The translations under genes were made by a program, and so were the position numbers. The notes under the pieces were generated by a model. It saw nothing but the letters and a program-made list of their open reading frames with translations. It searched no databases and was not told the DNA's origin. From Dromaius novaehollandiae (Eukaryota > Chordata > Aves > Casuariiformes > Dromaiidae), in the NCBI RefSeq assembly GCF_036370855.1, contig NC_088111.1, positions 17,457,501-17,521,500 on the forward strand: 64,000 nucleotides of DNA. Direction: 5' to 3'. How positions within the stretch are numbered: position 1 is the first letter of the stretch; each line of letters opens with the position of its first letter. Shown piece by piece: positions 1 to 64,000 of this stretch.

Positions 1-2145
1 TATGTCTCTGTTGGTGTTTCCCTACCCAGCCCCAGGATGCTCTAGGCCAGTCCGGAGGTGGAAGTGGGGATTGAGTTCACTCTCCCTGCCCTTGTGGAGC
101 TGCATCATTCCCCAGCAGCTACAAAGCTAGGTCATCTGGAGAGAGAAACAGGTGTTTAGGGCATGGGCAAAACATGTCTGTCTGCATGCACAAAGCTCTG
201 GGGAACCTCCTTCCCTTGGATTTAAAACTACACCTACTCCATGGCAGGATGCAAAGTCACTGTCCCTGCCCTAATGTGCTGCCAAGGCTGTGCAGGGGGC
301 TCAGACACAACGCAGCTTTAAGGAATGGTCAACAGTGTGAAAACCTGAAGGTTTTCCTTTCCCAAAGATGGCACTGAAGGGACATATTCACACAGGTGCC
401 CTTGAGGATCTCCTGTGACAACCCCTGCTGTCAGTAGAAGCAGAGAAGCCTCTCCAAAGGTGGATGGTTCACAGCAGGAGCCTAACTGAAGGTCTCTGGG
501 CCACCTCCTCTCCCAGAGCCACTTTGCCCTGTGTGTAGGGGACACCTTGTCAAAGATCGCTAAGCTGCATCAGCCTTTGTGGCCAACCCTGCATTGCGGT
601 CGCGGGGCAGGCTGGGGTGCAGCACCACGAGCAATGCCTTCTGGCCAGCACAGGCAGCTTAGCCCCGAGGTTTGGGAGCCCGGGCCATAGGAGCTGTCCC
701 TGTGCCCCTTGGTCTGCCCACTGCACCTTTCAGTACACTCACACAGGAGAGGCTCTGTGCCCTTTTCCACTTCTCCCAGCACATGAATGAGTTTAGGTTC
801 AGGATTTTTAAGTTCATTTTCTGCACATTTTTCCTCAGAAGCCTCCTCTGGCATTTTTTGTTTGGAGGGAACAGCAGAGGCCACGCCGTGACTTTTACAC
901 ATCAGCTGGGAGGAGCTGGTGAAGGTAATCATTAATGTCTTCTTTCAGATAACCAATTAAACATTGTTAAAGACCCAGGATGTTAACACACAAGTCTGAC
1001 ATTCCAGTAAGAATGTAACATGTAATATGTTCAGGGCATAGGATTACAAACTAGAGATTTGTAGTTTTCCAGAAACGATTCCCGAAAGGGAACCTCTACC
1101 ATCAAACAAGACAGATCTCTCATGATCTCACAGAACTTGGTGCTAAGAGCTCACAGCTTGCACTGTGCAGGACAGATTCTTTCTGAGCCCAAAACCTAAA
1201 ATCCTTTCCCACCTCACTCTTCCCCTTCTGCTCTCATGGTTTGCACGATGCTGTTGTTTCATTAGTTCGTCAAGTACAGTCAGACTGATTGTACTGAGTC
1301 AGGACAGTCTACGCAGCCCAGCAGTAGAGGCCTATGGAAAAATAGAGCAGACCTAGACAAGCCACCTCCCCACTCCCAACACTTGTAGCCCAGGGATTCT
1401 TCGAACCAGAGGCAGTGTTTGTGCGTTCAAACAGCAGCATTTAGTGAGTTTTCCTTTCATGGATTCTCTAAATCACTTCTGAAGCCAGGTGAACTGGCAC
1501 CAGTCCTCGCATGCACCTTGCAGAGCTCCCACCACAGCCTTCCACCAACAGAAAGAAGAGAGATGAGTTCTTCCTATCCTTCATTCCCCATCTTGGGACC
1601 ATTTTTTTCTTAACCCGTGGAAGAACCTTCCCCTGTATTCCACAGAAGTTTAACTCTTTAAAATTTGGTGAGGAACCACCCCCTTTGGTGAGGAACCCTG
1701 CAGAAATCCAGGTAGATGATACCGATCAGATCACTCTTATCCAGCAATCAGAGCACCTTTCCTAGTGGTTAGGAGCATTTGTTCTACTGTACCACGTAGG
1801 CCTGCCCTACATCCTGTAAAGGGCATAGAGCCCAGTTTTTGCTTGAGCTACTTGGGATTTTAGGACGCTACAGCAAACGGAACAGCAACACTAATTATTT
1901 ACTACAGCAGAAAAGAAAAAGGAACAGCTACTATTGCAAGAAGCTGAACTGCAAAGTTAAAAACAGAACAGCTCCCAGGACCCCTCCACCCCCACCCAAA
2001 ATAGAAACCCCCAACAGCACGTGACGCTGCAGCAGAATCCACAGCCAGCCCAACGGGCCGAAATGAAATGGATGGAAACGCATCGTGCCTGAGTCAGGAA
2101 GACATACTTCCCTCAGGCTGCTCCTATCACGCGTAGATCCAGCGC
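1..2145. other. Left flank, no gene recognised
   Basis: I see no open frame with recognisable protein similarity on either strand and no RNA gene in this stretch. Its right end must contain the NME3 3' untranslated region, since NME3 is transcribed leftward and stops at 2146. No canonical AATAAA (TTTATT on this strand) was found close to the stop, so the end of the NME3 transcript is unresolved. A 20-bp tandem duplication lies at 1661-1700. Confidence 0.5.
1661..1700. repeat. 20-bp tandem duplication
   Basis: Two adjacent 20-bp copies share the core tttggtgaggaacc (1661-1680 and 1681-1700) and differ only at their edges. It is a short local duplication with no evident function. Confidence 0.7.
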
Positions 2146-2169
2146 TCAGCCGTAGATCCAGTGCTCAGC
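2132..2169. repeat. 19-bp tandem duplication across the NME3 stop
   Basis: The unit cgtagatccagcgctcagc (2132-2150) is followed directly by cgtagatccagtgctcagc (2151-2169), with one mismatch. On the minus strand the duplication overlaps the last codons of NME3 (His-Trp-Ile-Tyr) and its TGA stop at 2148-2146. Because 19 is not a multiple of three, the downstream copy is out of frame and lies in the 3' UTR. Confidence 0.9.
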
Positions 2170-4065
2170 CATGTCCTCCCAGCAGATCAGCTCCTCTGGG
2201 CGGAACCAGAGGGAGATCTCCTGCTGGGCACTCTCAACCGAGTCGCTGCCGTGAATCACATTTCTGCAGGAAGAAGAAAGGGATCAGTCTGCACTAAGCA
2301 GAGAAAAGGGGGAGGGAAGCTGCAGCTGGGAAAATTTCACCTTGATCAACTTAATAAAACCTACTGAGCCAGTCACAGTGTAAGGTATTCCCTCCCCACT
2401 TTGCAGCTCTCTTCTTTCCGGCTCAGGGCTGGTTGTGGTTATGTTGAACATAGCTTAGGTTGTGGATATGGTAGGAGCTGCAAATTCCCAACACTGCTTC
2501 CTATGAGGAATCACGTTTGCTGCAAGATGAGCTGGAAGTGGCTATTTACTTGGAGATCTGCTTCTTTTTATGTAATTTAAGCTTTGTCTTCAGATTTTAC
2601 CCCCCTGTCAAAGAGGGTCCTGTGAAGTAGGTTTGGTATCAGACACCAAGGAACAGAAACTTAACACTGGAGTCAGATAAAAGCTTTGCCTACCACAAGC
2701 CAGGCTTAGCTACAGCCACCAGAGGTCAGCAGTGGTGAATCTTCACTGGTGAAAGCTGTAGTGCATGTGGGCCTCCTCTGCAGAAGTCCTGCTTGGTTTT
2801 TAATGACTCAGACTTTAGTAGACCTAAAGCAGCTCTCTAGGTGCCCCTCTCCTCCCTTCCTCCTTACAGCCTGACAGAGCCCAATTCCCTGGGGCAAAAA
2901 CCAAATGAAAAGCTCCTACTAGACAGACAGAAATACTAGATTAGATAGAAGAGGCCTCAGAAAGCAGGGAAGACTCAAGCCTAGGCTCCTCCCAAGCTCA
3001 GAAGGCAGAATTCAGCACGGCCTGTGCAGTGCTGCTCTGCAAGCTGCCACGCTGAGCGAGACAGCTGTGACAAGCGCAGAAAAGGCAAACCATGAGAGGC
3101 CCCTGTTACGACCTCTGCTCTGATGCAGACTCGTGCAGCTTAGGCAAGCCTTGCGCGGGAATGCCTGGGCAGGTGCTCACAGAACTACTCGGGGAACAAA
3201 AAGCTCTCACTTGCTGATGTCAGTGCAGAAGTCTCCTCGGATGGTGCCGGGTCTGGAGTCGGCCGGGTTAGTTTCCCCAATCATTGCGCGGACTGTCTTG
3301 ACCGCATCCAGGCCCTGCCAGACCTACGTGACAGGAAAGCTGGAATCAGCTTCTGCAGCTCACCCAGCAGCACAGGCCACAGCATCTCTCCTCCGCATCC
3401 CCTATCTGATCACCCCAGAGGCAGCCAGGAAAGGATCTTGCCAAAAAGTCTTCAAGAGGCAATTCTGAAAACTGATCAGAATTGTGAGTGGGTTTAATTT
3501 ACTGCAGCAAAATGTCCCTTCAGCTCAGTACAGGTGCTTTGAAGGGACCTTTGTGCTTTGCATCAGACCCCAAGCCAACGCTGTTGCCCTTTCTCCTGCT
3601 CCCGGGGTCGGGGAGCGCCGCCCCGCACTCACCATGGCTACCACAGGCCCGGAGCTCATGTACTTCACCAGCTGGCTGTAGAAGGGCTGGTGCCGCAGGG
3701 CGACGTAGTGCTCTCTCAGCAGCTCCTCGGAGGCCTGCGGGGAGAGCGCGAAGCTCCGCTGGGGCGCAGGGGGGGACCGGGGCCGCGGCTCCGCCGGGCC
3801 GCGCCGCGCCGCTCACCTGCACCAGCTTCATGCCCACCAGGGTGAGGCCCTTCCTCTCGAAGCGCCCCACCAGCTCCCCGACGAGGCGCCGCTGGACCCC
3901 GTCCGGCTTCACGGCCACGAAGGTGCGCTCGCCGCCGCCGCGGGCTGCGGGGGGACGGGGTGGTCAGGGGGCGGCGGGGGGGGGGGGTCCCGCGCCCCCC
4001 GCCCCGCCCCGCGCCGCACCGCTCTGCAGGATGTAGGCGAGTAGCGCCAGCGCCAGGCAGATCAT
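2146..4065 (-). CDS. NME3: NME3, nucleoside diphosphate kinase 3
   Basis: Five coding exons on the minus strand: 4065-4020, 3944-3817, 3734-3633, 3323-3211 and 2263-2146. All junctions are GT-AG, the phases agree, and the product is 168 aa (human is about 169). The kinase transfers the terminal phosphate of NTPs to NDPs through a phosphohistidine. Residues 1-15 ([15 protein letters not shown]) form the hydrophobic N-terminal segment typical of NME3, which in known homologues places it at the mitochondrial outer membrane. The nucleotide-binding start [18 protein letters not shown] follows. The active-site motif [12 protein letters not shown] is in the last exon with catalytic His134. The start is chosen because MICL matches the family N-terminus. 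Introns 1 and 2 are only 75 and 82 bp. The stop lies in a 19-bp tandem duplication, giving the ending HWIYG. Confidence 0.95.
2264..3210. other. NME3 intron 4
   Basis: The largest NME3 intron, GT-AG on the minus strand. I see no other gene in it. A sequence at 2715-2727 (ccaccagaggtc) resembles a CTCF core but is weak. Confidence 0.8.
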
Positions 4066-4378
4066 GGCTACGCTCCGCCGCCGCCGGTCTGCTCCGCGCC
4101 CGGCCGAGGCAGCGCGAGGGAAGAGGGCGGAGCGAGGGGCGGCGCAGCCCGGGCCCCGCGGGGCGGGGGCGCGGCGAGGACCCGGCGCCGCTGCTGGCGC
4201 GCCATGGCGGCGCGGCCGCTCCGCCCGGCTGCCCGGCGCCCCACGCCTTCCTGTGCCACCCCGAAACGCGCCCCCCGCGCGGCGGCCCCCGGCGCAGCCG
4301 AAGTGGCGCCGCGGAACGGCCGCGCCGCGGCTGAGGGAGCGGCGGGGGCCGCTCAGCGGGTGGCGCTGCCCCGGCCGC

Positions 4379-4392
4379 GTCTCCATGGCGAC
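4379..4392. promoter_or_regulatory. RFX X-box-like site
   Basis: GTCTCCATGGCGAC fits the X-box pattern RYYNYY-N(1-3)-RRNRAC with a 2-bp spacer. It lies about 315 bp upstream of the NME3 start codon. X-boxes are bound by RFX factors that activate many ciliary genes. Binding is inferred from sequence only. Confidence 0.4.
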
Positions 4393-4415
4393 GGGCGCGG
4401 CCTGCGCGGCGGAGC

Positions 4416-4580
4416 ATGGCGAGCGCCTCCGGGGCTGCCGCCGCCTCTCTGCGGAGCCCCGGCCTGGCAAGCGCGGCGCTGTGCCCAGCCCCAGCAGCTG
4501 GAATAGGAGCTGCCGCTCTCGTTTATGCACCCACAGTCCCGTCCCTCCGCGATGTGTTTGAATTGCCCCGGTGGCTGTAG
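4416..4580 (+). CDS. Possible 54-aa reading frame in the CpG island
   Basis: An ATG at 4416 opens a 54-codon frame starting MASASGAAAASL and ending VFELPRWL before TAG. It is alanine-rich at the start and less biased toward its end. I do not recognise it. It could be part of a first exon of the EME2 locus, an upstream ORF, or chance in GC-rich sequence. No homology to the EME2 N-terminus was seen. Confidence 0.15.
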   Translation: MASASGAAAASLRSPGLASAALCPAPAAGIGAAALVYAPTVPSLRDVFELPRWL

Positions 4581-6591
4581 CCTGTCACACGCTTCCTCTG
4601 CGAGCTGTGTGGTCCTTGCGCTGAGCGTTCGCTCCGCTGCCCGTTGCTAGCAGCAAGATACGTTTAGGTCATGTTTTATATCCTTAAATGTGGCGTTTGG
4701 ACACCTCTTTGTCTGCTTACTCTCCTCCACGCAGCTCTTGCGCTGGGTTTTTCGGTTCTCTGGGGGGTGGCAAGTATCTCGCTGCTTTATCAGACACACT
4801 CCTGAGGGACTTAATACTACATTTGCACCAATAAAATAATCAGAGCTCATGTTCATGCTAGTGAGGCTGTCTCTGCTGCTGTACCGCGATCTGTTCTGCT
4901 ATGCGACCTGCTGTGGAGCAGCTGGTTACAAGCAGGGCTTGGGAGGTCGTGGAGGTTGCAGTCGTGCATGTGTCTGTGTTTCAGAGAAGTGTTCTTGCAG
5001 CTCTCCTCCAGGTGAGTGACCCCCCTGCGCGGGACCAGCCTGGGGAGGCAGCCTGCGGGGACGAGGCACCGTCCCATAGAGAAATACCGGGTGATTTTCC
5101 CTTCCATCGTGGGAATCACACTGGCCACTGAGTCCTCAGGGCTGGTGGGCTCCAGGATCCTGGTTCCCTGAGCTGCCGACGAAAGCTGACATCGGCCGTG
5201 CTGATAGGGAGATGGGAGATGATACTCTCTCTTTGCCAGCTGGTTTCGCATCCCCCGCTGCCCTGCTGCTCGCCAGTTCAGCCTTGCTCATCTCCTTCCT
5301 CTGCCCCCCGTTTCTGCCTAGGTCTCAGCCCCGGCTCCTGCCTTCCTCACCCCTCACCTCACCGCGCCAGCCCGCGGCTTTTCGCCGCCGCCGCCCCGGT
5401 GCTTGGGTGCCAGCAGGGGGAGCGCGGGGAGCGCGGAGCAGCGCTCGGAGCCCGCAGCAGCGCGGCCGCCCAGGGGAGTCCCTGTGCCGTGTCCTGCCCC
5501 AGAGGCAGCAGGCCGGGGCCGAGCTGCCCGCCTGGCCTGCCCGGCAGAGCTGGCAGACACAGGGATGCTGCTGCGGAGAGAGACTTCGGCACGCTCAGCC
5601 GTTAATTCTGATAAGCCTGTAGTACTCACATGCGAGCTGGGATTTTTGTATTTATTTGACATTATTAACCCTCAGATGTGCATAACTTCCTGTCATCTTC
5701 ATGAAAGCATGATTCAAACTTCAAGTCCATCTGGCAAAGCTCCCTAATTAAACAAGATGTTGATACTTTTAACAGGGATAAAAAGCATGTTCTTCACCTT
5801 CCCTTATATTCTTGGAAATAGTTGTACTATTTTGTTGAAATTTCCCAAAAAAGTGCAGCCTGGGAAAGGTACCTGTTGTGGAAGACTTCAGCCCAAACTT
5901 GTTTGGCACGGTTATAGACAGCTGTAAAGAAGGTTTGTAAGGGATGGTGTCGGCTTGTGTTAACTACAGTTTACAGTACTTGCAGAGCCAGCAATGAGGA
6001 GCACGTTGCCTGTGGGCTCACCGGGTGATGTGCACGTGCATATCCAGACTGGCTGCCCTAATCGCAGTGCTCAGAGCTCTCTGGAAACAGGGCTTATGTG
6101 AGCGTTTACAGGTTGCGTATATAGATGGGTGGTGGAGCCTGACTTCCTAGCTAATGATTGTTCAGCCTGTTGGCTAATTTCAGCCTTATTTCACAGAAAG
6201 GGAGAGATTTCAAAGATAATTAAGTTTCTACCAATTTAATAAAAGTAGGTCTTGAGGAAGTGGAGGAGCAGGCTTTGAAAGCTTGCCTGTTTGCCTCTAG
6301 TAACTTAGAGTGTGTGAGCTGATTTTTACAGTTCTTGCAACAATTTGCATGTCACTGCTCAGATACTTGGCTGGAAAGGAAGAAGGACAATTTTATAGAT
6401 GTATGCAGAGATAGTCAGAAATCAATAATCCAGTTAGTGACTCAGTCCTCAAAGAGCACATGCTACAGGAAACTATACTTCCCATTCCTGCATAATTCCT
6501 CTTGTCTTGCACTTGCCTTTTTTATGATGTTTATTAATGCTGATGAAATACCTCTTTTCTCATGTCAGAATTGTTCTCTCCCTCTCCACAG
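4581..6591. other. Gap between the CpG island and the first EME2-like exon
   Basis: No coding exon is recognised. A second CpG-rich patch at about 5330-5580 carries a strong CTCF-like motif at 5410-5425. MRPS34, which lies between NME3 and EME2 in human, was looked for on both strands and not seen. Confidence 0.5.
5410..5425 (+). promoter_or_regulatory. CTCF-like motif
   Basis: CCAGCAGGGGGAGCGC closely matches the CTCF core consensus (CCASYAGRKGGC with G-rich centre). It sits in a small CpG-rich patch (about 5330-5580) separated from the NME3 promoter island. Binding is inferred from sequence only. Confidence 0.45.
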
Positions 6592-9500
6592 GTCTCCTCA
6601 GAGATCCTGGCTTGGACACTTGGATCAAAGTTTTAATTTCCTTGGAGTGCAAATGTTCTTTTGAGCCTAAAGCAATTCCCTGCAGCATAACCTGGAGGAG
6701 AAGTATGCCAAACACTCTGCCTAGTCCAGTGAGTCCCTCCCACTGTCTCTGTAAATGTGAACTGGCAACAGATGTGCTGTGGGGTGAAAGCTTTGGTTTG
6801 GCTGTCTAGGCAGGGCAATAGAGTTGTCAGCCTCAGAAACATTGATTCCCTGTGACCACAGTTAGCTCAAGGAACGGAGCTGAGTGTGATTCTCATGCAA
6901 ATTATTTCAAAGCCAATGTCTTTTATACACCTGCATCTCATGCATGTGTGCATCTAAGGTGAGCCTGGGGAATCTGCAGTAAGCAAGAGAGAGACCACTG
7001 CAAGTCATTCACACAGAGGTTTCAGTGGGTATTCGAGAGCATTTCCGAACCAGATGCTGCATGTGGCATGCTGCCACAGGCACCAGCTGCGTGTCTGGAA
7101 AAGGCTGGTCAAATCTGCTGCAGGGCCCTCAGTTTTGAGAGCCCAGTGATTGCTTCTCAAACCCAGCTCACTGGGAATTCAAAAGAGGGCTCGTACCTTC
7201 TAGTACTAAATAGGATTCCCATCTCAATTTGCTACTGGAAGGTACTGTGTAAAACAGTAGCCGAATGGCAGTGGAGGCAGAAGTAGACTGTTCCTATGCT
7301 CATCCCCGCTACAAGAATTTCAGGTGGAGGCGGATCTGTACTTTGGCTGGTGCTGGGTAAAACATAACAGCTACTGTGGTCCTATAACAGCCTACTGTGC
7401 AGACAAAGCCAGTTTTTCTTAGTTGGCAATTTCTGCAGCTGTCACTGTCTTCCTTACCAGGTTATTTTTGCACCTTCAGTGATTTGCATGTTCGGGGAGC
7501 TTTTTACCTTTCCATTCATGCTGTTTCACCAGCATAATGACAGGTAGCCTTGCAAGCGCTAGTGCCTCCCGGTGTGTGGGCTCTGAATAGGTGGAGACTC
7601 ACAGTTCTGCTTTCATGCTGGCCATCTGTGTTGGAAAGGTGCAATTGGGAAGGATTTCTCTGTCCTTAGGATGACCCTATGGTGAAGACTGAAGAGGAAG
7701 AAGAGGTGTTGGTGTTGATAGAGCCAGAAGATTTTCTCAAGCATCTCTTTTCCCTAAACCAGGTGATACAGATCTCGGAGCCAGGCCCATACAAAGACTG
7801 CCACGGCAAAGTTATTTTGCAAAACAAGCATGGAAGGGGAGGAGGGATTCGTTCAAAACCGGCATTGGTACACCCTGAAACAAAGCTGTATTATAGAGTG
7901 CATTGGTCTGACAGTAGAGAGCTTTTGGGGAGAAGCCAAATGTGAGTGTAGTAATAGATCTTTAAGGGTGATATGCATTCAGCTGCCTTTAAAACCATGG
8001 CAGGACATGCTGCTTTCCTCAGAGAAGATCTGGGCATGTCAGACTCATCTTTCCTTGTATTTAGCTCTTCCGTGTTCATGGTGTCCATAAAACATTTGCT
8101 GGAAAGAAACCTTCAAGTTATACAGGCCTTGGAAACACTTGCATTTTGAAGCAGAGATTTGTGGTTAGTTATCATTTGTGTGCGGTCACACAACATTTTA
8201 TTTATACCTGTGTAGGCAACCTGTGCTTCTGCCCTGAGAACTTCAGTCCATCCGGCCCAGTCCAGGAATAGAGAATGAAAGGCTAGAATAGGCAGCGCCT
8301 GTGAGGAGATCAGTGCTAACACTGCAGGCAGAAAGGTCAGCCAGAAAAAGCAGTGGGATATTGGCAGATGTGGCATGCACAAAGGCGACACCAACCCTAC
8401 AATCCCCACCACAGTCTGAGACCGGCTCCTGCCAATTCCCAGTGATGAGACGCACCCTGAACGGCCTGTACTGTCCTGCTGCTCTCCAGGGATGCGGAGG
8501 GGTCGTTTCAGGGAGGCAGGCTGCTACAGACTGAGATGTGATTTGTCTTGCCTCAGAGCTTTGTCGGTGCCCCATCAGGGACTTGGCCTGATCTGAAGCC
8601 GCTGTTGTCTTTGGCCAGTCTGGAGGGCTCCTCCACCAAAACCTACAGCCTGGCTGTCATTGCTAGTCTGGGGGCAGCTGGCCAGAAGCAAACTTGATAC
8701 CTTTATCTCCAGCTTCAAATGAGATTAGGAGGCAGCAGATGCAGGTTGATTAAATTTGGCCTTTTCCTCTTTATCGACATCAGCCCCGAGGTGTGACCAC
8801 GTAGAGCTTGTGGAGAATGTGAGCCTTGTGTCTTGCTTATAGGTGTGACCAGGAGCAGGGCAGGCACTGAGCCTCAGAAAGCAGAGTCACAGATCCCCAC
8901 CTGGCCCAGAGCTGTCTGTGACCCACAAGGAGATACAGGAGGTGAAACTTCTTACAGTCCTTGAAGTTCTGTGTTGCTTGTGGTTGAGCTGTACAGAAAA
9001 GGTTCCCGCTGGTGAGCCCTTGCGTGTAATGAATGCTTTGCTGGGGGGAGACATTGACTGACTTGGAACAAGTTGAATCCTCACGTATCCTTCTTCACCC
9101 TGGCTTGCAATGGGGTTGGATAGGGATAGCAGACTTGGAGGCAGGATTTTGATCCTCCTGTTTGTAAGACCCTGGTTCAGATCTGACCTAGTGGGAGCCT
9201 GCCCCCACTCTCCACCCTTCCAGGAACTGCCTCATTAGGCATGAAAGGGGCTGTTGGCTCCAGCCCTGGCCTCTGTCAGGTGTCTGCCTCGCAAAGCCTG
9301 TACCCCACAGCAGAGCAGGGGTGCTCCTTGTGATGCTACTGCAGTCACAAACTAGGTCAAATACAATCTAAACCCATGCTTGATATCCCTTGAGCTAAAT
9401 TCCTGCCCTGTTGTCTGAGTATGGCCCAAAGAGGGTTATGACTCTCTGGCTTACTGGGAACTAAGAAGGATGAGCAGGCTTTACCGCTGTGCTGTGTAAA

Positions 9501-11271
9501 CAGAGCTAACCCGGTCAGCCCAGCCTCTTCCCGCTTCCAGCCCCAGCCCAGTGTCACCTGCTGAGGGATGTGTTGTGCCCATGTGCTTTCCTCACTCCTC
9601 TCCCCGGGCGCCTTCGGAGGTCAGGGCTGACACCAGCACAACTGAAGTTTAAGCCGGGCAGGTGGCTTTGGAGGCAGGTGAGGGCCTCAGGTTGACCCGG
9701 TTCACAGCTGGCGCATGTGAGCTTGTCTTTGTCTTGTGTGGAGTGTCACGTGTTTCACCTGTGTCCCTTCCCTTCCAGGCATTGGTGATGCTCCAGCTGT
9801 GGGGTAACGTTGAAGTACTGCTCTTAGACGTGGCAGAAATTCGGCCAGCATGTCCCTGCGCTGACTACGGCAATAGCAAAATGCCCATACTAGTGAGTTG
9901 TATCGCTGGAACCAGCCAAATCCCAAGACCAGAGCTTTGGAAAACTTCAGTGGACGTTACAGAAGCACTTGTCTGTGAATGCAAGCCTGTCCTCACTGCT
10001 GTCGGTATAAGGGCTGGGACTAGATGATCTCTCCAGATCATTTCCAATCCTCTGTGCCCATGAAAATTCTCTGTTCTGAAGGTGAGTGCAGTTCTGATTC
10101 AGCATTGGGGAAGAAAGGAAAATGACAGCCTTAGAAAAACCTTTTCAACAAGGTCTTCTGGAGCTTTCCAGGGAAGGAAGGAAAATTGTGAGGAAAAAAT
10201 GTTAGTCCTGGACAGAGAGGATTTTTGGCAGGAAGCCAAATGCCTAATGGAAGGGGAAGGTGGCAGCATTTGGGATCTGCAGGCCTGTGCTCTCTGTGCC
10301 CATCCCTAGGTCTTGCTCTCAGCAATCCATCTTTCTGCAGGAGACTGAGGCGCTGCCTTCCTGTGCTGCCAGGGCCTGGGCCTCAGCCAGCGGGGCACGA
10401 GTGGAGAAGGACAGCACAGGACTCCGGCAGGTGCGGAAGAGACAAACCCAGCAGTTTAATAGAGTCAGCCCTGCAATGGCAGCAGATATAGCAGAAATAT
10501 ATCCTTCTCTGGGGCTCCTGTTACAGGTAAGCCCTCAAACCCCTTGGTGTCCTGTTAAAAGCTTGCTGTATGGAGGATTAAGGCAGGGATGGGTGCCACA
10601 TGTTTCCTGGCCGAAAGGCCTCTGTTGATGGACCAAAGCTATCAGTGTGAAATTACCTCTGCAGAAAGGCAAGGGTTGTCTCCAGATGAGAGTGTTTGAC
10701 TTAGACAATAAGTTTTGTATCAGCAGAACCTACTTACAGCTCCTGTTAGCCCATGCAGGCCTCTGTCTGCCTTGGTCTTAAGTAACAGGACCAGCTCAAA
10801 GTTTCTTTGCATATTTGGTTCCCAGTCCCAGCTGGTGCAGTTGAGGGTCTGTTGTATGCATCCCATTGCCCTTATCCAACATGGTCTGTCCAGCAGCTTT
10901 TGCTTGCTCTGACTGTTTGGGAGGTCTGTTTGCAAGGGGGAGATGTTGATTCTTCTGAGTTTTATGCCCTGAACCTGGTATGTTTGGATGAAAGCTCGGG
11001 CATGGATCCTCACGGTAACAATGGGACTGAGCCTTGCAGTGGAGGTGGGAGCCTTAGCTTAGAGCATCCACGTCAGCTCCTTCCTTCTCTTGTCTGCTTG
11101 GAGGCCTATGAAGAATGCAGCACAGAAGCTGAAAGATGACTCCTGAATGACATCTAGATTAAATGAGACATCAGCCAGAAAGCCCACCATATTGGACCAG
11201 ACTTATCCTGCCTTAGCTATATCTTCATAGTATCCACCAACCCCGACCGTCTCCTGGACCTGAGTATGTAG
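6592..11271 (+). pseudogene. EME2: EME2-like gene, decayed
   Basis: Five exon-like blocks follow the order of EME2, the non-catalytic partner of the MUS81 structure-specific endonuclease. Blocks: 6592-6728 (KCSFEPKAIPCSITWRRS), 7670-7762 (EVLVLIEPEDFLKHLFSLNQ), 9779-9892 (ALVMLQLWGNVEVLLLD), 10341-10526 (QQFNRVSPAMAADIAEIYPS) and 11104-11271 (HHIGPDLS, STNPDRLLDLSM). The first four have good AG and GT borders. In the block at 9779 the family-like frame changes near 9828, where TWQKFGQHVPALTTAIAKCP continues in another frame. The last block has in-frame stops at 11137-11139, 11155-11157 and 11164-11166, although similarity runs on to the natural end at 11271. The first exon and the exon between 7762 and 9779 were not found. 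I infer loss of function, as the C-terminal helix-hairpin-helix region is disrupted. Assembly error is the alternative. Confidence 0.75.
10009..10078 (+). repeat. CR1 LINE 3' tail fragment
   Basis: The sequence gggactagatgatctctcc followed by catttccaatcctctgtg resembles the conserved 3' end of avian CR1 elements in sense orientation. It lies in an intron of the decayed EME2 locus. Only the tail is recognisable. Confidence 0.6.
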
Positions 11272-11416
11272 TGGGACTGTGGTCCATGTTGGTCAGCCTC
11301 GCTGTTTTATCTGCCAAGACTCGGCAGTGGCTGAGCTGTTGCTGGCATGACAGTGCTGCTGGGAACCCAGCCAGTGGAAGCAGCTGATTCTGTTTCAGAG
11401 CAGAGACTTGCACATT

Positions 11417-11422
11417 AATAAA
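11417..11422 (+). other. Candidate polyadenylation signal of the EME2 locus
   Basis: AATAAA lies about 145 bp downstream of the position of the natural EME2 stop (11269-11271) and is followed by a T/G-rich stretch. It is suitably placed to end the EME2 transcript. Confidence 0.4.
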
Positions 11423-13769
11423 TGTCTTGTTACAGATGCTTTCTTCAGCCTCTTGGCTCTCCTTTCCCCTTTCAGCCCCCCCGCTTTATGTCCCTCTGGC
11501 TGGAGCACAGTGGAAAGGCTGTCTCCTAAGAGGGTGAAGCAATGTTTGGAACAGGAACTAGATGGGAAAGTGTTAGTGAGCTGTCCCTGAACACCACAGG
11601 TGTTCACAGCTCCTCAGCTGAGACAGCTGCATGAGAAGTCTATCCTGTGCTGCCTTTCAGGTATATTGTTGAATGAGCCGAATATTTTCTGCAGCGTCCT
11701 GACTTCTGATATCCTGCTCCTCACTGGTGCTTTGGTGAGGCTGGACCTGTTACTGTAGGTCCTGCTTGTGGCTTCCTTGGGCAGGTGGGTCCTGCTGCAG
11801 TTGCTTGGGAAAATGTTCACCAACAGTCAAAATTAGGTGGTCATGGAGGAACCACATCATAGAGTAACATGGAGCTCAAGGCAGCGGAGGGGAATTTGGT
11901 GGCTGAGCTCCCAAACCAAGGAGATGCCTGATAAGCTCCAGAAAACTCCATGCAATATGATGCATTAGGTTGGGATTCACTTTTCCCAAAGCAAATACTT
12001 TGGTTTATATTTGGAAATAGCTGCGGCCAGGACAGGAGGGGTTGGGGATCCCCTCGTGTCTGAGGTTTCACTAATGCTAGCTGGGGACTTGCTCACTGAA
12101 GTGCAACTCAGTGCCTTCCACACTGACATAGAAACCCCCCAAACTTCCTCCCGTGAACCATGGCTCACCGGCTCAAAGCAACACCACTGATACTGCAACA
12201 GTATAAAGTTCCTCCTTCCCAGTGATCTTTTTGTCTCCATCTAATACGTGAATTAGTTCCAGGGAAGAAGTCCAGCAAGGCTGTTTCTGTGGCTGGAGCA
12301 CCAATACAGATGGACTGACAGAGAGCGCTGCTACTTTAAGGTTCTCATTCGACATCCGTAACCAGAGGAGGAAGCTTGATCTTGACTTAAAGACTCATAA
12401 TGTGGGAAGGAAGGAAAGGTACAGAATAAATGCACACTGTACAAAAAGCTTTATATGAGCAGGTCTCATGTAAAGGCCCAGGAGAAAAGGCAGCAGCTGG
12501 GTACTTCATGTTTCATGCAGGTGGTAACAGTGGTGGGAGGAAATCTGGGGAGTGGACAGGTTAAAAGGCATTTCCTGTGATACTTATCGCAACACTTTTC
12601 CACATTTCAACAACTTTTCCACTTTGCTGATCACATCAGGTTATACCTAAATCATTTGTAAATGCTGGGCTCTCTGGAAGAGAGGCGAGTTCAGAGGTCA
12701 GTGAAAAGCAACGTGAGCAGAAGTCCTGTGCTAAACCAGGGCCCTGCAGAGAGCAGCCAGGAACCACAGGGAACTGTGATCGTGGCGGCACCCAGCACTG
12801 CTGGAGCGGCAGACTGGGTATGATTAAGACAGCACGTGGCCGGGCTGCCATGAGCAGGCGGTGCTGGGCTCCCTAACGCAGCCCCTCTCCCACAGTGCTC
12901 CTCGCTGTCCTGCCTGTCGGGTCTCACAGCAACGCTACTTTGGCACTGAGGGCTATAAACAGGAGTAGGCTGAACTGCCAAATGCAACCATCTAAGTGGC
13001 CTCCCAGCTGGATCGGCTCGAGGATCACTTCCCTGAGCCAGTCCCTTCTGGCATGATGACAGAGCCCCAGCAGTTAAAACTGCTTAGGAACCTGATTCAT
13101 CCTCTTGCTACTCAATTTGTTCCCAGACAATGCCTATATGTCCTAATCTGCTAGGAGCAGCTAAAGCACTTTTACCTCCTCTTTCCTGCCTAATATGTTA
13201 AGGTAGATCAAATGCAAAAAAAGCAGGCAGGCTTTTCTGAGTGTGATCTGCTGGCAGCAATACCAGGTCACTACTGGATTACTCTGACTAAAGTGCCAGG
13301 TCCTATTCCAGCATTTCCTCTCAGCACATATGGGAGAACAGGGGCCTGCCACAGGCAGTGCACAAATCTGTTATTGGCCTTTTGTACAAAGAAGCTGCAC
13401 TGATTTTCAGTCTCTGGAGGGGATATTTGGGGTTGTTTGTCCAGACATGTAACCTGTTAAGAGATTCAGATTATAAAATTCTGCAGTACATCAGTCTCCC
13501 TTCTTGTTTGCAGCCACAGGTGTCAGTCTGGCTCTGCTAGAGATCAATCTAGGCCAGACACTGATGTTTCAGAGAAAAGTGCAGGAAGCCTCCAGGGGCA
13601 GAGGCAAGATAATCTCCACTTCCTTTATGTCAGCTAGATCTGACAAACAGATACTACATTTAAAACAGCCTCTCCAGTTTGTTAGCTGTGCTAGAGTGGC
13701 TATTTTTGACAACCACATTCAGATTCATGCCTTCAAGGGCCATAAGAGGAAAGCAAGACGGTTTATACT
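11423..13769. other. Gap between EME2 remnant and SPSB3 3' end
   Basis: I see no gene in this stretch. A further AATAAA on the plus strand at about 12424 has no coding context. SPSB3 and the EME2 remnant are convergent here. Confidence 0.5.
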
Positions 13770-13775
13770 TTTATT
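13770..13775 (-). other. Candidate SPSB3 polyadenylation signal
   Basis: TTTATT on the plus strand reads AATAAA on the minus strand, about 680 nt beyond the SPSB3 stop at 14457. It implies a 3' UTR of roughly 14456 to about 13750. Confidence 0.5.
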
Positions 13776-14456
13776 ATTACAGTTTAATACAGTCTTTGAT
13801 ACAGGAGAAGCAGCAGTAGCCAACATGCAAAGCAATTAAAGTCATCAGGGGCTCAAGAAAGATCACTAACAGCTCAACTCCTGTAAGTAACTGCTCTTTC
13901 ACAACAGTGCCAATGGTCACATAGCATAGATGCATCTTTAGGAGCCCATTTCCCTACATGCTGCCGTTCAGTCATGCCCCACCATTGTGAAGAATTCATT
14001 GCAAATACCAAACCAACACACAACAGTTAGAAGGAGGGAGACTCCACTTTGACTTTTGTCTTTTGGTAAGTCAGTTATTTGATTATAGTTTGCTAAAAGT
14101 GTGCTTTGAAATTAGGAGGCCATTCTAAGTCTTGTCTCTGCTGAACAGTCTACAGAGAAGAGCGATTCTTCAAAAAGAGGTGATGACTTTGATACCAAGG
14201 CAGGAGATTAAGCTCAGATATTTGGCTGCAGTTTACCTGTTCCACAGAGATGGGACCTCTTTGAGTCAATAGGTATTTTCAATGCAAGTGATGGATGTTT
14301 AGCATAAAGATTTCAAACAGCATAAGAGAAATCTTTGCAAACAAGTAGAAACCGATGTCCCCATTAAGAAAGAGGTGCATCAGGCCTGGACTGCCCTTGC
14401 AGGCAGCAGAACAAAACCCCACTCGACCCCCTCAAGGCAGTTCGTCTGAAGAGACA

Positions 14457-17400
14457 TTATGTCCTCCTGCACCGCTTCCTTTGGCAGGCCTCTGCATCTG
14501 AGCCACAAGAGCTATCTGAGTCGCTTCCCGATGAGGAGGAGGAAGGCTTCGATGTGCTATAGTTCATGCTCAAGACCCACCCAAGTTTGTTATGTAGCAC
14601 TTGTTTGAGTCCTGGTGGCAATGGCAGCACCTCCAGTGTGTCCACGTAGTTAGGCAGGAGCTGGCGCAGGCGATAACAGCAGAGATACTGGAGGGATGTG
14701 CAGCTGGCACAGGAGCGGATCACCTTCATGCTGCTCTTGGCCGCTGTGGAGCACACCATGGGGTAGAACTTCTTGTTCTGCAGCTTGGTAGCTGCAACCC
14801 CTGCCAGGGACAGCAGCAAGGAGGTTTCAAGTTAGTTTTGACTAGGGCATCTCACTTCTCTCAGCTACCCCGAACGCGCTAACTACAAAGCCGTCAGGAA
14901 ACACTTGGAAAACAGCCTTTTGGAAAACAAGTCTATTAAATAACACATTTAACCTTCCTCCCACTCACTTCATGCCTTGATTTTTCTTCTATTTTGCCAG
15001 TATTTTCTCCTGCAGTCCAGCTGCAGGCAGACTTGCAGTTCAACTAAACATGCAGCGTTTCGTTTCCCTCCGTTTCAGTTGCTATGCCTGACAGCTGGTG
15101 GGGCTGCCCTTCCTCTTACCTATGCATTTCCGGTTTTTGAAGAACGTGAGTGTCCCATGCCACGTGTCCAAATGCACCCCAATGATGGAGCCTTGGCCAA
15201 ACCTCGAGGAGAAGTTTGTTTTGTCTCCCTTGTGATGCAATAGTCCTTAAAACAATAAACCTTACATTCAGTAGAAAGCCTGTGTTCCACAAATTCATCC
15301 CAACTTCCATATACGTCACCACAAGCTCCCAGCTGGTACCAGCTTGGCCACTGCCTAAAAAATCCTTTAGCTTCCTCATCACTCACTCACTATTCTCCCA
15401 CCCCAGAGTGTGGGGTGAGAACAGGAGAGGATGTTGAGGCTTCGGAACATCACGGTACAGGCAGTAACATAAAAAACCCTGGATCAGTGCTATGCAACCT
15501 GCAGTCCAGCGTCCCTGGAGATTCATGCACCAGTTCTAAGGGTCTGCAAAAGGCGGCTAAGAAAAGCCAGCTTGAACTTGCTGCAGACAGCTGGCTCGTG
15601 AAATCAGTAATGAAGCCTGGACCTCTGCTAGAAGAGGAGGTGGGAGCGCATGAGTCTGAAGAGCACTGTTCCACATCATTAGCTTGAAGTACAAGTTGTT
15701 GGTACTTTTCTGCGTCAGTACGAACGAGAGGAGGAAGGAAAGGAATGCCTGGGGCAGGGTGAGTACCTCTGGGTCCTCCCCAGAAGTGCTCCTTTGACGT
15801 AGGCAAGCACAAGCAAGGTGAGACACCCCAAAAGCTGAAAGCAGCCCATCCTACACAGCCGGCTAGGGAGTGCCTGGCACAGCATTACAGCACATACAAC
15901 GCCAAGGCAAACGCTGTGGGTGCGCAGTACTGCTGCTGAAATGAGCAGCCCACTGCACACCGTTCAAGCACATACAGAGGCCGGCTGCAGGCAGCAGCTC
16001 CAGTTCTACCTGACAAAGAGACTCAGTTCTGGAAGCCATTTTGGCCTCAAGCCAGTTCAGAACATTCAATTCTCAGACTCCTAGGAAAATGCTAAGGCCT
16101 TTGCTGGCCTTCCAGCCATCCTGCCCTCTGACACTTCCCTGCCTGGATTACCTGTGTAGGAGAGTCCCCAGCTGTCTTCATCCTTGCCCAGCAGACTGCA
16201 GAAGGTGTGGCGGTACTTGTCCAGATTCACATCCGACGTCCCAATTCCTACCATCTGGAGGCAGGCAGGTCCCGGGAAGAAGAACACAAGCTCTTAGTGT
16301 CTGCTGCAGGCACCAAACACTCTTAAAGCAACAAAATGCAATTGAGATTCCACCTCTGAGTCTCCCTTCCTTTTCTTGGCACAGTCCGCGATGTTAGAGG
16401 CTTTGGTGAAGCCAAGTCAGATGTTTCAGGCCTCTGAGGGTTTGCCCTGCACTGCGGGTACTCAGTAGCTGGACTGGGGAGGTGCATCGTCAGCAGAGCT
16501 GGGGGAGCTAACAGGGCTGTGGCCGCTGCACTAACAGCGTCGAGCAAGGTCAGGCTCCTGATCACAAGCCACACGAGCTGTGACACAGCCGTGCACCCAA
16601 CACCAGCCCTGCTGGAGGTAAGGACCAATTCCAGGGGGAAGGAAGGGAGTAAGCATTGCACGCCCCAGTGCACTCAGCAGAACATCACTCCGAACCACAC
16701 ACCTCCCTGAACACTTTCCATCGCTGAGGTTGAGCACTGGTGTGGCCTGATCTTGCTATTTTAAGTCTGTCACTAATGACCTACCAGTAACACAGAAAAG
16801 GGATGCAGGAAAGCTGGGTTCCAGTCATGATTGCTGTGGCGTCGTGCAAAACTGCTTACCCTCCCCGCTTCAGTTTCCTAACTGCTAAACGAGGATATCT
16901 ATGTGAACCACTGGATGAAGCTTGCTGTCCTGCTAAAGGAATGCTGGACATCTCTGTAAGCGACTCTGTTCAACATACCATGTCTGTGCCATAGACTGGG
17001 GAGGTCATCTTGATCTCCCAGAAGTGCTGCCCGTCTGCCAGCTCCTTGTTGCCCCGGATAGCAGCCGTGCCACAGCTGTATTCCATGTGGAAGTTCACCT
17101 TGCGGTTGTCGCAGGTCAGCAGGGTGGCCGTCGACTTGTTCAGGTCATCCCACACCCAATCAAAGTCTGTTCAGGAGACACACAGGGGACAAACATGGGA
17201 GAATGCAGCTGGGGAGCAAACATCGAGCCAAAGCACAGACAGTCATTTGTTTCGAGGCCCCGTCAAAACTCTATTTTTTTTTTTTTGTTTTTTTACTGTT
17301 TAGCAGGGTAAATCCTTAGCTGTGCAAGTTGGCAGTTATTTGAGGCCTGAATTATTCTGCAGTGTCCCAACAGGGACAGTTCAGTGCTCTCTCCTGCCTG

Positions 17401-20400
17401 AGGCTGTCAGCATTCACCAGTTCTCATCTCAGTTTTCAGTTTCAGTTGCAAAGTGGCTTCTCCAGCCTCAGCAGTTGCGGTTCCCCTGTTCCAGGTGCTA
17501 GCGGTGCCCAAGGCTGGGCACGAGCCGGGAGCAGAGGGAGAGCAGCTGATACAGCTCTCAGGGCCTGGCAAACCAAACCCAGCCTGGAGGAGCGAGCCAC
17601 ACGGTCACTCAGCTGGGCTCGAGTAACAGCAACGCAGAGCGAGGTGGAGCCCTGGGTTTCTTTGGAGAGAATCATACTCATCTCTTGTAGGCTCAAGGGG
17701 CTACAGGCAGAGCACAAGCACTCTGACGGCTCCCCTATCCTACGTGCTCTCTTGGCCAGGCCAGGCCCACCCTCTGCCTAGCTTTCCTCACCTGCTCCGA
17801 GCAGGCCCTGCCACGTACCTGGGCACCCTGCCAGCTGCACCAGGGATCAGCACTAACAGGGCAACAACCACAAGGGCCAGTTTCACTTGTGGCCAGAGCT
17901 GGATTTGAAAGCAGGTCTCCAGAGGTGAACTCTGATTCACTGACAGGTTCAGCCCTGAGCCCTCGAATCACCACAGAACGCATGTGCTTGTAACCTCCCT
18001 AAGGTCTGCCCAGTCTTGAGATGTAAACAGAGGAGCACTGCGTGCAGCGATGGAGATAAGGATCCCCGCGCAAAACTAGGCAGCTGCACAGGGCGGGGGA
18101 GGCAGGCCGTGCCACCACTCAGCCAACGGGAGTGGGGCCGGGACTGCACCCACCGCGAACCCCAGAGGAGTACGCCGGGCAGCTGAGGAGCCCCTTGCTT
18201 ACACTCATCCTCCTCGCCGCACTGGCAGTCCTTGACGCGGTGGATGGCGTGCAGGCTGGAGCAGTAGGGCGCCTCGTTCTGGTTCTCGCAGTTGCAGTAG
18301 GATTCTCCCGTCACGGGGATGGCGCTCGGGATGGAGGGCGACAGGGAAGAAAACTCCGGCTCCGAATCCGAGTCGCTGTGCTGCCGGGGAGAGCAGAGGA
18401 ACGGTCGCTACTAAACACCCCCACGATCAGAGAGCTGGACCTGCAGCCAGCAGAGATGCCTGCTCCCCCCACAGCCAGGCTGCTCTGGGGGCACCCACGC
18501 AGCGCAGAGCCACGCGGGGAGGTCCCCAGGCTCACTCTGGAGCCAGCAGCAGCACGGCTGCATCGTGCCCAGGCCTGGCAAGGGGTTGCGTCAGTGAAAA
18601 CACTCTGCTTCGAGGAGCGGGCTAGCACCTGGCTGTGCTGCAGAGCCTGCCTCCCAAAACTGGAGAGGATCTTGGGGAACCTGGCACCGTAGGATGCAGA
18701 TGTGCTCTTTGTGCCTCTGTAGTTTCCAGCTCCACCATGTCCAGAAAACTCCCACAACTGCAGGGGTTAAGGAGGAGGGAAGGGGCGCAGCCGGCAGCAG
18801 CGTGACAGGCTCTGAGCAGTGCAGGTCTTTGGCGTACTCCACGATAGAGCCGGGTTTTCAACATGCCCGTTACGGGCTCTTGGGAGGGCTGGAGGCCACG
18901 TCCAAGGCACCACAAACAGCAGGCGCACACACTGCTGTATGCAGGATCTGTGCACCTCCAAAGGGGCCCGTGCCTCCGCTGCCGAGCCGGGAGAGAGCCG
19001 CACTGCTGAAAACCCTGCTCTAGCAAGACTGAGAGCTGGAGGAGAAGCGAGATAAACAAGACGAGGAGGAAAAGGGAAAGAAAGGAGGCCAGGCAGGGGA
19101 GCCGGCAGAACAAAGCAGAACCAGTTAAGCAGTAAGGCTGCGGCCCCTCATACCAGCGCTGCAGACAGGCCCACAGGGAACCTGCTGGAGGATTAAAAGG
19201 CTTTTGTTTACTTTGACGCATGAACACAAAAACTTGATTTGCTGTTCCCTGACGTCAAGAGACTGAAGTGTCCCCACACTGGACACTACAAGAGCTCTGT
19301 CCCGCCCCATATGTTAGGGGAGGTTTGGTGTCACCTAAAGGAGTAGACCTCAGCGGGTTACCCTGGGTTTACGCACTGGTCAGATATACCTGCTCGTTAC
19401 TCATCCCCACCCCAACGCCCGTGGCAGATTTTGTAATCACTATTTAAAGACAAAACCCTTTTGAACTCATGTTTCTTTAGCTGTGTAAGACAGCAGGACT
19501 TGAAAAGACTCAGGCTTACTTATCTCCTGCCAACCCCCCCTCTCCTGTTCTAAATCTGCCCTGCGCATTAGAAAGCTTCACTTCTGCCTCTCATTGCCCC
19601 TCCATAACTGCTGCTCTCTAGAAATCTGGCTGTTCCTATCACTGCAGAAACATGAAGCTACTTTGACAGCAGAGAAAAGGCTCATTTTCTTGGAGTGCTG
19701 CATACAGATTTGGACATAGTGCTCTGGCAGTGGCCTTGCAATGCTTTAGCCTATCTTTTAAGCACCAGGAGCCGTTCCCTGTGTTCCCACCACCACACTC
19801 ACTGCTTGGGGAATCCAACTCACGTACTTGAGGACTGGGGAGATGGGCGAAGGGGGCAGAGGTGAGTCTAACTCTCTCCTTCTTGCACTGTTTTACTGAC
19901 TGCTTTCCCTGCTGCATTCCCATCTTCCAGCACACCTGCAAGCTGGGGCCAGATTCAGAAGTGATGTGCACATTACAGGTTGGGAAGCATAAGAGAATTT
20001 AAATTAAAAGGTATTCAAGTATGAATTGAATGTGAAGCAGCCCCCACTCCCTCCAACACCAGCTGCATGAGGGCAAGAAGTTAGCATAGCTATACAGCAA
20101 GCGAGATTGGAGAACTGATCTACGTTAAATATGTATTTAGATCACTGTTTAAAAAGTATGTGTCAAAAATATTTTATATGCTACATATACTACACACACG
20201 CATTTTATATACTTTTAAAAAAGAGAATTTAGCTTAGTACCAATCAATTCCCTTGGCTCAAATAACCAGAGGGAGCAGAGCTGTAGTGCACAGTGGCAGG
20301 AGCTGGCGATAAGCAGCTTCGTCCCTGTCGCACAAAGACACACTTGGGAGTCCCACACCCCAGGTTAGCAGGACCTGGAGCCAGACAAGCAACCACCTCC

Positions 20401-20694
20401 ATCTGCTCAGACAGCCTGTAAGAGCCTTTTTTGATTTTTGGCCATTTTTTTGTGCTGAAATTCTAGCTGCTCAATTACATGGACCTCGAGCAGCCAGTGC
20501 CTGCTGTCGGGGGAGAGGGAAGCTTTCCCTCGTGTTGCTTTAAAGCTGTCTGGACACCAGCTTACCTGCCCATCGGAGTCATAGCCCCAGCCCCGTGCGC
20601 CGGTGGCCAAGGCGACGGCCCGGGTGTCTGCGTCGCGGCGCACCCCGCTCAGGACGAAGTGCCAGGCCCTGCTGCTGCGCGTGCGTCGCGCCAT
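14457..20694 (-). CDS. SPSB3: SPSB3, SPRY domain and SOCS box protein 3
   Basis: Six coding exons on the minus strand: 20694-20566, 18380-18203, 17166-16979, 16254-16152, 15245-15120 and 14800-14457. All have GT-AG borders and matching phases. The product is 355 aa, the length I recall for human. SPSB3 is a substrate receptor of Cullin-5 ubiquitin ligases; the human protein is reported to target nuclear cGAS. The N-terminus [17 protein letters not shown] matches the family, followed by an acidic Ser/Asp-rich segment (about residues 44-60). The SPRY domain spans roughly 85-270, with [15 protein letters not shown] and [19 protein letters not shown]. The SOCS box follows at about 276-316, with BC-box [13 protein letters not shown] and Cul5-box-like [11 protein letters not shown]. 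The C-terminus is serine-rich and ends CQRKRCRRT. The coding start exon begins at 20714 after a good acceptor, so an upstream 5' UTR exon is required. Confidence 0.97.
16805..16905 (+). repeat. MIR-type ancient SINE fragment
   Basis: The stretch contains gcttcagtttcctaactgc followed by gaggatatc, matching the MIR core region (cctcagtttcctcatctg then ggggata) with many differences. It lies in SPSB3 intron 3, antisense to the gene. The divergence fits a very old insertion. Confidence 0.55.
17885..17925 (-). repeat. Possible MIR fragment
   Basis: The segment ggccagagctggatttgaaa then gcaggtct resembles the reverse complement of the MIR promoter-proximal part. It is short, in SPSB3 intron 2. Confidence 0.3.
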
Positions 20695-21755
20695 GGTGTT
20701 CCGGGACAGGTAAGCTGCGGTGCCGAGGGAGAAGGGGGTTACACGTAGCGGCAACGTCCCTCTCCCACCCGCCACTCACCCAGCTCTGCCTCGGCGGCAG
20801 CCTCCCCCCAAGTCACCACAGCCCACACGGGCGCAGATCAGCGCTGACCATGCCCTCGCGGGCACCGTCGATAGATGGGTAGTAAAATAAGCGGACAGAT
20901 CCTGCCATCCAGCATCTGCCCAGCCTGAAGAGGGTCAGGATGACCAGCCATCACGCACGGCCTCTCCCGTGCCCGGTAACCCCGGAGCAGCCACTTGAGC
21001 TCCGACTGAACCGTTCAGCCCTCCGCACCGCTGCGGCCACCACGGGGGCCGAGCCACACGCACCGACCCGCTGCAGGTGCTGTTGGCTGAACCCCGAGGA
21101 AGTGCCCGTTACACACCGGGCAGGAGCCGCTCCGGAGGAGACTCTGCTGTCAGCACTGGGGGGACGAGACTTCGTGCTTGCTGGCTGAAGGGAAAATGCC
21201 CTTTTGGGGGCCTGTCCCGACTCGCCTCGAGGACAGCAGGCAGCAGCAAAGACGCTCTTGTGCCCCGAGCCGGACGGCAGCGCTGCTCAGAGACGGGCTC
21301 CTGCGGCCCTGGGGCCGGCCCGACACCGAACGCGCTCGCAGGCGTCGCGCCCGGGCATTGCGGCGGGCGAACCGCGCCGGCGGCCCCGAGGCCCGGCCTC
21401 GTCCCTCCCCAGGTTCCCTTCCGCAGCAGCAGCTCCCCGCGAGCCGCCTGCAGCGCCGCGACCTGCCGCCCGCCTCGCAAACCCGCTCCCCGGCTCGGCC
21501 TCCCCGGCAGGCCGGGCACCGCACCGCCGGCCCGGGCGGCTCCTCCCGCGCTGCCCAGCGGGGGCCCCTCCGGCGGCTCCGGGAGCGGCCGCGCAGGGCG
21601 AACGCGACCCCCCCCACACACTCCCAGCCCGGACGCCCGCCAGGGAGCAGCGAGGCGAGGCGAGGCCCGGCCCCGGCCCCCGCCCAGGCCGCGCTCCGGC
21701 CTCCCCGGCCGGGCCCCGCGCTCGCCGCCGCCGCCCAGCCCGCGCCCACCGGGCC

Positions 21756-21795
21756 AGGCCAGGCCAGGCCAGGCCAGGCCAGGCCAGGCCAGGCC
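21756..21795. repeat. (AGGCC)8 pentanucleotide microsatellite
   Basis: Eight perfect AGGCC units in the CpG island just downstream, on the minus strand, of the presumed SPSB3 first exon. Its high GC makes it prone to length change and to assembly error. Confidence 0.95.
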
Positions 21796-21925
21796 CGGCC
21801 CGCACCCCCGCCCGCCCGCGCCCACCTGCCCTGCCCTGCCCGGCCCGGCCCCGCCGCCGCGCTCTGACCTACTTTCCCCTCCCGGGACATAAACAATCCG
21901 CGCTCGGCCCCGCCCCCGCACGCCC

Positions 21926-22249
21926 ATTGGCTGCGGCCGCGCCGGGCCCCGCCGCGACGCGCTCGCGGTTGGCGGAGAGCCCCGCCGCTCACGGCTCCGG
22001 CGGGGGGAGGGCGCGGCGGGGAAGGCGCCCGCGGTCAGCGCCACGCCACTGGCTGCCCCGCGTGTCAATCGTGCGGGCGGTGCGCCATTGGGCGGCGACC
22101 GCTGATGCCGTCACGTGCGGCGGGGCAAAGCGCTGAGTCCATTGGCTGACCGCGACGCCCATCGAGGCCGGAGGGTGGAGCCCGAGGCTGAGCGAGCGGC
22201 TTGGAGTGGCTGTGGCGGCCAGAAAGGAGAGTGCGCGCGTCGCGATTGG
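21926..22249. promoter_or_regulatory. Array of four inverted CCAAT boxes plus an E-box
   Basis: ATTGG occurs at 21926-21930, 22087-22091, 22141-22145 and 22245-22249, each in a GC-rich setting typical of NF-Y sites. TCACGTGC at 22111-22118 is a USF/MYC-type E-box overlapping a CRE half site. The array spans the space between the two divergent genes. Confidence 0.6.
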
Positions 22250-22321
22250 GGGAGGTGCCTGTCGCTCTGCGGGGGGGCGGGGCTCCAGCCGCCGGAAGGC
22301 GGAAGCGAGCAGGGCAGCAGC

Positions 22322-25300
22322 ATGGAGGAGGCGGCAGGGGGTGAGCGCCGCAGTGGGGGTCTCTTTCGAGCGTGGGGGCTGCCAGGGAGGGGCGCCGCGC
22401 GGGGCTGGGGGGGCCGGGACTTCCGGGGGGGGCAGCGCCGCGGTGGCCGGCGCGGGGGCGGTAGGCCCGGGGCGGCGGGGCCGGCAGGCCCGGGGCGGCG
22501 GGGCCGGCTCCCGGGGCGGGGGGGGCCCTAAGGCGGACGGGACGGGGGCCCGGGCCCAGCTCCGGCGCAAGGAGCGCCGCGGCGACCGGCCCGGGGGGCC
22601 CGGGGCTCCCGGTGCCCGGCACCCGGTGGAGGCAGCGCCGGGGTGGCCCGGCCCAGCGGGGGCCCGGTGCTCCCGGGGCCGCCTTGCGACGCGGCTCCGC
22701 GTAACGCCGCCCCCCGCCCCACGTTACCGTCGGTGGAGGTGCGGATGAGGTCCGCCATGGTGCGGGCGGGCTCCATGCCGGCGGCGCGGTGCGGGGCGGC
22801 GGGCGCCTGCCGGCCGTGGGGCCGTGAGTCAGGCGGGCTGCGGCGGTGACGGGGCGCCCGGGAACGCGGGGCCGCCCGGCGGGTTGGGCGGCGCCTGCCC
22901 CGCGCCGGCCCTCGGCGCTGTCCCGCGCTGCCGGGGCTCCGAGCTGGGGGCTCCTGCCGGCAGCGCCGCCCCCGCCCCCGGCCTGTCCCCCTGTCAGAGC
23001 CTTCCTCTTTCCCGGGGGCGCTGGCGGGTTTTTCTCACGTTTTTCCCCTTCAACCTTGCCCTGTGTCGAGAGCTTGTGTCAGCAGATCCCTGAGCCCCTG
23101 AAACACGTGCTGACAGCGCAGCAAGGAGGCTCGAGGTGACCTGGGCTTCTAGGAGTGCGAGAAGCATGGTGCAAAGGGGGAAACGCCAAGGGGCCAGCTT
23201 CAGAGAGCCTCATGGCAATTCCTGCAAAGGGCTGAGGCCGAAATTTGGCCTGGGCATACATGTGACAAACTCCTTCCCTGGATGTGTATTGCGTTGCTGC
23301 CTGAGTGCTGCATAGGTCACCAGGCCAAAGTTTTTACCCTCCACGGGCTCTTTGTTGGACTTGCCGTTGCTCTGATCTTTTTCCTAATAGCAGAAGGTCT
23401 GTGTTAAATCCACCCTCTTTTTTTTTTTGCCCTGTTTTCATATGCCTGAAACAAGCTTGTTGGAGTCGCACCATCTCGTCTCAGCTGGCGACAGCCACTG
23501 TTATTGTGTGCAGCATGTTGCTGGCGCAGTGGCAGCCGACTGAGCTGGCTGATCAGGGCGTTGCTGCCTGCACAGCGCGAGGTCGAGGAGCGGGTCTGAT
23601 GCCCTGTTACTGTTCTGCTTCTTCCCAGAGAGGAGTAACCTGGCGGGGGTGCGGCACATCCTCCTGGTGCTCTCGGGGAAGGGCGGCGTGGGGAAGAGCA
23701 CCATCGCCACCGAGCTGGCTTTGTCTCTGCGGCACTCGGGGAAGAAGGTGAGTGAGGGCTCGTGGGGTGGGGGAGCTCCGTGTGCGCTCTCTCCCTTCTG
23801 ATCTCCGGCTGGGCTTGGCTTTGCTCAGCCTTTCTGCACGTGTCTGTTCGGTGAGCAGAGCGTAAAGCTCCTCCGTGGCGGAGGCTGCTGCTGGGAGCAG
23901 CAGTGCTGCCTGTGACAGAAACTTGAGTATGGTTTTTTTTTCTGTGCTTACTTGGTTCTGCACAGTCTGACTGTGCAGTTCACTTCCCCTTTATCCAGGA
24001 GACTAAAATGATCCCCCCAAAAGTTATTTCTGTCATGTGCCAAATGAAGGCACTGAGAAATGACTTGCTTTTTTGTGGTATAGTACGCAGCCACTTTGTG
24101 GAGTGATGTGGGTGAGCTGAAAGACAGCATCACCCTGGGGGCAAAGGGGAGCCGTGTGGGCATGAGACAGGCTGGGGATTTTGTAAAGGCTCTGTGGAGC
24201 AGACACCACTTAGATTCTGATAGGTCTCTTGAATAAAGACTTCCCAAAAGTGCCTCTAAACACCAAAGAGATGTCCCTTGTAAGGATGGGGATCTGGAGG
24301 ACCCTAGTCGAAGGATACCGGTCAGAACTGGCGCTTTGGCTCCCGAGGTGCAGAGTCCCTCTGAAGCACTGAGAGCTGCTGGAGCTCATACGCTGCTTTC
24401 CCTTGCCCAAGGAGGGAGCCCAGCTGGGTGCTGCATGGGTGCTCAGGCCTGTCTGCTTGCCTGCAGGTGGGGATCCTGGATGTGGACCTGTGCGGCCCCA
24501 GCATACCCCGCATGTTCAACGTGCAGGACAACGATGTGCACCAGTGCGACAGCGGCTGGGTGCCAGTTTTTGTGGACCAAGACAAAAGCATCTCGCTCAT
24601 GTCCATCGGCTTCCTGCTGGAAAAGCCGGATGATGCTGTGGTGTGGAGAGGACCCAAGAAAAATGGTACAGATGTTTTTTGCTGTTTGTAACAACCTTCC
24701 AGCGCTAGGCGTCTTCTGCAAAACTTCCTGGAGCTGATGCTTGTTCTGCCCAGGGCCTGGGCTCTTCCAGACGTCATGTTCCTTGGCAGCCTGTGCTCAA
24801 ATGTAGGCTGCAGTCTGAAAGCCCCTCTCCTGGGACAGAGGCCAGTGGGTTAGAGGCAGCTGATGTAAATGGCCTGGGGAGAGCCTTTGCTCTATCACTG
24901 CTGGTTTCAGCTGAGACCTTGTTAGCAATAAAAGCGTCTCTGATGTGACAAGTCCATGTAACATCGCCTGGGTGTGTTGGGGCTGTCCCCTTGGCACACA
25001 TCAGTGACATGCTGTCACAGTGAGGTCTCCATGTGTAGCCAGGTACTGTGGAGTCTGATTAGCCTTGGAGACAGGGCTCCAAGTGACCTGGGGGAGGACA
25101 ATGCTCCTGCACTCCAGGGCTGTCCCCCCTGAGTGGGTTCAGGTGGTCCAGGCTGTGCTGCATGTGCTTTGCTGGCAGGTAGCCCTGCTTGCTCTTCCCT
25201 GTCCCCCAGGATGCCTCCTGACCACGTGGCTCCCAGGACACTTGCTAAAACCTGAGATATTTTCACCCCTTTAATTTCCACAGCTTTGATAAAACAATTT

Positions 25301-27215
25301 GTTGCTGATGTGGCCTGGGGGGACCTGGACTTCCTCATTGTGGACACTCCTCCGGGCACATCCGATGAGCACATCTCCACGGTGGAGGCTTTGCGGCCGT
25401 ACAAGCCCCTGGGAGCAATCCTAGTCACGACGCCTCAGGTAGGGCAGCCTGCCCGCTCTCCTGGCTCGGTTGGTGGGGGAGTATGCACCCGAGAGTGGGT
25501 GCTTTCCCAGGCCTGTCTGTGGCTACTTGCTTTACACCTCCACCTCCTGGGGCAGCCACTGTGTGTCCCTTAGGACGTCTCTGACATCTGTCAGTCAGTT
25601 GTGAGTCAAGCCTGCCCTCAAATCCAAGCTTGTCCAATATCTGCCTCTGCTTACACACAAGTGCTTGCTGAGCCAGGGGCTGCCCAAGCGTGGGGCCCGC
25701 TGGAAGCTGAGCACCTCTGTCACTTCAGTGCAGGTCTTGCTGCAGCCACTGCCCAAACCCTTCAGCCCCTGCAACACTGTCACCCATCTTCCACTGTGTC
25801 CCATGCTCCACTCTTCTGGAGTGCACTGAGGTCTCCTAGCACAAGGTATAGCCAGCAATGGGGAGACAGCATCCCCTAAGCCCCCTTCTCCATGCGTGCT
25901 GCACTCTGTGTGTGTATGCCTGCTGCAGAGCTACAGTCTGGCCGGAGAGGCAGACGCCCCTAACCCTCGCCTGCTCTCCCCTGCAGGCAGTGTCTGTGGG
26001 GGACGTGAGGCGAGAACTGACGTTCTGTAAGAAGACGGGTTTACGAGTTCTCGGGATCATAGAGAACATGAGTGGTTTCGTCTGCCCGCACTGTTCGGTG
26101 AGTTTCTTGATACTGCTGGGCTACTATGGGTTGTCATTCATGATGGGGTTATTGTATGATCTGGCACATAGGGCTGGAGGTCAGGGAATGCCGTGAGGGA
26201 CGATGCTGTGTGCTTGGAAGATGAGAGTCTCCTGGCTGCTAGTGTGAGGTTTGGAAGAAGCCGCTGGCTCTGCTTTCCTAAAGAGAGCTGGGGGAGGGCA
26301 GGGCAAAGACCGTTGCTCTGAGGTTGGAAGGTGGAGGAGAGGTGGCTTTGCTTGCACCCAAGCAGTGCCTGCCCTGTTGTACAGGGCTCTGCACGCTGAT
26401 GTTTATGACTAACTGCTATTTCTCTTCCTCCTTCAGGAGTGCACAAACATCTTTTCCAAAGGGGGAGGTGAAGAACTGGCAAAGCACGCTGGGGTCCCTT
26501 TCCTTGGTGAGTGGCCTCGTGAGCAGAGCCCTCCTTGGTTAGAGGTGATGTCTGTACAGTGCCATGGTGGTGGGGGAGTGCTTGAGTGGAGAGGCGCAGT
26601 ACCACCAGGGGAGAGAGGCTGGGCTCTGGGTCCCTGGGAGCCCTTGGGGCCTAGGCAGAGGCAAGATGTGGCTATTGCTTCTCTGCCATCCAGAATGCTC
26701 ACAGTGGGCATCTGGCCTGGCTGGAGCAGAGGCAGAAGTGCCCGGCAGCCCGCTCTGGCTACGGATGTTGTGGTGGCAGAGTAATCAAGCCCAAAGCCCC
26801 ACGGCTGTCCTGAAATGTCATGAAGCCTCCCTAAGAAAACGCGGAGAGCGTTTGTCACGAAGCACTGTGGTGTGGCTTTGCCCTAGATCCGGAGAGAAGG
26901 GTTGCAGGCGAAGTGTGGCTACTGAAGGATTCAGTAGGGATGGCTTCCCTCTTTCCCACTGCTGTCCCAGGAGATGAGGCTGGCGGGGCTATTTCCTCAT
27001 GGCTGACTGCAGGCCTTTGCCTTGCAACGACCAGGCAGTCACTCTCCCCTTTCCTCCCCTCTCCAATAGGCTCTGTGCCCCTGGACCCGCAGCTCAGCCA
27101 GAGCTTGGAGGAGGGCAGAGACTTCATTCAAGAGTTTCCCAAGAGCTCTGCCTTCCCTGCCCTGGCTCACATTGCCCAGCAGATCTTGGATGGGACATCC
27201 CCGCAAAGCTCCTGA
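22322..27215 (+). CDS. NUBP2: NUBP2, cytosolic Fe-S cluster assembly P-loop ATPase
   Basis: Seven coding exons: 22322-22340, 23629-23747, 24467-24665, 25284-25438, 25987-26097, 26437-26506 and 27070-27215. All are GT-AG with consistent phases. The product is 272 aa (human about 271). NUBP2 pairs with NUBP1 as the scaffold of the cytosolic iron-sulfur assembly machinery. Seen in the sequence: N-terminus [16 protein letters not shown], deviant Walker A GKGGVGKS at 23-30, the MRP/NBP35 signatures [12 protein letters not shown] and [19 protein letters not shown], and the CPHC pair (Cys197, Cys200) that holds the bridging cluster, with another Cys at 203. GGGEELA and a C-terminus [12 protein letters not shown] complete the family pattern. 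The N-terminal four-cysteine motif of NUBP1 is absent, as expected for NUBP2. Expression is probably driven by the divergent CpG island shared with SPSB3. Confidence 0.97.
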
Positions 27216-29727
27216 AGTGGGTATTGAGGTGGACTCTTGTTGGCTGAGGTCCCTGCCCAACACCACCATCAGCAGCTCTTGCTGGTGGGAAAGGGGGGAT
27301 GCAGAAGCTGTTTCACTATGACACTGTCTCAGCAGGGGATGAAGGGGGGATGCCACTCTTGGAGATCTGAAAAGGGAAGTGCTGCTCCACCCCTGCCTTG
27401 GATTTGAAGAGCCCCTGATGGGTGTATCCGCTCATGCAAGGGACGCACATCTGCAGCCTTGGTCTTGCCTTCTGAATGGGCAGGTATTCTGCCCAGATGG
27501 TACAGTTGTTCCTAGCCCCGCACACACCGTGCTTTCCTCTGCAAGTTGGTCCGTTGCACAGGTACTTGTGGAGCTCCAGGTTGTTTCCACAACGTCTCAT
27601 ATGCTGCAGCGTTTTCGACAATGACTGAATGCAACTAGCAGCTACGGTGGCTCATACCATTGACTGACACAGTCATTCCCTCGCTAAACCCAAATGGCAC
27701 AAAGAGTCTGTATCTCGCCTCCACACACTGCTGCCTTCTCTCCTGTCGCTTTTGCTGCGTGACAGATTATATGGTACTTGTGGTTCAGTGGCTGGTGAGT
27801 TCGTGCCAGATGCTCTGATCTGCGTCTGAGCCAAACCACCTCACTCGGAAATCTAAGATCGTTGGTACAGAATATGCATCTGAGGGCTTGGCATGTGCTT
27901 CATGTGAGAAAATGTCTTTACGTGATCTACTCTCCATTTCACATCTGCATCCTGCCCTAGCGAAAAACGCCATTTCTTGGTCTGCTGGGGCTTGTCATGA
28001 CTCAGGAATATTTTTAAAGGTTCCAGACAGTAAACACTTTTCTTAAAATCAGTGTGTTGTTTATGCTTTTCTATTGCCGTAGCTGTGAATCTTGGTATTA
28101 AGAGCACCTCATTTATCTCTAGGCAGTTTCTACTTTTCCTTCTTCCTCTGTGCCCTTGCTAGCTAGGCTACAGCTAAATCTTTTCACCTTGCCATGGCTG
28201 GATCTTAAAAGCTGGCGTGAATTCCTTTGCAGTATCCTTTGCTGCACCTGATGCACATGGGGCTCCCTCAGGCCCCAGGTAGTTTCCTTGCTCAGTGGTC
28301 GGAGCGTGCGATTTCCTTTGGCCTCCTTCCCCTGGCAGCTGCTGTTAACTTGAGTTTCTTCTCAGTGCCCCGGAACTGGCACTCCTTTGGGGCCTACCCT
28401 CCTCTTGCAGGCTTGATATAAGCCAAGGAACCTAATGGAGGTGGTGTCTCTCCCTCTTCTGGACTCTGAGGCCATCCTTGGCTGCGTGCCCTTTCCATGC
28501 TCTGGTCTGTGCTGAGGACTCACCTTTGCAGTGCTCATTGGGCAGGGGCAGAAATCTCTCGGGTTTTTACTACCAGACGGATTATATTTGAAAACAGACG
28601 GTTACAAAGCAATCAGAGCATCTGTCTATACTGCATGCTGTATGCATAGTTAAAACTTGCATCTGACCAGGTTTCCTCACTCACAACTTTCTTTCCTGGA
28701 AACTTTGTCTGACCTTTGGTCACTTATCTCATATTTGGAGAGTCGGGCAGTAGGGTTGGAGTCTGACCAGGCTGTTAATTTGTGCAGGATTTCTGGATGC
28801 CTATTGCTGCCTGTGCACAGCTGTTTCCTCCAGGAGTGTGTCTGAGCCCATCAGACCGGCGGTGCGTGCCACTCGCCCTGGGCCTGCGCTAAATCCATTG
28901 TGCCCTTGCTGCAATGGCCGCTCTGTGTGCGTGTCACCTGCTGTGTTGGCCGTGTGCTTCTGTCTAAGAAATCCCGCGTGCTTGGGTCAGTTAATGGGTC
29001 TGTTAAACCTGTGGCAGATGCAAGCTGAAGGGGAGCTCCAGGAGATGCAGGCTTGGCCTGAGCTGGAAGCTGTTCTTCGCCTAAGTAGAGGTGTTGGGGA
29101 GATGAGGGTGGCTGGCAGCAACGACAGCTGTTCTTGCAACACGGGAAGAGCCATCCAGTGCAAATCCTGCTCTGTAATCGCTCTCGGTGTGGAGAGGGTG
29201 TAACCAGAGTCCAAGAGTCTGAACTGGCATCAACTGAGATTGTTGGGCAGTGGTTGCTGGCCCTTACTGGCTGCTGTGCCAGTGATCTGAATGACAGTGG
29301 ACCCTCCTGTCTCCAAGGCCAATCTGAGTCTTTCCTTTGCAGCTGATCATCTTACAGAAAACTTGCTGCAAATTCCTCCTGTGCTTTGGGGGAGAAGGTC
29401 CAGCCCTTCTCTTGAATGGCATAGGGATCTGCAGGGTGTCGCAAAGGTCTGATGAGCCCGAGCTGTGCTGTCGGAGCGAGATGCCCAGGTCCCTTCAGCT
29501 CTGCAGACGTTATCTGCGCTGCAGCAGGGAGCAAGCCGGCGAGCAGCTGGGTGCGGCAGCTCTGCCCTGCGCACGCTGTGACGCCGGGTAGCTGACAGCG
29601 CTCACGCTCTTTGACGTGGCCGTGCTGTGCAGAGGCACGAAGGGGCTCTGATAAGACATCCCAGCTGGGTGTGGCACGTGCTTTCAAAAAAACATACTTA
29701 CAAGATGGGTTGCGATAGCTCCAAAGG
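27216..29727. other. Right of NUBP2, no gene recognised
   Basis: This contains the NUBP2 3' UTR, whose end I could not fix because no AATAAA was found nearby; an AGTAAA variant lies at about 28029. No coding exon or RNA gene was recognised. Confidence 0.5.
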
Positions 29728-29733
29728 TTTATT
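29728..29733 (-). other. Candidate IGFALS polyadenylation signal
   Basis: TTTATT here reads AATAAA on the minus strand, about 1.18 kb past the IGFALS stop. It is the nearest canonical signal I noticed on that strand, so the IGFALS 3' UTR may extend this far. Confidence 0.3.
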
Positions 29734-30908
29734 TGTCTGCTACGATTTATCAGGTAAGTGACGTGCATGGCTTTCTGTAGCCTGCCTACATCTGCTATTG
29801 CAAAGAATGATTAAAGCAAGTCATCTGCCCCCTTTCCTAAACCTACAGGAGAGCGTGTGGCTTTTTAGGATTTTTGTTTTCTCTAAGCTTCCCTTTAAAC
29901 CTGCCAAAAAGCATCCCTGGGTAGAGGTGAACCTGAGCCCTTACCCTGGTCTTCTCTTACCCATGGATTCATGGATGGGTGTGTGGTGGGGTGTCACGCT
30001 CTTAGCTCTATTCCTGACTTTGTGCCCCTGGGGTCCTACTTCTGGATCAGGCTGCTGTTTGCTAGCGCCATACAAAAGCAGCGCCGTGGCTGGGTGGTTT
30101 GTGGGGAGCCTGCAGCCCTTCCCCACCGTAGCGCGAGGGTGTTGGGAAAGGCTCGGTGTGGCCTGCCAGCCTGGAGGAAGCTGCACAGCACCTGGCATCT
30201 GCTGGGTTGGTTCATGGCAGGAAGATGCTTCATTTCATTGTAATTCTAATAAAGGAGAGCTGGAGCCAAGTTTCCTCTCTGCCAGTCAGGATGGTCCTGC
30301 CAGGCCTCAGAGGTGCCCCTCGCTGTGGCGAGGGCTCTGCTCGGTGGGTAAATGCCTTTCCCTCACCCCCGAGCAGCTGCCAGAAGCTCAGGGATGCTTG
30401 GGCTTCCTGACTGGGGTGGGCAGGCAGGCTGGGGAGCGAGTGCGCTAACCTGAGGGCTGGTGTTTAAATAACTCGGATATTTTGGTTTGGAGGCAGCAGA
30501 GCCCATTTGGGCAGCTGGTGCCTGTCTCCCCCTGCCCATCCCTGCCTTCCCCAGCAAACAGACATACCCACATCGCCCCAAGAAGTGGTGTCCCCCGGTT
30601 ACTTATGCCAACCCCTGCGCTGGTTCTGTTTAAAATTACACATATACAGCTCCCTTTATCAGTCCAGAATGGAGAAAGACAGCTAAAGACAGCAGAGAAG
30701 CCAGGCTAACCTTGTGCAGTTGCTTGCGCTGCTGCCCTGGTTAGCCCAGCGTGGGGCCGGGCCGGGGAGCGAGGTGCCAGGTAACTGCTGTCCCAGGGAC
30801 CGAGAAAGGGAAGGTGACAGTTCAGGGCACACTGCTAGCTTGTGGTTAGGTGTGCGCCATTGCTCACGACGGAAAGCAGCAAGTCCTCCAGAAAGCGGAG
30901 CTGTGTTG

Positions 30909-33900
30909 TCAGCAGTGAGCAAAGTTGTCCTCACTGGTGTCGCGGAGATCCAGGCCTGTCACATTTGGGGGGTGGAGGCAGGTGAGGTTGTTGTAAGTGT
31001 ACACAGGGACGTGGGAATCGTCCCCCTCCACGACGGACTGAACGAACCGTGGGACCACCACGGGGTGCTGCAAGGAGAAGTCCCGCAGGCCCTTCAGGGA
31101 GCAGTTACAGTGCCAGTTGTTTCCCTCCAGCCACAGCTGCTCCAGCGCGAATGAAGAGCACAGAAAACCAACTGAGAAGGTTTCCAGGGAGTTGTTCCTC
31201 AGGCTGAGATACCGCAGGTTTGACAGTGGGGAGATGACGGTGTTGTCCAGTGTCTCCAGCTGGTTATTTGAGAGATCGAGCCAGAAGAGGCCCTGGAGTG
31301 GGCTGAAGGTGTCCTGTGAGATGTCCAGGAGCTGGTTGGAGGAGAGAAAAAGATACTCTAGGTTGCTTAGTCCCACAAAGAGCTTGGGTGAGAGGTGGCT
31401 CAGCTTGTTGTGCTTCAGATCCAGCTCCAGGAGCTCATGCAGATCACCGAAGCTTTGGTCTTCGATCACAGAGATGGTGTTGTGCTGTAAGAAGAGCCTC
31501 CGCAGGCTGGAGAGGCTGGAGAATGTGTTTGCTCTGATCCTGCTGAGACAGCTGTGCTCCAAGTGAAGGCTGTGCAACTTGGTGACACCCTTAAAGACGT
31601 AGTCGGGAAGAGCCTTGATGCAATTAGCAGACAAGTGCATCACTGCAATGTTGTACAGCCCCAGGAAGGCCCCAACCCTGATATCTTGTATCTGGTTGTT
31701 GTTCAGGGTGAGGACCTCCAGCTGGCGAAGCCCGTCAAAAGTCCTTTCTGCCAGGTTTCTGATCCTGTTGTGTCCCAGCTGCAGCTCCTCCAGGAACTGG
31801 AGGTCTTTGAAAGTCCTGGGTCTCAGGCTGGTGATAGAATTGGTGGATAAGCGTAAGACATGCAGGCTTAGGAGACCCAAAAAAGTGTCCTCAAAGAGTG
31901 AGACAAGACGGTTGTGGGAGAGATCCAGCCACCGGAGGGACTTCATGCCCACGAACGCGCGAGGTGCAATGGCATTGATCTGGTTGTGGTTCAAGTACAG
32001 CTTCTGTAGCTTCTGCAGCTTGACAAAGATGTTGATCTTGATTCCCTTGAGAGAGTTCCCGCTCAGATCCAGCTCCTTCAGCTCAGTAAGGCTGCAGAAG
32101 AGCTGGTGCTGCAGGTAGGGGAGCTTGTTTCCAGCCAGGATCAGCTCCCTCAGGTTGGGTAAATCGTGGAAAACCTTGTCAGGCAAGACCACAAGTGAAT
32201 TCCAGCCCAGATTCAGATACCACAGGTTGGAGAGGCCAGCAAACAGCCCTTCCTCCACCTTGGTGAAGAAGTTGTTGTTGAGGCTCAGGGACACAAGGTT
32301 TTGGGTGTGAAGGAAAGTGTGGGGCGCCAAGTACTTCAGCCGGTTGCGTTCCAGGTGGAGGTGGTAGAGGCTCCTCAGCCCGTGGAAGGCGTGCTGCTCC
32401 ACGCCGGCCAGCTGACTGCTTTGCAGGTCGAGGAAGTCAAGGCTGGAGAGGTTCCTGAATGCTGCGGCTGGCAGCAAGGTGAAATTGTTGCCGTCTAGCC
32501 AGAGGGCTTTGGCGTTGGTGGGGATGTCCTCTGGAAGGTGCGTGAGGTTGCGTGCACTGCAGAAGACATTGAGCTCCTCACTGTAGTCATCAAAGCTGCA
32601 GGCGCACAAACTGGGGCATCGCAGGGGCTCTGCGTCCGGCTGCTCCTTCAGGGCTTCTCCTTCCAGCGGCTGTGACGCAGCTGCCAGCAGCAGGGCCAAG
32701 GGGAGCAGGAGAGCGATGGCTGCTGCGGAGAGCAAGGGAATAGAAAGCATTAGCTGACCAAGCGTGGCACAAGGAGGCGATAGCAAGGACAGTGTTTCCT
32801 ACTTGCAAGATGATGCAAGGAGGAGATGATACTGAGCAAGGAGAGTCCTCCTGGCCTTCTTGTGTCCTAGCAAAGTCACCTGCTGAACAAGCATGAGTGC
32901 AGTCTGGCTGGAGTGATCTCTGCTCCTGGCAGACTGTGTCTGCCTGGGCAGACGAGAAGGGATCCAACGGCACCTTCCTGGTCCCTAGGGAAGGTGGCTG
33001 GAGGTGCTGGCAGGCACAGGTGGGTCTGCCCTGCGGGGCAGCAGAGCCGATGCAAGATGAGGTGCAATTTGGCCGTGGTGCCAGCGGGCAGTGGAGCTGC
33101 CTTGTCTCCTGCCATGACCGGGACGTTCTTGGCGTGGTCTCCAGACCCCACTGCTCTGCCCCGGGACTTACGCTCTGGCTTCGCACCCTCTTCTCTGTCC
33201 TGCGGCTTCCCTGTTTGGCCCCTCCTGTCTGTCTCGCAGTTGGCTGGGGCGCTGGGGCTTGGGGTGATCGGGACAAGTGAAAAGCAGCGAGGAGGAGGCT
33301 GGTGCCATGCGAGTGGGCATGTGCTCGGTGCCGGCGTAGCTGCACAGCTCAGGGCACGGTACCTGCCTTCCCTCTCGTAGGAAGTGATTCCTGCAGCAGG
33401 GCTCAGCCGCGCTTTGGAAAGCGGCGGCAGGGCGACTCTGGGCAAAGCAGGGAGGGCAGCTTATGCAGTGACTGGGGAACACTTGGAGTTACAAAAAGCT
33501 TTCTCTCCCCTGTAGTTCAACCCTGACTTCTCTGTCCCTGCGGTGCGATTTCTCTCCGTTTACCTACTGAGCCCAAGAGAGCTCCGCGGTCACTCCGAGC
33601 AGAGCCGCGGGAGCAGCTGCGGCTGCTGCTGCACGTTATTTTCACGACAGCGGTTTTGGGCTAAGGCAGGGACCGGGGCGCTTGCTGTGGCATGCTCCAG
33701 CGCCGGGTGCGGGCTCCCTCAGCGGGGCACGAGCCGCTGTCAGAGCGATCGGCGGCTCGGGAGCATCCCTTCGCGCGCGGCCCGCGGAGGCCAGCAGCGA
33801 GCGGTGCTGGTGCCGGGGCTCTGCTCGCCCCGCTGTTTGCTGCGCCTGCAGGAGGGCGAGCTGCCCCAGCCCCGTCTCCCAAGCCGTTTGTGCCGAGTTA

Positions 33901-34928
33901 CGGCAGGCACCCCTGAAATCATCACCACGGCCGAGCGCGAAGAATTATTGTTGCCGCGGATTAGCTCTGAGTAGTCCAGGGCCGTGACTCAACCACCTCC
34001 CGGGCAAATGACCCGCTAGCGCGGCGACCGGAGCGCCTGCCGTCCCCGTCCTGCCACCATGGCGTGACGCACGTCGCTTTTTTCCACCAAGGCGCATGGG
34101 GCAGAGATTCCTGCTGCGAGGGGCTGGGGCGGCTGGGCCAGGACGGGAGCGGCTGCCTTGCAAGTGGCTCTTCCATGGGGGCCCCGGCCGGTGTTTCTGG
34201 AGCACCGCTGCTGAGGCAGCTCCGGATCCCATGGGGTTTGGATACTCCCATCCAATATCCATGCACTAAGCAATAACACGCATTTTTGAGACTCGGCCTG
34301 CCCTTTGGAAAGTCCATGACCATGCATTAGCAGGATTGCCCGGGGCTCCTGCCGCAGCTCAGACCCCTCTTTATTTACTCTTTGGTGCATGGACCCTGGG
34401 TAACCCCAGCACCGTCACGTCCCGGCTCCCCTGCCGTGAGGGTCCCCTGCAGCAGCTGGGAAATTTGCCCGGGTACATCTTAGCAGCAGCTGCTTTCTTT
34501 CTGCCAGCAGCAGATGAACCTTTCCCCTTCCCTCCTTTCTCCCCGAATTAACTTGATCTTTCCCGGAGTGAAGAAAACCCGAGGGGCCGCCCCGCCTTGC
34601 TGGCCAGGTGCTCGGTGCAAAGGCTCCGGCCCCTTCCCGCAGCCCTGAGCTGGTTTCGGCAGAGGCTCGTGCACCACGTTATGGGGCCTGAAAGTAAAGT
34701 GCCTGAGAAGGCACAGAGGCTCCTGAAATGTTTTTTCAGCAATGAAGGCAGAAAAAAGGGGAAAAAGGTTAACAGCGACTTGACTGCAAAGTCCCAGGAG
34801 AGCTTTACCTTCTCCCCCCCGCGCTTTTGCCCTGCCCGTCCTGCCACGCGGGGTCCGTGCCGAGGGGACCCGTGCGGCACCGCGGGAGCAGCGGGAGGTC
34901 TCCCTGCCTTACCTTTGCGTGTGCTCAT
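30909..34928 (-). CDS. IGFALS: IGFALS, IGF-binding protein acid-labile subunit
   Basis: Two coding exons on the minus strand: 34928-34913 (ATG, MSTRK plus one base) and 32722-30909. The first has a gccaccATG context and an AAAG/gtaagg donor, and the tiny first exon matches the human gene layout. The joined product is 609 aa (human about 605). An ATG inside the large exon (32786) would read across the acceptor and is not preferred. IGFALS is a secreted liver glycoprotein that locks IGF with IGFBP3 or IGFBP5 into the long-lived serum ternary complex. Residues 6-22 form the signal-peptide core. An N-terminal LRR cap has CPSLCAC (41-47) and VFCSA. About twenty leucine-rich repeats follow (for example [20 protein letters not shown]), then a C-terminal cap [12 protein letters not shown]. 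Several N-glycosylation sequons (NLT, NFT, NLS, NCS, NVT) are visible. The cap lacks two cysteines I recall in the human protein. Confidence 0.95.
32723..34912. other. IGFALS intron 1
   Basis: A GT-AG intron on the minus strand separating the 16-nt first coding exon from the main exon. A CpG-richer part lies at about 33.6-33.9 kb. No gene was recognised within it. Confidence 0.7.
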
Positions 34929-37900
34929 GGTGGCCGCCGGGTGGGACGGCAGCGCTCCGTGTCCCCGCCGCGCCGGCTCTCCCCGGCCCCCCCACTCCCC
35001 GGGCGGGGATGGAGCAACCACCTTGACGCCTGTCCAGCCGCCTGCGCGGGGCCGGGTTAACCCCGCCGCTGCTGGGCTCGGCACGGCAAGGGCCGTGCCG
35101 CCCTGCTAGGCTGAGCCGGTACCGCTCTGCTCCGGGGGTTGCTTTGGGAGCGGGGTGCTCCGGGCACGGCCGCTCGGCTGGGGAAAATAGAATGAAAGCA
35201 CAAACTGGAGACAGAATGATTCCTTCTCTCTCCCGCCTATAACAGCATTTATTTTTGCTCATGGGTGGGATGAAATGAGATATCTGCACGAGCTTTGCTA
35301 GCCTAGGAGAACTGGCTACGTGCTGAGACCTCATCCTGGAGGGAAGGTGGCACTGCTGGAGACTGGCAGTGGAGATGGGGTTCGGATCGCCAGCGAGCCG
35401 GAGAGGGAAATGTCGCCGGGCTGCCCCCTTGCCATGCCGCTGGCCTCCTGAAGGGCACCCGAGTGGTGGCACCCGCTCTTCCCCTGGGGTTTCTGCCGTC
35501 AGGACGAGTTCCTGGCAAAGGCCGCTGCCTCGAAATGCGGGCAGCGCCTGGGCAGCGGGGCAGCTGGGGTGTACGCAGACCTGGGGCTGCTCGAGGCATC
35601 CCCTGGGTGCAGGGGACAAGGTTCAATCCCCACCGCTCGGCCACGTGTCTGAAGCCCTGGGACTTTCTGGATTTGGGCTGAGCCAGTGGTTGAAGGTGAA
35701 GTGCTGCAGGGCCACGGGGTCCGGGCTGTCCTGGCGAGGGGCTGCGCGTGGGACGTGGCGGAGCTGGACTCAGGCTGGGAATGGCAGGTGGAGCCAGACA
35801 GAGTCGGCCAGAGGCGAGGAGCTGGGAGGCTGCTGGGGCTTCCCAGCCGGAAGAGGAGGGATTCGCTTTGTGGTTCCCCAAAGACCCCCTCAGCTCTGCT
35901 AGGTACAACTTTATCAAAAGAGCAAGCTGCTCCGCAGTGTTACGTGGTGAGACCTCTCTGCTGGTGATGCTGCTGGAGTAAGCGCAAGAGGCCGGATCCC
36001 CATTCTACGTCTGTGCCCAAAAACACACTACAGGGCCTGCAGCGTCCGGATTGCACAGGGATCTAAAGTGGGTCAGGGTTACCTTTACAGGGAGATGGAG
36101 GTGAAACATCTGAGTTTTTACGATGATAAAAGGAGGAGATGAGTTGAAAAATGGGGAAAAACTCTTCTCTGTGCGACACTGAAAGCCTCAGAAATAAAGG
36201 AAAGAAGGGAGTAACTCATGTATAAATCCAGACAGGAATAAAGTCAGCCATGGATTTCCCAGACGTGTTTCTGGCAGTACAAGGTGATGGTGCACAGCAG
36301 CTCTGGGCAAGCAAGACTATTCAGAGGAGGAGTACGAAACTACTGCTTGGCTTCCAAATAAAGACAATTGAGTGTTTTCTGCAAAATTACGCTTACTCTG
36401 CTAGAATGCCCTGAAATTGGGGGACTTGCTCCAGGCTAAAGGAGTCCCCGCTGTGAGCCGCGGTGCCGGGGCTGACCGTGGTGTGGCATGGCCGCGCTGG
36501 TGGCCCGCCCAACGGGGCGCCGGGCTACAGCCCTACGCTGTGTCAAGGCTGAGGAATTGCCACGTAATGCATCAAACACAGATACGGCCCCAGTCTTTTA
36601 ATGCTGAGGGTCGCCATAGTAGACCTCCTCCTGAGCATCTTTTCTGGTTTGCAGGCTGGAGAGGAAGGACACCAAAGCGCGAGCTTTGTGTGGAGCTCGG
36701 CTCCTAGGGAGAAGCTGGATCCCCATGTTTTTTGCCAAACTCTTTGCTAGGTTTAGTGGCCAGGCTCTGCAGAAGGAGAGCTGTGCTTGGAGATGATGGG
36801 CTTGGTTGGGTGTGCATTTTCGGAAGGGCTCCTCCTCTTTCAGACCTAGAAGCCTACATGCTGTGTGCTCACCAGTGACATCCCTCACTACTGACCATGG
36901 CCGTGAAGGTCTCTGGGGCTCTCTGCTCCTCAGATGCCATGGCAGGGTTTGGCCCTGGGCAAGGAGCTGGGTAAGGTCGGGGTGATGGATGATCCTCAGG
37001 AGCTGACTTGGAGCTGGAAGATCCTCCTGCCAGAGTCATTTGGCAGCTCTTCAAAACCACTCAGGGAGGCTCATGAACTCATTCTGTATTCCAGGTCATT
37101 TCCCCACCAGCCCTTGTCCAACCCAGCTTCTGAAGAAACTTTTACCAGTTTCCACGAAAAAAAAAAGGTCACTTCTGTCTCAGATAGAAGAGCCTAGTTG
37201 GCCAGAGGTTGTGTTGGAGGTGGTAGTTTGCTGCCCTTGTAATAGCTGCCTGATCAGGCCATGAAAATACTGCTGCTAACCGCTCTCTGACTACAGCAAT
37301 CACGTCTTTCCTTGCAGATGCACCAGAAGCAGGGCTGGTGTTGGACACCATTTACTTTCATGGTTCAGGCTTGCCTCCCCTGGGAGACAGGATCCTCCGC
37401 TGATGCCAAAGCACTGCTTCAGCCCAGATTTGCCTTGTGTCCACAGGATCAGTCATTATGGCAGAGAACAAGGCTGGAGGTGAAGCGGGGCCAAGGAGCA
37501 GGACTGCGATGCTGCCTGCCTGGGCTGGCAGGGCGATGGGCCTCGACATGGGTGCTGGCGGTCCTGCCTGCCGACTCGAGGTGGTGAAGGGCAGCTGGCT
37601 GCCCTCGCAGGCACCGCGACTGAGCGAGGCTGCTGCTGAGAGCACCCGTCTGGCCGTCCACATTGCTGCCCGTCTCTGCCGGCTCGGTCCCAGGTTGCCG
37701 CTGCCCCGAGGCTCCGTCTGGCGTGGGGGCCTGTGGTGGCAATCAGCGGCGGCAGCCGGAGGGCTGTGAAAGCTGTGTAGCACCGTGCTCCTGCTGCTGC
37801 CTCTGTGCCTTCTCCCGCAGCTTCCCGCTGTGCCCCTCGGTGCCAGCGCCGCCGGCCCTGCTTGCGAAGGCGGCTGGGGGCCGGATGGCTCCTGTGCTGG

Positions 37901-40569
37901 GACTTATGGCTGTTGTTGAAGGTCAACTGGAGAAAAAGAAAATGAGCAAAGCCCGGGTACGATGCAAGGGGGGAGAGCGTAGGCTCACCAAAGCCAAAAG
38001 GGTCACCCGCGGGGCTCAGGCTGGGGAGCCGATGCTGCTCCCGGTACCAGCCAACGTGGCAGGCGCCTCCTTGCAGGCCAGGACACCTCAACCCAGAGAG
38101 CAGGAGTCACGCGCGTGCTGCTCTGGGGTGTCAGTAACAGGGCAGAGAGACCCTGGCCCTCTGGGCTGGGGCCTGGCACATTTAACATAATATAATTTGC
38201 TTCTTGTCTCCTAAGAGTGGATATCTGGCTTGGAGCTGGTGGGCTGGGTTGCATTTGAGCAGAGATCTTCATGACCCAGCAGGGAAGTTCAGGTCTGCAG
38301 TCACACCTGAGGGTGTTTGCGGCCCTTGCTCGGCTCCCGCGGGCACAGGGGGTTCAACGCCCTGCTGCTCTCACCCTGCGTGGGGGAGCCGAAGTCTCTC
38401 AAATGCACCAGTGTCCAAGGGGAACGTGCCCATGGGAACAAGCGTCAGGGAGAGAGGAGCAGAATCCAGCATTTCTTTGCTCAGAGCCATCAAACTTCTG
38501 CAGTTCAGCTAAGTGAGAAATGTTTTTTTCAGTTTCTTTTTGGATTGAATTGGTGGTCTCCTCCCCCTCTATTTTAATCTTCTATTCTGGGAAATTATAG
38601 ATCAGAAGGGAGAAATGAGAGATGGAGACAAATGTATCCACTAATAGGCGCTAAGCACATATTGACACAAGGTGTAATCAATTTGGAAGCTAAAAAGAGC
38701 TGAACCAGCAAGGACCTGCCAGCCAAAACCCACAAAACTTCTAATTGAATTTTAAAAGAAAACTACCTACATCTACAGAGCAGGTTTATCCCTGCACACA
38801 AAAGGCCTTTTTTTTGTGAAAAATCTCAAACAAGCTGCAAAGGGAAAACAAGCACGATAACTAAGCCATCTCCTTCCAGAGCCACTGCAATGAAGGTTGG
38901 CCTCTTGCTAAACTCCAGAGCCGGCTCTGCGAAAAGGGAGACGCGAGTGTCCGCAGAGCTGGGTATAAACGCAGTCAGCTCAGACCTGGGGAAAACCGCC
39001 CTGGGGGAAGCGCCTGCCTCGGGCTGCCCCCGGGGCTCCCGGCCGTCCGGGGCAAGCGCTTGCATCCCTCCCCCTGGCCAAGCGCTGCCCCGGCCCTTGC
39101 GAAATCCCCGGCTGGGTCAGCGCCGAGCCGCTTTCCCCGGCCTGACGCAGCCCTGCCGCCGAGGCACAGGGCTTGCGGCAGCCGCGGCTGTAAAACAAGC
39201 CCCTGCTTGGAGCGGGGACTGGCGCGGAGGAGGCCCTTGGTTCACCGCTCCAGGGCGGCGGAGGGAGCCCGGCGGGACGCAGGAGCCCCGCTTTAACGGG
39301 GAGACGGGGGCTGGTACAGCCGCCAGGGTGGTTTTGCTTTTGGGGCCTGCGGCCGATGTCTTCCTCGCTGCCGCGAGCGCAGACCTCCCCCCGTCGCGGC
39401 TCCCCACCCGACCCCAGGTCGTGATTTCAGCTCTCACAGCTAATCTTCCAGGACAGGAACAAAGTCTGTGCTGTCTCAACCGGTTGCCATGGAGAAGGCT
39501 GTAATGGTATTAGGAAGAGCAGCAAAATCATAAAAAAGCTTCTAAACCTATTTAAACTGTTATGAATCATTAGCTCTACCCAGCAGCCAACCTGTGCCCA
39601 TGGTTGCTCAAAGCTGTTTCTTCCCCAAGCACCAGCGTTGCCCGGGCACCTCCAGCGCCTTGGGGGAGCAGATTCCCCGGGGGACCCGAGGCCACACAAG
39701 CAAGGAGGGAAGCGGCTCCAGTCTGCTGGCTCCAAGTTGGCCGAGATTTATCCATAATGCAGAGTGACTAATGGCAGACAGTCACCTGGGAGAAGAAGGA
39801 GCCCCACTTCCAGCAAGGCCACCATCCACGGCGTCCCAGCTGAGGGCTGCTGGGGCAAGGTGGGGGCTGCTAAGTCAATAACGATTATGAATCATTTCCC
39901 TGTGCCATCCGTGCTGTCCCATAAGACAGGATGAGAGCGCAGTGTAAGGAACAGCTGAACTATATAGCTTATGCCTAATTTGGGAACACAGGATTTCTGG
40001 CCTCTGGCTTGTGCTACCTCTTGAAATGGTTTTAGGGAGCAATTTGTCATTGTCCAATCTGTGCAAGGAATCGCACCCGAAGGACTACGTCTGTTTTGAG
40101 AGGCTGCTTGATGCTACACCTCAATCTCCTGCTGTTGCTTTCTGTGGCCTTTCTCTAAAAACACTGGTTGTCAGCTGCCAGGTTTAGAAGTGACTTACAA
40201 TGCTGAAGACTGGCCGTCGCGCAACCCCCTGAATTTGGGCTCATCCCTCACTCTCTGCTCCATCTCCAGCTGCTCAGACTGGCTGAGCTGGGGAGGCCGG
40301 TGGGGAAAGGACTGGCACTGGGGGCTCTGTTCGAGCAGATTCCCCCGATGGGAAACTCCCCTTGGCGTGTTTGAAGGCGTTTCTGCCAGTGTGCGGGGAG
40401 CGCGGCAGCGCGCCCCGGCCTGTGCTCTGCCTAGCGGGTGGCTTCTGCTGCAACCCCCACGAAACTCCCTCCCCTTGCACACCCATCGCTCCCGCTCTGA
40501 ACCGCCTCAGCCGTAGACAAGTAAATGCTGGTGAGGTCCCAACACTTGGCTCTCCCAGCAAATGACTGT
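34929..40569. other. Upstream of IGFALS, no gene recognised
   Basis: The first 250 bp are GC-rich and should include the IGFALS promoter. Long open frames at 37.4-38.2 kb and 38.9-39.5 kb lie in CpG-rich sequence, show no family resemblance and no convincing exon borders, and I do not call them genes. HAGH, the usual neighbour of IGFALS in mammals, was not seen. Confidence 0.5.
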
Positions 40570-41310
40570 CACTGTTACGGAGGCTGGCAGGACCTCCCTG
40601 AGGTCTCTGGTCCATCCCTCCTCAAAGCCCGGCCACCTACAGCGGGTGTCTCAGGGCCATGTCCAGGCACAGTTTCAATATCTCTGGGGATGGAGTTTCT
40701 CTATCCCTTTCCTGGTGCCTGACCACCCTTGCAGTAACTTTCTTTTGCTTATATCTAATGGGAATTTCCCATGCTCCAACTTGTCCCTGCAGCCTCTTGT
40801 CCTCCCACTGCGCACCTTCAAGAAGAGTCTGGCTCTGTTTTCTCTGCAGCCTCCCATGAGGTAGCCGCAGAGAGCAGTAAGATTCCCCAAGCCTTCTCTT
40901 CTCCAGGCTGAACAAACCCAGCTCTCCCAGCCTCTGCCCATACATCACGTTTTCCAGGTCCCTGACCACCCTGGGGGCCTCTGCTGGACTTGCTCCAGTC
41001 TGTCACTGTCTATCTTGTCCTGGGGAGCTCAAACTGGACAGTGTCAGGTTTGGTCTTACAAGTGCAGAGCAGAGGGGAAGGATCACTTCGCTCGCCTGGC
41101 TGGCTATGCTCAGGATAATACAGCTCAGGACGCTGTTGGCCTTCTTTGCTGCAAGGGCGCACTGCTGGCTCCTCTTCAGCAAGTCCGCCAGGACCCCCAG
41201 CGCTTTTTCTGCAGAGCTGATGCGGTGCACAAGGACTGCCATGGCTCCCATTTGGGGCAGTACTCCCAGGGGACGTGTCTTGTACCGCTCCTAAGTACAG
41301 AACACCAACA
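40570..41310 (-). repeat. CR1 LINE, 5'-truncated copy
   Basis: The plus strand carries the reverse complement of the CR1 3' region. Landmarks are cagcctcttgtcctcccact, agaagagtctggctctgtt, cttctcttctccaggctgaa and gccttctttgctgcaagggc, all standard CR1 words. On the minus strand a piece of the reverse-transcriptase C-terminal frame is still legible (GRAGFVQPGEEKAWG). The copy is degenerate. Edges are approximate. Confidence 0.85.
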
Positions 41311-43922
41311 AGCAGCTTTCAGTTGGTCCCAGCCCCCTCTGCACCCGGGATCACCCCAGAAGCCAGGCAAGGATTTTGTGTACGGGCTTTCCTTTCATCA
41401 CACAGTGGAGACGACTGCAGGAAAACAGCCAGGGAGAGAAGAAAGACACCCAATCCATCACAGGTCTGTAACCAGTCTAGATTTAATACTCCACAAATAC
41501 TAATGGCTCCAGCTTCCAGTGACCTGGAGAGAGAAAGGACAGTGAAAGTCATTCACAAAACGCATCAGCTGCCGCGCTTCATCCAGGGGCATGGAGCGTC
41601 AGCCCGCAGGCTCCTGCCGCGTGGCTGCCGTGGGTGCTATCTGCGCGGGGACGCCTGCGCCGCTGCGCACAGCCCGCGGCCGAACACAGGACGCGCTTCC
41701 CACCGGGGCGCTTCTCTGCTGAGGCTCTCAAGGGATTCATTAGCCTGTTTTACAACGGTGAAACGGAGGAGCCAATACAGCCCAAGGGGTCAGCTTAGTT
41801 GAAGCCTGTATTTTGATTTGTGACCCAACACCAACGCCAACACCGCCTGAGACAAGGCGGGCTGCAAAATCCGAAGTGCAGAGTCTGAGGCTGGATCGTT
41901 CTTGGCTGGGGGATATGGCTATCAAACAATCCTCCTGGAGCTGGGACTGGCCAGCTCAAAGGCTTCCTTTCGGGAGAAGCCTGACTGGCACCAGAAGAGC
42001 GGTGCTCACTGTGCTGACCCACTGCCAGAACTTCCCAGCCAGCCCAAATTGGTGCCTTCCTGAAACTACCCTCTTACATGCCTGTGCACAGTAAATCAGT
42101 GTAACTAGAAAACCAGAAAATCTTCCGCTGAAATGAACCTTCTCTAGAGAGGGGAGAAATTACATTAAGTCCATAGAAATCACCACAGAACTGCTATTAA
42201 TTGAGAGGCTGTGGACCCAGTATGGGAGGGGAACAACACACATCCTCACGCTGAGAACAGGGATGTGAAGGGATCTGCCGGTCCCAAAAGCTGGGAATCA
42301 CAAACCAGAGCTCTGAACTCTCGGTTCACACTATTCCCGGGAAACAACAGAGCTCTCTGCACTGGGGAGTTACTGCAGTGCAGTAACAACTGGTGTGCGA
42401 CCACAGCTCCAGGTAAGTGGAGGAACAAGACGGCGTCTCCCAGGGAGGCTGCCTAAATGCTGTCCACGTGCTGGGGAGTGTGAGAGGGGGCAGCTGGGCT
42501 CCCAGCGAGATCAATGTCCTGCTGGCTGAGTCCTGCTGGGGAGGGAAAAGCAGGGGGTGAGTCGGTGCCTGTACATTTCCACGCCGAGTCCTCAGTTCGG
42601 TCTGTCCTCCTGTCCTCCCTTCAGGATGCTGCAGCAGCAACTGTGCGCTGGGTTCTCTGATGAACGAGAGAGACAGGAGTCACTGCTTGCATCTTCCACA
42701 GCCGCTTCCCACCGTGACGCAGAGGAGTGGGAAAGGGTGCCCGCCTGGAGAAGATGTGCGAGGTGCCAGCGCGAAGGGCCAGATCCCAGACCTGCCTGTG
42801 CCACCCAGCCCAACTGGCCACTGGGCTTGCTTTGGGGTAAGTTCAGCACGGGTCTGGCCTCCAGAATGAGCTTCATCTCTCCCCAGGGCGAGGGAATCCA
42901 TGCTCCCTGCCACCCTGGATAGACGGAGCATTTACAGCCTGTGCTCTGCCTGCTTGCAGGCTCCTACTGACCGAGACACCTTGAGTCCAGTGCGTGAAGC
43001 ATCTGCAGCTCTCTGCTTTCACAGACTAGAGGTGGCCGAGGCAGGGTCGGCTCTCTGTGTTGCCTGACCTGTGGTGAAACCTCTGCTGGTATTTGAACGT
43101 GGCACCCTGCGGGGCCTGAGTCGTCCTTCTCCCAGCCTCAGAGCCACGCTAGGGACTTGCTGGCTGTGGGAAGGTATTTCCCCTCCCAAGAGGGGCCTTT
43201 CTGCGGAAGCCAAGAAGGGATGGGTTTCCAGGGCAAAAAGCTGTGATTCTCTGGAAACTGGGCCCAAAATAAAAGTAGGATCCCTACAGGAACATTTGTC
43301 TGTTCAGGTCCCCTCCCTAGGGCTCTGCTCTGTCACACAAATCATTGAGAAAATGTAATTCATCACCAATGAGAGATGAATAATTAAGTGCTCCAACCCA
43401 CAGATCAGCTAATCACAACTTCTTAGTCTTCTAACACTATTCCCCATCCTCTCTCCAAAGAATTGCCACAAAGAAGTCAACACTTAAGGAATGACTCAGA
43501 GCTAGCTACTCCTATCACATTTCTGTATGTCTTCAGTTATGAACTGGCACAGCGCTAATCTGTACTAAGTCCTGGGGGAAGGGGGAATGTGACATGGATG
43601 GTGTTTTTAAAGTTGAATTAGAAAGTATTTTTAGAAAATCTTGCCAAATATTTTCTATGTCTGGAGAATAACATCTCCTGTTGTCAGGGAAACTTGTGCT
43701 GGTGCTGGTTACACTAAGCTAAAAATGTGAAAATGCATTAGTGTGTTCACACACTTCGTGTTATGTGATTATGGGCTATCTGGGCTATGAACCTCCTTAG
43801 TTTCTGTCCAAAGACAGCCAGGATTTGTGATGATTCCAGCTGATTGGATTGACCCTTCTGTGGAAGCCTTGGAGGGCAGAGAGAGTCAGTCAGGCCTTCC
43901 AAACGATGAGCCATGCACTGAG
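41311..43922. other. Between CR1 copy and the WBP2-like gene
   Basis: No gene is recognised. The right part should contain the 3' UTR of the WBP2-like gene transcribed leftward. A short MIR-like fragment lies at 41735-41790. Confidence 0.45.
41735..41790 (-). repeat. MIR-type fragment
   Basis: gttttacaacggtgaaacgg and aggagcc resemble the reverse complement of the MIR core (attttacagatgaggaaactgaggc). Short and diverged. Confidence 0.4.
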
Positions 43923-46900
43923 TTATAAACTCTTGCAAAGTTTCATTGCCTGGACGCCCCTTGCAATGAACCGTAGGAACTGAGGGCAAGTTAGAAACAG
44001 GTGCAAATGAGTCCTGGAGCTCCAGGACAATGGGACCCTGACACGTTTAGCCATTAGCCTTGGACTCATGGGTCTTGCTGGAAATAAGTAATCCCCATCA
44101 GAGTGAAAAGCAACAGGACAGGCAGGACTCCAGGGCCTTTCTGCCGACTTACCCCCTGGGCTGGCTGCGTCCACTTCAGAGTAGGGTGGAGGTTCCTCTG
44201 GTGGGCCGGGATAAGGCGGTGGCCAGCATGGCAGCATACTGAACGGACCTGCCAGGGGAGACTCTTCTCACTGCTCCAGGTGTGGAAAGCCCAGCCACCC
44301 CCCTTCAAACCACTCCTCGCTGTGGGAATGCCCTTTGGGGGCAGCGGGAAGCCTTAGCTTGACTCCTCCAAGCTCCGAAGGAAGGCTTTGACTCGTCTCC
44401 TCTGCCAACCTCTTCAAAAGGAGTTGGGCATCAACATTTTGGGCATCTGGGTTTCACCTCAGAAAAGCACCAAGGATTGGGAGCATACGCTGAGCATGGG
44501 GTGCAGGCGGGTGGGCATAGCTGAAGATGGAGGCGGTCGGATATTGCTGCAGGTTCACAGCCTCTCGCAGTGTGTCTGTTTTAGCAAACGGGGGGAAAAA
44601 AAAAGAGCATGCTAGTACAAATGACCTTGGTGTTCTAGAGCCTGTGCTGTTCTCTTGGGGACCTCAAAGGGCTCTTCAGGAACTAAGCTGCCTCCTGGAG
44701 AGGGGGGCATGGCTCCAGCGGGGATGAAGGCAGGGAATGGGACACACTCCACGGCAGGAGCAGGGTGGAGAGGGGCTGGGCCCAGGAAAGCCTGAGGCTT
44801 TTCTGCTGGCCCCAGCTCACTGCAGAATTTCACCTTCCCCTCCCCAGATAATTTCAGGCTGAGAAGTGAGCTGGGATTCACATATAAGCCTGCCTGAAAC
44901 TACAACACAAAAGACAAGAGAAGCTAGGGAAGTGACTGGGGAAATGCTGCTGGCAGGAGGGGGGGGCTCGTACGTTAAGAGCGCACGTTTCCGCCAGGCA
45001 TACAGGCCAAACAGCCAATACAGCTGCTGAATGTCTAGTCTGGCTGCCGCTACCACGAATCCTTGAGCTAAGAAATGCTTTCATGTTAAAATGGCCTTTC
45101 CCCAGTAATTTACATCTTATCTTCCTTATTTCTATTCTGCCTCACTGGTACTCACTGTCTGCCCATATTTCTGTTAATCCTAGCCCCTATGTATTATGCT
45201 AAATCATTTTTCACTTGAAAAGTCCTGCATTACTTGAGATAGGGATCTATTATTGAAGGCTTAACAAAAGGTTTCAACAGCTGTTAGCAAAGTTTCTAAT
45301 TGCCATTTCTGAGTGTCAGATCTGTCTTGTACATCCATTGGTATAATTACAGAGCACTAAACACGTCTGTTCAGAGAGCTGGGAAATGTGACTGATGTTC
45401 CAGTTGCTCCTGGGAATGTTAATTACCTTGCTGGTGTCCTACCCATCCCACATGAAACGTGTCACCTCTGCTGCCCTGGCTTGCCTGGTTTGACCAGGAC
45501 AGATAATGACTTTTCTGAGACATGACTCACTCTCAAAGCGACACAGGTCACCACCAGAGATACAGATGGGAAATTTCTCAAAAATTTCTAAAGTTGGGTT
45601 CCAGGGTGGAATAGGGAAACCCTGCAAATGTCAGCAGGAGTGCTGGAGCATGTGGGGACAAAAAGAGGTGGGAGAACCTGTCCCAAAAGTGAGTATCACT
45701 CAGAACAATTCTGCGAGCAGGGCTTGGGAAGCGAATAAAGGTGTGGGGAGAGTTCTCTATTATAAGATCTGCAAAACTTCAGAGCAACCTCTTCCCCAGC
45801 CCTTAGCCTATCTGTAAAATAGGGGAAGCACCAAGCACAGAGAAGGCAGGAGGAATTGCAGGTGTGCGTGCCGTGCACAGGAGTCTGGCTGAGTCACAGC
45901 GCTGTGGGGAGGTGGGTGCTGAGGTTGGCTTGTGCCTCGTTAGCTCTTGGGTGTTTTCTCTTTCTCTGGGCCTGGTCCAGCCGTGTCACGCACAGACTGG
46001 GAGCGGGCAGGATTATCCCACTCTGATATAGCTGCCCTGTCTAATTGATGCTGAGAGAGCTGCCTTCCTTAGAGAGCTAACACAGAGGCTCTGTCTTTGG
46101 GCCCAGCATGCTGCTGGACCAGCAGAGCCAAACCTACGCTAAGCCCTCACACTGGTGGCAGGGGGCCTGGCAGATCACCCTGTGCGTATCTGCGCTTCTA
46201 TGCTGTACCTTCCCTCCACCCGCTGACTGCTCTGCCTTCTCGGGCCCAACGCAGCGTGCCCCACTGTGCGTTAGGGTGCCTTATCGGCATCACCCAGATT
46301 CCCCAGGATTGCCTGGGATATATGGAGTAAAGGGATATAATGGGAGTAAAGGTATTTGCCACATTTCCTGTAAGCTCTTTAGAACTGGATATAGGCTTCC
46401 TACTAGTGTACTCTATAACTAGCTCTGTAGCCACTAGTTATGGGGTCAGGCACAGTTTAAAGTTAGTTATATAGCTAACTTCTGTCTGACATGACACAGA
46501 GCAGGAGGAAACAGTTCGGTCATCTGGAAACTCACCTGATGAGCGCAGGTCTTGGATCAGGCTCAGGCAGGCACTAGCTCCATAGAAGAAGATGAATTTG
46601 AAGGTTAAAACTCCATGGATGGAGGCTAAGCAGGTGAGACAGGAAGAATGTGATGGAGTCAGTGGAGGGACCACACACCTTCCTCATGCCAGAGATTGCT
46701 CTTTTATTACTCTCTGCTCTGTTGATTTGCCTGCTCCCATACTCTTCCCTGCCTGGCTTTTCCCTGGCTTTCATTCCACAGGCATGAGTGCAACACCTAG
46801 TCAATGCCTGTGAAGCAATTAAACCTCATCCTGTCCCAAATTAACATTGTTAGTGGAGCAAGGGGACATCCTTAAGCTTCTTTGCCGCCTTCTGTCATGT

Positions 46901-48399
46901 GCCAGGATGGACGTGCCTGGAACAAGCACAGGGAGACTACGATCCTGGGTGCAACTTACGCTTGGAACAAGTTACTGGTGAAAGGTTCCCCTCACTGCAG
47001 TTAGATGTTTAGTTGCAGGTTGTCTCAGCTGAAGTTATAGTCCTTCCTTCGCAGTCACAGGAAAATGCCTCTCCAGAGTGCAAGTCAGCAGATCTGTTAA
47101 ATTCCTGCCTAACAGCCAGGACTCACCCTCCAAAGCTGCTGTTTGTCTCCCTTGACTATGAAGGGAGCTTGGGAACCGCCTGCATTGAGACAGGGGCCTT
47201 TATCACAGCCGTTAGGAAAATGGATCCCACTTTTAATGATCTATTGGGAGTGGAGGAAGCCATTGTTTAGATGATTTTAATGATCTGTTGGGGGTTAGGC
47301 AGCTGAGGGAACCCTCCCCAAATGAGCTGTGGCTTAAGGATTTGTACTGAAGCACTTGGGAGGGTGTATTTTCATGGAAAGTGTATGAATACCGCAGTGA
47401 TTTATCCCAGCCTTGCCTCCCTGTTCATACAGAAGGTAACAGGCAAGTGCAACAGAGGCAACACCCACCCACCTATTTCTGCTGAATAATCAAAATCCCC
47501 TTTCCCTGTTTACAGTTTCATCTGATTGAGACAAATGAGCTCTTCCCAGGGTCAGAACACCTGTTTTGGGGACTCTTTGGGGTCACTGAAGCAAATCCAC
47601 ACCATCTGCCAACTTTGAGACACAGTGACCCACAGCAGTGTGTGGCCAGAGCGTGAAGAGGTGCGACACGTACTAATGGTCCCATTGATATGCTGCTGCT
47701 TGCTGTTCGGCTCCTCCCCGATCGCACAGGCCCCCAGGAGCTGAAGTGGAAATCGGATGGTGGTAGAGCCCTTGGCCTTATAGTGGAATATCAACTAGAG
47801 GAACAGAAAGAGAAATCTTCCAGGATGCATGTTGTGAGCACGGTTGCTTGCAGAGGGAGAGGGGAAGGCTCAGAGGACTTGTTAACCGCGCTGGAGGTGG
47901 TGAACAGGGGACAATTAGGCAGTTCAGGACGGTACCAACTATCACGCCCTCCTGCTGCGCTTGGCTCCCTTCTCCAGGGCTCACGCTGACCGCTAGGATC
48001 ATGGCAGGGACAGACCAGGATCTCCAGCTCTAACTTTGCCCTGCCACCTTTGAAGGAAGTAAGAAAACGGGAGGTGGGCGCTGCGGGTGGAGAGCCTCGC
48101 CTTGTACTGCGTCAGGTAGAGCAGGCCCCTCCTGGTCCCTCGCAGCTCCTCCGGCAAGTCGGCGGCCGCCTCCAGCGCCAGCAGCACGTTACCGAAGTGG
48201 GCGAGGACCCTGCAACGCAGGCGAGGGGCGGCCCGTGCCCGAGCGCGGGACAGACGGGCTGCGCGCGGCGGCGGCGTTTGCCGAGAGCGGGGCCGACGTG
48301 CCGGGGCTGGGACCCCCGCGGCGGCGCTGCCCGGCCGCCCGCTCACCTCTCCGGCACGACGCGGCTGGCCCGGGAGAACTGGTAGCGGGTGACCTCCAT
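43923..48399 (-). CDS. WBP2/WBP2NL-family protein (GRAM-like, PPxY)
   Basis: Minus-strand exons: 48399-48347, 48209-48101, 47794-47674, 46625-46536, 44248-44153 and, less surely, 44077-43923. Phases agree throughout, giving about 207 aa. Similarity to WBP2 and to WBP2NL (a sperm post-acrosomal protein) is clear in order: LPEELRGTRRGLLYLTQYK resembles the WBP2 GTKKGTVYLTPYR segment, FPLQLLGACAIGEEP and INGTI match the central GRAM-like part, LTFKFIFFYGASA matches its next strand pair, and CWPPPYPGPPEEPPPYSEV carries two PPxY motifs that bind WW domains. It is short at the N-terminus and quite diverged. Exon 2 must end in a GC donor (AAG/gcgagg) to stay in frame. The last exon (RPMSPRLMAKRV onward) has no family match. 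Intron 5 is 75 nt, divisible by three and open, so its retention would also keep frame. In vivo role unknown. Confidence 0.65.
45800..45835 (+). repeat. Possible MIR fragment
   Basis: ccttagcctatctgtaaaat followed by agggga resembles the MIR core end (cctcatctgtaaaatgggga). Very short, in an intron of the WBP2-like gene. Confidence 0.3.
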
Positions 48400-48470
48400 G
48401 CCGCGGCCTGGCTGCGGGCAGCGCCCCGGGGTGCTGGGGGAGGCGCCCGCCGCGCTCCGCTGGGTCACTG

Positions 48471-48550
48471 CGCTGTGACGTCAGCGGTGAGGTCACGCGC
48501 GGCGGCCACGCGCTATGATGTCAGCGATAAGGTCACGCGCGGCGGCCTGA
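48471..48550. promoter_or_regulatory. Tandem 40-bp duplication carrying CRE sites
   Basis: Two abutting 40-bp units (48471-48510 and 48511-48550) agree at 33 of 40 positions. Unit 1 has a perfect CRE, TGACGTCA (48476-48483); unit 2 has TGATGTCA (48516-48523). Both keep ggtcacgcgcggcggcc. The array lies 72 bp upstream of the WBP2-like start codon, where a core promoter is expected. CREB/CREM-type binding is inferred. Confidence 0.7.
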
Positions 48551-48719
48551 GGCAGGGCTGGGCACGCACCGGCACGCGGGGCCTCGTGGGGCCGGCAGCC
48601 CTGCCCTGCCTCGGGACGGCTCGGGATTGCCTCAATTAAGCTAAAAACGTGTGAAAAGCAAAAAACAGCACTCCGGACCCGGGGGGACGGGGTCTCCCCA
48701 CGGAGTGAGGCTCTGCCCA

Positions 48720-48830
48720 GGCCCGGCCCCACGGAGCCCCAGGCCAGGGGGTCCCCAGGGAGCCCCAGCCCCACGGGGCCCCAGGCCCAGCCCCAGCCCC
48801 ACGGGGCCCCAGGCCGGGGGCTCCGCCCGG
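48720..48830. repeat. GC-rich minisatellite-like array
   Basis: Imperfect copies of a 20-28 bp unit built on agccccacggggccccaggc occur about three times. The sequence is C-rich on the plus strand, so the minus strand could form G-quadruplexes. Confidence 0.65.
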
Positions 48831-49420
48831 CGCACGGCTCGGCCCCAGGCCCACACTCGGCCCCAGAGCCCCGCGGGCGCGGCGCGCCCTCCCCCCGGCA
48901 GGGAGCGCTGCCGCCCCCCGCGCTGGCGTGTCCCTCGCGCCGCCCCGTCGCCGCCGCCGCCCGGAAGTGGCCGCGCCCCGTTGTGGCGGCCTCCGCCGAG
49001 GCCTCGCTGCCGCTGGGGCCGCCGTGGGGCCGGGGCCGCCCCTCCTGCGGCGCCGGGCCAGGAGCCGGCGGCGGCCTCCCCCGAGGCGCTGGCGGGGGCT
49101 CCGCGGGGCCGGGCCGCTCCTCGGGCCTCGCCGCCTGCGGTGCCGCTCGCACGGGCGCGGCGCGGCGAGGCGAGGCGGGAGCTCGCTGGCGGCCCCGCGG
49201 GTCGGCCCCGCGCCGGGGAGGGGCGGGATGCAGCGACGGGGCCGGGCTGCGCTCTGCGTGCTCGCAGCGTCGGTGTGGTGGGGCCGTGGCCGCGCTGCAG
49301 GGCTGCAGCGGCGTGAGGCTCTCTGGCCTCGAAGCCGCTGCCGCCGCCTCGTCTGCAGCGCCGAAGGTGCCTTTGGCGGTCAGCAGCGAGAGCAAAACCC
49401 GGTACAACAGTGGCGTTTTG

Positions 49421-51934
49421 CCTCTTTAGTGGGGACTAATGGAAAATACATATTTTTACCCTTATTTTTGCCCTTGAGAGGTGATGGAGGTTTTTGTTTC
49501 CAGTGACATGCTGAAGTGTCATCATTGCCTGATCTGCTGTGTGTGGCATAAGCCAGCACAAAATCTGCTTTGTGTTCCCAGTTTGTCTGGTGCTGGTACA
49601 GCACCTGGCACGATCATGTTTTTGCTTCACAACTGGATCTCAGAGGCACTGTAGTATCATAAACAATACACATAGATATGTGTTCTCATATGGCTTCTCA
49701 GCACTGCGTTGTGCTGGGTCGTGGATCTGGGAAGGAGAAGTGAGTTTGCGCAGCCGATGGAAAAAGGTTTTGTAAGAATTTGAAACTCCTGTTCGCACAA
49801 CATCTGCCGTTTCCCATGTTTTAACTGTTCTTGCATTTCCACAACATAGCGCAAAATCAAGACACCGGGGCGCACACAAGCACCCCCGCGTGGGCACTGT
49901 AGCCTGGTGGAGTGGCTTGCTTTGCTGCCGTCCTGGGGAGCGTGCTGCTTGGCTTCTTGCCCTGGGCTTTGGGGACCTGGGTGAGCTGTTCCTGGATGAG
50001 CTGGTGTTGAGCTGCCCAGCGATGGGAGCAGGGGGGGTTGGTTGTCTCTTGAGCGCCATGGCATGAGCCAGCCTGCCTGTGCCTCCCTGAACCACTGCGT
50101 GCACCCGTGGCTGGCTGTCCTCAGAGGGCAGGGCTGGGATGGAGAGCGGGCATGAGACAGCGTGTGTCTGGGGAGCAGAGCTTCAGACCTTCTCATTAGC
50201 GTGCCAGAGCACCCACTGGAGACTTCCAAGTATCCCCGTGCCCGTGGGCGGTGTGTGAATTTGGCTTCCTGCTAGGCAGGGGGTATGAAGACACTGCGAA
50301 TTCTCATCAGTGCTTTCATTACCTTAATAAAATTATTTAAGGGCTATTAAGTTCTGCAGAAAAATCAGACCTAATTGCCTGTTTCATTAGGTTATCCTTC
50401 CCTGAGCCCCCAAAAGGCTCTGCAACTTGGTCTCTCTTCCGTGTCCATTTGTGAAATCCACCCCGAGGTATTAGGGAATCTTTTCCAACAACCTGGACCA
50501 GATGCCAGCGGTGAAGAGCTAGTACATTCTGCTCAGCACAAAGCTTATCTCAAGACAGTCCCCTGTCTTCCTCTTCTATAGTCTTAGCTTCAACAGATAC
50601 TAGAGAGTTATTCAGAGCTGCCTTCTTTTTGAATGTTGTATCATCAAAGCTTTTCTTCTGTAAGAGAGAAATTCTTACCTAAGCTCATGTGCTTGGCAGA
50701 AGCAGCAGAGCAAACAGGCTCAAATGAGAATAAGGCCTGGCATCCCTTTTACCCCGTGACTGTCATTCACCAAGTTTTCCCAGCATTATCCATTTTGTCT
50801 TACACTCACTGTTAGGGTCTTGTGTCAGAGGTTCTGTTCTTGCAGTTTTGATTTAGTACACGCTTGGGAAGTATCCTGTTCAGGCCCAGTTCACCAGTTG
50901 CTGTCAGCAGCATTGTATAGACCAGCACAAACCAGATATAGTGCACTCTGGGCTAAACAGAGTTCAACATGCCTCTAACCATGAGTGAACATTGACTAGC
51001 GAGCTGGTACAAATTCCTTTGAGTCTGCAGTGAGACAAAGTTCAGCTATGGCAATGACTGACAGAGCTATAGGGGAAGCAGAGCTTCCTAGAGGAACTGC
51101 TGGTACCACTCAATTCAGGTAACTTCTTCATATGTCCTGGGAGGTCTTTTAATCTCAGCATGTAACTACCTTTTGTAGGAGTTTATTTCAGTGTATGTTT
51201 TGTTTTAAAACTCACCCGTTTTTCTACAGAGCATCCCCGATGCTAATTGATAAGTTTGGGAGAGTCTTTCTTCGGCTGTATCTTGGTCAAAGCTCAAAGA
51301 CACTGGTACCCATTGGGTTGCTCGTTGGCCTTTCATAGTTGTGTTACTGTCTTTCCTTGATGACACAGGAGATACAAGTATTGTAGAGGCGAGGAAAAAG
51401 CTGCATGAAAGCAAGTTGATATTAGATGCTGCTGGACAACCTTGAAACCAGTGGCTTGATTCGTGGGAGACAGGCCCCGTTGTGAAATTTATATCCAGAT
51501 CTGAAATTCTCTAAAGATCCCTGCAACTGAGACTGAGGCCATTCCTATAGCATGGATTTGAGGTTTAGACCTATGTGTAATATAAACGGAGTAGCGCTTC
51601 CTGCGGTCTGTATTACTTCACTGGGAGTGCTGTGTTAAGCTCCTCATTTAAAGTATCTGCTATGTGCTATTTTAGGAATATGGGTATCCCCTGAAAAGTG
51701 TCACTTCTCTTCCTCTGACTTGCCTGGGGCGAGTGTAATAATTTGCTCCAACTTAAGTTCAGGGTGGGTGCCACACCCTCTAGCAACCAAAGTTGATAGC
51801 AACGTTCCTTGTGCTGTACCTAGAGGAAAAAGTAGCTCTCACAGAGATCCTTAGACTTCTCCTTAGCTCTTCAGTCACTGGCTGCCCAATATCCTGCAGA
51901 GATCCTGGCCTCCAAGCACTGAGCCTATGAACAC
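49421..51934. other. Between CpG island and CCDC78 first coding exon
   Basis: No coding exon is recognised. A pyrimidine-rich acceptor (tatcctgcag, ending near 51899) lies just before the CCDC78 coding start, so this stretch is probably the 5' UTR intron of CCDC78. Confidence 0.45.
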
Positions 51935-54900
51935 ATGGATTTTGGAAGTGCTGCAGGGAACGAGGACATAAGTGCTCTGGCAGAGCAAGTGCAGCATCTC
52001 ACTAATGAAAGTGTAAGTATGAAAATCTGCAGCCCCTTTCCTGGTTGGTGAACCAGCACTCTGAGAATGAATCCTAATTACAGGAGGAACATGGCAGCTG
52101 ACAACCCCATCTACAATCTGTTAAAGCTATGAAAAGCAGCATTTTCTTGCTGGATAGGCTGTGCTTTTCCCTTCTGTACTGCGATGGGAGAATAGCAAGG
52201 AGGGAGAGAAGATCTGTGCTCACTGGCACCAGCTGCTGGAGCTGTTCTGTGTTTCCAGGTGCAGTTGCAAGATAGGAATGAGAGGCTGTACGTGAAGCTT
52301 GGAGACATGCAGGAGAGGATGGGGAAGCTGGCTGGCTCCAAAACAGATTCGTCAACCAGACTGGTCTTCAGTGAAGAGGAAAAACTGAAGGTAATGCAGG
52401 CACTTTGGGAGCTGGAGAGAACTGAGCTATGAAGCCTTATGAGCCCAATAGCTCTGCAGTGGAAAATCTGGTGAGAAATGTCAGTGCCTCTCTCTGAAGG
52501 GGATGTGTTCCTTACAGCCCAGGCTCTCCTGTTTGCTCTAAGTGTTTCGCCTGGAATAAGGTAGGACTGGCAACTGTCTCGCCAGCTTCTCACACTTCTT
52601 CCTACTGGAATAGGCCAAGACCTCAGGGTTGTCTCTCTTTCCTCTTTCCTCTTTGAGGGAAAACTTGCCTTTTTATTTGGTGTGTCTGAGGGGCAGCATG
52701 CTTCAGTGGCAAAAGTCAGCCTTGTTGGAAGCTGTCCCTGGTTCTCTGCAGTGTTTCTCTTTTGCTCAGGTAAAAGGTGCAGCTGTGGGTCCTTTCAGTA
52801 CTTGAGTCTCTGGGCTTAAATTCCCTCGCGTGACCTGTTGAAACAATATGTTGGCCTAAGAAGCAGTCCATGGCCTTTATAATGTCCTTTCTCTCTCCTA
52901 GATTTCCAAAGACCTCATTGATCTCCAGATTGAGACAAACAAAATGAGGGAGCAGTATGAGACAGAGAACTTTGAACTGAAAAATATGGTATGTAAAAGT
53001 TGAAGTAGCCCATCTTGGCTCTGTCAGATACCTTTACCCAGCACTGCAGTTTAGTTACACAACCATCTTTGCTTGTTGCTTGCAGTAATCTTGTAGCTTT
53101 AGCTAGAGTAGTGAGTTCCCCCACTGCCCCGGGGTCCATGAAACTCACGTGAAATTCATCTCTCTCTGAGTCGTAGCATGCAAGAACCAGTTTGACCAAA
53201 TAAATGCCTAACGATTGCTGCTGGTCCCTGCAACATAGCCTAAATCTACTGCCTCCCCACTGCAGATCCTGGCCCTGGAGAACCGTGTGCTGGAGCTGGA
53301 GCTCTCCAGTGAGAAAGTCACCGGGGAGCGTGATGCCTTGCAGGAACGTCTGCATGCTGTGGAGACCAATCGGAAGGAGCTGGCGGATGAGTACATCATT
53401 TTGAAAAGCAATTACCTGGCGCTAGGCAAAGAACTTGACCAAGAGGTGAGATGGCCTGTGGTGGACCTACGGACAACTCAGTTGACTTTGGGTTGCTTAC
53501 CCAAGTTGCAGAGCTAGCTCAGGTCCAGTAAGGTTTATTAGCTGTGAGAGAGCCTAGCTTGAACATGGCTCTTTTGCTTTCCGGGCCCAAGGATTTCATG
53601 CAGTGTGTCACACTGGAGCAGGGCTTGCAGAACCTGCTCTGGTCCAACAGGGACAGTGCTGATCCCATGCTCACAGAAAGGGCCGGGTCCACACTGACTT
53701 GCGTGACATGCTGCTCTGGGTACCCTGTTGTCAGAGTCTTGCTGTTTGCACATTATCCCAGATCCCCATCACTGGCAGTAATGAGGAGTTCCCTGCAGGT
53801 CTGTTGTGAGTGTGTGTACTCCAGGTCCTTCTTAATTTCCAGCGTACTTTGTTTTCCTTTTTTTCTGCATTGTTTTCATAGGCTGCCTGTGAACTGATTT
53901 GTAGTCACTCATTTCATGTGGTGGCAAAAAGGGATTGAAAGTTTTGAAGTTGACTAATTTATAAAAAGATGGAACATAAGCAAATCACTGATTGTCCCTA
54001 AAAATATAGAGAATTTCTTGGTGACTGTTAACCTACTGAATATTAACTGAGGTCTTTTAGATCTAAGTGTGTATTTCTTTGGCATGAATAGCTACTTTAC
54101 TAGACCTTCCTCTCCTCCCTCCCTCCCCCACCTTCTTTCTCACCTCCTTTTCAAAATGGATTCGGAGACTAACACACTCCTCCCTGCTTTCCTTGGCGGA
54201 TATTTCAGCTGTATCAGCTTCATGGCCTCGTTTACTGTGTAGTCTCACAGCCTGCTGTGCTGGCGCTGTGCAAGCTGTGATGGAAAGATGTGGGGCCGGG
54301 ACCCGGCACGCTGGTTTAAGCCGTGCTGCAACTGAACGTCACCCCACGGCTGACAAAGCCACGCCAGGCTTGTTTGTCCATGCCCCTTCTTGCCTCCCTG
54401 CAACCTGTCCAGTCTCTTTTTATGGTGAACATCCTTCTGCAGGGCTCAGGTAGAGGAATATGTGACATCATGATCATCCAGTTGCAAATAAGTGAGTTAG
54501 TGACTCTTGTGAAGTTACCCCCCTTAGCATGACCATGACACCGAATGATGTATGTGCTCTTTGCCTGCTCCAGCTGGAAACCAAAAAGCCAGTCTAAGCT
54601 AATCTGCTACACCTTGCAGCTGGAATGCATGAAGAGCACACTCACGCACACTATCGTTTGTCTCCTGTAAGCTGAGATGTGGTAATTTCTTACGAGGAGG
54701 CAAGCTCAGCTACTTGCAGGGTTGTGAACCCCCTCTCCTGTCCTTAGCATATCCCGCAGGAGCACGAGGCAGAATGCGTGCAGCTGACTGTCAGCAAGGC
54801 AGCAAGCTGCTGAGACACAGAGCCGCCAGCCTCGCACAGGGATTTCACAGCATTTAGTAATCTTAGTTACTTCTTGTCCCCGAGGGGATGCAGTATGTTA

Positions 54901-57900
54901 GTCAAAAATTGGATTTTCAGGTTGCTGACATCTGTAAATGATGGTTTTAAAAGGTTAGTGGTAACAGTGTACCGTTTTCTTATGGATCCTAGAGCGTTCC
55001 AGGAAGTTAGGTATCAATGTCCCCATTTTATGTGAGAGAAAAGTGAAGCACATGGATTAAGTTATTTGCCTGGATAACATCCGAAAAAGTGGCGAAGCAG
55101 AGATCAGAAGCCAAAGTTGAAATCCTTGGCTGTAATTGGTAGGATCGGGATTTTACCCCAGTTTCTTGGCTCTGACTACTGAATATCCCTGCCTGAAGCA
55201 AAAGAGACTGCGACTTGGCAGGTTAGGACTTGTCGCAGTATGGGCCTCTTGCTCATTATTTTCCCCGTGTGGACTTTCCCAAAGGAAATGGCAATAGCAG
55301 CCTGCGGTTCTGCCCCCTCCCCTTCCTCAGCGCTCTTCTTAGGAGACAATGAACCTTTTACACATTCCCAATTACAAGTGCTACTTGTGACCTTGCCAAT
55401 ATGTTGTCATGGCTGCTTGGCACAGAAGCAGCTCTGCAAGCTCATTCATGGTCCCTTGTACGGGAACAGTTAGAGTCTCTGAATTGTTACAACCCCCATT
55501 GTATGTCCTGATTCACAAATCGCTCTGTGTCCGTCCGAGGCAAATGAGACCGGCTGAGTTGGCCTTTCCTGTCCCTGGGGAAGTGTCTTGCATAAGATGC
55601 CAGTCAGTCACTTTGTGCCTGTTTTCTAACTTGCTGTAAATTCTTCCTTTTCAAGAGTCTGACCTTTTCTCAACTCTCCATTTCCTCCTCCTCTTTTGTT
55701 CAGCAGCTTACACAGTTTGTATCAGTGATGCAAAGTGAGGCCATCGGAGGGAACCCAAATGGCTATGAACCAGTGCCATACTGGGGTTTTCCTTGGAGGA
55801 GGGCCAGGGTTTAGAGCACATGGGAGGCAGAGAAGCCCATCACAAACCTGGGACTGCCTCTTTCTTTTGCTAGCCAAAAAAGCTGGTACTTCTGCGCCTG
55901 TGTGACCCCCTCTGATCAAATTGTCAGGACTGACAGCTGCATATGGATCGTTTTCAGTTAGAGAACAAGCAGCCTGTCTCTGCGTAGCTGTCAGTTTTCA
56001 CAGCTGTATATCTCACCTCTTTGTCAGTCTCTTTTCTCCTCTTCTCACTCCTTCAGCCCACCCTGTGCTATCTTTTGATAAGCTATTCTCTACAGGGATG
56101 ACTCAGATGACCTCTGCCTCCCATCCTCCCGATTCACTGCCATGGTAACAATTACTCAAGCTTGTCCCAAGTCATAAACCCCATCAAAGCTTTGTTATCT
56201 ACATAGAAACCCTCCCGTGAGACATGAATTCCCCCAGTGTTCCTTCCAGATCACCTGTAACAGAGCCTTTCTCATTCAGATACTCTTTATCTTTTGGAAA
56301 TGTGTCACTTCACACCAGCACTGCTTTGAATCTCGCTGCCTACACGGTACTGTGGGCTGTCTGCTTCTGGAGGTATGCATTCAAACAAAACTGGAATTAG
56401 CTGGGTGGCGTCAGCCTAGATGGATGGATATTTGTCCATTCTCTGTTACATTATGTAGTCCAGCACTGTTCGAAGGCATTGTTCAGGAAAAGACATGCCC
56501 CAAAGTGCTGGAAAGCTGTGTGGGGAGTACAGAAATAGAGTAATAAGGGAGGCAGTAGGTCAGGACAGAGAGGTGTTGGCAGAGCTGTGCCCAGGACAGG
56601 ATTGGCACTGGGGTGTACTGGCACAAGGATCTGTATCTGAATGGGAGTGTGAGAGCGAGACGGTCCAAGGGAGTAGGGTTACGTGTGAATGAATGATCCT
56701 GCATTCTACAGCTGATGCCTGGCAATGATACTTGTCCTGCATTTCCATGAGAATTAGAAAATCCACTCATATCTTTGGACATATGAGAGAGAACTAAAAA
56801 TAAAACTTGCTTTCAGGAGGGGATGTGAGTGCCTGCTTTGTGTACGCACCAAGAGCAGTGCGTACGTGCTGAACAAACAGCGTGCAGAGCTGGAGAGGCA
56901 GGATTTCAGAAGCTCATTCCTTCTTGTTTGACCTGGCAGGTCATGAAGAATGAAGAGCTCAGCCTAGAACTGCTCAACCTGGCCAATGCCAGGAGCAAGC
57001 TTCCCCACACGCAAGACAACCGCTACCACTCCCACACCAGGGACGACAAATCCTCAGCTGAGCTGGAAAGAGTGCGTGCAATGGTCCACCGTCTGTCTGC
57101 ACGGAAGGTGAAGGTAAGGACCTCTCTGCCCGTGTCACCGGTCTGAGGTCTTTGGAGAACAGGGATCTAATAGGTGCCTTCTTCTGTCTCTTATTAAAAA
57201 CAGCCAGAAGATGTAGTTGCCTCTGAGCATGAGCGGCAAAAGCTGGAGAGAAATGTGAGTGTGTGGGGGCTGCTGGATCCTTGGGGAAGCGGAGGGGGGT
57301 GTTTATTCAGAATGTAGTGGGCGGTGCCTTTTACTAACTTGCATTTTGTGGATGATCTGATGCCTTGATTTTCTTTTTCTAAGCTGTGTAATGAAGAAAT
57401 GAGCCCAAAATAACTCCAGCTCTTGGGCAGAGAAAAACTGAGGCAGGGTTCCCTCAGTCAGTGCCACTGGGCGAATAGAGGCAGGAGTTTAAAAGGTAAC
57501 ATGTCCATGTCTGCGAAGAGAGTGTCCATCTTAGAGAGAAGAGGGCCCAGTGGCGGTGCTCAGCACTGCTTGGAGACTTGCTCTTTTTCTTCTTGCAGGT
57601 TAGGAGAACCATAGGATCAGTGGAGATAGGAGAAGAGGGCACCGAAAATAGGGGAAGTGAACAAAGCTGCAGTGTCGGGAGACTTCCTGGCCAAGTGTCT
57701 CGAGAGGCACTCCAGTGAAGTATTTGGCAGGGTAGAGGGGTGCTCCTGGCTGGTTCTGAGGCTGCTTGGAGAGCAGTGCAGAGTATTGGGAATGTGCCAT
57801 TATTTGAAAACTATGGTGGTGATAAAGCACCCAAAAGAGCACAGAGATGTTTCCTGCCTCGTTCCCATCTGCAGTCTGTGCGATACCGGCTTGGGTTCCA

Positions 57901-60900
57901 CCACGAGTTACTGACAACTTCTCCTGGGAAGAAGAAGTCTTCTTCCCAAGAAGAAGAGAGAATCTCACTTGTTGGAGTGACACCTGTGCACCAGGTGGCC
58001 TATCTTCAGATCAAACACTGCTTCTGGTGTGTTACAGAGCATTGATCACTCCCACTTAAACCTGTCCTTTTCCCTGTATTTCCCTTAGCAACTGGACTTT
58101 TGCTCAATTGGAAGATCCCCTCACTTTTCCCCCATTCAAGAATCCCTCTGTTGAGTTCAGCCATCTATCTCATCTTCCTGTTCATTTGTCTCTCAGTTGC
58201 TTGGAAACCAAGATCACATAAAAGTGGAGCTTGAAAAAATGAAGAAAACCTATGATTCGCAGCAGCAGAAGCTGGAAGAGAGAGTGTGAGTGTTTGAGGG
58301 CATGTCCTTCTGTTGTCTGGCTGGGCATTTAAGGAGCTCAGTGCTGCAGAATCTGATCCCTGTGAAAAGAAGTGGAGGAAGCATCCCTTTGGTGGGTGGG
58401 TACAGGGTGGGAAATGACTGTTCATCCTTAGAAGAAGTGATGCTTGGAAGCAGACTGATCTTTTCAAGGACCTTAAGAGAGTTAGAGATGTGCTTAAAAG
58501 TCAGTCATGTTTAGGTATCTGAATGGCCTATGCACCTTTGAAAGATCCACCTTTAATGGCACGCATGGGGAATGTGTCCCAGAGATGAATCCTGAGTCTC
58601 CCGAGTCCTAGACCTTATCCCTACAGCTGTTCTTCCATCAACAGGCTGGGACGGGGTTAGTGTCTTGGCGAAGGCTGTCACAGCAGGGGCTGAACAGAAC
58701 TGTGCCCTCTCAGTCGGGAGGACGTTTACCTTCAGTTGCAAGAGTTCTGTGGTGTCTGGTTAGCATGTATCCGATGGTGGCTGGCACCTGCTGCTTAGCT
58801 GTTTCTGTCACTCAGTAGTGACTTTCTTCTCAAAGCTGTCTGTAGTGGCCTATAGAGCAGTTCAGGGATTTAACATAAACACACCTTTTCTTTATGCCTA
58901 GGGTCACAATGGGGAAGGAGCTGCAGGAGGCAAAGAGAGCAATCCGCGACACCCAGCACAAACTGGCGGAGCAGTCAGCAGTAAGGGCAGGCCCCCTTCC
59001 AATCCCCAGCTCCAGTCCAGGCTCCGGGACTGGCCCTGCTCATCCACTCCTCCTGTGGTTGAGACGCTGAGTGCAATGCATGTAGTTTCTTGGAGATAGC
59101 AGTGAAATGGATGTCTAGTCCTGGAGGTATTCCAACAAGTCTCCCTCTCCAGAGAGATTGTCGTACCAAGCTGCTCCTCCCTATGCAGGTTGCTTCTCCA
59201 GATGTACAGTGTACACAATGGGACGTGCTCCTTGCCACAGCTGGTGGGAGGAATTTTGTTCACTGCTGGTGAAAAGAAAGGCTTGGTTAAATCACCTAGG
59301 GAGAATTGCAAATGACTGGGTAGCAGAAGAATATGGACCGTAAACATTTCCAGAAGGCTTCTGTGAAAACCCAGGCCTTTCCCAACCTCTCTGCTCTAGT
59401 GGAATTGAATATCTGAAATTAAGTTCCCTTCTGTTTGTTACTGAGGCTGTTAGTGCTCCCAGCCTGGCTGGCAGGTGAGGGCTGCGGTGAGTGTGTGTCT
59501 GCTGTGCCTAGGTGCTGCTCACCTCCCAGAGCCAGCTCCAGGAGGTGGAGGCGGAGAACTCCCGGCTGCAGCTCAGGCTGAAGGAGTTGAACGAGGAGTA
59601 CCGCTCCCGGCTCACGCAGTACATCAAGGACCTGGCGGTGGGTACCCCCAGCCCCAAGGGCTCTCCTTGCCTGGAGAGGGCTCTCCTGCTGGTGCAGGGC
59701 TGCCTGCTGCTTGCAGGTTGCTGCTGTTTCCCCTCCTTTCTAGGCTGCAGAGCGGAGCAGCAGTGGGGCTTGGGAAGCCGTGCGTGCAGCTGGAAGGGGT
59801 CTCTCTTGGTCAGGCTCTGGGAGGCCCGGTTGTGCCCTCAGCTTAGTCTGGGGGAGGAGATGCCAGCCCCCCTCCTAGCCCAGGTTTCCTGTATGGCCCC
59901 ACCAAACAGTCTGTGGGTTTCTGCTGGGACTTTCTTTCTTGGTCAGATTTCTTGAACTGAAAGATCCTCTTATTTATTGTGGCTGCCTTCCAGTTGGCTT
60001 CTAATCTCCATTGCCCTGACAACTTCCCTCGGCAGGCCAGACGATGCCACTGCTGCCTTTGTTACCGCCTCGGTGTGCTGACTCCATGGTGACTCTGCTG
60101 CTGCCCCGGAGGAAGCTTTGCCAGCCTCCGTGATCGATTACAGAACCGTGTAACGCGAGTGCCTGGGCCCCACCATAGGAACAAGCACCTTTGACATAGA
60201 GTAGGGCCTACAGAGCATGCTGAGGACTCAGCACAAAGACAGAGTTTCAGACAGGTTCAGGCCCGGATACCTGATTATATTCAGCAGTGACTGAAAAGAG
60301 GTCTCCCTCTATCCCCCTGTCCTAGGTAGCAGTAAGCAGTTTTTGGCAAAAGCTGCTGTGCAGCGACGAGGACAGTACCGGAGAACACAGTGTGATGATA
60401 GATCGGGAGAGTAAACAAAGGAATTTTTGCTTGTAAGAATAGTTGTGTTTCTAACAGAGCAATGTTAAAGTATCTCCTAGCTAACGGAGAGAGAGCAGGG
60501 CACAGTGGAAAGAGTGCAGGGCGAGAGATGGTAGTTCCTAAGGCTGACTTGTATTTCTCTAGACCAGTCACTAATGTAGCACAGCTGCCTTCTCTGCCTT
60601 GAAGGGGCACGATGGAAGTTAATTAGTCTTTCCTGCACTTAGAAAATGGAAGATACACCCTATTCTAAGTGCTGTTATCACAAATATTCCTGGATCTTCC
60701 ATGTGGGAAATGGGTTAAATGTCTTAGGGAATAACTTGGTCATCTCAATTTCCTTCTCTTTATGTTCAAAGGACTACATGGACAGCAAATCCGGCAACCT
60801 GAAGGGGCCTAGCAAAGGCCCAGCTAATCATGCTTACATGAAACGCTTTGTGGACGGCATGCTGAAGGATATCAAGGCTTCGCACAAGTCTCGGGAAGAG

Positions 60901-63678
60901 CAGCTAGCTGGAGCGGCACGTGGCTACAAGAAACGCATGAGAAACTTAGTCAAGAAGCATGAAAACCTGCTGATTGCTTACAGGTAAGGCTGAGCCAGGA
61001 ACCAGGCTCCCTCTGTTTCTCTTCAGCTATTGCTGAGGACCTTCTGGAAGTGCTCTGTAGCACTAGCACCCAGCCCCACTGCTGAGAGGGAGGCAAACAG
61101 CGGGCTCCCAGGTGGAGCAGAGGATCCAAAGTCCATGCTTAACTCTGTACTCTTGAAAAGCCAGGAGCAGAGTGTCTCTGGCTATGTGTCAGGTTGCTCT
61201 GGGAATATACTGGAGCTGCTCTGTGCATGTTTTTCCCATGTAAAATTTGTGGTGAGAGACTGATTCCGTGCTGGTTGGTGTGGAAATGCAGCAGTACCCC
61301 AAATAACTCCTACCTCACAACCCTTCCCTGCAGTGCTCTCAGCCCTGCTCCACGGTTCTCTCAGCAGCTTGCGTTGTGGGAAGCAGCAGCAATGCTTCTG
61401 GCATAAAAGCCACAAATAGCTCTAGGACAAGCTTCCCTCAGAAATACTCCCAGGAATATTGTGCATGCTACTGGGCTCTCCCACTTATCCCTTGCTGGCT
61501 CGTCCTGGCCAGAAGCCAGGAGGTCCTAAGCAAATGGTACCTCCATCAGCAGCAGCAGCACTCAGTGCTGTTATTTAACCAAAGCTACTAGGGACTAACC
61601 CCTTTGGCTCGTTACAGGATGCAGCGAGAGCAGATCCAGTGCCTGGGCAGCAGCGATATGGACTCTGGCCCTGCTGAGTTCCACTTTTCCATCACAGACC
61701 CAGAGCTGCTGACAAACACAACCCAGGAGTTAAACCGGCTGCGGCAGGATAAAGCAAAACTGGAGATGCAATTGCATGAATTGCAGGAGAAGGTAGTGGC
61801 TGGTCTGCTGACTTTACCGTGGCAGTGAAACCCCACGGTGGTGGGGGAACGTCTCCCAGGCAGATAGATTCAGCCTGATCTCTCCTCTTTCTTACTCATT
61901 CCCTAAGTGTTTGCTGTGTCTCTGTGACACACATGGGTAGTGCTCACTCACTTTCTAATTCTTGGAAGAGAGAGGTTGTCCAAGCAGCCCCATCGTTGCT
62001 GCACCTCTGCTGTGTAGGGGTGAGTTATAGTTAGATCCAGGAAGCTGGGCAGCTCCATAGGTTGGCATCACTGAGCTCTGGGAGGGCTGGGGAGTAGCAG
62101 ATGTTAAGGGAGAGCTGCCAAGCCAGTAGACTCAACATATTCATAAAAGACCAGGAAGATAGGACAAGGCTTGCTGTTCTGGAAGGCTTTTGGCTTGGCA
62201 TGTATAAATAACTGACCAGGAGACCACACTCAGAAACATGCCAGTCAGATCCATGTCCTTCCACTGATTCTGGCCAGGCAGAGGTGTGTTTCTTCATTTG
62301 CATGAGATACATTTATTTAAAAATGAAGAGGGTGGGAGACACTAAACCTTAAGATTGTCCTGCAGATCACTTCCTTGTCAGGACACTGGTGGCTGTTAAG
62401 AGTGCTAGGATATTTTGTGCTGTTTGCTTCAAAGTGACAGGGACTGTAGCAAGATTGCAGTGGTTTGATGCTTACAGAATATATTGTTTTCTCTTTCCCT
62501 TCAGAAAAGACTGAGAGAAACCTCTGGCTTTGGGCTATCCCCTGAGCAGTAAGTCCTGCCTGTTTCTTGGCATATTTGTAATTCTGAATGCTCCTTGCTC
62601 TATGGATTGAGAAGTCTTCTACATTACTTGGAGAAGGTAATAAATAGGGAGAAGGAGAGCTGATAGGGACTCATCGGAGAGGAAAAGGCAGCTGTCATCT
62701 CAATACAGCATTTCCTGTGGTGAAATGAGTTGGTCATTTGGGCCTTGATCCAAGAAAGCTCTTAAGCACGTGTTTGATTTAATCATGTTTTTAGTCCCAC
62801 TGATCTCTTTAGAAGCCGAAACTAAGCATACGCCTGAGTGCTTTGGTGGATCACAGCCTGAGAAAGGCAAGTGAAACAACACTGAGTTGGGAAGGTCTTG
62901 TTTCTCCTCCCTCCCAATACAGAAGCTGGGGCTGGAACACTTAGATGGCTCTGTACTGATACCTCCCTGATTTCCTGACGTGCCATTTATTTGCTAATTT
63001 TGAGTAGTCCCTTCTCCTTGCTCCATTATTCTGTTGAAACTCTACCCACCACAGTTACGGAGAGAGAGAACAAAGTGTAAGAGAAATCTGAGCTGGGATC
63101 TTTCTGCCTTTTAAAATGTGATAACCTAGCAAAAACAACCTGAGATATTTTGGTAACTGGATTCCAACTCGGAGGAGTTAGTGCCTGAGCCACTGGGCTC
63201 TGGAGTAGCTCAGAGAAAAGCTTGAGCCCTAACCAGCCCCTGCCACGTTTTCCATGCTAAACAATAATTGCAGTCTCTGAACAGATGCATTAATTTCGAC
63301 AGACTTGTTACAGGAGCAAGAGAGAGAAGTACCTGTATTTTAGTGTTGTATCTTGTTAAGATTTTATAGCTGTCAAGAGACTCTACATACTTACGTTTGT
63401 TTTCTGTATCCTGATGTTTTTTACCCTTGCTGTTACTTTGTTCCTCTAACTAGAGGAATGAAGGCTGGTATTAACACAGTACTTCAGCTACAATGCCTGC
63501 TGTGTTTCTCTTCTTTATCAGATGTGTGCTTTTTCCTGTTTATTGTGCTCTTAACTTTGCTTCCATGAAGTTTCAGCCATGATTTTCCAGGTACTTGGAC
63601 TGGGCGATCGCAGCCACCAGAGGGAACTCTCGCAGTCCCAGCGAAGCTGTTCTCCAATCTATAGGCTGCAGAGTTTGA
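51935..63678 (+). CDS. CCDC78: CCDC78, coiled-coil domain protein 78
   Basis: Thirteen coding exons: 51935-52012, 52259-52390, 52902-52988, 53266-53445, 56940-57113, 57204-57254, 58197-58285, 58902-58980, 59512-59637, 60772-60983, 61618-61792, 62505-62548 and 63591-63678. All junctions are GT-AG with matching phases; the product is 504 aa. CCDC78 acts in deuterosome-dependent centriole amplification in multiciliated cells, and human variants are linked to a centronuclear myopathy. Family anchors are ISKDLIDLQIETNKMREQYE with LENRVLELEL, then the coiled coil around EVEAENSRLQLRLKELNEEY, and the block SREEQLAGAARGYKKRMRNL. Heptad-rich helix fills most of the length. An in-frame TGA at 51920-51922 supports the start. 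Exon 12 can either end in SPEQ with TAA (62550-62552) or splice at the strong donor overlapping that TAA. The last exon (YLDWAIAATRGNSRS onward) is inferred from splice sites and frame. Confidence 0.9.
54990..55150 (-). repeat. MIR ancient SINE fragment
   Basis: The plus strand shows tgtccccattttatgtgaga, then ggattaagttatttgcctgg, then gtggcgaagcagagatcaga. These align in order with the reverse complement of the MIR consensus (tccccattttacag, ggttaagtaacttgccc, agtggcagagccggg). It is the longest MIR remnant in the window and heavily diverged. Confidence 0.7.
56136..56149. promoter_or_regulatory. RFX X-box-like site in CCDC78 intron 4
   Basis: ACTGCCATGGTAAC fits RYYNYY-N2-RRNRAC exactly. 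CCDC78 belongs to the multiciliated-cell programme, in which RFX2/RFX3 act, so an intronic regulatory role is plausible. Inferred from sequence only. Confidence 0.4.
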
Positions 63679-64000
63679 ACACAATGCATTCCTCAGTTCA
63701 TACAATCAAAATTCCCTGAACATCAGATGTGACCTGTATTTTGCTTATTCAAACTAGGACAGAATAGGAAGAACTTTCCCACGGTTAGACTGCACAGACA
63801 GCTCACCTATCACATTTTGCGCTCAGAATGAGCGGGTTTGTACTGAGAAACATAAAAAAAATGCCAGCGTTTGGCATTGATCATACTCTGCTCTCTATTT
63901 CCATAAAGTTCAGTCCTACAGTGTCAGGTTAATGACACTTTCTGCATGGAGTCCTCTCTGATGTATGAATGTTGATGTGAACTTGGAACAAATCCAGCCA
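63679..64000. other. Right edge, after CCDC78
   Basis: This should be CCDC78 3' UTR and flank. No AATAAA is visible before the window ends, so the transcript end is not resolved. Confidence 0.5.

What the first reader, a model, noticed from the sequence alone, without database searches (positions are those of the whole stretch)
6592..11271. EME2 appears to be a dying gene in this genome
Seen: five exon-like blocks with EME2-like peptides and mostly intact splice sites, a change of frame inside the block at 9779-9892, and three in-frame stops in the last block while similarity continues to the natural C-terminus (GPDLS, NPDRLLDLSM). Known: EME2 and EME1 are alternative partners of MUS81. Inference: the MUS81-EME2 activity (S-phase fork restart in mammals) has been lost or left to MUS81-EME1 in this lineage, recently enough that exons are still legible.
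Basis: partly seen in the sequence, partly recalled or inferred. Interest (0 to 1): 0.7.

Follow-up and report, generated by a model that had tools for sequence, protein, structure and literature searches.

The report
Broken EME2 repair gene, probable bird
Between its usual neighbour genes, this probable bird genome carries a decayed copy of EME2, a helper subunit of a DNA-cutting repair enzyme, while its sister gene EME1 looks intact; gene losses of this kind are common, so it matters for bird DNA repair but is not a new kind of thing.

Summary
Five EME2-like exon blocks align in order with human EME2 (score 313; 60 DNA shuffles reach at most 65), between NME3 and SPSB3. The last exon, read without indels, has stops at 11137, 11155 and 11164; under cheaper frameshift costs the aligner reads one stop and two frame changes. 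Either way it is broken. NME3 and SPSB3 align without stop or frameshift.

Added here: EME1 in the same genome (contig C18) has no stop or frameshift over 314 aligned residues. A human EME1 search of the genome found only that gene and this remnant. Of 105 sites identical in human EME1 and EME2, the remnant keeps 60, the genome's EME1 85. EME2 exon 1 and the central ERCC4 stretch were not found. MRPS34, beside EME2 in human (recalled), lies intact-looking 2.4 Mb away.

Correction: the frame change in 9779-9892 scrambles about 22 residues, but exon 7 follows in frame; alone it is weak evidence.

Best reading: a unitary EME2 pseudogene. "Recent" is not shown; MUS81 was not tested. EME2 pseudogenes are known in two mole-rats (PMC8851862).

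The parts
6592..6728 (+). EME2 exon 2 remnant (human residues about 84-128), AG before and GTGAGT after; start placed by hand
   Evidence: 0 of 500 shuffles; phmmer: EME1 28 bits, EME2 21 bits
7670..7762 (+). EME2 exon 3 remnant (human residues about 129-159); end placed by hand at a GTGATA donor
   Evidence: 0 of 500 shuffles; E=0.27 alone
8900..8941 (+). weak candidate for the end of the exon before exon 6; followed by GT
   Evidence: 9 of 500 shuffles reach it
9779..9892 (+). EME2 exon 6 remnant; frame changes near 9827; 114 nt long, so exon 7 follows in frame when read in the first frame
10323..10526 (+). EME2 exon 7 remnant, open; first part of the C-terminal helix-hairpin-helix region; W293 of human EME2, shared with human EME1 and this genome's EME1, is arginine here
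11104..11271 (+). EME2 terminal exon remnant, broken
11137..11139 (+). premature stop TGA (in both readings)
11155..11157 (+). premature stop TAG (reading without indels)
11164..11166 (+). premature stop TGA (reading without indels)
11417..11422 (+). AATAAA polyadenylation-signal-like hexamer
   Evidence: read directly
2149..3954 (-). NME3, four aligned exons, no stop or frameshift from human residue 14 on (ends approximate)
   Evidence: Pfam NDK
14454..20694 (-). SPSB3, six aligned exons, no stop or frameshift (ends approximate)

Best explanation
The locus is a unitary pseudogene of EME2: the orthologue in its ancestral place, with introns, that no longer encodes a working partner of MUS81. 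Shown: ordered exon remnants, a broken terminal exon (44 codons from the first stop to the natural end), no detectable first exon or central ERCC4 stretch, and an open EME1 elsewhere in the genome. Inferred: the C-terminal domain through which EME proteins are believed to bind MUS81 (PMC3973302, passages) is lost, so no MUS81-EME2 complex forms, and the gene became dispensable, probably because MUS81-EME1 and other nucleases cover its work.
For: Spliced alignment 313 against at most 65 in 60 shuffles; 163 with human EME1. NME3 and SPSB3 flank it, then NUBP2-like and IGFALS-like genes by Pfam domain (names and human order recalled). Broken terminal exon. Exon 1 not found in 1-6591 and no central ERCC4 block. 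NME3, SPSB3 and the genome's EME1 (314 aligned, 184 identical, no stop, no frameshift) are clean by the same method. Human EME1 finds only the C18 gene (4 of 6 matches) and this remnant (2 of 6) in the genome. Sites identical in human EME1 and EME2: remnant keeps 60 of 105, genome's EME1 85 of 105. The intron phases of that EME1 (1, 0, 0, 2, 0, 2, 0) fit the remnant where it can be read: aligner 0 after exons 2, 5 and 7, and by hand 1 before exon 2 and 0 after exon 3.
Against: AG and GT at most block edges and an AATAAA remain, and exon 7 is open. Chicken EME2 transcript was measured by array and qPCR with sequenced products (PMC4855354, passages), so a bird EME2 can be transcribed. No reads, transcripts or other birds could be examined. 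Human EME2 is a distant query, so a missing exon 1 or ERCC4 stretch may partly be divergence. Exon 2 alone is closer to EME1. The count of stops depends on the alignment costs. The site comparison favours the genome's EME1, because human EME1 is its own orthologue.
Confidence: 0.87

Rival explanations
1. EME2 is working and the lesions are assembly or base-calling errors.
For: No reads could be inspected; most block edges keep AG and GT.
Against: Several separate lesions in one exon; exon 1 and the central ERCC4 stretch not found; NME3, SPSB3 and EME1 of the same assembly are clean.
Confidence: 0.04
2. A shortened or re-spliced EME2 is still made, with another terminal exon or a truncated C-terminus.
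For: Exon 7 is open and in frame after exon 6, and an AATAAA remains; chicken EME2 transcript is reported (PMC4855354, passages).
Against: Similarity runs through the broken exon to the natural end; no exon 1 found; the remnant misses 45 of 105 sites common to human EME1 and EME2, W293 among them, where the genome's EME1 misses 20.
Confidence: 0.06
3. This is a decayed duplicate and an intact EME2 lies elsewhere in the genome.
For: Searches of the genome with EME2 itself did not complete (protein; DNA).
Against: Human EME1 picked up this remnant at E=0.008 but no third place (6 matches from 11 scored candidates); an intact EME2 should score better. The copy sits beside NME3 and SPSB3 with introns. 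My odds for this rival fell from 0.06 to 0.03.
Confidence: 0.03

Closest known systems
EME2 unitary pseudogenes of naked mole-rat and blind mole-rat (PMC8851862, passages)
   Same: Same gene, reported lost in single lineages
   Different: Mammals; lesions not compared with these; here a probable bird, with no detectable 5' end
Human EME2 (PDB 7f6l_B, 379 aa)
   Same: Ordered exons covering residues about 84-159 and 222-379; 98 of 231 aligned residues identical
   Different: Broken terminal exon, scrambled end of exon 6, residues 1-83 and the central ERCC4 stretch not found
EME1 of this genome (C18) and human EME1 (PDB 9f98_B and others)
   Same: Paralogue with matching intron phases where readable; exon 2 of the remnant scores higher to human EME1
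   Different: EME1 is open throughout the aligned 314 residues; the remnant scores 163 with EME1 and 313 with EME2

Membership tests
EME2 orthologue (by descent) | Ordered similarity to EME2 greater than to EME1 | tested here: met
   313 against 163; exon 2 alone favours EME1
EME2 orthologue (by descent) | Position between NME3/MRPS34 and SPSB3 (human order recalled) | tested here: met
   NME3 and SPSB3 flank it; MRPS34 is 2.4 Mb away
Functional EME2 | Intact C-terminal helix-hairpin-helix region | tested here: not met
   broken terminal exon
Functional EME2 | Central ERCC4-like domain | tested here: not met
   412 of 500 shuffles score as high as the best match; divergence from human could contribute
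Functional EME2 | First exon with start codon | tested here: inconclusive
   not found in 1-6591 (146 of 200 shuffles score as high) nor beside the relocated MRPS34; probes are short
Unitary pseudogene | Introns retained, ancestral location | tested here: met
Unitary pseudogene | Disabling mutations | tested here: met
Unitary pseudogene | No functional copy elsewhere | tested here: inconclusive
   human EME1 found no third place; searches with EME2 itself did not complete
Unitary pseudogene | Relaxed selection (dN/dS) and no protein product | not testable with these tools
   no close relatives or RNA data at hand

The most novel reading that the evidence does not exclude
A rearrangement between NME3 and EME2 exon 2 carried MRPS34 2.4 Mb along the chromosome and took away the shared promoter and first exon of EME2. 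EME2 then decayed as a bystander of a chromosome break, not because fork restart was shed adaptively; if many birds share the break, a large vertebrate clade lives with MUS81-EME1 alone.
Probability: 0.22. Interest if true: 0.55.

Novelty: new member of a known kind. Interest (0 to 1): 0.35.

Why it matters
A vertebrate lineage with EME1 but without EME2 would show that this activity is dispensable or replaceable, and would be a natural control for work on EME1/EME2 redundancy. It would also help annotators of bird repair genes. As a gene loss it is ordinary, with mammalian precedents.

Tried and rejected
Rejected or weak: (1) EME1 origin: EME1 scores about half of EME2 on the locus, and EME1 itself is on C18. 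(2) Retrocopy: introns present. (3) Exon 1 candidates at about 4915-5619: dropped, since the exon 1 probe scores no better than shuffles. (4) IECIGLTVESFW at about 7890-7930 for the ERCC4 stretch, seen by eye: not the best place in the ungapped test. (5) A block for human residues 178-221 placed from 8824: only its last 14 residues have some support (9 of 500). (6) MRPS34 in the window: 20 tiles scored 34-59, three further tiles 34-36. The best, 59 at 39001-46000, just exceeds its 40 shuffles (maximum 57), but its alignment is poor and the gene was then found elsewhere. (7) EME2 exon 1 beside the relocated MRPS34: low-complexity matches only, probes at shuffle level. (8) genome contigs: 595 pattern matches, no relative. 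(9) NCBIfam: nothing for exons 3 and 7. (10) Self-comparison: nine weak matches, none within 6.6-11.3 kb; no tandem repeat in 3500-12000. (11) Papers: (1, 5, 4 and 4 papers) and the partial listings (20 of 1,469; 25 of 86; 5 of 20,203) showed no report of EME2 loss in birds; I judged from listings and from passages of PMC8851862, PMC4855354, PMC9307636, PMC10298005 and PMC3973302. Only open-licence PMC papers are held. on MRPS34 in birds listed 8 of 225, none holding the name.

Full report
Where it is. The window is C14:17,457,501-17,521,500 of an assembly of 1,468,444,375 bases in 271 contigs. I take it for a bird from genome size, gene order and CR1-like remnants (about 9.93-10.09 kb, and 40.6-41.3 kb on the minus strand), recognised from memory and not by a call.

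What is there. Human EME2 residues 77-379 align to 6000-12000 on the plus strand in order, with introns, at score 313. Controls: 60 dinucleotide shuffles, mean 43.9, maximum 65; 40 shuffled proteins, maximum 59; reversed protein 50; 37 of 40 six-kb tiles at most 62, the other three overlapping the locus on the plus strand. Human EME1 scores 163. With cheaper frameshifts the two scores are 356 and 205 on 6500-11400.

Block by block. Seven tested segments of exons 2, 3, 6, 7 and 8 (6592-6728, 7670-7762, 9779-9892, 10323-10526, 11104-11271) each exceed all 500 local shuffles, one narrowly. Exon 7 finds human EME2 in the PDB at E=2.5e-6, EME1 next at 4.5e-5, and Pfam EME1-MUS81_C above cut-off. 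Exon 2 alone prefers EME1 (28 against 21 bits); exon 3 alone is weak (E=0.27). A block ending at 8941 is marginal (9 of 500). The central ERCC4 stretch (412 of 500) and exon 1 (146 of 200) were not found.

Lesions. Read without indels, the terminal exon has stops at 11137 (TGA), 11155 (TAG) and 11164 (TGA), while similarity runs to the natural end, GPDLS...NPDRLLDLSM. With cheaper frameshifts the aligner keeps the first stop and replaces the others by two frame changes. In exon 6 the frame changes near 9827; the exon is 114 nt long against 39 human residues (222-260), and in its first frame it reaches exon 7 in frame with about 22 wrong residues and no stop. Two compensating changes are poor evidence alone; the mole-rat study removed such cases (PMC8851862, passage).

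The sister gene as control. Human EME1 searched against the whole genome gave six matches (11 candidates scored): four at C18:9,575,336-9,579,663 and two in this window, at 6570 (exon 2) and 10350 (exon 7). Two of the four unspliced C18 rows listed stops, but the spliced alignment has none: 314 residues aligned in eight exons, 184 identical, no stop, no frameshift. Of 105 sites identical in human EME1 and EME2 the remnant keeps 60 and this EME1 keeps 85 (Fisher p=0.0003); the comparison favours EME1, because human EME1 is its own orthologue. So the assembly can show an open EME gene, and EME1 remains. MUS81 was never asked for by name; the ERCC4-domain search returned two places, which I read as XPF and FANCM and which say nothing on MUS81.

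Neighbours. NME3 (from residue 14) and SPSB3, on the minus strand, align without stop or frameshift. An NUBP2-like exon (Pfam ParA) and an IGFALS-like leucine-rich frame of 629 residues follow (names recalled). This is the human EME2 neighbourhood as I recall it, except that MRPS34 is not between NME3 and EME2 (tiles over 1-7000: 34-36, shuffles up to 50). It lies at C14:19,889,975-19,891,532, 2.4 Mb away, with residues 1-197 aligned without stop or frameshift. No EME2 first exon was seen beside it. Whether the bird or the mammal order is ancestral was not tested, so the bystander reading stays a proposal.

Age. If neutral since loss, three stops in 236 codons fit 45-75 My for recalled rates of 1.5-2.5e-9 per site and year, with 95% limits between about 10 and 220 My. 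This counts all three stops, which makes uncertain.

What is known. EME2 is a non-catalytic MUS81 partner with a C-terminal helix-hairpin-helix domain (PMC3973302, passages). EME2 pseudogenes are reported in naked mole-rat and blind mole-rat (PMC8851862, passages). Chicken EME2 transcript has been measured (PMC4855354, passages), so loss in all birds should not be assumed. My searches listed no report of EME2 loss in birds, within an open-licence library.

Changes after checking. My confidence rose from 0.83 to 0.87, and the odds of a second intact copy fell from 0.06 to 0.03; the truncated-gene rival fell from 0.07 to 0.06; the novel case moved from a lost MRPS34 to a relocated one (0.20 to 0.22); interest moved from 0.33 to 0.35.

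Noticed in passing
L014 (C14:19,883,000-19,892,999), gene at 19,889,975-19,891,532: MRPS34, beside EME2 in human (recalled), is intact-looking 2.4 Mb from the EME2 remnant on the same contig.
   Followed up: partly
L010 (C18:9,572,500-9,582,000): EME1 with eight aligned exons, no stop or frameshift.
   Followed up: yes
9925-10090 and 40640-41290: CR1-like retrotransposon remnants, recognised from memory; the first lies in the intron after exon 6.
   Followed up: no
30912-32798: IGFALS-like leucine-rich-repeat gene, one stop-to-stop frame of 629 residues on the minus strand (Pfam LRR).
   Followed up: no
53239-60984: Coiled-coil gene fragments on the plus strand; Pfam DUF4472 at 53239-53514, taken for CCDC78 from memory.
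   Followed up: no
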